Below, piece by piece: positions 1-64,000 of a stretch of DNA of 64,000 bases (positions are counted from its first letter, which is position 1; each line of letters begins with the position of its first letter). Location of the stretch: NCBI RefSeq assembly GCF_964355755.1, contig NC_092680.1, positions 7,357,001 through 7,421,000 of the forward strand. The letters are read 5' to 3'. The notes beneath the pieces are model-generated. The model worked only from the letters and a program-made list of their open reading frames with translations, was not told where the DNA came from and searched no databases. The position numbers were made by a program, and so were the translations under genes. This DNA is from Antedon mediterranea (Eukaryota; Echinodermata; Crinoidea; Comatulida; Antedonidae).

Positions 1-26
1 AAAAACAAGAGCGCGGTATTTTCAAA

Positions 27-103
27 GGGTCAAGGATTGACCCGTTCTCATTATATACGGAAGCAGCTTATAGTCACATGACCTATTTTACGCTATTTCA
101 TTG
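27..103. promoter_or_regulatory. Possible CRTC proximal promoter elements
   Basis: Just upstream of the CRTC start lie a perfect 7-bp inverted repeat GGGTCAA-GGA-TTGACCC (27-43), which resembles nuclear-receptor half-sites, and TATATA (52-57). There is also GTCACATGAC (73-82), one base off the E-box GTCACGTGAC, and an inverted CCAAT box, ATTGG (100-104). The start site of transcription is not visible; these are motif matches only. Confidence 0.3.
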
Positions 104-181
104 GCTGTAAAGCGACCCCCTGCCATAATAGCTGAAAATGACAACATCTCGGCTACATTGCAAGTCGATGGAATAGACAAA

Positions 182-295
182 ATGACATCCAGCCCGCGTA
201 AATTTAGTGAGAAAATTGCCTTACATGCTCAAAGGCAGGCTGAAGGAAATGCTGCCTTTGATAAAATAATGAAAGATGTATCTAATATTAACAGG
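182..295 (+). CDS. CRTC: CRTC coding exon 1 (CREB-binding N-terminus)
   Basis: Residues 1-38. Contains [11 protein letters not shown] followed by [16 protein letters not shown], the amphipathic CREB-binding helix that is the most conserved part of the family. It ends in phase 0 at AGG before donor GTAAGT (296-301). The frame is also open upstream from 74 but has no ATG there, so 182 is the most likely start. The 5' UTR boundary is not visible. Confidence 0.9.
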
Positions 296-3200
296 GTAAG
301 TATTATCAGGTGTAAATAGATGGCTTTAATTGGTGAAACAACCGTGAATTCGGTCGACCTTTTTTTAAGCCTGGCTGTCTGCCCAGCTCGCTCGGGTTGC
401 TTCGTCCATGTTGGATTTAGATGGTATGCGTGCGTTTAACTGGGCCTAGTAAACACATGTTTTTTTGTCGATTTTAGGAACCTCCTGCCCCAATGTATGG
501 TGTACGAAGCCCAATGCATCCACAATTGCAATCAAGTGTTGGTGGATCACTACCCAATGTTGCAATGATGGACGCTGGTGCATTTCAGGTGAGTGTTTTT
601 AATGCCAAATAATTATAATAATAATATATTTATTTAAATAATTTTGGTTTGTTTATGTTTTAAATGAAACTTTTATTTGTTCATTTTACTTTCATATGTT
701 CCATAATTGAATATTATACTTACAGCACAGACCTATTGACGTAGGCCTAGGCCTATTACTGATAGTATTCCAGTATTTTTTTTTGTATGTCAAGAGAGTT
801 TTGTTTTGGCCTAATTTTGTAGACACCCAACCTCATCACCTCTCTTCCACACTTTTTAAGATTTAACATATAAATAAGATTCAAACATTATCACAAATAT
901 TAAGGAATTACAATTCACAACACTATTGACTAATTTATTGATTGTAATGTATGTTTGACTGTACAGTAGGTGGACTACTTACATAAACATGTTATTGTGT
1001 TATGGTATATATACATTACCAATGTACCTTCTTTTTTATTTGCCTATGTATATAATATGATCAGTTGATATGGTTGTATTTATAGATGGCCCAGTATACC
1101 TACTACTACTATTGCTAAAATACATAACAAAGTATTCTATTGACCACTACTTATTTCCCATGTGTTTGCTGTACAGTATATTTAATTACAGCAAAGTGTA
1201 GATTGTTGTACTTTATAAATAATTATGGCAGTGTTTGTACTCTGTAGATGATACTATAAATAGGTAATGGAAAGAAATGAATTAAGAAATAAGACCTGTA
1301 CTGTAGATTAGATTTATAGAATCAGTGCAGTACTGTAGGAACTGGGTAACAGAATATGACGTCTGTTCAATACAGAAAGAAATGTATCTGAAGTTTGCTA
1401 CATACAGTGGCTGGATCACATTATTTCCTCATGATGTATTTATTTTCAGTCATAGTCAATAGTGGGAAACCTCCTAATAACAGAATGGATTAAAAATAAT
1501 CTCGATAAACAACCCCTTCATATTATTTGTGAACGTACAAAGTTAGCTAATTTTTTTAAATAAAAAATATAAATGAACATCACAGTATTGTACTGTGTAT
1601 CAATATTGGTAATTTTAAGTTATTTTTTATGTACAGTAACTGAAAGAAAATGTTCACTACTGATGCAGTAGGGCCATAACAGTAATTGTAGAAATTATCG
1701 GTTCTTTAGACAAAATCATGTACAACCTCCAATCTACATTAAAATAAATATTTTAGCATTGTTTGCAATTTGTAACCCTGTATACAGTATTCACAGCTGG
1801 TAACAATGATGTTAATAACCCTGCCATGAAATAGCCATTTTAAATGCATGTTTGATATCAACCCTGCTGCCATCTATGAAATAGCCATTTTAAACATACA
1901 ATACAGTAGCCTACGATTTCTTGTCATTTTCTACACATTTCAGAGTGTGACCCTCGAGAATCAATGCATAACCACCGTGTGATATGGTCTAAATTTGGCC
2001 CACTCTAGAGTTTGCCCAAAGCAGTCTGAGCATTTACATTTATCAAGTTCAACTTTTAGCCTAAATTGTGGAGTCGAGATGTTGTACATTTATGGCAAAA
2101 CTATCACGATAGTACTGTTCAACTAGAAGTTGCTCAGGCTTATAATTTTTTAATATTTGGAAAAGAAAATGTGACAATTATTTATTTCACAAAACTCATT
2201 CATTTTATCATATTACAATTAAATTTTACCCAGGTTTTTAACCATCAATGATTTTGATAATGTTTATGATATTCTAGAAGACATGCTACAGTACTGTATG
2301 ATTAAATTATGTAAACATGGTTATGAATGCTGTTTCTAAGTATCCTGTTACTCATATTGATGTTAATTATCTCTCTTCAACCATAATTTGAAATGTTGTC
2401 TTGTAGTACTCAATTGTACTAAAAATATAGAAATAAATGTATGTATGAACATGTAGAATATTAAATTATAAATCAATTAACAGATTAAATAATATTGAAT
2501 TATATTACCATTGTACTGTAGTGTACATTCATTGTACAGTACAGTAGCAACGAAAGGTCTAAATAGTCGATTTCAGATAATTTATAATGTAGCAACCATG
2601 AGGTTTAAAGCTCTATACACTATCAAACTTTATGTGACAAAAAAATGTGATGTGCCCATATATGGACATTATGGTGTCATATTACTGCCATATTTGGGCA
2701 TATCCCTGCCATATTTGGGTACATCACACTTTTTTTGTCAAACTAGTTTGATAGTGTAGACAGAATCTTTATACTTTAGGCCTTTAAAACACATCTGAAA
2801 GGTTAATGACTCTGTCTAAGTTGTTTTCAATGATCTTGCTTGTTGGCCTAACTTGTTAAATAATTATCATTTTGATAATTTAATTTATTAATGCAGCATA
2901 CAATAGTCAATGTGTGATGTGCTCTCTGCTTAATACTGTATGTCAATGTTGTTAAAAACTATTTAAATTCAAAAATCGTAATCGCAATAAATATGCAAAC
3001 ACAGTCTTTTATTTTATATGTTTTGTATGATATGAAGACAAGATTTTTAATATACATTTAATACAAAGCAGACCTATTTTAGAAAAATAAGGGAGACCAT
3101 TAGATATACAGTACCCATCATTTAAGGAAGCCTCTACAGTAGCTTACGTTACTGTCTGACTTGACTAAAAAGATCTGTGAGTCTGCCTTAACAAAAACTG

Positions 3201-6200
3201 GTTTGCAACTGGCGATTGAAGACTTATTTAACTGTAGTGTTTAAGTGCCATAGTGTACAGTAGATTTTATTTACCTGAACTACAGTAATATAGTGCTTTG
3301 TATTGTACTGTATAGAGGCAGGGAACTAGTTTATTAACTGAACAGTGTAGTATTTACCTGAACTACAGTAATATAGTGCTTTGTACTGTATAGAGGCAGG
3401 GAACTAGTTTATTAACTGAACAGTGTAGTATTTACCTGAACTACAGTAATATAGTGCTTTGTACTGTATAGAGGCAGGGAACTAGTTTATTAACTGAACA
3501 GTGTAGTATTTACCTGAACTACAGTAATATAGTGCTTTGTACTGTATAGAGGCAGGGAACTAGTTTATTAACTGAACAGCGTAGTATTTGCCCAATGTAC
3601 TTATTTCCAGCCTTCACCCTATGTAAAATATTGTCATCTATTTCGTGCCTAGCTTACCTGGATAAACCGACAGTAGCTCGTGCTCCTAGAAGAAGGGCTT
3701 AGATACAGTGCAAAAAGTAAAAGACCATAACCATCAATTTGGAACGTTCCTTCGTACCACCGTCATCATTTCCTTTCATAACGTAGAGACGTTACAACGT
3801 GAAAAGAATTTAGAATGTGATACATTTGTACATTGTATATATTTTTTTCTCTGTTTAGACTATTTTTGAGTATAACATTTTTTTTTTTATTTGAGGAAAT
3901 TTGTCAGAAACTACACTTAAGTGATCCTAAATTATCCACTATTGGCCATTACAATCTGTTGGGAAAATGTACACATACACACAACAGGAATGACAGTAAA
4001 ATTATAATTAGATTTACTGTATATTATTAGAAAGAGATGTTGGTAGAGATATCGTAAACAAAGGATTAACAATCTAAAATTTATTTATAATTTAAGATTA
4101 AAAAATAAAATATTAAATATTTGTAATTGATACCACATCGAGACATAAAGGGGATACACGTCCGTCAATACACATTGGTTACTGGTGCCTGAACTAGTAA
4201 AAAAACAATAACCAACTGTAGATTTTGGATAGAGGTAGATAGATACTGGTAAAATAATCTACAGCTTGACACATTGATACCATAAGTGGTATACAAAAGT
4301 GCAGTACAAACCTAGTCTATATCGTGCCTAGCTTACCTGGATGTACTGGTGGCGGACTGATCCATTATCCGATGGGGGTGTGGGAAAATTAATGTTATTA
4401 ATGTTCTTCTTTTCGTAATGTTTACCTCTCGTCGGAGAGAGAGGCTTATGTTGGTTTATCCAGGTAAGCGGCACTCATAGACTACCAACACCACTGTTGG
4501 TTTGTGTATTTTAGGTGGTAGGTACATGTATTGAAAAAACTTCTTTAAAATTCTTATTTGTAGAAGTTTTTTAAAATTAATTAATTACAGTTATTAATAT
4601 TATTTAACTATAATTTAACTACTATACAATATAAACCACAGAAAGTGTACAGATGAGTACAGTGGATATATTTGCACTCGGTAAGAGGCAATTAAATTAT
4701 AGTTTATTGACTTGCAGCTTAATAATAGTACCAAAAACAAATATCACTTGGTGATATTAATGTATTTTAATGTACCTTGACACAATACATGGTATTGATG
4801 TTGATTATCCGCCCACTCAAATTTGACGACACACACCGTGGTGTCGTTATTTGAATGTTCATAATTAATAAGCATAAGGATAAAATGAATATTTTGATTA
4901 AATGACTATTTTAAAATATTAATGATATTATTCGGTAAATTAAACTGGCATACAGTAGGTCAATTTCTTGTATTGTATTGACAAGTAGGTAGGCACGTTC
5001 TTCCATGGCATTCCAATATCATGGCTACTGGACACTTGCAGTACTATAATGCATCAGTACATTCAGTAAAGATAAATTGCTAGATATATCAGAACTGTTG
5101 AAAGGAATAGAGTGAACAAAATGAATTAACAGACCTACAATAACTAGGGTCTACACCTCTTTTGGCATGGTTCCCGGTTAGGTGCCGGCCAATCAAATCA
5201 AAATGTTTTGTTTTCACATGGCTATGAGCGAGAAAAACTCAACAGTTCTTTTCAGAACTAATATACGTGGTGTACCGCAAACTTTATATCAATATGCGCC
5301 AATCGATATACACGTATAGTAGCCCACGTGAAAACGAAACATTGACGTCATCTCAAATCAAAAGCTCACTAATATGAATTGTGAGACAATGAGGACATAG
5401 TGTAGCAGGTTAGGCTGTGTGGATGATGACCCTAATTGTACAGTACATTCCCTGGATAAAAAATGTGTAAACTGCATTAGTACAGTATGTTGTTTTCTAT
5501 TTATTTTTCATTCATTAAAATGTTTTCTATTTAGGCCTATAGTTTAGTAGTAAGATAAACACATGCTGCAGCTACAGTATGTAGGATCTACTGCACAGTG
5601 TAGTACGTGTTTGAAATTCAATTTAATTTCACTGAATCCCGTGTTTTACTGTATGGCTTTTGATCCTAGACGTAGGTCCTAATTATATTTTTTTTAAATT
5701 GCAATTGAGTTATTTATTCTATAGGCAGTTTAATTTGAAATGAAAAGATGCTTGTATTAGGTATATTTATGTTTATAAGGCCTAGATGAAAGGTTTGATA
5801 ACTTGGTTATATGCTCTATTGTTTCCATTGAATAAGCAGTGCTTTTGTTGTGATGCATGCAACGTACGCCCGCCTTTGGCTAATTTACTTCACAATTTGA
5901 CTTGAATTATTTATAGAATTCTGTACTCTGTAGGAAATTTAACCTAGATTTTATGCGATTAGTGTTGGAACTGTAGCTAGGTGATTTGGTAAGCTAACAT
6001 ATGTACTTTATAACCCTTGGATCTTGTATTCCAATCCTCAAACTGTCACAGTTTATGACTTTTTTCCACGGCTAAAAAGCTACTACTATAGAAAACATGG
6101 GCTAGTTTCACATCTTGTAATTGACAAGTCATGCTTGAAGTTGTGTGTTGAAATTAAAATGAGTGAACTTAATATTTGATTAAAATAAATAATTACTGTA

Positions 6201-9200
6201 AGTCTGTAGTAATTTTTAAAGATATTTCATGTAAAATATTGTGAAAAAGAGTACAGTAACAATACTGTATTAAGCAAAAATATTCAACCTCAAAACGAGT
6301 CCACAAAGCTTTTACATTACCTTATGTGACAAAATGTGATGTGCCAAAAATATGGTAATGATATGACCAAATACTGTACTGCATAGTAGTAGTAGTGATA
6401 TGACCAAATATGGTAGTGATATGGCCAAATATGGTAGTGATATGGCATAATAATTATTGTAGTGATATGGCATCATCATATTCCTATATGGGCACATCAC
6501 ATTTTGTTGTCACATAAAGTTTGATAGTGTAGACAGAGCTTTAAACAGGGCTCCTTACAGTAACTACATTTTGAACCACCATCAGTAAGTTGTTTTGCAA
6601 TCTAGTGCCTACAGTACTACACACTACACTACAGTAGGTGTGTTGTTTCATCCAGATATCCTTAACAAAATGTTGGAGCCAAAATGCTTAGCACTCTATT
6701 AGTATTTGATAAAAAAGAATGTGATGTGGCCAAATATCAAATATAGTAGTGATATGACATCATCATGTCCATATGGGCACATCAAATTTTTTTGTCACTT
6801 TAAGTTTGATAGTGTAGACAGAGCTTTAAAATTCATCTTTGAAGGACCATGACCTGTTGAAATCAATTATTTCAAAACCCTGATGATTATTGATTATTTA
6901 TTAAGTTTTAACAATGCTTGATTAGGATTCATGAAATCATAATCCACTTGTCATCGGGATAGCAGGTTGTCAAATCAGTTTGGGCTAAATCTGCAACATC
7001 TTCAAATGTATGTAAAATCAACCACTATGCCTTTAATCTTAATTAATTGGATGTACGTGTACAGTAGTTGTATTAGTATTTGGGTATGTGATTTGAGTAG
7101 TCGAATGGCTAGGACAATTGACTGTCATACAGAGAGACGTGGGTTCAATTCCTGACAACTCCCAGTTTACTCAGCTGTAAATAGAGTACGTGGTTGAAAA
7201 TACTAGGGAGGATGGGTGATGAGGCGGCGTGGAAAGGAACTAGTTGTACTAGATCATGCATCACAAACGCCTTGTGTACAGCTGTTAGAGTACATGATGT
7301 CTAATTTGATTCCAATTTTATTTAATAAAAAGTGATTATTGTATCATCAACATCAATTTTTATTGTTGTGTTTGTGGTAGATATGGAATTTCATTTTACC
7401 CACCTTCCTACCTGAGTCTACAGTATACTATACTCTCACCGAAGAATCACTACTTTATAGTGAACGGTACAGTACTGTATACTGCAGGTACTACAAGGTG
7501 GGTATTGTACCTGTATTGATATTCTGTGAGGGCGCTGCGGCTATATAAATAACTTAATAATTTAATTTTACTATATTTGTAATAATAGCATATACTGTAG
7601 TATAATTAATAGTATAGATATTTCTGCAAACAACTCATTTAGATTTAAAAGAAAACCTTGTTTCTGTTGTATCTATGTATTGTAGGTATTAAAAAAAGGA
7701 ATAGGATCCTTTTACATAGTGTATTGTACAGTAGTAGGCCTACAGTATGCACAGTGTGGTACAGTAAATGGTTGATAATATTCCATTGCTATCTGAGCAC
7801 ATTGTTGTTCGGTGTACAGTACTGTACTGTATATTGTCCACAAATTTCACCACTACAGTGCTACTGTATTGGACCAGCATGACTTAGCATTGGTGATACT
7901 ATTTAAAAGTGCCCTAAACATAGTGGTAACAACAGCAATTCTACCATTTTGTTTCTACCAAATGAATACTAAAAGATTTCTTTTCTAGTTTATTTCCATA
8001 GTATTTTAGGTTAATATTATTGTTATTATTCCTCTTTGCCATATCTAGGAAAATGTAGGCAGACGACATGGTTATTATAAATCTTCAGAGGTAAGTCATA
8101 CAGTATGTCTCGGAAAAATAAAAAACAACCTACTGTACTGCATTCCTTCTTCTTATTAATTTCTAAAAAATATTTTACTGTAGCTTATTATGATTGTATT
8201 TTCTATTAATTTCATTCTATTGTATTTTTTCGAATCATGATTGGTTTACAAATCTCTTTACAAAATTCTTCCTTTTTTTTTGGTTTGTTGCATTTGTTAA
8301 CATTGAAAATATTTTTCATTTTTATAGAATAATTCTTTTAATTTACTCATGGTAATTCTTTTCATAAATCCATTGAAATTGTGATTTTGAAATAATATTT
8401 TGGTATTGTAATATTTTTTAGTATAATTCAATTGACATTGTCTTGTTATATGTTTGTACTAATTTTTCATTAGATACTGACTATTAAAAAACGAAATATT
8501 AATTTGATATTAACATTTATTTTTATTAACAATAGCAAGCAAACTTCTTCCCAGTAACTGACCGGTTGTGGCCATTCATTATTCTGTCTTACATCAATGT
8601 AATTTAATGGTGATATCAATATTATAAGAGATACAGTATGTGTTAGTTAACACATTAATGTTGACAAAGTTAGCTGATAAGGAACACATAAGCACTGTAT
8701 ATTGTTAGTCAACAAAGCCTGTTGCATTATTCAAAATTGCATGATATTTTAATTTTGCATGATATGCAGAGCTTGTGTATTTTTGCAATTCATTTTTTTT
8801 TTTTGGTAAAAGGTGGCACTGCTGTATTGTTAATAAACTAATTTTTCCTAATATAAACATTTTCACAATACACTAAATCCAGAAATTACTGTAAAAAAGG
8901 AATTCAATTTTGATTAAAACATTTTAAGTTGCACCAAGAATACATTTCTTTGTTGTGACTTTGTCCTTTTCAACTTGCTGTCATTTCCAAGATTCGCTTC
9001 AGTGCTTTAAGTCAGCGCTTGTCACGTGTGCTATAACCAACACTATAATTTACAGTACTATTGTTTTAAGGTACAAGTTAATTGGAGTATGATGTACTGT
9101 ACTTGTAATACACTGTGATTATTGATCTCAGAATCATTGTACTGGGATAGCATCAGATTTGCCATTTCAGATATTATTAAATGAGGCCTGGCATCACAAA

Positions 9201-12200
9201 AGCGACACAGAGTCGTAACCATAACTTTTAAGATATTTAGCCTTTAATGTCACATTTTGAGACTTCAATAAAAACGATTCTTGTATAACATTTCAAACTC
9301 CTGTTTATGGAAAAATATCATAACTATGTGTATTTTGCAATTATTTAAGCCGGCCTACGCTAGGCCCACCTAATCGGCGTCGCTACTTAATTGTTGATTT
9401 TCTCAAAATGAAAATGTTCTCAATGACTCGTACAGTATTTTTTCATTGATAACTCTTCATATATTGTAATAGACCAATTTTAATAAATAACTGTTCATTT
9501 TAAAGCTTATTATATAGATTTAATATTTCCTCTGAATGTTTTCCGTCTTCCGACATTACGCTTTCCACAATTTGTTTCCATTTAATAGATTTAATATGAA
9601 TATATAAAAATATTTATTATCTGTACCAGAATAAATGTTTTACACCCGATATTAAAAATGGTTTATAAACTACACTAAACATAAACACTTCCTAGTACAG
9701 TATTGGTATATAGTAGGCTATGCCTAGACATTAAAAACATTACTACAGTATAAGAAGCAATCAGATGCTACAGTATATTTGGATGATAAACTAATGTACA
9801 ATACCTTTTGTGTATGTAATACTGCCATTTGTATCATGTTTATTGATTTTGAAATTGGGAGAAAACTGATATATTTGATTTGTTTATTTTTGGATAATTA
9901 TGTATATTTTATTGCGAGAATACAATACATTTTAGAAAAAAAATCAGAAAGTTACTGCAATCCATTGTTACTGTCTGTTTTATGATGTCAATTTGAACCT
10001 AATCCAAGAGAAGCCTTCTCATTGTGAATGCTTAACGCGTGAAGAGAATTGGGATTAAAATCAAGTTTGATAGCGTAAGGAGAAATGTAATGTGTTTAAA
10101 AGGGGAAGATAATTCAAATTCATCATGTTTCATTTTTCTGTGACTAATTCTGTATTTAAAATGCATAGGATAAATTTAAATATCATCTGAATAACTGATG
10201 ACACAAAATCTATGAACAAACCAATTTTGTTTGTGGTCGATATTGAGTAATGTAGAAAATAGCGATAATACAACTCAAATTTGAAAATCATGTTGACCTT
10301 ATATACCGGTAGTCCGTTTATAATGCCTACAGTAAGTACATATTTTTTGCAGATTAATTTTCGCTAAGAATTTTTTTTTTGTATGTTAATTGTGATGTTC
10401 CAATTAATAAATATCCCTCTCTTCCCGATCCCTCCCCTGCTGTCTCGTGGCGCGGGGCCCTTCTGAATCACTTGGCTCTGGTGATACAGCATAGGCCTTC
10501 CTAGCTTGGGACCCCGCATTCAAACACCGCTTTTAACACAGCCATTTTAACCCAATAAAAATGTTATTTCATTAAACAATTAAATTTAGAAGTTAAGATG
10601 ACGGAATTTCACGCTAAGCTCCACCCACTTTGTTAAAGCTCATGCATACAGTACATTATTCATGAGCACCATCCTGGTGACTTCCCGTCGTGTTTTGTAA
10701 AGTCCCTAATGATAATGATATGAACATTAATGTTCATTCACAATACAGTACTGTATATTAAAATATTGCCATTTATATATCGCATCCCCTCCCCCCCCCC
10801 CCCCCCATGTAACTGTAATGTAATAACACAAATAGAATGTTCTCAACACTTGTCCATTACAGTCAACTCTCCCAATACTGGACTCTCCCAAAACCGGAAT
10901 TCACGGAAAACCGGACTTTTTTGGAGGGCCCAATTTGTCCCTATTCTAAATGTACTGTAATTTATTATGAAAACCGGAATACCCAATTCCGGAATCCGGA
11001 CAAATTATGAAGTACAAAACACGAAAATTAGCGTCTGAAAACCGGACTGACAGTTAAAAAACTCCAAATATTTACGAAAACAACGTAACATCGTCGTCGC
11101 TGACTCGGATTCAATACATTCACAATGTACAAAAGCTTTTAACCATACCCTGACCGGACCATGCATGAAGTGCGCGACGTTTCGCGGTCCGATCAAATAA
11201 TGTTGCCATGGAGCGCTACACTGTGATTGACAGGTCAGTTCATTGTTAACCCACGAAGCGGCAATTGCTTTGTTGGGTATCGAACTGCGGTGAAGCGCTA
11301 CGTCTTAATGTCTATTGTTTTTAGCAGGGAGTTGTTAACAACTCCCTGTTTTTTAGCATATGAATTGTTTTTTAATAAAGTTCAATTTACATTCCACTTT
11401 GTGTCTTTCTTTTGTTTAAATTATTGTTAAATTCACAATTGCAATAGGACTTTAAAAAGGAATGTTTCACTAAAAATGTGCATCATTATAAATTTAGAAA
11501 TCATTATGGCAAAACGTAAACGGAATGAACTTGACTTAACTAGTGTTAATAAACTTTGAAATGTTACCAATTAATTATTGTGTCATTATTGCTTGGCTCG
11601 TTTATTGCTATCAAATTACGTCAAAATAAAGGAGCTTAAAAAACATGTGGTCTAAGTGTGGGTGTTTTTATTTGATTATGACACCTCTGCACATGCGCAT
11701 CAATCAAAGCCCCGCTCTGCTATTTTTATCACCCATGCTGCTGCTAGCTCGCGATAAACAATAAACGACCAAAATTATGTTCACCGTACGTACGTAGGCC
11801 TAGCCTCTAGGCCTTTTTGCCGCTAAAAACACATTGAGAAACAATAATTTACTACTGTAACATGTTTTATTGGTACAGTAAATAATGTAACTTTTAAAAA
11901 AGGTAAATTGAATTAGCTTAATATTAATAAAGTAGGCCTATCCGTATTATTTAATTAAAACTAGCTTGACACAATCATAGCCTAGGCCTTCCCTACGCTA
12001 GACCGTACCGGGTAGCATTTGGACCGGTGATTCAAAGCATTTTCAGTGACAACATGATGACTTTAAAAATATGTTTTCAGGAAACCGGACTTTCGAAAAA
12101 CCGGAAAATATATGCCCGCCCAAGGGTGTCCGGTATTGGGACAGTTGACTGTATTAGATTTGGACCTTTTTTTTTAAATTTCTTTCCGACTGAATAGGTC

Positions 12201-15200
12201 CCCCAGTATAATAAATACACTCCATCCAAGTGCTTTTATAAAATGTTGACATGTATACAAGTGCATTTCTGATGACTATTTAATGTACAGTAAGTATTGC
12301 GTGTACTCACTGTATTATCAGTAACAGAAAACCAAAGCATAATATATACAGTATGATCAATACTACAGTCATATTGATAACAAAATTATATACATTTATA
12401 ATTAATTTAATTAGATAAATACTGTACCAAACTTTTTTAGAAAAAGTAGTTGAGGTTAGCTACTAAAATACATGTCTCCTTAAATATTTACTGTATTAGA
12501 GGAAAAGAAACCAAAATCAACCTCGTACTAATATGGTTATTTATAGTAATTTGTACAGATTTTCAGTCGTCTGTTCTCTCGTGTCTGTGACAGTAATAAT
12601 ACTATGATTCATTAAAATATTACAAAATCAATCTTTGTAATCTTATATTTTGTTTACGTTGAGTGTCATTGTTGTACTGTATTATTATTCATTGATGAAT
12701 ATAATATATTTGACAGATATTGATTTGTTGAGATTATTAACAAGTAACTCAAATACAGTGTATAAGTTACGGTGTTTAGAATATGATCCCATCTTCATAA
12801 CTAATATCATGATAGCTTCAGTATAGTAAATTGGTATACAATTTGGTTTTACATTATATTCAATTTCAAGTTATACAGTAGGTACTTTGACCAGCCATTT
12901 TGGCCAGAAATTAATAGTTTATCAAATTGTTTTAATCGACAAGTCAGTTGAGAATTGCCATTATACTATTAGATACATAAAATATCAGTCCTAGTTAAAT
13001 TTGAAAAAAAAAAAACCTAACCTTACAAAAAACTAAGCGATTGAATGGAGCTAAAAGTGCTGGGACATCAATTTGATGGTCAAAATTGTCATGTGTTTTT
13101 TTCCCTCTTTTCCCACTTGAATGCATCTCACATCAATGCAGGTCTGTTTGACCCACTTAAGAAAAACACTGAAAATAATGAATTGCGAGAGTGCAACTGA
13201 CTTTTTATTCAGAATAATTCTTCATGAGAATATTTGTCTAATTTATGTTAATATTGGTTATTTTAGTCTGTTTAACTTTTGAATGAATTATTGTCATTGA
13301 TGTTTGTAAATCGTATTTGTCATAAAAAAAAATGTTAGGAGGAGGAGCATTAATAGGCCTATCAAAATAGTGAGGAGTAATAGGCAAACCTTCAGTTACA
13401 GAGCTACAGTCGTTAAGTCTTTACTCGCTTAATTTATGCTGTCAATTGAAGCCTAGTAGTGGCTGTATTCATTAAATTTTGTCTGCTAATTTCTCTGACT
13501 TGCTATTCAGTGAGCTGCTAATGATGTTGCTGTAGCCATCTAAATCCCCATTCATTGGCTGTCAGCCCTTCAATGACCAAAGCATTGATGCCAACGATTC
13601 AGGTATTTTCTATTATGATCGATGATGCATATCAGAGATACAGTAGGTTGTTGCTGGTTGTCGTCGTATACTATTGTACTAGTCATAGTGTAGTGCAATA
13701 CTTGTAGTGTTTTTATTATTAGCAATTTTCTTCGAAAACTACTATAATACTTCATATCAGTCAAAAATCATTGATAAAATCTATGCATACCGTATATTTC
13801 GGTGTATAAGTCGCACCTGTGTATAAGACGCACCGCCCAAATTGAAGAGTAAAATATCGGTATTTTTTATATCGTCGATGTATAAGACGCACCTTATATT
13901 TCATCAAAACAATTTTTTTAAATTGTAATCAATATTATTGTAATAATATATTTTGTTATATCTACAACTGCGTCCTTTATTTAGGTTTTTTCTTACCTAG
14001 GCTCGGCCACACCCAGCCTCAACAAGTTCTTTCTAACTTGTTATTCATGAGTTTCGCACCCGCAACATCGAGTGCATGACCGTGTGTGTAACATGTACGT
14101 GTGTGGTCTAGCCTCGCTCGATCATTTCGAGAGGGCGCACGTTTTCACGGACAATTGTATTCGATTAGTATCTATGTATCCGAAAAGTGTGTACGCTAGG
14201 TCCATGCTATAATCACCTGGAGAATATACTAGTCGAATACCGTACACCATGTGGCCGCCAAGAAGGGCTTGCGCTGGGGGTACGGCGATCGTGCGTATAA
14301 CTATAAATAAATACTAGCCTAGCCTAGGCTATTCCAATCGTAAACGTTTACAAATGAAATTTTATCGGAACGCTAGCTCCATAATGAACAAATCTTTTCA
14401 TCATATTTAGTATAACATCATGCTAAAATGCCTTGAAAACTTAAAGCAGGTTGCCGTTACGTTAGTATACTGTAGCTAGGCCTAGCCTACTCAGGCCTAG
14501 CAAACGAGGTGACGATATGTACAATCTGTGTGGTGAGGCATTTATGTTTGGTGTATAAGACGCACCCTTAATTTAGAGGTCAAATTTGGTTGTCAAAAGT
14601 GCGACTTATACACCAAAATATACGGTACACCTTTTTTTATAAATATAGCCCTAGGAAATATGAGAATTTTTTATTTGATTCCATTTTTAAAAATTAGAAT
14701 TTGAACCTACTGTACCTAGATTTGCTTCTACTGTCAAGTATTTTGGCCCACATCCAAGATATAGTAACAATAAAAAAAATCAAAATAAGAAATCATCGTC
14801 AGTGTGAAGCGCCTACAGTAAAATTAACGTTTGTTCAAATAAATATATTGGCCCATTACCAAATATTCTTGATGTATTTCATCTATCCTACAATAAACAT
14901 TACTGAACTATACTTAAATGTATTACATTTTACTTTGATGTACTGTACAGATAAACAGGATGGTTCTACAGTGTACTACTAATAGAGAATTAGTTTTAGA
15001 TACCGTATTTGAGAATCTCCCTAGTGAGTTATCTGAAAATTCTCCCTACAATCAAAACAAACTTATTTCCACTACAATAGGTTTCACTATGAAAGCTTGT
15101 TGTTGTTGGTATGCCATTGAAATAATCGAACAACTCATTTACTGCTTGGTTGTGTAAATACAATTCCTTTTAGCTACCCACCCAGTTGACAAACTATAAA

Positions 15201-18200
15201 AAACTATTAAATATCGGTGGCAATTATTAAAGTTTAGCGTTACTAAATTCTTGACTTCCTTTGTAAATTGTTGTTTTTGACAATGCGTATAAACCGTTGT
15301 TTGTCATACTGTACTTTAATGCCCAGTTGGTTTATGCAAAAGTCGTGGTTCTATGCACATTTTTCTTCCCTGGGGCCGTGCACATTGTTCTTACCTGTGA
15401 CCGTGAACATTGTTCTTCCCTGGGGCCGTGCACATTGTTCTTCACTGGGGCCGTGCACATTGTTCTCACCTGGGGCCGTGAACATTGTTCTTACCTGGGG
15501 CCGTGCACATTGTTCTTCCCTGGGGCCGCGCACATTATTCTTACCTGGGGCCGTGCACATTGTTCTTACCTGGGGCCGTGCACATTGTTCTTACCTGGGG
15601 CCGTGCACATTGTTCTTCCCTGGGGCCGTGCACATTGTTCTTCCCTGGGGCCGTGCACATTGTTCTTACCTGGGGCCGTGCACATTGTTCTTACCTGGGG
15701 CCGTGCACATTTTTCTTCCCTGGGGCCGTGCACATTGTTCTTCCCTGGGGCCGTGCACATTGTTCTTACCTGGGGCCGTGCACATTGTTCTTACCTGGGA
15801 CCGTGAACATTGTTCTTCCCTGGGGCCGTGCACATTGTTCTTCCCTGGGGCCGTGCACATTGTTCTTACCTGGGGCCGTGCACATTGTTCTTCCCTGGGG
15901 GCCGTGCACATTTTTCTTCCCTGGGGCCGTGCACATTTTTCTTCCCTGGGGCCGTGCACATTGTTCTTACCTGGGGCCGTGCACATTGTTCTTACCTGGG
16001 GCCGTGCACATTTTTCTTCCCTGGGGCCGTGCACATTGTTCTTACCTGGGGCCGTGCACATTGTTCTTACCTGGGGCCATGCACATTTTTCTTACCTGGG
16101 GCCGTGCACATTGTTCTTACCTGGGGCCGTGCACATTGTTCTTACCTGGGGCCGTGCACATTGTTCTTACCTGGGGCCGTGCACATTGTTCTTACCTGGG
16201 GCCGTGCACATTGTTTTTACCTGGGGCCGTGCACATTGTTCTTCCCTGTGGCCGTGCACATTGTTCTTTCCCCGGGTTGTGCACATTGTTCTTTCCTCGG
16301 GTTGTGCACATTGTTATTCCCTGGGGCCGTGGGCATTGTTCTTCCCTGGGACGGTGCACATTGTTCTTTAACTTCCCAGGCTACTGGCTCTGTAGTCTGT
16401 CTTTTTCTTTTTTTACAGTAATTGGCAGCCTAGTAGTAGTAGATTACACACTGTTATTTGCTCATAAGCATAGCTATTTGATCAAACCAGTCTTCAGACA
16501 CGAGAGTCTTCTATTTCATAAGAAATTCATAATGACATTTTACCAATGTATATAATGCTTTTGGGTGATATTACCAAAGATTAACAATATCATATTGATG
16601 TTTGTGTCGCCCACACAGTGCCGGACAATTCTTCAAAGGTTGTCATTATAAAGGTTACTCTGCTAGACCATTCTGTTTCTTTTGTACACTTTACAAGATA
16701 ATTAAAAGTTGATAAAATAGTCTGAATATGATATAAACCATTTATTAATGTTTTGGGGACATTTATTAATGTTTTAGGGGAAATTTAATCTTTTAACAAG
16801 GATTGAATTTGTGTATGCAATAAAGTTGTAAGAAAATATTGGTTTATTATTCTTTATTTTCTTATGTAGTAAAACACCACATTTAGTAACTTTAGACAAT
16901 TGTACCTACCTGGTATATACATACAGGATATTTTGTTGATATTAACAGTGTTTTTAAACAGATATTTAAAACACATGTGTGCATTCATAAAAATGTATCT
17001 AAAACTAATACAGTACTCATCTTTAGCTAGTTCATCATTCATTTTAATTGTCCATCCTTGTACAGTAGCTAACTGGTATCATCTCATTCATTGATAACCA
17101 ATTTACATATGGCTTTATGTTGATTTTATGTGTTTTTTTCAAATAATTTATTGGTTTATATAATTATATTTTCATTTTAAATAAATATTCTTGTTGATAT
17201 ATACAGTAACAGTGCATTTTTTTTCTAGGTCCATCTCTGTGACAACGTAGTCTATTAATCCCTTTAATCTAAACCCTGAAAATTACTTTCCTCATATTTC
17301 AGTGATAAATTTCTATCTTTGCAATTGTAATACTGTCACTCAATAGTAAACTGCTAATTATTTTATGCAACATTAGTGTTAAAAAATGGTTAAAAAAAAA
17401 ATCTATTAAAGCCCTCTCTCAAGGTAAGAAACTCAAAAACGACAAAAAAATGTGGAAAATAGGTGGGCTTATATATATGACTAAATTTGGTATAGAATTA
17501 AATAGCTAATCTTTTATTTAAGATTTTTTGATGAGTACAGTTAAATTTAATTAATTTATATTTTGCTGGTAAATATAGTACAATCAAAATGACGATTAAA
17601 TACTGTGTTAGCTTTCAGAACTGGCATTTTTTAATAGCACTACAATTTGAATTCAAAGTAAAAATCAATAAAATAAAATTGCAAGTGCTTAGTGCCTTGT
17701 TTTATCCACTGATATTAATAAAATAAAAATTAATATGCTATGCTTGAATGATAAGACATTACCCATTCATCATTATATATATTATTTATGAGAATATTGT
17801 AGAATTACATTTTTATAGTTAGCCTTGGGCTAGAATTGAATTTGATTTTAGTTTACAGAATGTACAGTATCAACTAATTTATTCATCAATTCATATGAAT
17901 TATAATGTGTTTTGAATTTAAATTGTATTCAATTTGGAATTACTGAGTCAAATTTTTATACTATAGAATTATTGTAACGAAAATATTGCTGGTCCTTACT
18001 ATAGCCTTGTTTGAAGTTTTCTATAAAATTAAAAAAATTGTTAACCAAAAAAAAAGGTTTGCATACGGTACTGTAGGGAATTAAAACTTAGTAAAGTAAT
18101 GAGTGAGTGTGTGGCCAAGCGATTAAGACAGTGGAACTATAATACCTTGCCATATTAAAATCGGCAAGGGTTCGAGTCTCACTCGCTCCATGGTTATGAT

Positions 18201-21200
18201 GGTAGAACAAGTCTTCTTGGATAAGGAATATAAACTGTAGGTCCAGTGTACACATCTGGCTCATGTGCACTTTAAAGAACCTAGTAGTACATCTTTCGAG
18301 AGGAGTAGGAGGTTACATACAGCCACTGTCACATCATGAAGGCCCCTTGATTAGCATACAGTGTTTAGGGTTACTCTCTATAAATAAGGTTGAATAAATA
18401 AAAATGATACAAGATTTGTTTTTAAAAAGGTAAATTTGAGATTGTCATTTTGAGCTGGGTTGTTATCCTACAACCGTCTTGTGCAGTAAATCATACATGT
18501 CAAAACTGTACAGTTTACATGCTGCCTTAAAAAGAATGGGAGTATGAGTAAATGTGTTTGTTTTTAGTTTCCAATATGAATCTGAAAAACATTTTTCCAC
18601 TTTGGGTCTGCCATACCTACTGTACAATACTGATCACTGCCAATTAATTAAGTAATCAATCATGGTAGTGTATTTCAGCTGAAGTGAATCTTTTTCAACA
18701 TCAAAACAGTCAAAGTACAGTAATGCTACTTTTAAAACTTATCTCAATTAACACTTTGACTGCCAGAGGTTTTTCCAGTTAGAAACTGCCACCGCCAGCG
18801 TTTTTAACCCAATTCGATGTTTTTATTAAAGCTGATTGAAACTATGTATGTGATCTGATTTATATGTAATTTATACAAAAATAATCATGAAGAATTTAGC
18901 TTTACAATGGTACCAAGAACGATTTTCAAATCGCAATATGTAAATCATAATAGTAAAATAAAAGTAACCCACTTTTTGAGTTTTTCGTACTTTCGCGCAA
19001 GAAAGTCGAGATATTCCCAATTTTGTGCAAGGCATCACAATATGAAAATATCGCCTGGTGAGATCAACATTTAAATAACAAAAAAGTTACTTACATAGGC
19101 CTATAAAACAAATTATCACTATTGAAAAATGTATTATATTTTATAAATCATAAATCTTACATCAATGTTTCGCCAAAATCCACATAGTAAAGACACCAGG
19201 CCTAGTTAACCAGGCCTAAAGCTGGTCCGGAACCGTTTTACGACTAGGCCTAGGCTAGCCTAGTACTACTAGCCTAGCTAGTAAACTGATGATAATATCC
19301 ATACCATTTCTAAACAAGTTTGTTGCGTGAAACTCGGTCACTTACAGTGAAACACCAAAACAATTAGGGTATACATACAATAATAAAATTAAAAACTTCA
19401 TATTGAAAATGACTCCTTTATTTTTGATTCAGATAACAAACAAACATGCCAATCCACAAAAACCTTTGTAATGCTTCGGCGGCATAGCTAGCGCGCGACC
19501 TATACACAATGTGCCAAGCCATTGCTCTACGCGCTACTGTGATGCGCAGTGTATGTTATTTCGAAAGGTACCATTTTGACAGTCGTTCGTAACCAGATTA
19601 GTTACTTTCAATATAGTGTCCATATTTATAGTATATATCAATAATTAACCTATCTACCGGAATTCGTAAAAAAACGTGAAACACGAAGATCTTTGTGTTT
19701 GGCAGTCAAGCGTTGTGTTTCCAAACACGAAGATCTTCATGTTTGGCAGTCAAAGTGTTAAGAATTATGTTCCCAAAAATTACAAAAGAATCTGGAATTG
19801 ATAAATGATACCTCTCATACTAAGAGGCACTCTCTGTACATGTATGACATCTACCTATTCCAATAACGGAACATATTTTGAAGCCCCAATGGTTCTGCCT
19901 ACCCTCCTGCTAATGATATCATTATCTCTAACAATAACAACAACAATAAATAGTAATTTGTTTTTATAGCTCTGAGTACAACTTACTATTGTTATTTTTG
20001 TAGTTATTATACATCTTCACTCTTATTGATAAAGTGCTTTTCATTTTGTATTTTTCAGGTAATGCCTCGTCATGACGAGATGCATACGCAATCAATTGGT
20101 CGTAACGCAGGTCTTGTATGCCGGCGAGTGTACCATAAAAAGCACATATCCTTTACTTAATTTAATACACTAACATACTGATTTCAATTTAATTTTCATT
20201 ATAAATATACTTTATACTAGTAGTACATTGTACCTGTCTTTGACTGGTGGTTGGGAATAAAATAAACAGAGAGAAGTTTCATTATAACACTGTACCTTTA
20301 TTGAAGGACATCACTTTTTGTTGCTAAACTATATAATTTTAAGACATTACGTTAGTGATGCTTGCTCATTTAAACTAACTTGTACTAAATATTTAATTAT
20401 CAATTGGAACAAATGATATTATACCATCCAAGAAACAAATATTAATATTTTCTTTTCTGATATAGAAATTTTGAATACAGTATGTACTGTATGAATCAAT
20501 CAATGTGTTATGTATTATAATTTACAGCTTATTTTCCTTAGCGCTTAGCACATGGATAACACACCATATACACAGCACTACCTAACACCACCATCAGAAA
20601 CTGGATGGAGGAGGTAAGATATCAAAAATCTATTAACAAATATAATATGTATATGTTTTAGACTTAGTAAAGCCGCTATCATGGCTTAATGAGTTTTACC
20701 ACAGTCACAGTATAGTAAGGTCGGTGAAACCTAGTAACTGTCCTGCTTGATAAGTTTTCAAATATATATACAAAATAGTCGTGCCTAGCTTACCTGGATA
20801 AACTGACTCTCTAATGTCTTGAAAAGAAATGATGATGGTGGTTTGTGGAGAGGCTCCAGAACCAGTTCATGGACTATACCATTTGTAGAGAGGTGTGTTA
20901 AATGAAAATTTCTACTTTTCGAGTTATTTCTCGCTCTTCGAGGAGAAAGGACTATTGTCCGTTTATCCAGGTAAGCTAGCACTCATAGACTACCAACACC
21001 ACTGTTGGTTTGTGTAATATTTAGCATATTATATTTTATATTTATTTTATTAATTTATATTTCATGCAGAACACATTCAGATTCTTCATTGCATATAACA
21101 GCCATGGGTGGAGGAGATACTGGATCATATCCAGCGCCCCAGACAGCTCCGGTTCGATCTAGAGGTATGCCGATGTTTTCTGGTAAGATAATGTGATATT

Positions 21201-24200
21201 CCCGTCCCTCTGTGGAGTATCAGAATTTGTGTTTATTTTTCTTTTTTTACTGTAAACTTTGTGATCGTTTGTGTTGTAAAATATTATACAGTTAAATTAA
21301 CCTGAACCTCTTAGGAAGGGAGTTGTCATTATGTAATCACTGATACTTGTTCAGAAACAGCTAGGTCAAGATATTACTTCAGATATCATGAACCAAATTT
21401 ATGAATAAGGTACATGTTGTCCCGTTTACTTTCAAGGGTCTGTCAGACTAAGTAACAAGAGGACAATTGGAAGACCCACTCCCTCAAATCCGCTTCTCCA
21501 AAATAAACACAATACAGTTTTTTTACGACAACTTTTTAACAATTTTTCCCAACCTAACACAAAGTAAAGCACAGATGCTACTGTTTTGTACTGAAATATA
21601 ATATTGTAAAATTATACAAAAAAAACTGCTAATAAGAATTAGTATGAAAGGCACATACGGATACATACATGGTTCATTGGTTATTCAACCATTTCTTATT
21701 TTAAACCCATAACACCATTAACAATGAAACCATAAGCAAATCTAAAAATATATTCAAATGTTATGTCACTTTACTAAAGTATTTATCACTCCATTATTTT
21801 AGAACATTTTATTTTACAACATTTTATTTAGAAAGTGTAATTACCTACTAAAACAAATATGAAAATATAATATTTCAAATAAATAGTAGAAAGAAGGACA
21901 CTCCAGCAAGGATATTCCTGTAGAATCCCAAAATAATTGGTGATTCGTTTAATATTATTTGTATTTTTGTAAATTCAACAATGTTTACTTTGTTTCAAAT
22001 AGGAAATTTAATTTTGTTGTTTGAAAGTTTACATGGTGAATAAACCCTTCTAAAGCCATGTTACACTTTGTGTTTTTAAAAGAAATAAATTAAGTTGAGA
22101 TTTTCATGAGTAAAACCAAAATGTTGATACGCAAACCTGGCTAATTTATAATGTAAAGCTCTGTCTACACTATTAAATAAACTAGTTTGACATAAAATTG
22201 TTATGTGCCCAATATGGTAGTGATATGCCCAATTATGGTAGTGATATGTATGGTCACATTTGATATTGTAGACAGAGCTTTAAATGACCCAATCCTTTCA
22301 CAGTTTATTAATGCGACACCTAAAGTCTGAAACATTACCATTCATAATAACAATATTAATCTTCAGTTTACTTTTAAATGTCACCATGAGTATGAAATCA
22401 ATATTTTTACACTACTGGTGTTAACACTTAGATTTTCTTGCATAAGCTGAGGTTTCTTTTCAATTGTAAAGGTGTTTATTGTAGTTTTTTGTGGTTTTTT
22501 TTTTCCATATTTCTTTCCATTGTCAAACGTACAATATGTATTTATTTATCCAAAGTGTATTTTTTGTTTGTTCTACAATTTTGATAATAGGAATAATAAT
22601 TATTCTATTACATTTGTTTTTTCCAGATTTTGATCAGGGTATGATGGACGGAGATTGTAAATCTGGTCCTTGGGATGCAAAAAAGGTAGGTCCTTTTAGT
22701 TTTGTTATTTGAATTTCTATGAACATATCCTTTGAAAATCTATGAAAATGTTTTCTTGTAATACATAAAGCAGAGTAAGTGTAAGCCTCTCAATTTCAAT
22801 TGGAACACAACCATTTGAGATTGTGAGTAAACTATGGAATTGAGATTTATTAGTTACAGGAAAAGTATACCTTGCAGTCTAGTATACAGTAGTTGTATGA
22901 TTACATCCCACCTGTTATTTTTCAAATGTTGACTTACATAATACATTACACTGGGTACACCTCATTAAGTTTGACAAATATGATAACATTGATTCAACGT
23001 TAAATGCAATTTATATCTACATACATGTCGTCTTGCTTTGAACAAGTCTGCACAAATATTATATTTTACTAATTAAATAAACTAAATGTATTGCATAATA
23101 TACGAGGCATTGATATAGTTTTTGAAAAAAATAATGTATAACAGTCATCGGGGGAAATTGCTATGATCATTTGCACAATTATGTATGAGAGTGTTTTCTA
23201 TGTAATAAATTGTCATGAGAGATGCTTAACTTAAAAGGTTGACCTTATTTCTATGAAATTGCTAATTACCATGATTTGTTATTATCTATTTATTTTTGTT
23301 ATGTGGCCATTAAAATATATAGACCATTCAGAAGATTTCATTTCATGTGTGAATTACTATCTTCTAGTAATTACTACATGTTCCAGGAAATGTTACCAAT
23401 TTAAAACAGTTATTTTCAAATAGCTAAAATTTTTTTATCAAAACTATCATTATTTTATTGCCACTAACATTTAAAAAGTTAATTTATAAAAATTGTACTG
23501 AACATTATGAAAAATATATTTTATAATCTAAATATTATACAGTTATAATCTAAATGATATATGGTAAGCCTGCCTTGTTGACATCAATTCTCTGTCGCAA
23601 TAGTTCGCTCTCTGTCATTTATATAACTCATTGTTTTAAACATTCTTTTTGATTTCCACAGTTGCAGAATCGTCCCAAGTCATGTGAAGTGCCTGGTATA
23701 AAGTAAGTATAATTACTAATCATTATCACTTTTGGTGGAGTTTGGTGTACTGTAAAATGAAACGGGATTTCTCTATGTTTTTATATGTGGTAGATTTAAA
23801 GAAAGAATGAACATAGGAAAATTAGCCTCCAAGTTTATTATGATTTTATACCCAGCCCTAGTTTCTATAGTTACCAGAGTCATCATATAGTAAAATGGTA
23901 ACCATTATTAAATATAACGACGGAAATTTCTGTCTCAAATGCAATCTTTTGATTTAATGAGTGAGAGTTTGTGTAGCAATCATCGCCAAAATATCGACCA
24001 TTATATATTATTTTTTACAAACTTGGCTTTTAAACAGTTTCATCGATACATTTTTGCACATAATTTTTGATCGTTTTCATGATGTACAAATGCCTAATAT
24101 AAACAAACATGACCCAGTTTTTTTTTTGTGTGACATTGAGATTTTTTTCAACTGGCCTATTTCCTTTATATTTAATAATTTTCAAAATTGTGTTCACAAT

Positions 24201-27200
24201 ATTGTTTAAGTGCTAGAATGCCTATGGCTACAATCATAATGTATTGTATAATGAATTTTTCTACAATGTATTCGAGTTGGTTTTACACATAATTGGTGTG
24301 TCTCCTCAACTTTGTCTTAAGTCAATGATTCTATTGGGAATGAATATAGTTTCTTAAGTTCTTAAAAATTAAATCTATCTAAAACATATCTAAAGGTAAA
24401 AATATTTCAATTTGTTATGACAATGATAGTAAAAGGCCACTGATTATTATTTTCATAGAAATGTGTGCATTACTGTAGTGTTAAGGTTTTTTCAATGTTA
24501 GAAAAAAGATAAAATATGTATAGATGGTTTTTTAAATTTATCAAGATAATGTATTCATTCCCTCATAATATTAATTTACTGTTTTTAATTTATGAAAAAT
24601 GTAGATCTGATTTTAGAAATGTTTTGCATAAAATTAATGTGAAAGTTATAATTATTTTTTACTGATTGATTTTCAGTATTTATCCTTCTGAACAAGAAAC
24701 AGGAACAGTACCAATTCCCATTCAAAACACAGGATCACTACCAGATCTTACAAATATACACATCCCTACGCCATTAATGACGCCTTTAGACAATGACGAA
24801 CAGACCATGTACAATCATAGTAGCACTAACAATTTGCAAGCAACTACCGTACAGATTTTAGGAATGTCACAAAGTCCGCAATCACCGCAGTCACACAGCC
24901 CGCAACCACGCAGCCCTCAATTGAGTCCGGCAATAAGTCCACAGATACAACGTCGAAATAAAACAAATCCAGTCGCAATTTCTTTAGGTCATCATAACCA
25001 AGGGTGTTTACAAGTAAGTTCTCTTTTTTATGTCTTTTAAGCTCTAGTTTCAAGTTCAAGTTTATTTATATACAATATAATACAGAACATAAATTGAAAT
25101 TGTCTGAGGAGAATGCATTAATCCAAGGCTTTAAGTTTGGTCCTCTATCTACACTATCAAACTTTACGTGACAACAAATGTGATGTGCCCATATATGGAC
25201 ATGGTGATGTCATATCATTATCATATTTGGGTATATCCATATTTGGGCACATCACACTTTTTTTGTCAAACTATTTTGATAGTGCATATACCAATAGATA
25301 AAATCAATACTTTTTCAATTATTTAGATTTCATTCATTAATATTTTCATTCCATAAATGATTTGATAGAAAGCGAAGTCATTAATGTATGATAAATTACA
25401 AGGAACGTATCTATTTGACTTGGTACAGTATCATTCATCAGAATAATGATTCACTAGAATAATGTTAATGTTATCATAACATTTTCATGTGTGTATACTT
25501 GTTTATGTTCAAAAAGTAATCGATTTTTATACTAACTATTTGAGGTCAAACAATTCCAGATAAACAATTATATTTACATTGTAAATATTGAAAAAAATCA
25601 TAAAACTAATAATGTTATTTAATGTTGTTTCTGCTTTCAAGTATCATCAGGGTCTGTTAACCATTTATTTTAAAATGGATTAAAAATAACAAGACCGCTC
25701 AATTTGTGCTCCGGTTAAACAGAAATCTGTAGAATTACCCAAAATGCAATTGCTCTTGGCAGTTAATTCAAACGTTACAGCCGTGTAGTTGACTTGGGGT
25801 CAGCAGCTGTCAATCAAATAAGCGTTATTTTGTGTTGCAGCTAAAAGTTGCTCAGCGATAACCGGTTAAATGGTGTTCTAACACCGAATTGAATGGGTGT
25901 TTTTAACCAGTTATTTTGAGCTGCCTTTTAACCGGTTACCTGCTCCCAAGAAAATGAAGTTAATTTAGTCACACCGATTTTAATCGGTTACTTTTATGCA
26001 GCAGAAACAGGCCCATAGATAGCTGATAGTGAATGTTTCCAGTGGTGTTTGGATGATTATAATTGTGTTTTATTTATTGCGGATACAATAGTCGACTATT
26101 TTCTCTTTTTTTCACATAGTAGTACCAATGAACGACTTTTCTTGTTTTCTTTCAATGCAATTTTCATTTTAATCGGTTACTTTTATGCAGCAGAAACAGG
26201 CCCATAGATAGCTGATAGTGAATGTTTCCAGTGGTGTTTGGATGATTATAATTGTGTTTTATTTATTGCGGATACAATAGTCGACTATTTTCTCTTTTTT
26301 TCACATAGTAGTACCAATGAACGACTTTTCTTGTTTTCTTTCAATGCAATTTTCATTCTTTTGCAATTAGTCACAATGTTTGTTTTAATATTATCATATG
26401 TTATCAAGTTATCATTCTGTTTGTATAGTGTTTTCTTCCTTCCGTATGATTATTGATGTATACTCTAATGTACCATTAATTATTTATATCAATATATTAA
26501 TCTTTTGAATGTTTTTTGTTGTGTCAGATGCAAGATTCAGGAGGAATGGTTATGGATCAGAGTTTACCTAAGTACCAAGTTTTTCAAAATCAACCACCAC
26601 AATCACCTCAACACTCTAGTAACATTTTATCACTTGATAAGGTATGCTGCATTGTCATCTAAAATTGAATTTTTTAAATTCCCCCAAAAACCTGAAAAAT
26701 AAAAATTAAAATCAGACGTTGAATAGGCCATTTTGCGGTTAAATAATAAAGTTATTCAGTTCTGTACTAAAACAAATTTCACTTGTATTAATTTTAACCA
26801 AAAACCATTGTCTGACAGACAATTGAGGTATATTTTGCTTAAAATTACATTTTTTATTCAGGGAAAATGTTTATCCAGTTTTTGGTCAACTTAAAGTGAA
26901 TAACTATTATGTGACATTAAAAAAATGGCATATTCAACAACAATGAAATTTAAAAAAATATTTTTTTAAGGGCGACAATATATCTTTAAAACCAAAGAAT
27001 AAAAATAAAGTAGAAATCCTATTCAGGAGACATAGCTGTTCAGAGAACACTCTTTACATTTTTATAGATGTTATTCCTGTGAAATTAACCAGGAGCAGTA
27101 TTTATATTATTTAGAGGACTTTGTTTGTCCCAAACGAGTTCAAAAAAATGTAAAAAAAAAAAGTAAATAAAATCCACTATTCTTTGTATTTTCTATTTCA

Positions 27201-28671
27201 TTATATAAATAAATAAACTAATAACGTTTTCATTTATTTGCAGTCTGGTATGCAACAGTACAGAGAGACTTCATCTGTTGGGCCTACAACCTCATGTTCA
27301 TCTCCAACGTCACCTGTTTCTAATCCTAATTTTTCACCTGCAGCCTCCCCTGGACCCCCTGGGTCAGTTGGCTGTCCCTCACCCGCATTATCAGATGCAT
27401 ACTCACAACGAATACTACAACAACAGTTTGAAGACTTTACAATGGTTGGGGATCACAGTCCAACTCATCAGCCATCTCAGTATCAGGTTTGTTATAAGAT
27501 TAGAGATGTGTGGATTAGCAGGATTAGGGAAAGGATTAAGTATTTAAATAATTTGTATTTTTAGACAAATTAAAAGTTGGTTTAATTCCCATATAAAAAA
27601 AAAAAAACCAATGCATTTCCACATGGTTTAATGTACTTACTGCGAAGTGCAATTTGTTCGTAACATCTGCATAATTCATTATATATTCTGGAAATGTGCC
27701 TTGCATGCATTAAGGATTTGTGAAGATGATCTTAAACCTAGGTATTGCACAAATGCAAATTACTAAATGAAAGTAACTATTTTGGTGGAATATGCTTAAC
27801 ATTGTGTGACAGCTGTATAAATATCTTATCTTTTTTTTTTGTAGTTTCCTGGAATGTTTGAACAAAACTATTTTGGAAATCCGCAATCGTACCACCACAA
27901 GGTGCCGCCACCGGCTTACCATCAGCCGTTCCCTCAATATCCTCAAGTTAATAATATCCCATCTATAATTTTATCTGGTATGTACACATTTTTTTTCCTA
28001 TTTTGGAATTTCATTTATACTACTACTGCCACCAATCTTTGATTTATACCACATACATGCATTGTTGTTAGAATTCAGTTGAAATTATAATTTGGAATGA
28101 GCTGACATAAAAAAAACCTTAAATTGCTGATATAAAAGATATAAAGAAATAAATGATGTTGTATATGAAATTTCAAAAAAATATTATTATTTATTATCAC
28201 AAATTTCCCCCCAAATATATGAATATTAAAATGAATAAAATACAAATAAGTTTGAAGTTTCAATAAACTTTTCAATTTAACCAAAAACCTGTTTCCCGAT
28301 GGACAATGTGCATCTAGTTAATTATTTTTAAAATGCAAGTTGTTTCAGGTAAATAATCGGTATTTTTCTTCCAATTTCTTTGGCATCAATGTGACATATT
28401 AACAAACAATTATTTTTTCAGAGGCACGAAATATCTGTAATAATTTTGTTTGTATTTATCAGGTGTAACAGACTCACAAGATATGGCAAAAGATATTCAT
28501 TCTGCAATGGTTGGCTATGACCATGAGTCTCTATTTAGTGCAGAGGACAGTCTCAAGTTAGACCCCCTAGAATGTGAAGATTTCCAGATGTTACTCGAGA
28601 ATGACCCCGTTACTGATCAAACCACCGAAGACTCCTTTCGAGCTGACAGAATGGGAGGGTTATACAAGTAA
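182..28671 (+). CDS. CRTC: CREB-regulated transcription coactivator (CRTC/TORC), complete, 13 coding exons
   Basis: CRTC proteins bind the bZIP domain of CREB and carry cAMP/calcium signals to CREB target promoters; phosphorylation holds them in the cytoplasm on 14-3-3. Coding exons: 182-295, 478-588, 8049-8090, 20059-20145, 20552-20613, 21070-21182, 22627-22685, 23662-23702, 24677-25013, 26528-26641, 27244-27486, 27845-27977, 28463-28671. They sum to 1665 nt and the phases fit at every junction, giving 554 residues. The N-terminus has the CREB-binding motif [11 protein letters not shown] (residues 5-15). The middle has [10 protein letters not shown] (137-146), SCEVPGINIYPS and [15 protein letters not shown]. 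The linker is rich in S, P and Q, and the C-terminus is the acidic activation block. The ATG at 182 is chosen because it is the first in-frame ATG after the stop at 71-73 and sits just before the family motif. The protein is somewhat shorter than vertebrate CRTC1-3. Only one locus is seen here, as expected for an invertebrate. Confidence 0.93.
296..477 (+). other. CRTC intron 1
   Basis: 182-nt GT-AG intron between coding exons 1 and 2. I see nothing in it besides the splice signals. Confidence 0.85.
478..588 (+). CDS. CRTC: CRTC coding exon 2
   Basis: Residues 39-75, phase 0 on both sides, acceptor TTTTAG and donor GTGAGT. The stretch [10 protein letters not shown] matches the GGSLPNVN block that follows the CREB-binding helix in vertebrate CRTCs. 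The exon ends in GAFQ, aligned with the family's LPFQ. Confidence 0.9.
2608..2769. mobile_element. TA-MITE family A, copy 1
   Basis: 162-bp element flanked by TA on both sides (2606-2607, 2770-2771). Ends AAGCTCTATACACTATC and GATAGTGTAGACAGAATCTT are imperfect terminal inverted repeats; TGTGATGTGCCCA and the reverse form near the right end extend the palindrome. No coding capacity, consistent with a non-autonomous TA-targeting DNA transposon. Six further copies occur in this window. Confidence 0.8.
3265..3590. repeat. 78-bp tandem repeat, 4 copies
   Basis: Units start with TTACCTGAACTACAGTAATA at 3271, 3354, 3432 and 3510. The first unit is 83 bp because of a 5-bp TATTG insertion; the others are 78 bp and nearly identical. 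Lies in CRTC intron 2. Confidence 0.9.
3643..3690. repeat. Fragment of TIR element B
   Basis: TCGTGCCTAGCTTACCTGGA followed by TAAAC matches the left end of the elements at 4320 and 20779. No right end is visible, so only the left terminal part is present. Confidence 0.5.
4320..4516. mobile_element. TIR element B, copy 1
   Basis: About 197 bp. Left end CGTGCCTAGCTTACCTGGAT; right end contains GTTTATCCAGGTAAGC then CATAGACTACCAACACCACT and GTTGGTTTGTGTA, which also closes the copy at 20779-21018. Internal sequence differs between copies. The inverted ends carry CAG|GTAAGC, a strong 5' splice site consensus, readable on either strand. Confidence 0.6.
5199..5345. repeat. Inverted-repeat (hairpin) element
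   Basis: AATGTTTTGTTTTCACATGG near 5202 and the near-reverse complement CCACGTGAAAACGAAACATT near 5323-5342 form imperfect 20-25-bp inverted ends around about 100 bp. It is likely a short MITE; only this copy was noticed. Confidence 0.45.
6305..6541. mobile_element. TA-MITE family A, copy 2
   Basis: Right end AAGTTTGATAGTGTAGACAG plus AGCTT followed by TA is intact; the left terminal repeat is eroded (about 13 bp missing) but TTATGTGACAAAATGTGATG remains. The centre carries several copies of TATGGTAGTGATATG, a short internal tandem expansion that makes this copy longer than the others. Confidence 0.7.
6703..6826. mobile_element. TA-MITE family A, copy 3 (left-truncated)
   Basis: Shares AATGTGATGTGGCCAAATAT, GGGCACATCA and the right end GATAGTGTAGACAGAGCTT followed by TA with the other copies. 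The left terminal inverted repeat is missing. Confidence 0.7.
7090..7325 (+). mobile_element. tRNA-derived SINE candidate
   Basis: Possible Pol III A box TGGCTAGGAC (7107-7116) and B box GGTTCAATTCC (7142-7152) at tRNA-like spacing. They are followed by a non-tRNA body including CAGCTGTAAATAGAGTACG. The end is not sharp. It is a decayed retroposed element rather than a functional tRNA, because no acceptor stem can be formed. Confidence 0.55.
8049..8090 (+). CDS. CRTC: CRTC coding exon 3, 42-nt microexon
   Basis: Fourteen residues (76-89, [14 protein letters not shown]), phase 0 on both sides, acceptor ATCTAG and donor GTAAGT. It is basic and tyrosine-rich, with no clear counterpart that I recall in vertebrate CRTCs. 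The support is splice sites plus frame rather than homology, so it could be an optional cassette exon or a false exon. Skipping it would leave the frame intact. Confidence 0.6.
10787..10806. repeat. Poly-C tract
   Basis: Nearly pure cytosine run interrupted by one T. Such tracts are prone to length error in both replication and sequencing. Confidence 0.9.
10860..12151. mobile_element. TA-flanked non-autonomous DNA transposon, pogo/Tigger-like
   Basis: 1292 bp between TA dinucleotides (10858-10859 and 12152-12153). Left end CAGTCAACTCTCCCAATACT, right end reads AGTTGACTG and is the inverted counterpart (GGTATTGGGACAGTTGACTG). Further AAACCGGA motifs are repeated near both ends. Known pogo/Tigger elements use TA targets and start with CAGT, so this affiliation is likely but unproven. 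No transposase frame is visible. Confidence 0.7.
13790..14625. mobile_element. TA-flanked TIR element (CCGTATATTT ends)
   Basis: 836 bp between TA dinucleotides (13788-13789, 14626-14627). Left end CCGTATATTTCGGTGTATAA, then GTCGCACC; the right end is the inverse, with GTGCGACTTATACACC then AAAATATACGG. Additional GTATAAGACGCACC copies sit inside both ends. No transposase is encoded. The terminal sequence resembles widespread non-autonomous elements of animals with CCGTATTTTTCGG-type ends; superfamily uncertain. Confidence 0.75.
15355..16369. repeat. 25-bp minisatellite, about 40 copies
   Basis: Unit GTTCTTACCTGGGGCCGTGC followed by ACATT, repeated head to tail. Main variants are TTACC versus TTCCC, and TTGTTC versus TTTTTC. 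One 26-bp unit near 15900 has an extra G, shifting the phase. Period 25 is not a multiple of 3, so all frames run open over hundreds of bases without being coding. The complement of TTACCTGG is CCAGGTAA, a 5' splice site consensus, so the minus strand carries many of them. Confidence 0.95.
18098..18405 (+). mobile_element. tRNA-derived SINE
   Basis: Starts with a tRNA Leu/Ser-like head: A box TGGCCAAGCGATTAAG and B box GGTTCGAGTCT (18169-18179), with extra sequence between them as in long-variable-arm tRNAs. The stems are not intact. A unique body (including GTAGGTCCAGTGTACAC) and a tail of AATAAATAAA repeats (to about 18405) follow. Confidence 0.7.
18752..19757. mobile_element. piggyBac-like non-autonomous element with TTAA target duplication
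   Basis: 1006 bp flanked by TTAA on both sides (18748-18751, 19758-19761). Ends CACTTTGACTGCCA and its exact inverse TGGCAGTCAAAGTG. Both TTAA duplication and a CTTTGACTGCCA-type terminus agree with known piggyBac relatives. The interior is AT-rich and has no transposase frame. Close to the right end, ACACGAAGATCTT occurs twice. Confidence 0.82.
20059..20145 (+). CDS. CRTC: CRTC coding exon 4
   Basis: Residues 90-118, acceptor TTTTTCAG. The end, [16 protein letters not shown], matches the family block RHHGLVDRVYRERGR. There is no usable GT donor after the conserved VY. The exon runs directly into ATATCCTTT, the U12-type 5' splice site consensus, and would reach an in-frame TAA soon after if not spliced there. 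Confidence 0.87.
20146..20551 (+). other. CRTC: Candidate U12-type (AT-AC) intron of CRTC
   Basis: 406-nt intron. It starts ATATCCTTT (20146-20154), an exact match to the minor-spliceosome 5' site. Near the 3' end, TTCCTTAGC (20534-20542) differs at one base from the U12 branch consensus TTCCTTAAC and keeps A20540. The intron ends in CAC at 20549-20551, about 11 nt after that A, inside the range usual for U12 introns. Splicing AT...AC joins CAC|ATG in frame and gives VYHKKH-MDNTPY. An AG at 20547-20548 could serve as an alternative acceptor, adding one histidine. Confidence 0.85.
20552..20613 (+). CDS. CRTC: CRTC coding exon 5
   Basis: Residues 119-138 plus two bases of codon 139; donor GTAAGA. 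The peptide [17 protein letters not shown] aligns with PYGTMYLSPPADTSWRR of vertebrate CRTC1. This exon supplies the W and R at -5 and -3 relative to the regulatory serine in exon 6. Confidence 0.92.
20614..21069 (+). other. CRTC intron 5
   Basis: 456-nt GT-AG intron, about half of it occupied by TIR element B copy 2 (20779-21018), which ends about 50 bp before the exon 6 acceptor. Confidence 0.85.
20779..21018. mobile_element. TIR element B, copy 2
   Basis: 240 bp. Left CGTGCCTAGCTTACCTGGAT then AAAC; inverted right end GTTTATCCAGGTAAGCTAGC then ACTC, about 20 of 23 bases matching. The trailing CATAGACTACCAACACCACT and GTTGGTTTGTGTA are shared with the copy at 4320-4516. It lies in CRTC intron 5 and adds a CAG|GTAAGC sequence in the sense strand about 100 bp before exon 6. 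Confidence 0.7.
21070..21182 (+). CDS. CRTC: CRTC coding exon 6 (SIK/AMPK-type site)
   Basis: Residues 139-176, acceptor ATGCAG, donor GTAAGA, ends in phase 1. RTHSDSSLH corresponds to RTNSDSALH of vertebrates. Ser142 sits in a hydrophobic-x-R-x-x-S-x-x-x-L context (W137, R139, L146), the pattern phosphorylated by SIK/AMPK kinases for 14-3-3 binding (Ser171 of mammalian CRTC2). Confidence 0.92.
21183..22626 (+). other. CRTC intron 6
   Basis: 1.4-kb GT-AG intron. Contains TA-MITE copy 4 at 22156-22280; otherwise AT-rich sequence in which I see nothing further. Confidence 0.85.
22156..22280. mobile_element. TA-MITE family A, copy 4 (short form)
   Basis: 125 bp flanked by TA (22154-22155, 22281-22282). 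Left end AAGCTCTGTCTACACTATTA; right end TATTGTAGACAGAGCTT. The right inner part (GGGCACATCACA) is deleted, giving the shortest copy. Confidence 0.78.
22627..22685 (+). CDS. CRTC: CRTC coding exon 7
   Basis: Completes codon 177 and encodes residues to 196, acceptor TTCCAG, donor GTAGGT. The end, GPWDAKK, matches the QAWDTKK block of vertebrate CRTC1, which lies just before the [10 protein letters not shown] motif. Confidence 0.9.
22686..23661 (+). other. CRTC intron 7
   Basis: 976-nt GT-AG intron, AT-rich; nothing recognised inside. Confidence 0.85.
23662..23702 (+). CDS. CRTC: CRTC coding exon 8
   Basis: Residues 197-209 plus two bases, acceptor TCCACAG, donor [16 protein letters not shown] is nearly invariant in the family. 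Its serine lies in a block reported as a second 14-3-3-controlling site in mammalian CRTC2; the assignment here is by similarity. Confidence 0.92.
23703..24676 (+). other. CRTC intron 8
   Basis: 974-nt GT-AG intron, AT-rich; nothing recognised inside. Confidence 0.85.
24677..25013 (+). CDS. CRTC: CRTC coding exon 9
   Basis: Largest coding exon, residues 210-322, acceptor TTTCAG, donor GTAAGT. It begins with NIYPS (family NIFPS), then [15 protein letters not shown], the core of the TORC_M region. A low-complexity stretch of repeated SPQ units (residues about 276-300) and a basic QRRNK segment follow. Confidence 0.92.
25141..25290. mobile_element. TA-MITE family A, copy 5 (eroded)
   Basis: Contains TCTACACTATCAAACTTTAC, AATGTGATGTGCCCATATAT, TTTGGGCACATCACA and GTCAAACTATTTTGATAGTG in the family order. 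Both outermost ends are mutated and no clear TA duplication remains. Confidence 0.7.
25978..26355. repeat. 189-bp tandem duplication
   Basis: Two head-to-tail copies offset by exactly 189 bp (TAATCGGTTACTTTTATGCA at 25981 and 26170), apparently without differences. Lies in CRTC intron 9, about 170 bp before exon 10. Confidence 0.92.
26528..26641 (+). CDS. CRTC: CRTC coding exon 10
   Basis: Residues 323-360, phase 0 on both sides, acceptor GTGTCAG, donor GTATGC. The content is rich in Q, P and S ([15 protein letters not shown]), as in the variable linker of other CRTCs. Identification rests on frame, splice sites and position between conserved exons. Confidence 0.83.
26642..27243 (+). other. 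CRTC intron 10
   Basis: 602-nt GT-AG intron, AT-rich; nothing recognised inside. Confidence 0.85.
27244..27486 (+). CDS. CRTC: CRTC coding exon 11
   Basis: Residues 361-441, phase 0 on both sides, acceptor [35 protein letters not shown] and the following [10 protein letters not shown] match [28 protein letters not shown] and LEQFNMME of vertebrate CRTC1. Confidence 0.93.
27487..27844 (+). other. CRTC intron 11
   Basis: 358-nt GT-AG intron; nothing recognised inside. Confidence 0.85.
27845..27977 (+). CDS. CRTC: CRTC coding exon 12
   Basis: Residues 442-485 plus one base, acceptor TTTGTAG, donor GTATGT. Rich in Y, P, H and Q, ending NNIPSIILS, which aligns with the SGIPNIILT block before the C-terminal activation domain. 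Confidence 0.92.
27978..28462 (+). other. CRTC intron 12
   Basis: 485-nt GT-AG intron; nothing recognised inside. Confidence 0.85.
28463..28671 (+). CDS. CRTC: CRTC coding exon 13 (activation domain, stop)
   Basis: Residues 486-554 and TAA (28669-28671), acceptor TTATCAG. TORC_C region: [14 protein letters not shown] and [10 protein letters not shown] correspond to LKIDPLTLDGLHML and TEDTFRMDRL of vertebrate CRTC1. The tail after DRM (GGLYK) is slightly longer than in mammals. Confidence 0.95.
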
Positions 28672-29770
28672 CATCTTCAAAACTCACATTGTATTTTTTA
28701 TTATGCTTTGATTGTTGTAAGAAACGACGCTTGCTCTTAGCAGGCTTGGAGTTGCGTCACTACATGTTCCCCCCTCGGGTTCAAACGCTGTATGGTTTAT
28801 AGCGATGACAGGACCCAGATTGTAGTAAGAAGTTGGTGGTATGCAAGTACAATTCAGAAGTTGGTGTGGATAGCGTTTCCACTGTTTTAACTTTTTGTGC
28901 GGTGTAGAACAAGTGTTTTCCATCAGTTTTCGATTCGGTGATCCATGACAAAAAGTTTGTTGCGAATGTCGTCATCAAATCTCGTACCAATGAAGTTGTA
29001 GCTATTGTTGAGCGTTCGTAGGATAAGGATACTTTGAGACAAGAATGGAATGTGACAGGTAACATCTAAATCAACCATTTATATAAACTATACTAGTTTA
29101 TTTTGCAAGTGAGATTTTCACTGACCGTAAAACAACGGAGCAACATGAGTTTCTACAGACCCCGTATTTTTTTCACAAGATGCCCCTGGACAACAGCAGA
29201 TTGGGAAGCACTATGTACAGGATAAACATTAAGTATTTGCGATTGCACTGCTTAGGAACATTGGAGATGTTTAACTTCATCATCATCAATTCGAAGTTCC
29301 ATAAGTAAAAATGTGTAAACATTTTACCCAGTTCGATCAAAGATTTTTTTTAAATGTTTTTTAATATTGGCTATGTTTTATACGTATTATTGAGACCTAC
29401 TGTTTAAAAGTGCCCATGTCCACTAGAGTTCTATCAGTACTTTTGTTTTCATCAACATACCCTAATCGCCATACTTTACAATTAAAAAAAAAAACATAAT
29501 TTACTTCTGAAATTTGCATTGATATTGTCATTCTGTAAATAGACATATTTTGAATTTGCCTGTTAATGTAACACAGTATTATTATTACTATTTCATTTGT
29601 CGAACATTCAAAATGGCTTCACTTTCACTGATTTAATGATTGTGCCCTAGAATACAATGCAAAAAACACAATTTTGATTTATGTAAATGAATATTTTAAT
29701 TTGAAACCTTGATGACGTATTTACTGTTTATATTGGAAATAAGGTTAAGAAGAATAGTACTGTAGTATAA

Positions 29771-30449
29771 ACCAATCTGACAACATCACCAGCCAATCTA
29801 ACGGCATCACCAACCAATCTAACATCATTACCAACCAATCTGACATCATTACCAACCAATCTAACAACATCACCAACCAATCTAACAGCATTACCAACCA
29901 ATCTGACATCATTACCAACCAATCTGACATCATTACCAACCAATCTAACAACATCATCAACCAATCTAACAACATTACCTACCAACCAATCTAACAACAA
30001 CACCAACCAATCTAACAGCAACACTAACCAATCTAACATTACCAACCAATCTAACATTACCAACCAACCTAACAACATCCTAAACCAATCTAACAGCACC
30101 AGCCAATCTAACAACATCACCAGCCAATCTAACAGCATCCTCAACCAATCTAACAACATCACCAACCAATCTAACAACATCACCATCCAATCTAACATCA
30201 CCAGTTAACCAATCTAACAACATCACCATCCAATCTAACATCACCAGCCAACCTAACATCACCAGCCAACCTAACAACATCGTCAACCAATCTAACAACA
30301 TCACCATCCAATCTAACAACTTCATCATCAGCCAATCTAACATCATCACCAACCAATCTAACATCACCAGCCAACCTAACATCACCAGCCAATCTAACAA
30401 CATCCTCAACCAATCTAACAACATCGCCAACCAATCTGACAGCATCACC
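29771..30449. repeat. Irregular 15-24-bp tandem array with CCAAT core
   Basis: About 33 units of the type AACCAATCTAACAACATCACC. Unit length varies mostly between 15, 18, 21 and 24 bp, i.e. in steps of 3, so minus-strand frames (DWLVMLL-like or VRLVGDV-like repeats) stay open. Located 1.1-1.8 kb after the CRTC stop, possibly inside its 3' UTR. Not considered coding. Confidence 0.9.
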
Positions 30450-32570
30450 TGCTTGTTTTCAAAATCCATCTTCTAATCATAGATTTCTATTTTAAACTAA
30501 ATTTCTAAGTGACGATTAACAGCCAAAAACTATGGTGTTTCATACCTACACTTAAGCTGAACAAAAATCAGAACTCTTACAAGTCTGTAGTCTTGGTTAA
30601 ATCTGCATGTGTGTGTGTGGTCTTTACTGGTTAAAAACTTTGTTTAAAAAAACCTGGAAATAAAAAAAAAAATTGTAGTAGACTTTTGGTCTTTTTCATT
30701 CATAGCTTGTTTCTACATGTGATTGTGAGGTCATTATTGGGTCATTCTATGCTTATTTGTTATGGTCATTATGTGTGACCATTTATAACTGTTGCATGAT
30801 TATGTTTATGGTCATTACACAATTTTGATTTTTAAAACTTGTATCATCATTAAGAATGTAATACAATTTCATGAAATTAAAATGTGGACATTTTTTCAAG
30901 AAAGTTTAATTGAAAATAGAAAGTGACTACCATCAGTGAATGCTAGTTATATAACTATGCAATCTTGCATGATGCTTGTAAAATCTGAAATACTTATTTA
31001 ACAACAACTATTAATAATTAAAACATTGTGTAATTACCATGAATTTTGTGGTCACAATAGTACATTAGTTTATTCAAATAGTCTTAAATAACATCTAAGT
31101 ATACAAATGTGTAATAAATGTATGACATAGGGGTACTATATGAAAAAAAAATATAACAAGTGACTTAATATTTTAAATGAATCAAAGATTGTAAATAGTT
31201 CATTCTTGTATCGTTGATTCTACTGCAGTAACTGCAGTAATACAATGTAGCAGTAACTATATTGTTTGGTCTATTAATTCAGTTTCAGCAAAGGGTTAGT
31301 AATTATATAATTCAATGTAGTGACAATGCAGTAATTGCATTAATAGATTACTGCAGCAAACGAACATACTTCTGCAGTAACTGTAGCAGAATGTTTGATA
31401 CTGGTTCTTATTTTGGTTTAGCAACAGTTCTGAATATTTACAATTCAAAAATATTTAAATCCTTTATTTCATTGGTATTCCATGTGGAATAATGTTATTG
31501 CATGGTGCTGCTATGGTTAAAATAGACAGTTCAATAAATATGATCCATTTGTGGATGTGTTGTATTTTACGTTTTTTTTTAAACATGAAAATAAAAGATT
31601 ATTATAAATATATATATATATATATGTTTTGTATATACATTTCTTGCATATATGTAGGAAAGAAAATATATTATTTGTGTCCCTGAGGTGAATTCCTTAG
31701 TTAAAGGTTGCTATTTTAGCTTTATGCTACCTTGCATTTTATTTTGTATTTTTTCAAACCGTGAAATAGTAAGTAAATTATTTTGGATAATATAGAAATG
31801 GTGTTTTTGTATTTAATTTTAATTCAGAATTGTGGGAAAATAGTTTTTGATTATCGTCTATTTTTTGTGGCATATTTTCAATTTAATGAAACTAAAATGT
31901 TACTAGGCTAACCTTGAATTGTTTTATGAACTTGGTATTTATTAATAAGTATTTTAGGCTGTGTATAATGTGATTGTGTATAAGCAAGCAAACGAGGTTG
32001 GCCTAGGTAAACAATTTAAAACAAGAGTTTCAACAGGGAGCCATCTCTGTTAGTACTACTATGTCTGAAACATTAGCTTTAAGGACACCTACTGATCTTG
32101 CTTTATATCTTTGAATATTATTTTTGATACTTTGTGTTTTAACGAAACAGCTATCTGTCTAAAAAATGTTTTCTTAATGTGTGTTTTACAAGGCACGAAA
32201 TCATTCATTTTTACAGGTGGTGAAACGCACCTGTTCGTATGGAAATTTTATGTCTAATCATGAATTTGAATAATTAAATGTGTCTTTTAAAAGAGGGTGG
32301 GATAAATTTATAAATATATATGATTAAGAATTTGAAATAATTTAATTGCCACAAAATTTGTAAGATAATAGAGTATGAATTGAAATAAATTAGCTTATTG
32401 GTGATAAGACCTCATTCAATAATAGATTATAAGCAGACATGTTCTGCCATGTGTATGTGTGTGTATATTTTGTAAACAGTTTTAAAAGATTATTGTTTAT
32501 TTTATTGAAATGTTTCATGAGAAAATTTTTTTTGTGTAAAGATTAAAGCACGATGATTTATTTCGACCAT

Positions 32571-32718
32571 GGGGCTTAAGTCCTGAGGGGTTCCCATGGT
32601 ACCAGGGATAGCCCTCTAAAACACTAAAACAGGGGCTTAAGTCCTGAGGGGTTCCCATGGTACCAGGGATAGCCCTCTAAAACACTAAAACAGGGGCTTA
32701 AGTCCTGAGGGGTTCCCA
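32571..32718. repeat. 61-bp tandem repeat, 2.4 copies
   Basis: GGGGCTTAAGTCCTGAGGGG starts at 32571, 32632 and 32693. The first two units are full and identical; the third breaks off after GGTTCCCA. Confidence 0.92.
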
Positions 32719-34386
32719 ACAAATATTGCAGGTTTTACAAACACCTATATAATTTTTTTTTTTTCCGAAAAATCATGAAAGTCAAAGCAGTTCCAGACAG
32801 TTTGTATTGATTATTATCTGGGTTCCTTATATAATATTATTTATATAGTTATATGTATATGTATGAGAATGTTGGATCTGTTTACAAAACAAAGCATTAC
32901 CTTTTCTACTTAGCTAAGTTATTATTATGATTTGTTCACTTGTTCTTTAGAATTACAATGAGCACAAATTGACCGTATGAATATTTTGATCATTTTCTGT
33001 CTTTAACAACTTTAATTATTTCCATTTTGTTAATGTGCCAATGAAATATAGTGCCTCTCTTTCAGTTATTTATATCAATATGATAGATCAGGTATTTTTA
33101 AAGTGCTTTAAGTAAATTCATATTAAAATTTAGACAAATAAAAAATTGTGTTTGATAAAAATGTGTAATTTATGGAGATTAGTTTCAGAGTAATGTTGGC
33201 TAATGTAATAAAAGTAATTGCTTGAAACTGTGGTTTTCAATATTCAACTAAAAATGATAAATATTTATATTAAAATATTTGAGAACTTTAAATGAACACT
33301 AAAACAACTTAAAATGGTTAAAGATAATATTGTCCCCCAGAACAAATAAAAACATTGTTAAAATAGTTAAAAGTAAAACTATAATTTAAAGAAAAAATAG
33401 ACAGGAAGTCCATCATCTGGAAGTCAATGGGTTTTGCTTAAATTTAACTCATTAATTTGTTTGTTGTTATTATTTTTTTGTTTTCTTTTTTTTTTGTTTG
33501 CAGAAGTAAATGAATTATTAATTTTAAAACTACAAAATACCCCATTGAAGGTTTGTTTTTGGGGGACAATATATATTTAATTATTAATTTTTTACTGGAT
33601 AGTTTTTTGTATGGACAGTTATGAAAACCAGCCCAGTGTGAGGTTATTATACCGACTCATCTAATTTGTAACTGTTTTTAATGAATTTAACAATTGTACA
33701 GTGACTTTATTATTTGCAAGAGTTACATTGTGTCTATGATATAGGATATTTGAATACATAAATGTATTGTACAGATTATAATATTTTTTTTAATAATTGG
33801 ATATGCTAATAAGCAGGCCACCTGTATAATCTACTTTGCATATTGTATGCGCAATCATTTTTATGTAACCTGCTTTATTTCTGTATGATATGTCGGTTGT
33901 TTAGAAAGTTGGTCTGATTTTTTGTGTTGTATGCTTCTATTTTCTGTTTGGATTATTCCAGAGAAAATAAATTATTACATGAGATTATTGTTGTTTTAAT
34001 ACAGATTTATAATTACATGAAAATGTATTGAGTTTGATATAACTTGACACAATGTTCCATGAAGATCCCATAGCATTCAGAAATCAAAAAATTTCGCTAT
34101 TTTTTGGAAAATTATACTATTATGGTACACAGATTTTTTCAAAGAAGGCTGAAGTCGAGTTGAGTTACTGACCGACAGTGTGAGCTATAGAGTCGCGTTT
34201 GGACGCGACTAAAAATGGCCAAATTTCAACCTTCCTATTTTTCGAAATAACTGGTTACTATATCATAATTGACATGTGCAGAACACATTATTTCATTCTC
34301 TGCATGTACATTATGATATAGTAACCAGTTAGGTCAAGAAAAGAGTCAAAATTTTGCTCTTTTCCGAAAATTTCCCTGTACAAGGA

Positions 34387-34545
34387 CTTTTTTTTCTTAT
34401 TCTTATTCTTTTATTGCCAAATATAAAATACATGAAGAACACGATATACAAAAAAAACAATAGAACCAACTGAGTGAGCTGGCAGGGGACACAAAAGCGA
34501 ACCTAATCACTGTGACTTAAAACCTGTGTTCCCCACTCACCCAAT
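34387..34545. mobile_element. Insertion inside the first satellite monomers
   Basis: About 160 bp not related to the monomer interrupts the array after CCTGTACAAGGACTT. It begins with TTCTTATTCTTATTCTTTTA and TTGCCAAATA and ends CCCCACTCACCCAA. The TTCTTA repeats and T-rich start suggest the tail of a retroposon inserted in the minus direction; family unknown. Confidence 0.4.
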
Positions 34546-37500
34546 GGCCAATTTTCAACCTTTCTATTTTTCGACATAACTAGTTTCCATATCATAATTG
34601 ACATACGCAGAACACATTATTTGATTCTGCGCATGTCAATTATGATATAGTAACCAGTTATGTCCAAAAATTAAAGGGGTCAAAATTTTGCTATTTTTGG
34701 AAAATTTTCTTGTACATGGATTTTTTCAAAACCAAATTTCAACCTTTTTATTTTTCGACATAACTAGTTTCCATATCATAATTGACATGCGCAGAACACA
34801 TTATTTGATTCTGCGCATGTCAATTATGATATAGTAACCAGTTATGTCCAAAAATTATAGGGGTCAAAATGTCGTTATTTTTTAAAAATTTCCCTGTACT
34901 ATAGTACATGGATTTTTTCAAAACCAAATTTCAACCTATTTATTTTTCGACATAACTAGTTTCCATATCATAATTGACATGCGCAGAACACATTATTTGA
35001 TTCTGCGCATGTCAATTATGATATAGTAACCAATTATGATATAGTAACCAGTTATGTCCAAAAATTATAGGGGTCAAAATTTCGTTATTTTTTGAAAATT
35101 TCCCTGTACTATAGTACATGGATTTTTTCAAAACCAAATTTCAACCTTTTTATTTTTGGACATAACTAGTTTCCATATCTTAATTGACATGCGCAGAACA
35201 CATTATTTGATTCTGCGCATGTCAATTATTATATAGTAACCAGTTATGTCCAAAAATTATAGAGGGGTCAAAATTTCGCTATTTTTGGAAAATTTCTCTG
35301 TACAATAGTATAGTAGACTACATGGATTTTTTCAAAACCAAATTTCAACCTTTTTATTTTTCCACATAACTAGTTTCCATATCATAATTGACATGCGCAG
35401 AACACATTATTTGATCTGCGCATGTCAATTATGATATAGTAACCAGTTATGTCAAAAAATTATAGGGGTCAAAATTTCGCAATTTTTTTGAAAATTTTCC
35501 TGTAGGCCTACTATAGTACATGGATTTTTTCAAAATCAAATTTCAACCTTTTTATTTTTCGACATAACTAGTTTCCATATCATAATTGACATGCGCAGAA
35601 CACATTATTTGATTCTGCGCATGTCAATTATGATATAGTAACCAGTTATGTCCAAAAATTAAAGGGGTCAAGATTTCGCTATTTTTTAAAAATTTCCCTG
35701 TACTATAGTACATGGATTTTTTCAAAACCAAATTTCAACCTTTTTATTTTTCGACATAACTAGTTTCCATATCATAATTGACATGCGCAGAACACATTAT
35801 TTGATTCTGCGCATGTCAATTATGATATAGTAACCAGTTATGTCCAAAAATTATAGGGGTCAAAATTTCGCTATTTTTTGAAAATTTCCTTGTACTATAT
35901 ATAGTACATGGATTTTTTCAAAAGCAAATTTCAACCTTTTTATTTTTCGACATAACTAGTTTCCATATCATAATTGACATGCGCAGAACACATTATTTGA
36001 TTCTGCGCATGTCAATTATGATATAGTAACCAGTTATGTCCAAAAATTATTGGGGACAAAATTTTGGCTATTTTTTTTAAATTTCCTTGATAGTACATGG
36101 ATTTTTTCAAAACCAAATTTCAACCTTTTTATTTTTTGACATAACTAGTTTCCATATCTTAATTGACATGCGCAAGACACATTATTTGATTCTGCGCATG
36201 TCAATTATTATATAGTAACCAGTTATGTCCAAAAATTATAGTGGTTAAAATTTCGCTATTTTTGAAAATTTCCCTGTACTATAGTAGGCCTACATGGATT
36301 TTTTCAAAACCAACTTTCAACCTTTTTATTTTTCGACATAACTAGTTTCCATATCATAATTGACATGCGCAGAACACATTATTTGATTCTGCGCATGTCA
36401 ATTATGATATAGTAACCAGTTATGTCCAAAAATTATAGGGGTCAAAATTTCGCTATTTTTTTGAAAATTTTCCTGTAGGCCTACTATAGTACATGGATTT
36501 TTTCAAAATCAAATTTCAACCTTTTTATTTTTCGACATAACTAGTTTCCATATCATAATTGACATGCGCAGAACACATTATTTGATTCTGCGCATGTCAA
36601 TTATGGTATAGTATAACCAGTTATGTCCAAAAATTATAGGGGTCAAAATTTCACTATTTTTTGAAAATTTCCCTGTACTATAGTACATGGATTTTTTCAA
36701 AACAAAATTTCAACCTTTTTGTTTTTCGACATAACTAGTTTCCATATCATAATTGACATGCGCAGAACACATTATTTGATTCTGCGCATGTCAATTATGA
36801 TATAGTAACCAGTTATGTCCAAAAATTAAAGGGGTCAAAATTTCGCTATTTTTTGAAAATTTCCCTGTACTATAGTACATGGATTTTTTCAAAACCAAAT
36901 TTCAACCTTTTTATTTTTCGACATAACTAGTTTCCATATCATAATTGACATGCGAGAAAACATTATTTGATTTTGCGCATGTCAATTATGATATAGTAAC
37001 TAGTTATGTCCAAAAATTATAGGGGTCAAAATTTCGCTATTTTTTGAAAATTTCCCTGTACTATAGTACATGGATTTTTTCAAAACCAAATTTCAACCTT
37101 TTTATTTTTCGACATAACTAGTTTCCATATCATAATTGACATGCGCAGAACACATTATTTGATTCTGCGCATGTCAATTATGATATAGTAACTAGTTATG
37201 TCCAAAAATTATAGGGGTCAAAATTTCGCTATTTTTTGAAAATTTTCCTCTAGGCCTACTATAGTACATGGATTTTTTCAAAATCAAATTTCAACCTTTT
37301 TATTTTTCGACATAACTAGTTTCTATATCATAATTCACATGCGCAGAACACATTATTTGATTCTGAGCATGTAAATTATGATATAGTAACCGTTATGTCC
37401 AAAAATTATAGTGGTCAAAATTTCGTTATTTTTTGAAAATTTCCCTGTACTATAGTACATGGATTTGTTCAAAACCAAATTTCAACCTTTTTATTTTTCG

Positions 37501-37881
37501 ACATAACTAGTTTCCATATCATAATTGACATGCGCAGAACACATTTTTTTTCTGCGCATGTCAATTATGATATAGTAACCAGTTATGTCCAAAAATTATA
37601 GGGGTCAAAATTTCGCTATTTTTTGAAAATTTCCCTTAACCATAGTACATGGATTTTTTCAAAACCAAATTTCAACCTTTTTATTTTTCGACATAACTAG
37701 TTTCCATATCATAATTGACATGCGCAGAACACATTATTTGATTCTGCGCATGTCAATTATGATATAGTAACCAGTTATGTCCAAAAATTATAGGGGTCAA
37801 AATTTCGCTATTTTTTGAGAATTTCCTTGTACTATAGTACATGGATTTTTTCAAAACCAAATTTCAACCTTTTTATTTTTC

Positions 37882-40800
37882 GACATAACTAGTTTCCATA
37901 TCATAATTGACATGCGCATAACACATTATTTGATTCTGCGCATGTCAATTATGATATAGTAACCAGTTATGTCCAAAAATTATAGGGGACAAAATTTCGC
38001 TATTTTTTGAAAATTTCCCTGATAGTACATGGATTTTTTCAAAACCAAATTTCAACCTTTTTACCCTGTACTATAGTACATGGGTTTTTTCAAAACCAAA
38101 TTTCAACCTTTTTATTTTTCGACATAACTAGTTTCCATATCATAATTGACATGCGCAGAACACATTATTTGATTCTGCGCATGTCAATTATGATATAGTA
38201 ACTAGTTATGTCCAAAAATTATAGGGGTCAAAATTTCGCTATTTTTTGAAAATTTCCCTGTACTATAGTAGGCCTACATGGATTTTTTCAAAGCCAAATT
38301 TCAACCTTTTTATTTTTCGACATAACTAGTTTCCATATCTTAATTGACATGCGCAAGACACATTATTTGATTCTGCGCATGTCAATTATGATATAGTAAC
38401 CAGTTATGTCCAAAAATTATAGGGGTCAAAATTTCATTATTTTTTAAAAATTTCCCCGTAGGCCTACATGGATTTTTTCAAAACCAAATTTCAACCTTTT
38501 AATTGTTCGACATAACTAGTTTCCATATCATAATTGACATGCGTAGAACACATTATTTGATTCTGCGCTTGTCAATTATTATATAGTAACCAGTTATGTC
38601 CAAAAATTATAGTCGTTAAAATTTCGCTATTTTTGAAAATTTCCCTGTACTATAGTACATGGATTTTTTCAAAACCAAATTTCAACCTTTTTATTTTTCG
38701 ACATAACTAGTTTCCATATCATAATTGACATGCGCAGAACACATTATTTGATTCTGCGCATGTCAATTATGATATAGTAACCAGTTATGTCCAAAAATTA
38801 TAGGGGTCAAAATTTCGCTATTTTTTGAAAATTTCCCTGTACTTTAGTACATAGATTTTTTCAAAACCAAATTTCAACCTTTTTATTTTTCGACATAACT
38901 AGTTTCTATATCATAATTGACATGCGCAGAACACATTATTTGATTCTGAGCATGTAAATTATGATATAGTAACCGTTATGTCCAAAAATTATAGTGGTCA
39001 AAATTTCGTTATTTTTTGAAAATTTCCCTGTACTATAGTACATGGATTTTTTCAAAACCAAATTTCAACCTTTTTATTTTTCGACATAACTAGTTTCCAT
39101 ATCATAATTGACATGCGCAGAACACATTTTTTTTCTGCGTATGTCAATTATGATATAGTAACCAGTTATGTCCAAAAATTATAGGGGTCAAAATTTTGCT
39201 ATTTTTTGAAAATTTCCCTTAACCATAGTACATGGATTTTTTCAAAACCAAATTTCAACCTTTTTATTTTTCGACATAACTAGTTTCCATATCATAATTG
39301 ACATGCGCAGAACACATTATTTGATTCTGCGCATGTCAATTATGATATAGTAACCAGTTATGTCCAAAAATTATAGGGGTCAAAATTTCGCTATTTTTTG
39401 AGAATTTCCTTGTACTATAGTACATGGATTTTTTCAAAACCAAATTTCAACCTTTTTATTTTTCGACATAACTAGTTTCCATATCATAATTGACATGCGC
39501 ATAACACATTATTTGATTCTGCGCATGTCAATTATGATATAGTAACCAGTTATGTCCAAAAATTATAGGGGACAAAATTTCGCTATTTTTTGAAAATTTC
39601 CCTGATAGTACATGGATTTTTTCAAAACCAAATTTCAACCTTTTTACCCTGTACTATAGTACATGGGTTTTTTCAAAACCAAATTTCAACCTTTTTATTT
39701 TTCGACATAACTAGTTTCCATATCATAATTGACATGCGCAGAACACATTATTTGATTCTGCGCATGTCAATTATGATATAGTAACTAATTATGTCCAAAA
39801 ATTATAGGGGTCAAAATTTCGCTATTTTTTTAAAATTTCCCTGTACTATAGTAGGCCTACATGGATTTTTTCAAAGCCAAATTTCAACCTTTTTATTTTT
39901 CGACATAACTAGTTTCCATATCTTAATTGACATGCGCAAGACACATTATTTGATTCTGCGCATGTCAATTATGATATAGTAACCAGTTATGTCCAAAAAT
40001 TATAGGGGTCAAAATTTCGTTATTTTTTAAAAATTTCCCTGTAGGCCTACATGGATTTTTTCAAAACCAAATTTCAACCTTTTAATTGTTCGACATAACT
40101 AGTTTCCATATCATAATTGACATGCGTAGAACACATTATTTGATTCTGCGCTTGTCAATTATGATATAGTAACCAGTTATGTCCAAAAATTATAGGGGTC
40201 AAAATTTCGCTATTTTTTGAAAATTTCCCTGTACTTTAGTACATAGATTTTTTCAAAACCAAATTTCAACCTTTTTATTTTTCGACATAACTAGTTTCCA
40301 TATCTTAATTGACATGCCCAGAACACATTATTTGATTCTGCACATGTCAATTATGATATAGTAACCAGTTATGTCCAAAAATTATAGGGGTCAAAATTTC
40401 GCTATTTTTTGAAAATTTCCCTGTACTATAGTACATGGATTCTTTCAAAACCAAATTTCAACCTTTTTATTTTTCGACATAACTAGTTTCCATATCATAA
40501 TTGACATGCGCAGAACACATTATTTGATTCTGCGCATGTCAATTATGATATAGTAACTAGTTATGTCCAAAAATTATAGGGGTCAAAATTTCGCTATTTT
40601 TTGAAAATTTCCCTGTACTATAGTAGGCCTACATGGATTTTTTCAAAACCAAATTTCAACCTTTTTATTTTTCGACATAACTAGTTTCCATATCTTAATT
40701 GACATGCGCAAGACACATTATTTGATTCTGCGCATGTCAATTATGATATAGTAACCAGTTATGTCCAAAAATTATAGGGGTCAAAATTTCGTTATTTTTA

Positions 40801-43035
40801 AAAAATTTCCCTGTAGGCCTACATGGATTTTTTCAAAACCAAATTTCAACCTTTTAATTGTTCGACATAACTAGTTTCCATATCATAATTGACATGCGTA
40901 GAACACATTATTTGATTCTGCGCTCGTCAATTATTATATAGTAACCAGTTATGTCCAAAAATTATAGGGGTTAAAATTTCGCTATTTTTAAAAATTTCCC
41001 TGTACTATAGTACATGGATTTTTTCAAAACCAAATTTCAACCTTTTTATTTTTCGACATAACTAGTTTCCATATCATAATTGACATGCGCAGAACACATT
41101 ATTTGATTCTGCGCATGTCAATTATGATATAGTAACCAGTTATGTCCAAAAATTATAGGGGTCAAAATTTCGCTATTTTTTGAAAATTTCTCTGTACTTT
41201 AGTACATAGATTTTTTCAAAACTAAATTTCAACCTTTTTATTTTTTGATATAACTAGTTTCCATATCTTAATTGACATGCGCAGAACACATTATTTGATT
41301 CTGCACATGTCAATTATGATATAGTAACCAGTTATGTCAAAAAATTATAGGGGTCAAAATTTCGCTATTTTTTCAAAATTTCCCTGTACTATAGTACATG
41401 GATTCTTTCAAAACCAAATTTCAACCTTTTTATTTTTCGACATAACTAGTTTCCATATCATAATTGACATACGCAGAACACATTATTTGATTCTGCGCAT
41501 GTCAATTATGATATAGTAACTAGTTATGTCCAAAAATTATAGGGGTCAAAATTTCGCTATTTTTTAAAAATTTCCCTGTACTATAGTACATGGATTCTTT
41601 CAAAACCAAATTTCAACCTTTTTATTTTTCGACATAACTAGTTTCCATATCATAATTGACATACGCAGAACACATTATTTGATTCTGCGCATGTCAATTA
41701 TGATATAGTAACTAGTTATGTCCAAAAATTATAGGGGACAAAATTTCGCTATTTTTTGAAAATTTCCCTGATAGTAGGCCTACATGGATTTTTTCAAAAC
41801 CAAATTTCAACCTTTTTACCCTGTACTATAGTACATGGGTTTTTTCAAAACCAAATTTCAACCTTTTTATTTTTCGACATAACTAGTTTCCATATCATAA
41901 TTGACATGCGCAGAACACATTATTTGATTCTGCGCATGTCAATTATGATATAGTAACTAATTATGTCCAAAAATTATAGGGGTCAAAATTTCGCTATTTT
42001 TTTAAAATTTCCCTGTACTATAGTAGGCCTACATGGATTTTTTCAAAGCCAAATTTCAACCTTTTTATTTTTCGACATAACTAGTTTCCATATCTTAATT
42101 GACATGCGCAAGACACATTATTTGATTCTGCGCATGTCAATTATGATATAGTAACCAGTTATGTCCAAAAATTATAGGGGTCAAAATTTCGTTATTTTTT
42201 AAAAATTTCCCTGTAGGCCTACATGGATTTTTTCAAAACCAAATTTCAACCTTTTAATTGTTCGACATAACTAGTTTCCATATCATAATTGACATGCGTA
42301 GAACACATTATTTGATTCTGCGCTTGTCAATTATGATATAGTAACCAGTTATGTCCAAAAATTATAGGGGTCAAAATTTCGCTATTTTTTGAAAATTTCC
42401 CTGTACTTTAGTACATAGATTTTTTCAAAACCAAATTTCAACCTTTTTATTTTTCGACATAACTAGTTTCCATATCTTAATTGACATGCCCAGAACACAT
42501 TATTTGATTCTGCACATGTCAATTATGATATAGTAACCAGTTATGTCCAAAAATTATAGGGGTCAAAATTTCGCTATTTTTTGAAAATTTCCCTGTACTA
42601 TAGTACATGGATTCTTTCAAAACCAAATTTCAACCTTTTTATTTTTCGACATAACTAGTTTCCATATCATAATTGACATGCGCAGAACACATTATTTGAT
42701 TCTGCGCATGTCAATTATGATATAGTAACTAGTTATGTCCAAAAATTATAGGGGTCAAAATTTCGCTATTTTTTGAAAATTTCCCTGTACTATAGTAGGC
42801 CTACATGGATTTTTTCAAAACCAAATTTCAACCTTTTTATTTTTCGACATAACTAGTTTCCATATCTTAATTGACATGCGCAAGACACATTATTTGATTC
42901 TGCGCATGTCAATTATGATATAGTAACCAGTTATGTCCAAAAATTATAGGGGTCAAAATTTCGTTATTTAAAAAAAATTTCCCTGTAGGCCTACATGGAT
43001 TTTTTCAAAACCAAATTTCAACCTTTTAATTGTTC
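37882..43035. repeat. Higher-order repeat block of the satellite, 5154 bp, copy 1
   Basis: Variant landmarks recur at exactly +5154: monomer-frame starts at 38007, 39590, 39791 and 41334 reappear at 43161, 44744, 44945 and 46488. Within the block a 1583-bp shift relates 38007 to 39590. A 2166-bp shift (2172 after a 6-bp GGCCTA insertion) relates 39590 to 41756. Boundaries are approximate. Confidence 0.88.
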
Positions 43036-46000
43036 GACATAACTAGTTTCCATATCATAATTGACATGCGCATAACACATTATTTGATTCTGCGCATGTC
43101 AATTATGATATAGTAACCAGTTATGTCCAAAAATTATAGGGGACAAAATTTCGCTATTTTTTGAAAATTTCCCTGATAGTACATGGATTTTTTCAAAACC
43201 AAATTTCAACCTTTTTACCCTGTACTATAGTACATGGGTTTTTTCAAAACCAAATTTCAACCTTTTTATTTTTCGACATAACTAGTTTCCATATCATAAT
43301 TGACATGCGCAGAACACATTATTTGATTCTGCGCATGTCAATTATGATATAGTAACTAGTTATGTCCAAAAATTATAGGGGTCAAAATTTCGCTATTTTT
43401 TGAAAATTTCCCTGTACTATAGTAGGCCTACATGGATTTTTTCAAAGCCAAATTTCAACCTTTTTATTTTTCGACATAACTAGTTTCCATATCTTAATTG
43501 ACATGCGCAAGACACATTATTTGATTCTGCGCATGTCAATTATGATATAGTAACCAGTTATGTCCAAAAATTATAGGGGTCAAAATTTCATTATTTTTTA
43601 AAAATTTCCCCGTAGGCCTACATGGATTTTTTCAAAACCAAATTTCAACCTTTTAATTGTTCGACATAACTAGTTTCCATATCATAATTGACATGCGTAG
43701 AACACATTATTTGATTCTGCGCTTGTCAATTATTATATAGTAACCAGTTATGTCCAAAAATTATAGTCGTTAAAATTTCGCTATTTTTGAAAATTTCCCT
43801 GTACTATAGTACATGGATTTTTTCAAAACCAAATTTCAACCTTTTTATTTTTCGACATAACTAGTTTCCATATCATAATTGACATGCGCAGAACACATTA
43901 TTTGATTCTGCGCATGTCAATTATGATATAGTAACCAGTTATGTCCAAAAATTATAGGGGTCAAAATTTCGCTATTTTTTGAAAATTTCCCTGTACTTTA
44001 GTACATAGATTTTTTCAAAACCAAATTTCAACCTTTTTATTTTTCGACATAACTAGTTTCTATATCATAATTGACATGCGCAGAACACATTATTTGATTC
44101 TGAGCATGTAAATTATGATATAGTAACCGTTATGTCCAAAAATTATAGTGGTCAAAATTTCGTTATTTTTTGAAAATTTCCCTGTACTATAGTACATGGA
44201 TTTTTTCAAAACCAAATTTCAACCTTTTTATTTTTCGACATAACTAGTTTCCATATCATAATTGACATGCGCAGAACACATTTTTTTTCTGCGTATGTCA
44301 ATTATGATATAGTAACCAGTTATGTCCAAAAATTATAGGGGTCAAAATTTTGCTATTTTTTGAAAATTTCCCTTAACCATAGTACATGGATTTTTTCAAA
44401 ACCAAATTTCAACCTTTTTATTTTTCGACATAACTAGTTTCCATATCATAATTGACATGCGCAGAACACATTATTTGATTCTGCGCATGTCAATTATGAT
44501 ATAGTAACCAGTTATGTCCAAAAATTATAGGGGTCAAAATTTCGCTATTTTTTGAGAATTTCCTTGTACTATAGTACATGGATTTTTTCAAAACCAAATT
44601 TCAACCTTTTTATTTTTCGACATAACTAGTTTCCATATCATAATTGACATGCGCATAACACATTATTTGATTCTGCGCATGTCAATTATGATATAGTAAC
44701 CAGTTATGTCCAAAAATTATAGGGGACAAAATTTCGCTATTTTTTGAAAATTTCCCTGATAGTACATGGATTTTTTCAAAACCAAATTTCAACCTTTTTA
44801 CCCTGTACTATAGTACATGGGTTTTTTCAAAACCAAATTTCAACCTTTTTATTTTTCGACATAACTAGTTTCCATATCATAATTGACATGCGCAGAACAC
44901 ATTATTTGATTCTGCGCATGTCAATTATGATATAGTAACTAATTATGTCCAAAAATTATAGGGGTCAAAATTTCGCTATTTTTTTAAAATTTCCCTGTAC
45001 TATAGTAGGCCTACATGGATTTTTTCAAAGCCAAATTTCAACCTTTTTATTTTTCGACATAACTAGTTTCCATATCTTAATTGACATGCGCAAGACACAT
45101 TATTTGATTCTGCGCATGTCAATTATGATATAGTAACCAGTTATGTCCAAAAATTATAGGGGTCAAAATTTCGTTATTTTTTAAAAATTTCCCTGTAGGC
45201 CTACATGGATTTTTTCAAAACCAAATTTCAACCTTTTAATTGTTCGACATAACTAGTTTCCATATCATAATTGACATGCGTAGAACACATTATTTGATTC
45301 TGCGCTTGTCAATTATGATATAGTAACCAGTTATGTCCAAAAATTATAGGGGTCAAAATTTCGCTATTTTTTGAAAATTTCCCTGTACTTTAGTACATAG
45401 ATTTTTTCAAAACCAAATTTCAACCTTTTTATTTTTCGACATAACTAGTTTCCATATCTTAATTGACATGCCCAGAACACATTATTTGATTCTGCACATG
45501 TCAATTATGATATAGTAACCAGTTATGTCCAAAAATTATAGGGGTCAAAATTTCGCTATTTTTTGAAAATTTCCCTGTACTATAGTACATGGATTCTTTC
45601 AAAACCAAATTTCAACCTTTTTATTTTTCGACATAACTAGTTTCCATATCATAATTGACATGCGCAGAACACATTATTTGATTCTGCGCATGTCAATTAT
45701 GATATAGTAACTAGTTATGTCCAAAAATTATAGGGGTCAAAATTTCGCTATTTTTTGAAAATTTCCCTGTACTATAGTAGGCCTACATGGATTTTTTCAA
45801 AACCAAATTTCAACCTTTTTATTTTTCGACATAACTAGTTTCCATATCTTAATTGACATGCGCAAGACACATTATTTGATTCTGCGCATGTCAATTATGA
45901 TATAGTAACCAGTTATGTCCAAAAATTATAGGGGTCAAAATTTCGTTATTTTTAAAAAATTTCCCTGTAGGCCTACATGGATTTTTTCAAAACCAAATTT

Positions 46001-46890
46001 CAACCTTTTAATTGTTCGACATAACTAGTTTCCATATCATAATTGACATGCGTAGAACACATTATTTGATTCTGCGCTCGTCAATTATTATATAGTAACC
46101 AGTTATGTCCAAAAATTATAGGGGTTAAAATTTCGCTATTTTTAAAAATTTCCCTGTACTATAGTACATGGATTTTTTCAAAACCAAATTTCAACCTTTT
46201 TATTTTTCGACATAACTAGTTTCCATATCATAATTGACATGCGCAGAACACATTATTTGATTCTGCGCATGTCAATTATGATATAGTAACCAGTTATGTC
46301 CAAAAATTATAGGGGTCAAAATTTCGCTATTTTTTGAAAATTTCTCTGTACTTTAGTACATAGATTTTTTCAAAACTAAATTTCAACCTTTTTATTTTTT
46401 GATATAACTAGTTTCCATATCTTAATTGACATGCGCAGAACACATTATTTGATTCTGCACATGTCAATTATGATATAGTAACCAGTTATGTCAAAAAATT
46501 ATAGGGGTCAAAATTTCGCTATTTTTTCAAAATTTCCCTGTACTATAGTACATGGATTCTTTCAAAACCAAATTTCAACCTTTTTATTTTTCGACATAAC
46601 TAGTTTCCATATCATAATTGACATACGCAGAACACATTATTTGATTCTGCGCATGTCAATTATGATATAGTAACTAGTTATGTCCAAAAATTATAGGGGT
46701 CAAAATTTCGCTATTTTTTAAAAATTTCCCTGTACTATAGTACATGGATTCTTTCAAAACCAAATTTCAACCTTTTTATTTTTCGACATAACTAGTTTCC
46801 ATATCATAATTGACATACGCAGAACACATTATTTGATTCTGCGCATGTCAATTATGATATAGTAACTAGTTATGTCCAAAAATTATAGGG
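43036..46890. repeat. Higher-order repeat block, copy 2 (incomplete)
   Basis: Follows copy 1 directly and repeats about its first 3.85 kb with almost no differences seen, then diverges near 46890 (equivalent to 41736) and the array ends at 46939. The near identity suggests a very recent duplication or an assembly artefact. Confidence 0.85.
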
Positions 46891-46939
46891 GTCAAAATTT
46901 CGCTATTTTTTAAAAATTTCCCTGTACTATAGTACATGG

Positions 46940-48378
46940 TCCTACAACATCATATGTTAGCATATTTTAAATAAAGTACAGATACCAATATGTTTCATGA
47001 TTTTTTTTTACCATAAAAAATTATGGGCAGGCAAACAGAAGCATTTCACAGTACATTAAGAAATCAATAGAAGAATGCAATATGTATAATAAAATTAGAA
47101 ACTACAGATAAAAGAAAAGAAAATGCAAATATATAATTACCTCTTTCTATATAAATAATATGTCATCTAAAATTTGTTAATTAAATTACGGTTCAGAAAT
47201 GTCAAAGAAATAAAACTTGGCACCAAAACAATCAATGATCAAATGTGTACAGACAGTGTAAACATAATTTAAAGTGAAACTAAATCTAACGATGGAAGAC
47301 CTTATATCTGCATAGATTTTTGGACAATGAACAATGTGTAATACAATATGATCAAATCAAATTAATAAATATTTTAGATATATTGGGAATTTTAATTACA
47401 ATAAAAACTAATCTATGCCAAATAGAGAACATATTCTAATAAGTTTTTGATGATGATCTTCCACAAAATAAGAATTAACAAATGATGGGTTACATAAAAA
47501 TAATTGGGCTTTTAGTTAGCACTCAACAAACAAGCTTGTTCAGTTAAAGTTAATTAACATTTACTACAGTATTTTAATGAAAGAAGTATCCCAACAGATT
47601 TTCTGTTTAGCACAAAGTTTCCAAATTGATAAATATCACATTTGTCGCAATTTATAACAATTGGGGCAGTCGAGATGAGTCGCATCTTACCACAGTGATC
47701 TTACTCAGAAACATTGACCTGTAAAAACTTATTTAATATAATTACCACTATGGTAAAATAAACCATCTTTTTGCTCTATCAAAAAAATAAATATACTTTA
47801 TTTTATGATAATAAAAGTAGTAATTTCATTTGTATATAAACTGAAAACTATAAATTATTTATCTATGTAAAATGTCAAATCTGACTAGCTATTATAATAA
47901 AGCAAAAGTTTCTCATCAAAAACTATTTCACTATCTCACTATATACAATAATAACTAAATCATAAAGAATTATACGAATACAATTTTATTAGTCAATGAA
48001 TGTATATAAATTACACTATAGCAAATAAACATAATTGTAAATCATTGGATGAAATCCTGCATTCTTTCACGACATTCAAACAAGACAGAGTCTCCTTAAT
48101 TTACATATTACAAATAACGTAACGTTCACAATGTATAAATACATATCAAAAGCCATATATTATTCTGCAATAAAACCAGCCTACTTCACCAGAAACATCA
48201 ATCCTTTTTTTCTCTTAAAAAGTATTAAAAAACCACCGCTTGAGAACAGTATATGCTTTGAGCAATGTAATAATATATGTTCTCTTTCTTACAAATATCA
48301 CAATTTATACATAAATATTACATAATGATGTTCACTGGTGACAATATAAAAAGACAAACTTGTCTACTCTAGCGCCCT
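46940..48378. other. Intergenic / IQGAP 3' UTR
   Basis: AT-rich sequence between the satellite end and the IQGAP stop codon. It should hold the IQGAP 3' UTR on the minus strand; several TTTATT words (AATAAA on the minus strand) occur, for example near 47800, but the true poly(A) site cannot be chosen. Nothing else recognised. Confidence 0.6.
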
Positions 48379-48492
48379 CTATTTGCCATAAAACTTCTTG
48401 TTGAGGAGGAAAATGAGCAAATTAACATTGACCTTTGCCCTACTGAACATTTTCATAACTGCAACTCCATCATATTGTAACTGTAACAAATC
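48379..48492 (-). CDS. IQGAP: IQGAP terminal exon
   Basis: DLLQLQYDGVAVMKMFSRAK then VNVNLLIFLLNKKFYGK and TAG (48381-48379). The C-terminus is practically identical to human IQGAP1. Confidence 0.97.
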   Translation of the reverse strand, partial: DLLQLQYDGVAVMKMFSRAKVNVNLLIFLLNKKFYGK

Positions 48493-51400
48493 CTGTTAAA
48501 AAACAAAAAAATAGATAAAAAGATAGAAACCATATTTTATCCGTTATTAAATTAAATTTAATCAAAATATGATTAATACTTACAGAGAATACAATTTGTA
48601 CAGTGTCCATCTTCACCCCAAGAAAGTGGGCGGTCACTTCAAATGTACCGGCTAATGCCACTGGTGAGATTTCAAATAGAACATTCTTGAATCTAAATAC
48701 AAACAAAAAACAAATCAATTTAAATTAAAACAGTATTATGATGAATAAACAACAATGATAGATAAATAATAAAGAAAGATAAGAAAATAACTTAGTGCTC
48801 ACAACAACAACAACAAATTTATTTTTTAATACCCGTCAATATCCATGGGACAGGAAGAATTGATTGAAATCAAAAATACAAAGGAAGGAAAAAATTTTTA
48901 AAAAAGCTGAGATTTTAGCTTTCAACATTTCAGTTTTGTTTTTAGAAATGTAGAATTTAAAATTATATGTGCAGAAACATTAACTACTACTAATGATTGT
49001 GATATGAACACATATTTAAACAAATGTATTGAGGGTGATCCATGACAGTAAATGCTGTAGGGTTTCAATAAATCAATATAAAAAGAGGAAACTAAAGAAA
49101 AATTCATGCAAACTTACTGATTTTCTGATAAACCTTCGATTTCTAAGATGATCCCCTTCTCATGAAGTCTAGCACCTGTGTACTTAATTGCCTCATTTTT
49201 CTTTTTGGACTCTTTAGACTTCCTTTAAAATAAAACAATTTGAAATTAATCAATTATATGTATTTAGATTAGATAATACATAATATAATTATCAACTGAA
49301 CATAGAATCACTATAGTACATCAACTTTCAGTAGAGAAAGCATTGTCAGTAGGGCTTACACAGGTGAACTCTGTTATGTGACCTCTCTCATGTGACCTGG
49401 GCTGGCCTTTGTATTTTGTTTTATATTGGATAATTATTTTTTGTGGTACAGTATATTCCTCCTTAAGTTGTTACCATTTGTGAGGCAATGTTGGCAAGTT
49501 AATTTATAAGACTGTTAGGACTGTACTGAATATTCATAGAGACAATCAGGACTGTACTGAATATTCATAAAGACTGTTAGGACTGTACTGAATATTCATA
49601 AAGACAATCAGGACTGTACTGAATATTCATAAAGACTGTTAGGACTGTACTGAATATTCATAAAGACTGTCAGGACTGTACTGAATATTCATAAAGACAA
49701 TCAGGACTGTACTGAATATTCATAAAGACTGTTAGGACTGTACTGAATATTCATAAAGACTGTTAGGACTGTACTGAATATTCATAAAGACTGTCAGGAC
49801 TGTACTGAATATTCATAAAGACTGTTAGGACTGTACTGAATATTCATAAAGACTGTTAGGACTGTACTGAATATTCATAAAGACTGTCAGGACTGTACTG
49901 AATATTCATAAAGACTGTTAGGACTGTACTGAATATTCATAAAGACTGTTAGGACTGTACTGAATATTCATAAAGACTGTCAGGACTGTACTGAATATTC
50001 ATAAAGACTGTTAGGACTGTACTGAATATTCATAAAGACTGTTAGGACTGTACTGAATATTCATAAAGACTGTTAGGACTGTACTGAATATTCATAAAGA
50101 CTGTTAGGACTGTACTGAATATTCATAAAGACTGTTAGGACTGTACTGAATATTCATAAAGACTGTTAGGACTGTACTGAATATTCATAAAGACTGTCAG
50201 GACTGTACTGAATATTCATAGAGACTGTCAAGACTGTACTGAATATTCATAGAGACTGTCAGGACTGTACTGAATATTCATAGAGACTGTCAGGACTGTA
50301 CTGAATATTCATAAAGACTGTCAGGACTGTACTGAATATTCATAGAGACTGTTAGGACTGTACTGAATATTCATAAAGACTGTCAGGACTGTACTGAATA
50401 TTCATAAAGACTGTTAGGACTGTACTGAATATTCATAAAGACTGTTAGGACTGTACTGAATATTCATAAAGACTGTTAGGACTGTACTGAATATTCATAA
50501 AGACTGTCAGGACTGTACTGAATATTCATAAAGACTGTTAGGACTGTACTGAATATTCATAAAGACTGTTAGGACTGTACTGAATATTCATAAAGACTGT
50601 TAGGACTGTACTGAATATTCATAAAGACTGTCAGGACTGTACTGAATATTCATAGAGACTGTCAGGACTGTACTGAATATTCATAAAGACTGTCAGGACT
50701 GTACTGAATATTCATAGAGACTGTTAGGACTGTACTGAATATTCATAAAGACTGTCAGGACTGTACTGAATATTCATAAAGACTGTCAGGACTGTACTGA
50801 ATATTCATAGAGACTGTTAGGACTGTACTGAATATTCATAGAGACTGTCAGGACTGTACTGAATATTCATAAAGACTGTCAGGACTGTACTGAATATTCA
50901 TAGAGACTGTTAGGACTGTACTGAATATTCATAAAGACTGTCAGGACTGTACTGAATATTCATAAAGACTGTCAGGACTGTACTGAATATTCATAGAGAC
51001 TGTTAGGACTGTACTGAATATTCATAAAGACTGTCAGGACTGTACTGAATATTCATAGAGACTGTCAGGACTGTACTGAATATTCATAAAGACTGTCAGG
51101 ACTGTACTGAATATTCATAGAGACTGTCAGGACTGTACTGAATATTCATAAAGACTGTCAGGACTGTACTGAATATTCATAAAGACTGTCAGGACTGTAC
51201 TGAATATTCATAGAGACTGTTAGGACTGTACTGAATATTCATAAAGACTGTCAGGACTGTACTGAATATTCATAAAGACTGTCAGGACTGTACTGAATAT
51301 TCATAGAGACTGTTAGGACTGTACTGAATATTCATAGAGACTGTTAGGACTGTACTGAATATTCATAAAGACTGTTAGGACTGTACTGAATATTCATAAA

Positions 51401-54400
51401 GACTGTTAGGACTGTACTGAATATTCATAAAGACTGTCAGGACTGTACTGAATATTCATAAAGACTGTCAGGACTGTACTGAATATTCATAGAGACTGTT
51501 AGGACTGTACTGAATATTCATAAAGACTGTCAGTACTGTACTGAATATTCATAAAGACTGTCAGGACTGTACTGAATATTCATAAAGACTGTTAGGACTG
51601 TACTGAATATTCATAAAGACTGTCAGGACTGTACTGAATATTCATAAAGACTGTCAGGACTGTACTGAATATTCATAAAGACTGTCAGTACTGTACTGAA
51701 TATTCATAAAGACTGTCAGGACTGTACTGAATATTCATAAAGACTGTCAGGACTGTACTGAATATTCATAAAGACTGTCAGGACTGTACTGAATATTCAT
51801 AAAGACTGTCAGGACTGTACTGAATATTCATAAAGACTGTCAGGACTGTACTGAATATTCATAGAGACTGTAGGGACTGTACTGAATATTCATAGAGACT
51901 GTCAGTACTGTACTGAATATTCATAAAGACTATCAGGACTGTACTGAATATTCATAAAGACTGTTAGTACTGTACTGAATATTCATAAAGACTGTCAGGA
52001 CTGTACTGAATATTCATAGAGACTGTTAGGACTGTACTGAATATTCATAAAGACTGTCAGGACTGTACTGAATATTCATAAAGACTGTTAGGACTGTACT
52101 GAATATTCATAGAGACTGTTAGGACTGTACTGAATATTCATAAAGACTGTCAGTACTGTACTGAATATTCATAAAGACTGTTAGGACTGTACTGAATATT
52201 CATAAAGACTGTTAGGACTGTACTGAATATTCATAGAGACTGTCAGGACTGTACTGAATATTCATAGAGACTGTCAGGACTGTACTGAATATTCATAAAG
52301 ACTGTTAGGACTGTACTGAATATTCATAAAGACTGTTAGGACTGTACTGAATATTCATAAAGACTGTTAGGACTGTACTGAATATTCATAAAGACTGTTA
52401 GGACTGTACTGAATATTCATAAAGACTGTTAGGACTGTACTGAATATTCATAAAGACTGTTAGGACTGTACTGAATATTCATAAAGACTGTCAGGACTGT
52501 ACTGAATATTCATAGAGACTGTTAGGACTGTACTGAATATTCATAAAGACTGTCAGTACTGTACTGAATATTCATAAAGACTGTCAGGACTGTACTGAAT
52601 ATTTATAGAGACTGTTAGGACTGTACTGAATATTCATAAAGACTGTCAGTACTGTACTGAATATTCATAAAGACTATCAGGACTGTACTGAATATTCATA
52701 AAGACTGTTAGGACTGTACTGAATATTCATAAAGACTGTTAGGACTGTACTGAATATTCATAGAGACTGTTAGGACTGTACTGAATATTCATAAAGACTG
52801 TTAGGACTGTACTGAATATTCATAGAGACTGTTAGGACTGTACTGAATATTCATAAAGACTGTTAGGACTGTACTGAATATTCATAAAGACTGTTAGGAC
52901 TGTACTGAATATTCATAGAGACTGTCAGGACTGTACTGAATATTCATAAAGACTGTCAGGACTGAACTGAATATTCATAAAGACTGTTAGGACTGTACTG
53001 AATATTCATAAAGACTGTTAGGACTGTACTGAATATTCATAAAGACTGTCAGGACTGTACTGAATATTCATAAAGACTGTCAGGACTGTACTGAATATTC
53101 ATAAAGACTGTTAGGACTGTACTGAATATTCATAAAGACTGTTAGGACTGTACTGAATATTCATAAAGACTGTCAGGACTGTACTGAATATTCATAAAGA
53201 CTGTTAGGACTGTACTGAATATTCATAAAGACTGTTAGGACTGTACTGAATATTCATAAAGACTGTCAGGACTGTACTGAATATTCATAAAGACTGTCAG
53301 GACTGTACTGAATATTCATAAAGACTGTTAGGACTGTACTGAATATTCATAAAGACTGTCAGTACTGTACTGAATATTCATAGAGACTGTCAGGACTGTA
53401 CTGAATATTCATAGAGACTGTCAGGACTGTACTGAATATTCATAAAGACTGTTAGGACTGTACTGAATATTCATAAAGACTGTTATGACTGTACTGAATA
53501 TTCATAAAGACTGTCAGGACTGTACTGAATATTCATAAAGACTGTTAGGACTGTACTGAATATTCATAAAGACTGTCAGTACTGTACTGAATATTCATAG
53601 AGACTGTCAGTACTGTACTGAATATTCATAGAGACTGTCAGGACTGTACTGAATATTCATAAAGACTGTTAGGACTGTACTGAATATTCATAAAGACTGT
53701 TAGGACTGTACTGAATATTCATAAAGACTGTCAGGACTGTACTGAATATTCATAAAGACTGTTAGGACTGTACTGAATATTCATAAAGACTGTCAGTACT
53801 GTACTGAATATTCATAGAGACTGTTAGGACTGTACTGAATATTCATAAAGACTGTTAGGACTGAACTGAATATTCATAGAGACTGTTAGGACTGTACTGA
53901 ATATTCATAGAGACATTCAGGACTGTACTGAATATTCATAGAGACTGTTAGGACTGTACTGAATATTCATAAAGACTGTTAGGACTGTACTGAATATTCA
54001 TAAAGACTGTTAGGACTGTACTGAATATTCATAGAGACTGTCAGGACTGTACTGAATATTCATAGAGACTGTCAGGACTGTACTGAATATTCATAGAGAC
54101 TGTCAGGACTGTACTGAATATTCATAAAGACTGTCAGGACTGTACTGAATATTCATAGAGACTGTAGGGACTGTACTGAATATTCATAGAGACTGTCAGT
54201 ACTGTACTGAATATTCATAAAGACTATCAGGACTGTACTGAATATTCATAAAGACTGTTAGTACTGTACTGAATATTCATAAAGACTGTCAGGACTGTAC
54301 TGAATATTCATAGAGACTGTTAGGACTGTACTGAATATTCATAAAGACTGTCAGGACTGTACTGAATATTCATAAAGACTGTTAGGACTGTACTGAATAT

Positions 54401-57400
54401 TCATAGAGACTGTTAGGACTGTACTGAATATTCATAAAGACTGTTAGGACTGTACTGAATATTCATAAAGACTGTTAGGACTGTACTGAATATTCATAAA
54501 GACTGTTAGGACTGTACTGAATATTCATAGAGACTGTCAGTACTGTACTGAATATTCATAAAGACTGTTAGGACTGTACTGAATATTCATAAAGACTGTT
54601 AGGACTGTACTGAATATTCATAAAGACTGTTAGGACTGTACTGAATATTCATAGAGACTGTCAGGACTGTACTGAATATTCATAGAGACTGTCAGGACTG
54701 TACTGAATATTCATAAAGACTGTTAGGACTGTACTGAATATTCATAAAGACTGTTAGGACTGTACTGAATATTCATAAAGACTGTTAGGACTGTACTGAA
54801 TATTCATAAAGACTGTCAGGACTGTACTGAATATTCATAGAGACTGTCAGGACTGTACTGAATATTCATAGAGACAATCAGGACTGTACTGAATATTCAT
54901 AAAGACTGTCAGGACTGTACTGAATATTCATAAAGACTGTCAGTACTTTACTGAATATTCATAGAGACTGTAGGGACTGTACTGAATATTCATGAGGACT
55001 GTACTGAATATTCATAAAGACTGTCAGAATATTCATAAAGACTGTCAGGATTGCAGTACTGAATATTCATAAAGACTATCAGGACTGTACTGAATATTCA
55101 TAAGACTGTCAGGATTGCAGTACTCAGGACTGTACTTGATATTCATAAAGACTGACGGGACTGTACTGAATATTTATAAGACTGTCGGGACTGTACTGAA
55201 TATTTATGAATACTGTCGTGACTGTACTGAATATTTATGAATACTGTCGTGACTGTACTGAATATTTATGAATACTGTCGGGACTGTACTGAATATTCAT
55301 AAAGACTTTCGGGACTGTAAATATTACTCACTTTGTTTTTGTTTGTAGATTCAGCATGCACGTTTCAATGTATTTGTTATAAAAGTCTATCTGTTCTTGA
55401 TAGAATCCTGACTTTGATTCAAGACCATTCATAGTTGCACGCAGTTTCAACAACTCTTGTTTTCGTTGATTGCGGTATCTTCTTTGGTTACGGATATCCT
55501 GAAATTAAGCATGAAAAAGAAAACGCTAGAATAATGAATGAAATGATACCTGTATCTGCCAGTATTGGCCAGTCAAAATATTCTTATATACTGTTTAGCA
55601 AGCAATATATAGCTATTAGGAATTAAAAGGTAGCAAGACAAGATAGTTAATTCATTTCAAACCAACAGTGTCCAAATTAAAACAAAATTATATTATCATC
55701 TTCCACACTGTTCATAACTGAATCATAATCACTTGCCACATTTTTGTTATATAAATATAAATATATATATGTATACATCTTTACATAAAACAATACAATG
55801 AAATTGACAGACACCACTAGATATCAAGTGACTCACATGAGCGATTGAAGTCACCATGGCTTGGTAGTTATCACTTGATGAAACATGTTTAGCCTCCTCT
55901 AGAGTTGCCAGGTTCTTTTCAATTTTCCTCTTAATTGATTCTAACGGTAATCTGTGAATAACAAAGAGTAAATATGAATATAATAGACAGAATCACAGCA
56001 TTTCAGTTAAGGCTATGATATCAAATCAACGAAATAATCCTGTCTTTCTTTCAGAAAACATTAGAATAAACTCTCCCAAAGGCAGGCACCATTGGGCTGT
56101 ACCAAATGTATGGGAAAGTATTTGGGAGAATATTGATTATTCAGGGAGTCTTGTTTCTGTGTACAGGAGTTCTATCCAAACCTATGGAAAGACAAGTTCT
56201 ATCCAAACCAATGGTAAGACAAGTTCTATCCAAACCAATAGAAAGACAAGTTCTATTCAAACCAATGGTAAGACAAGCTCTATCCAAACCAATGGAAAGA
56301 CAAGTTCTATCCAAACCAAATGGAAAGACAAGTTCTATCCAAAGCAATGGAAAGACAAGTTCTATCCAAACCAATGGAAAGACAAGTTCTACCAAAACCA
56401 ATGGTAAGACAAGCTCTATCCAAACCAATGGAAAGACAAGTTCTATCCAAACCAATGAAAAGACAAGTTCTATCCAAACCAATGGTAAGACAAGTTCTAT
56501 CCAAACCACTGGAAAGATAAGTTCTATCCAAACCAATGAAAAGACAAGTTCTATCCAAACCAATGAAAAGACAAGTTCTATCCAAACCAATAGAAAGACA
56601 AGTTCTATCCAAACCAATAGAAAGACAAGTTTTATCCAAACTAATGGAAAGACAAGTTCTATCCAAAGCAAAGGAAAGACAAGTTCTATCCAAACCAATG
56701 GAAAGACAAGTTCTATCCAAACCAATTGAAAGAAAGTTCTATCTTAACCAAAGGAAAGACGAGTTCTATCCAAACCAATGGAAAGACAAGTTCTATCCAA
56801 AGCAAAGGAAAGACAAGTTCTATCCAAACCAATTGAAAGACAAGTTCTATCCAAACCAATGGAAAGACAAGTTTTATATCCAAACCAATGGAAAGACAAG
56901 TTCTATCCAAACCAATGGAAAGACAAGTTCTATCCAAACCAATGGAATGACAAGTTCTATCCAGACCAATGGAAAGACAAGTTCTATCCAGACCAATGGA
57001 AAGACAAGTTCTATCCAAACCAATGGAAAGACAAGTTCTATCCAAACCAATGGAATGACAAGTTCTATCCAAACCAATGGAATGACAAGTTCTATCCAAA
57101 CCAATGGAAAGACAAGTTCTATTCAAACCAATGGAAAGACAAGTTTTATTCAAAGCAATGGAAAGACAAGCTCTATCCAAACCAATGGAAAGACAAGTTC
57201 TATCCAAAGCAATGGAAAGACAAGTTCTATCCAAACCAATGGAAAGACAAGTTCTATCCAAACCAAATGGAATGACAAGTTCTATCCATACCAATGGAAA
57301 GACAAATTCTATTCAAACCAATGGAAAGACAAGTTCTATCCAAACCAAATGGAAAGACAAGTTCTATCCAAAGCAATGGAAAGACAAGTTCTATCCAAAG

Positions 57401-60400
57401 CAATGGTGAGACAAGTTCTATCCAAACCAATGGTGAGACAAGTTCTATCCAAAGCAAAGGAAAGACAAGTTCTATCCAAACCAATGGTGAGACAAGTTCT
57501 ATCCAAAGCAATGGTGAGACAAGTTCTATCCAAACCAATGGTGAGACAAGTTCTATCCAAAGCAAAGGAAAGACAAGTTCTATCCAAACCAATGGAAAGA
57601 CAAGTTCTATCCAAACCAAATGGAATGACAAGTTCTATCCAAACCAATGGAAAGACAAGTTCTATCCAAACCAATGGAAAGACAAGTTCTATCCAAAGCA
57701 ATGGAAAGACAAGTTCTATCCAAAGCAATGGTGAGACAAGTTCTATCCAAACCAATGGTGAGACAAGTTCTATCCAAAGCAAAGGAAAGACAAGTTCTAT
57801 CCAAACCAATGGAAAGACAAGTTCTATCCAAACCAATGGAAAGACAAGTTCTATCCAAAGCAATGGTGAGACAAGTTCTATCCAAACCAATTGAAAGACA
57901 AGTTCTATCCAAACCAATGGAAAGACAAGTTCTATCCAAAGCAAAGGAAAGACAAGTTCTATCCAAAGCAATGGAAAGACAAGTTCTATCCAAACCAATT
58001 GAAAGACAAGTTCTATCCAAACCAATGGAAAGACAAGTTCTATCCAAACCAATGGAAAGACAAGTTCTATCCAAACCAATGGAAAGACAAGTTCTATCCA
58101 AACCAATGGAAAGACAAGTTCTATCCAAACCAATGGAAAGACAAGTTCTATCCAAACCAATGGAAAGACAAGTTCTATCCAAACCAATGGAAAGACAAGT
58201 TAAGTGTATATAAAAAAAACTCACTTGCTATCGTGGAGTACAGACATTGTACGTTGTAATTTATCGTCATCTTTTGTTGCTTTTTCATCTTGTTTTACTC
58301 GTTTGCTTACTAGTGCAATATGTTCATCTTCCTGTGAAACAATTCATTGAATGTTGAGAATTTTTTCCTTGGTTTATAAATATATAAACAAATTTAAAAT
58401 GATTTAGGTTGATTAAACCAGACTCTAAATCCAAATGTGAAAATCTAACCTGCTCTTCAGTTGCAGGTGTCTTAAGCACCTGTGGAACAGTTTCTCCTGG
58501 TTGAACTCGAATAACATCCACTAAGAGCCTTTTGGTCCTGCCAAAGAAAAAAAACCTTAAATAATGCTCACGATGGTTTATATGTGGCAGTATTCCTAAG
58601 TCACAGGCTCATGCAAACATTCAGCAATGTTTGTTGTCCAAATTTTCCTATCGAATTGTATACCACTTTAAAGAAATTTAATAATACTAAAGCTCAGTCT
58701 ACCTATCAAACTTTATGTTAAAATGTGCCCATATATAGACATGATGATGGGCATATCACCACCATACGTTGCAGGGACAAGCCAGATCAGTCGCCTGTCG
58801 CAAAATTTAATTTTGAGATAATATTATCTTATTATGCAGCTAATTATCTGTTTTATAATGGTAAAAAAATTATTGTAATTCGAACGTTAGATTTAATCGA
58901 TAAAATATGAAAAAAAAAATGTTTTTGTCAACATGATTTTGACTATTCTAGGCTGTATCTCAGTTCAAGGATTACCGACAAGTGACTGGTTTGGCTTGTC
59001 CGCGCCACATATTTGGGCAAATCACACTTTTTTTTGGTCAAATTAGTTTGATAGTGTACACAGAGCTTTAGTATTTAGAACAATAACTAGAACATTAAAA
59101 GTACAATTTTATCAACTTTACCTGATAAATAATTGTACCATATCTGTATCGTCATCGCCAGCAATTTCAAATTTGTTGGTTAATGTTAATGAGATTTCCG
59201 ACTTGGCAAGGTTGGTAAGAAGAGCTTCTGCTTGCTGTTCATTGGTGTCCACTGGTGCATGCCCTAAACCCATACATAATGACATTGAAAATAACTACAA
59301 AATATTTAAAATAAAAATTCACAAACAAATATTATAAATCTATCACATACAGTACTAAAGTGGGTACCACTATATCAGATAAGCGTATTATAAATACAGG
59401 TGTACCACAGGGCTGTGTACTGTCGCCCTTTCTTTTTACTTTATTTACTTATGACTGTGTTACCTACTACAGTAACTGTCACATCGCTAAATTTGCGGAT
59501 GATACTACCATTGTAGGTCTAATCAATGATGAGTCTAATTATCGCAACCAAGTTAAACGAGTTGTAGACTGGTGTAACGAAAACAATCTGTTCTTGAATG
59601 TATCTAAGACTAAAGAAATGGTTGTTGATTTCCGTAAATCACTTAATGTCAAATATCCAATATTTATTAATGGTATATCAGTTGAGTTTGTAGAAGAATT
59701 TAAATTCTTGGGTATTTATATTTCAAATGATCTGAAGTGGCATATTAACACACGTAACATTATTAGAAAGGCCCAAAGAAGAATCTACTTCCTACGTAGA
59801 CTTAAATCATTTGGTATAAACTCTGTAATAATGTCGTCCTTCTATAGGTCAGTTATAGAGAGTGTAATAACGTATTCTTTAACGGTATGGTTCGGTAGCG
59901 CTACCGAAAATGAAAAGCGTGACCTAAATAGAATAGTCAAGACCGCATCGCGTATAATTGGATCTACACAACTGCCTTTGGAGAACATATTTTCGGATCG
60001 TCTTCTGAAAAAGGCAGTGGCTATCAAAGATGATCATTTTCATCCGGCCTCTAGTATGTTCCAGTTGATGCGCAGCGGTCGGCGATTTCGTTCTATTAAG
60101 GCCAATAAGGCACGATTTACAAATAGTTTCTTTCCAGGATCTATTAGAGCCTTAAATATGATGTAGACTTTTTTTTGTAATGTTCTTGTTTTTTGAGTTC
60201 GTGTTGTGTACGTTGGATATTGTGCTCCGCCAACAGAGCAAACAGAATTTCTATGTTTTTCCTAAAACAAATGATAATAAATGATACTTGACTTGACTTG
60301 ACTTGACTATGCCAGCTTTTCTCAAATACAGTTTTCCACAATAATGTTTAAAGCTGTGTCTACACTATCAAACTTTATGTGACAAAAAAATGTGATGTGC

Positions 60401-63400
60401 CCATATATGGACATGATGATGTCATATCACTACCATATTTGGGCGTATCACTACCATACTTGGGCACATCACAATTTTCACACTAGTTTGATAGTGTAGT
60501 CAGAGCTTTATACAGAATATCAAACTACTGAAATCACCTACTAAACTTGGGTTAAGGGCACTTTCAATTTGCAACAACCAACAAGCTAGAAAGTTTGTTA
60601 TGTCATGTTAATTCATTGTGTACATGCAGAGAAGTTGGGACATGCTTCGTCAGCCTATTCCTTGAAACAGTATTGGTGGGCAGACGATGACCGATGCTTT
60701 GGTCGTTGCAAATTCAAAAAGTCAAAAACCACTGCTGAAAATTACATTATATCTACTAGCCTAGGTATTTTTAAGTCAAACTAATTAAATAAAAACTAGC
60801 TTGAGGTATGCTTTTAAAATATACAAACTTTTAATTAAGAAACTATTGTAATTTAAATTGTAAGCTTAAACCGAATAAACAAATCCATTATTATTATTAG
60901 TAATGTTATAAAACACATTAAAAACTGCAGTTTTCTTTATATATTTTACAGGAAGATTTTGTATCATGGAACATTTGTTATACATGAAATCACATTGAAT
61001 GAATATTCCTATATTTCAAAGACCACTAATCTAAATTACATTTACAATAATAAACATTGGATACCAGTCATTTAGGAATACCATTTCAATAATACAAAAC
61101 CTCAAACTCATTAATCAAAACAAATTCAAAGCAAAAAAAAAAAAATTAAATTAAATTAAAACCAACATGCCAACTCCTAAATGTTAAAAACAAATACAAC
61201 CATCAGTAATAAGGATAACAAATAAATGATTTTAAGGTTACAACATTCCTCATCCATTTATTTAAACAAAATTAAAATAAAAGAAACACAATTCTCTCAT
61301 CAGATAGCTAAATCATGCCCAAAAGAACAACAACATTCTATTAAAAATAAATTTCTTAAAAGCTCAACATAAAAAAAAACAACAAACTGAGGAGGATGCA
61401 TGCATGATGCAATTCCAATGCATTGTACCACTTACATAAACTAAGAACAACTGAAATTCAAAATAATGATATATGGTTACTAAAGATGTTGAATACTAAT
61501 AGTCTGCTGTACATGGATCAGTACGTCATAGTTCATAACAAACATAAACAAACCAATCCACATTGTAATAGCATCCACTACCAGGCCAGAATCAGAAATT
61601 GATGTTAACTACAAGAGCTCTCACAAATTTGAGCAGATTTTAAGAATGCCCATACTGTGTTTGTAATGCTTGATCATTTTATAAACTTTATTACTGGAAA
61701 ATGTAATTGTATTTATAGATGAGTAGTAGTAATTAGTCTTGTTTATTTTATTTCATTTATATGTAATTTTTTACTTTCTATGGACCAGAGTTTCCAAAAT
61801 AAAAGATTGAATGAATGAATATTATTATTATTATCATAATATGAGAGAAGGAAGTAAATTGGAGAGATGCAATGACAACAAAAATATAGAATGTGAAAAT
61901 AATGATGATGTTTGTAACATAATTATACAAACAATTTTCATTATAAAGAGGTCTTTAGACCAGGCAAGACTATGTACTGTTTTTATTGTTTATTCGTAAA
62001 TAAGTAACTCACCAATCAGGTCTTGAATACTTGGTGGATCACCAAGATCACTGAGTAGTTCATGAAGCCGATCATCAGTCTCAGGGGCTACAATCTCCTC
62101 ATGTTCCATTAATAACTGTACAAAATACAAGTAATAATCACTTAAAAATACTATTGAATATCAATCACTCCAAATCTCTTTATTTATCAATCTTTTCCCT
62201 AGTTCATTCATATTCAAATTCTTTATTGCAAAGTAAGCATTGTTGAATTTACAAAAAAAGCTGGTTGCTCAACAAGATCACTTACTGCATGCGTATCTAG
62301 GATCTCCTGTACGGACATGTACACAACTGGTTTGGTAGGATTTACAAAATCTGAATACTCGTTAATGTTGAATCTATCATCCAGTTCAGGCACATCACAA
62401 ACTTTAATACAAAATGCTCTGAAATCATAAAATATAACACATTTGAAGAAGCCATGTTGTAGCATGCATGAAAAAAAAAGTGGTATTGTATCGTTAGAAA
62501 GTAAAATAGAACATTTCCTGTGATTATAGGAAGACATAAGTTTACAAGTTAACAATATGTTTGCTTGCTATAAATAATATAAATATTGCACACATATTTT
62601 AAGTAAGTAATATTTATTATTTTCCAAGAACAGTAAAATTTATAAAACAGCATAATATTCAATTTATGAAATTAAACATGGAAAGCAGTGGATAACCCTT
62701 TAAGCCCAAAGGGGTCCCCAAGTAATTATTAATAATAACTTACTTGAACCTTTCATGTGCATTTAAAACAAACTTGTTGAGACCTGACAGATGATCACTA
62801 TCACCTCCAAACTAGAGATAAAAAGAAAAAAAGATAAAACAACATTCAACTATCAGCCATAAATCTCTTCTTTTTTACCATATTTAATGAGGGTGATCCA
62901 TCCAGCAATTGCTGATCATTAGGGACCCTCAGAGGTTCACAAGACAAACATATACACAAGATGCTCTACATAAACAAAGTCTTATTAGAAGTCTTGGGAG
63001 TGGAGTTTAAATTTTGTCCTAAGAAAAAATCCTGACATGTCACGGGACCCTTGGAGATGGTAGCCAAGCATCATATCCACCAAGCCACAACTCCACTCTT
63101 AGACTTCTTATTCATAGAAATTGTTTATAATTGATTTTACAGTAACACTAGATTGTATATTTCAGCACCAACTTTCAGATACTTACTGTTTTTCCAGATG
63201 CAACACTTTGTAATACTTTTGCTATTGAACCAAGATTACGTCTCTGTTCTGTCGTCATACCCTTCTGAGCGCCAACATCTACAATATCAAATGCATCAGG
63301 TGCCACAATAGCAGGGTTCATGAAACGATAGTATATCAAGTTTCCAACAATCTAAATTGAGAATAACAGATTTTTTATGATGAAATTGTTAGTGCAGCTG

Positions 63401-63976
63401 TAGCTTAGTGGTTAACGCCTTCTAAATCCAAGTTCAGAGTTCAATTCTGACCTAGTGCCAGGCTCCCTACTCTGTCTACTCCACTCCCTGAGACTCAAAT
63501 TAATATTGGTTTATAAGCATGATTAAGTTTATCAATTCTGTAATTGAGGAGTTACTTGCTGTTAAATGTGTATTAAACAAAAAACAATTAAAAATAAAAC
63601 ACCAAAAAACAATACAAAGTGCAAGCCAAGCATCTCGCTTAAAAAAGAACTGCTTCAAAGAAAGAGAAGATGTGAACAGATGGTAGCCAATCATCAGTAT
63701 TGACAGCGGCCGAACTTGACCTATCTTAGTTCATTAGCACATTTTATGGGGTTCTTATTTACAGAAGCAGATTTAATATAGTATTTAAATATTTTTTATA
63801 TTTCTTTACCACAAGCCAGCAAAATCTGAGTCACTTAAAGTAGCATAAAATATGTATGTAAAACTATATTCTATATAGTGAGGACAAATACCTTCAGAAT
63901 ATCATCAGATGCAGCATCTGGAAACTTCTCTGTAAGTGAATTCCTTAGAGTCTTGGCAATGTACCTCATTCCATAT
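48379..63976 (-). CDS. IQGAP: IQGAP-family Ras GTPase-activating-like protein, C-terminal 499 residues, 13 exons
   Basis: IQGAPs are cytoplasmic scaffolds that bind active Cdc42/Rac1 through a RasGAP-like domain and link them to actin, cadherin and MAPK components. Exons 5' to 3' on the minus strand: 63976-63892, 63351-63187, 62811-62744, 62418-62286, 62115-62013, 59263-59122, 58537-58450, 58331-58225, 55951-55837, 55498-55332, 49222-49118, 48692-48584, 48492-48379. All phases join. The product shows YGMRYIAKTL, then YYRFMNPAIVAPDAFDIVD (the NPA block of the RasGAP fold). TEQRRNLGSIAKVLQ, KVCDVPELDDRFN and the RasGAP_C region follow (DVIRVQPGET, DIRNQRRYRNQRKQELLKL). The end is NLLIFLLNKKFYGK, as in human IQGAP1. 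The N-terminal CH, WW and IQ parts lie outside the window. Confidence 0.95.
48584..48692 (-). CDS. IQGAP: IQGAP exon l
   Basis: FKNVLFEISPVALAGTFEVT then AHFLGVKMDTVQIVFS; acceptor ATTTAG, donor GTAAGT. Matches FKNVIFEISPTEEVGDFEVK of IQGAP1. Confidence 0.95.
48693..49117 (-). other. IQGAP intron k-l
   Basis: 425-nt intron. GAGGGTGATCCAT at 49029-49041 also occurs at 62889-62901 and may mark the end of a SINE; otherwise nothing recognised. Confidence 0.6.
49118..49222 (-). CDS. IQGAP: IQGAP exon k
   Basis: KSKESKKKNEAIKYTGARLH then EKGIILEIEGLSEN; acceptor TTTTAAAG, donor GTAAGT. Phase 2 from exon j requires the acceptor to give GAAGTC as exon start, which restores the lysine-rich KKSKESKKK linker also present in IQGAP1. 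Confidence 0.93.
49223..55331 (-). other. IQGAP intron j-k (6.1 kb)
   Basis: About 95 percent of this intron is the 31-bp minisatellite. Only about 285 nt next to exon k is unique sequence. Confidence 0.9.
49507..55317. repeat. 31-bp minisatellite, about 187 copies
   Basis: Unit AAGACTGTTAGGACTGTACT then GAATATTCATA. It varies at a few sites: TTAGG/TCAGG, CAGTA for CAGGA, CATAAAG/CATAGAG, and rarely ACAATCAGG. The core is very homogeneous from 49.5 to 54.9 kb and degenerate in the last 300 bp next to exon j. Each unit holds the palindrome TGAATATTCA. A distinctive variant string (GTAGGGACTG, then CAGTACTG, then ACTATCAGG) occurs at 51866 and again at 54160, exactly 74 units apart. Confidence 0.97.
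55332..55498 (-). CDS. IQGAP: IQGAP exon j (RasGAP_C)
   Basis: 55 codons plus two bases: DIRNQRRYRNQRKQELLKLR, GFYQEQIDFYNKYIETCMLN and LQTKT; donor GTGAGT at 55331-55326. The 31-bp array starts only a few bases into the intron. Confidence 0.95.
55499..55836 (-). other. IQGAP intron i-j
   Basis: 338-nt intron; AT-rich, nothing recognised. Confidence 0.85.
55837..55951 (-). CDS. IQGAP: IQGAP exon i
   Basis: 38 codons after a split base: LPLESIKRKIEKNLATLEEA, then KHVSSSDNYQAMVTSIAH; donor GTGAGT. Corresponds to the LTLQEKKEKIQTGLKKL to INDIARD region. Confidence 0.93.
55952..58224 (-). other. IQGAP intron h-i (2.3 kb)
   Basis: Mostly the 27-bp minisatellite; about 210 nt of unique sequence remains on the exon i side. 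Confidence 0.9.
56168..58200. repeat. 27-bp minisatellite, about 75 copies
   Basis: Unit ACAAGTTCTATCCAAACCAA then TGGAAAG. Variants: AAGCAATGG, AAGCAAAGG, GGTAAG, GGTGAG, GGAATG and AACCAAATGG (+1). The period is divisible by 3, so frames stay open on both strands for hundreds of codons (SSIQTNGKT, ERQVLSKPM, DKFYPNQWK). None has an independent start context or splice link. AACCAATGG matches the NF-Y consensus RRCCAATSR in most units. Confidence 0.96.
58225..58331 (-). CDS. IQGAP: IQGAP exon h
   Basis: EDEHIALVSKRVKQDEKATK then DDDKLQRTMSVLHDSK; donor GTGAGT at 58224-58219. Charged, probably helical. A 27-bp minisatellite begins about 20 nt inside the following intron. Confidence 0.93.
58450..58537 (-). 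CDS. IQGAP: IQGAP exon g (start of RasGAP_C region)
   Basis: 29 codons after a split base: TKRLLVDVIRVQPGETVPQV, then LKTPATEEQ; donor GTTAGA, acceptor TTGGCAG. Matches TKRLIVDVIRFQPGETL and the ETPATSEQ end. Confidence 0.95.
58690..59068. mobile_element. TA-MITE family A, copy 6 (interrupted)
   Basis: Flanked by TA (58688-58689, 59069-59070). Ends AAGCTCAGTCTACC and GATAGTGTACACAGAGCTT. It is split in its centre by about 240 bp of unrelated inverted-repeat sequence; without it the length would agree with copies 1 and 7. Confidence 0.78.
58770..59005. mobile_element. Nested MITE with GGACAAGCC ends
   Basis: Left GCAGGGACAAGCCAGATCAG then TCGCCTGTCG; right CCGACAAGTGACTGGTTTGG then CTTGTCCGCG. 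These are imperfect 28-bp inverted repeats. AT-rich centre without coding capacity. It sits where other family A copies read CATATTTGGGC, so it inserted after the host MITE. Exact ends uncertain by a few bases. Confidence 0.7.
59122..59263 (-). CDS. IQGAP: IQGAP exon f
   Basis: HAPVDTNEQQAEALLTNLAK then SEISLTLTNKFEIAGDDDTD and MVQLFI; donor GTAAAG, acceptor GGTTTAG. The segment SLTLTNKF is invariant in IQGAPs. Confidence 0.93.
59345..60308 (+). mobile_element. 5'-truncated non-LTR retrotransposon (LINE)
   Basis: Carries an open frame (59360-60168) for the C-terminal part of a reverse transcriptase, a 3' UTR of about 110 bp and a tail of repeated ACTTG (about 60285-60306). The body and short 3' repeat tail fit Jockey/CR1/L2/Rex1-group elements; the exact clade is not certain. 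Inserted antisense to IQGAP. The 5' junction lies near 59345 but cannot be fixed. Confidence 0.82.
59360..60168 (+). CDS. Reverse transcriptase fragment (LINE ORF2, C-terminal)
   Basis: 268 codons without a stop, ending TAG at 60166-60168 or adjacent. GVPQGCVLSPFLFTLF (RT block 4) is followed by KFADDTTIVG with the catalytic FADD at 59492-59503 (residues 45-48). FLGIYISNDLKWH comes next, then a C-terminal part with VITYSLTVWFGS and SGRRFRSIKANKARF as in fish and invertebrate CR1/Rex-type LINEs. The endonuclease and the first RT blocks are absent, so the element is dead. The lack of stops suggests a fairly young insertion. Confidence 0.85.
60351..60508. mobile_element. TA-MITE family A, copy 7
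   Basis: 158 bp between TA dinucleotides (60349-60350, 60509-60510). Left AAGCTGTGTCTACACTATCA; right TTTGATAGTGTAGTCAGAGC then TT. Inner palindrome TGTGATGTGCCCA / TGGGCACATCACA is complete. The best-preserved copy. Confidence 0.82.
62013..62115 (-). CDS. IQGAP: IQGAP exon e
   Basis: 34 codons plus one base: LLMEHEEIVAPETDDRLHEL, then LLSDLGDPPSIQDLI, donor GTGAGT. Matches the LLDHQDAIAPEHNDPIHELL and DDLGEVPTIESLIG segment. Confidence 0.94.
62286..62418 (-). CDS. IQGAP: IQGAP exon d
   Basis: 44 codons after one split base: FCIKVCDVPELDDRFNINEY, SDFVNPTKPVVYMSVQEILD and THA, donor GTAAGT, acceptor TTTCAG. Very close to the IQGAP1 CDVPELQDKFNVDEYSD region. Confidence 0.95.
62419..62743 (-). 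other. IQGAP intron c-d
   Basis: 325-nt intron; nothing recognised. Confidence 0.85.
62744..62811 (-). CDS. IQGAP: IQGAP exon c
   Basis: 22 codons plus two bases: FGGDSDHLSGLNKFVLNAHE then RF, donor GTAAGT. Aligns with FLGDNAHLSIINEYLSQSYQ of IQGAP1. Confidence 0.92.
62812..63186 (-). other. IQGAP intron b-c
   Basis: 375-nt intron, largely the SINE-like sequence at 62888-63100. Confidence 0.8.
62888..63100 (-). mobile_element. tRNA-like SINE candidate, minus strand
   Basis: On the minus strand the sequence starts AGTGGAGTTGTGGCTTGGTG, where TGGCTTGGTGG resembles a Pol III A box. A weak B-box-like GGGTCCCGTGACA follows at tRNA-like spacing. The 3' part ends at GAGGGTGATCCAT read on the plus strand, a string also present near 49030. 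Decayed and uncertain. Confidence 0.4.
63187..63351 (-). CDS. IQGAP: IQGAP exon b (RasGAP NPA block)
   Basis: 55 codons, phase 0 on both sides, donor GTAAGT. NLIYYRFMNPAIVAPDAFD is the most conserved RasGAP-fold motif; TTEQRRNLGSIAKVLQSVAS follows. Confidence 0.95.
63352..63891 (-). other. IQGAP intron a-b
   Basis: 540-nt intron with a tRNA-like SINE head at 63393-63490; otherwise nothing recognised. Confidence 0.85.
63393..63490 (+). mobile_element. tRNA-derived SINE head
   Basis: A box TAGCTTAGTGGTT (63401-63413) and B box AGTTCAATTCT (63438-63448) with normal tRNA spacing. A C-rich stretch follows instead of an acceptor stem, so this is a SINE fragment and not a tRNA gene. Confidence 0.55.
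63892..63976 (-). CDS. IQGAP: IQGAP exon a (RasGAP-like domain)
   Basis: Completes a split codon and encodes 28 residues, YGMRYIAKTLRNSL to DDILK, matching YGMRFIAKVLKDSLHEKFPD of IQGAP1. Acceptor TTCAAAG, donor GTATTTG (unusual but acceptable GT). The preceding exon is beyond the window edge. Confidence 0.92.
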
Positions 63977-64000
63977 CTTTGAAATAGAGAATAATTATTG

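Follow-up and report, generated by a model that had tools for sequence, protein, structure and literature searches.

The intron at 20146–20551 in the CRTC gene of the feather star (crinoid) Antedon mediterranea is, with a probability of about 95%, a genuine U12-type AT-AC intron. It lies in the only CRTC gene that we found in this genome, shares its codon and phase with an AT-starting intron of vertebrate CRTC1, and most likely goes back to the last ancestor that echinoderms share with vertebrates, or further. CRTC coactivates CREB in response to cAMP. At the level of sequence, the assignment to the U12 type is strongly supported by the splice motifs, the reading frame, the predicted NCBI model, the predicted protein of a second crinoid, the genes of all four minor snRNAs and vertebrate predictions that read into the intron.

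The CRTC gene and its product

The gene is complete within the window (the whole 64,000-nucleotide stretch analysed, C11:7357001–7421000, to which all positions refer). It runs from 182 to 28671 on the + strand, as do all exons and splice features described below, and comprises 12 coding exons whose spliced reading frame is open throughout. Exon 1 (182–295) contains the start codon at 182 and begins the CREB-binding domain TORC_N, matched at 194–295 in the genome search and by Pfam in the spliced protein, and exon 2 (478–588) encodes GGSLPNV. Exon 3 (20059–20145), whose 3′ end reads GLVCRRVYHKKH, and exon 4 (20552–20613), with MDNTPYTQHYLTPPSETGWRR, flank the AT-AC intron; the original prediction had counted the upstream one as exon 4, and in the 12-exon model it is coding exon 3. 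Exon 5 (21070–21182) encodes (R)THSDSSLH and carries TORC_M. The remainder of the model consists of exons 6 (22627–22685), 7 (23662–23702), 8 (24677–25013), 9 (26528–26641), 10 (27244–27486), 11 (27845–27977) and 12 (28463–28671), the last of which carries TORC_C and ends with the stop codon at 28671. Ten of the 11 introns are GT-AG, the one at 20146–20551 is AT-AC, and every junction is in frame.

The spliced protein matches TORC_N (66.3 bits), TORC_M (86.9 bits) and TORC_C (53.2 bits) in this order, all above the Pfam cut-offs, and a TORC_N search of the whole genome (354 Mb, 18 contigs) returned this gene as the single locus. Across the AT-AC junction, the 540-residue product is 100% identical to the NCBI entry "CREB-regulated transcription coactivator 1-like isoform X2" (P0001), a predicted model that represents a cluster of two member sequences, one of which was compared.

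Splice signals of the AT-AC intron

The intron measures 406 nt, lies in phase 0 and has a G+C content of 26%. It begins with ATATCCTTT (20146–20154) and ends with TTCCTTAGCGCTTAGCAC, the final CAC occupying 20549–20551; the terminal AC (20550–20551) is placed as the 3′ splice site by the sequence and by the enumeration of junctions given below. U12 branch sites take the form TTCCTTRAY, and the candidate here is TTCCTTAGC at 20534–20542. The donor is perfect, agreeing at 9 of 9 positions with the U12 consensus ATATCCTT, while the branch site shows one mismatch to the consensus TCCTTAAC (both from PMC2831892), namely an A to G change before the C. The likely branch point is A20540, 11 nt before the intron end, which falls within the optimal distance of 11–13 nt between branch A and 3′ splice site reported for U12 introns, in which either consensus A can be used (PMC3584512). 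The phase counts against the U12 reading, as phase 0 is under-represented among U12 introns (PMC7367187).

An AG at 20547–20548 (TTAG) offers a competing acceptor. The choice TTAG/CAC (a slash marks the junction throughout) would turn the intron into AT-AG, keep the frame and add a single His to the protein, so that the frame itself would permit it as the main 3′ splice site. The distance between the branch A and this AG is just 8 nt, below the optimum cited above, AT-AG combinations are disfavoured in U12 introns (PMC3584512), and the extra His is absent from the NCBI isoform X2. We regard its use as the main site as highly improbable; it could serve a minor isoform.

Major-class (U2) AT-AC introns also exist (PMC2831892, PMC8280824), and removal of the CRTC intron by the major spliceosome, as for some sodium-channel genes, has to be considered. 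The sodium-channel AT-AC introns carry a G at position +5 (PMC2831892), whereas the CRTC intron has a C there, inside a perfect U12 donor. Moreover, its end is preceded at 11 nt by a U12-like branch site, and the tail that follows this site, GCGCTTAGCAC, contains no polypyrimidine tract. Removal by the major spliceosome thus appears extremely improbable. As a member of the U12 class, the CRTC intron presumably depends on the minor spliceosome.

Alternative junctions and the chance level of the motifs

To define the alternatives, donors of the GT, GC and AT types downstream of the RVY codons were combined with acceptors (AG or AC) upstream of PYT, for introns of at least 30 nt. Five introns keep the frame and preserve both RVY and PYT. 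None of the five has a GT donor. Four have an AT donor: three of these begin at ATATCCTTT and end at 20551, 20548 or 20560, and another begins 2 nt later. The fifth is GC-AC and loses HMDNT. The ends of exon and intron share bases, so that the AT-AC solution can be drawn in eight placements that yield the same mRNA; GT-AG or GC-AG ends occur in none of the eight, and the AT-AC placement alone starts with a U12 donor. The original prediction that the exon end lacks a plausible GT donor is borne out by these counts, and with it the reading of 20146–20551 as a U12-type AT-AC intron with perfect donor, branch site, terminal AC and an open frame in phase 0.

Taken singly, the motifs have little weight. 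Exact matches to RTATCCTTT number 2 in the 64-kb window against 2.04 expected, and the branch motif with at most one mismatch occurs 47 times against 85 expected, neither of which is significant. A second perfect ATATCCTTT is found at 22725–22733, in intron 6, 39 nt past the first base of that intron and away from any exon end; we consider it a chance decoy, and it demonstrates that the donor motif by itself proves nothing. The claim therefore rests on the combination. Order-1 Markov simulations gave P = 6.3e-4 for a perfect donor at any of the 31 starts that follow RVY, and P = 3.0e-3 for an AC in phase that has, at 8–16 nt, a branch motif with one mismatch or none. The joint value is P ~1.9e-6, for search ranges that were picked after the site had been seen.

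These numbers bear on the possibility that an ordinary GT-AG intron, or a hidden microexon, joins the two exons and that the U12 motifs are fortuitous. Each motif is indeed expected by chance in 64 kb, but the joint probability is low and the product matches the predicted NCBI model exactly. From the RVY codons up to the TAA at 20158, which lies in frame, the sequence contains no GT, and for this reason a hidden microexon, which was considered and rejected, would need to re-encode RVYHKKH. An ordinary intron or a microexon at this place is so improbable as to be negligible.

RNAs of the minor spliceosome

The Antedon genome contains genes for U12 (125.7 bits), U6atac (136.6 bits, with a weak second match of 33.7), U11 (two genes, 88.6 and 82.9 bits) and U4atac (97.6 bits), all of these genes scoring above the respective gathering scores. 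Aligned by eye, the U12 segment GUAAGGAA forms six standard pairs with UUCCUU(A)GC of the branch site, leaves the A bulged, and continues with a G-U wobble and a C-G pair. The single mismatch of the branch site, which had been noted in advance at the A before the C, is real, and it should cost little since the wobble keeps the helix with U12. Likewise by eye, U6atac offers AAAGGA, the reverse complement of the donor segment UCCUUU, and U11 offers AAAGG for CCUUU.

The motifs, the frame, the match to the annotation and the snRNA genes are direct observations, and from them we infer how the RNAs would engage the CRTC intron in vivo. U11, and then U6atac, would pair with ATATCCTTT. U12 would pair with TTCCTTAGC such that A20540 bulges out and acts as the branch point, and the AC found 11 nt past this adenosine would be taken as the 3′ splice site, with the joined product reading ...RVYHKKH/MDNTPY... 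The zinc-finger family of the U11-48K protein had three matches in the genome, to which we give no weight, as a control archaeon was matched too.

The same position in a second crinoid and in vertebrate CRTC1

A predicted protein of the crinoid Anneissia japonica (P0002, 458 residues, N-terminus missing) reads RTVYRKKH/LDNNPY, which at the protein level places the junction at the same codon. For a wider comparison we used 233 CRTC proteins, made up of the best 120 of 3633 from one search and the best 120 of 1682 from a second, the two sets overlapping. After the motif [VI]DKHGR[QP], 162 proteins join cleanly to the next exon, 52 run on into other residues, and 19 lack the motif; these 19 are 15 proteins from invertebrates or unnamed sources and four vertebrate models that are damaged otherwise at this place. 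The 52 are not a rate of occurrence among the 233, since the second search was built to favour proteins with ISF and ranked them first; the unbiased first search had 3 among its best 120 of 3633.

The continuation in the 52 predictions, all of them vertebrate CRTC1, is uniform: ISF follows directly after HGRQ in 52 of 52. ISF is the phase 0 translation of ATATCCTTT, and an Ile codon (ATH) after HGRQ implies that the vertebrate CRTC1 intron begins with AT. The residue after ISF takes nine different values, as expected for intron sequence, and GRQVSF, the form that a GT start would give, was seen in none of the 233 proteins. Besides many birds and many placentals, the sources of the 52 include a fish, a frog, a marsupial, snakes and turtles. 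The appearance of ISF and unrelated residues after HGRQ is best explained as a recurrent annotation error at an AT-starting intron. Vertebrate CRTC1 thus appears, from these read-through proteins, to have an AT-starting intron at the codon and in the phase of the Antedon intron. The read-through predictions are P0016, P0055, P0106, P0121–P0154 and 15 others.

The homologous vertebrate junction is HGRQ/xDSCPY. The intron had been thought to sit in place of the extra residues that vertebrate CRTCs carry here; this does not hold, as in vertebrates it lies after them. On the 3′ side, 16 readable predictions show residues other than KHGRQ before xDSCPY, and in 8 of the 16 the last of these is His, consistent with a terminal CAC (one fish, a bison, three sheep entries and three birds). 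Eight entries from four bat species (P0106, P0125, P0127–P0129, P0131, P0141 and P0142) have Gln (7) or Val (1) instead, which may reflect a different 3′ end or merely odd gene models. An AC end of the vertebrate CRTC1 intron is therefore no more than plausible.

The match at the level of the codon argues that the CRTC1 intron most likely predates the split between echinoderms and vertebrates. Separate gains in crinoids and in vertebrates at one codon could be imagined, as CRTC has been treated as a candidate minor-intron gain (PMC6865273). Against this, the junction codon before the conserved PY, phase 0 and the AT start are all shared, and the junction between exons 2 and 3 seems to be matched as well, GAFQ/VMPR against DLPFQ/TPFQ, the latter as deduced from vertebrate isoforms. 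We consider independent gain very unlikely, and common descent of the intron remains our reading. For protostomes, a mollusc CRTC query bearing ISF retrieved, from only six candidates, one protein, which was the source of the query itself.

Relation to known minor introns

The CRTC family accounts for three of 59 "younger" human genes with minor introns, was counted as one candidate gain, and the timing of such gains was called unclear (PMC6865273, 2019). Among non-vertebrate deuterostomes other than tunicates, minor-intron densities are close to those of vertebrates, the starfish Asterias rubens being named (PMC10639083). In the light of these two reports, a crinoid CRTC with a U12 intron is in expected company, and the novelty implied by the original prediction was overstated. 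The Antedon intron is a crinoid relative of a kind already catalogued in vertebrates, and mostly ordinary. It shares with the human cases the gene family and, as judged from the read-through proteins, the codon, phase 0 and AT start of vertebrate CRTC1; it differs in lineage, and the passage on the human genes gives neither position nor subtype (PMC6865273). What is new here concerns dating: the CRTC1 intron was probably present before echinoderms and vertebrates diverged.

The Antedon intron resembles other AT-AC introns of the U12 type (PMC3584512, PMC2831892) in the ATATCCTT donor, the TCCTTAAC-like branch, the 11 nt spacing and the AC end; it differs by the one branch mismatch, accommodated by the G-U wobble with U12. 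Its termini place it in the A-type (AT-AN) class of minor introns that depend on CENATAC, of which 92% respond to CENATAC loss in human cells (PMC8280824). The main text of that paper does not contain the word CRTC, nor is CRTC mentioned in the main text of PMC6717393, and a mention of CRTC2 in the excerpt of another U12-related paper concerns SF3B1 mutants. The list of 19 fruit-fly U12 introns in PMC2831892 has no CRTC entry, which means that flies lack the intron or that it was missed. Among the publications listed in our literature searches, we found none on a minor intron in the CRTC of crinoids, and of those listed for minor introns in echinoderms, only PMC10639083 names this phylum.

Possible consequences for CRTC

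Retention of the intron would have a simple outcome. Translation would enter the intron and reach, after four codons, the in-frame TAA at 20158–20160; the product is 108 residues, made up of 104 from the exons followed by ISFT. This fragment would have the CREB-binding TORC_N and lack TORC_M and TORC_C. A control role of the intron is accordingly possible. The intron could be kept as a retention switch, in which low activity of the minor spliceosome or of CENATAC would lead to retention, and retention to decay of the mRNA or to a protein with TORC_N only; if this were true, the short protein, devoid of the regulatory and transactivation regions, would damp CREB output, and the gate would have been kept since the deuterostome ancestor. 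We consider this scheme unlikely. That a CREB-binding-only CRTC fragment acts as a dominant negative is conjecture, as the passages of the one paper found on it leave the construct undefined. The original suggestion that cAMP/CREB output could be tied to U11/U12 activity is speculation.

Other consequences concern age and annotation. The rare intron that a crinoid and, as it appears, vertebrates share puts a probable lower limit on the age of a candidate gain for which no date was given (PMC6865273). It also provides a clean test case for the question of chance or control in the persistence of minor introns. In addition, it offers a reason for the mis-annotation of CRTC1 in many genomes: gene callers that enter ATATCCTTT would add ISF and unrelated residues.

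Other features of the window

The introns of CRTC and the DNA downstream contain several repeats. In intron 2, a minisatellite at 15354–16368 consists of 40.6 copies of 25-nt units, and the long open frames on both of its strands are repeats, not genes. In the same intron, perfect 18-nt inverted repeats about 1 kb apart delimit 18748–19761, with TTAA at start and end, a habit for which we take the segment to resemble a non-autonomous piggyBac-like element. A stretch near 18110–18190 had looked tRNA-like by eye; the search found no tRNA, and the window gave no Rfam match. Intron 8 holds a 189-bp tandem duplication (25977–26357, 2.0 copies, 100% match) that is either a recent event or a duplication of the assembly. 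Downstream of the gene, about 12 kb (34548–46939) are filled by tandem repeats of ~192 bp, whose unit includes a palindrome-like stretch, followed by an array of 31-nt units (49508–55114, 181 copies, 95% match) and one of 27-nt units (56168–58201, 75 copies). At 59315–60166, a reverse-transcriptase fragment (RVT_1, 60.5 bits) is followed by a match to ALKBH8_N (43.6 bits), and this segment is probably part of a retrotransposon.
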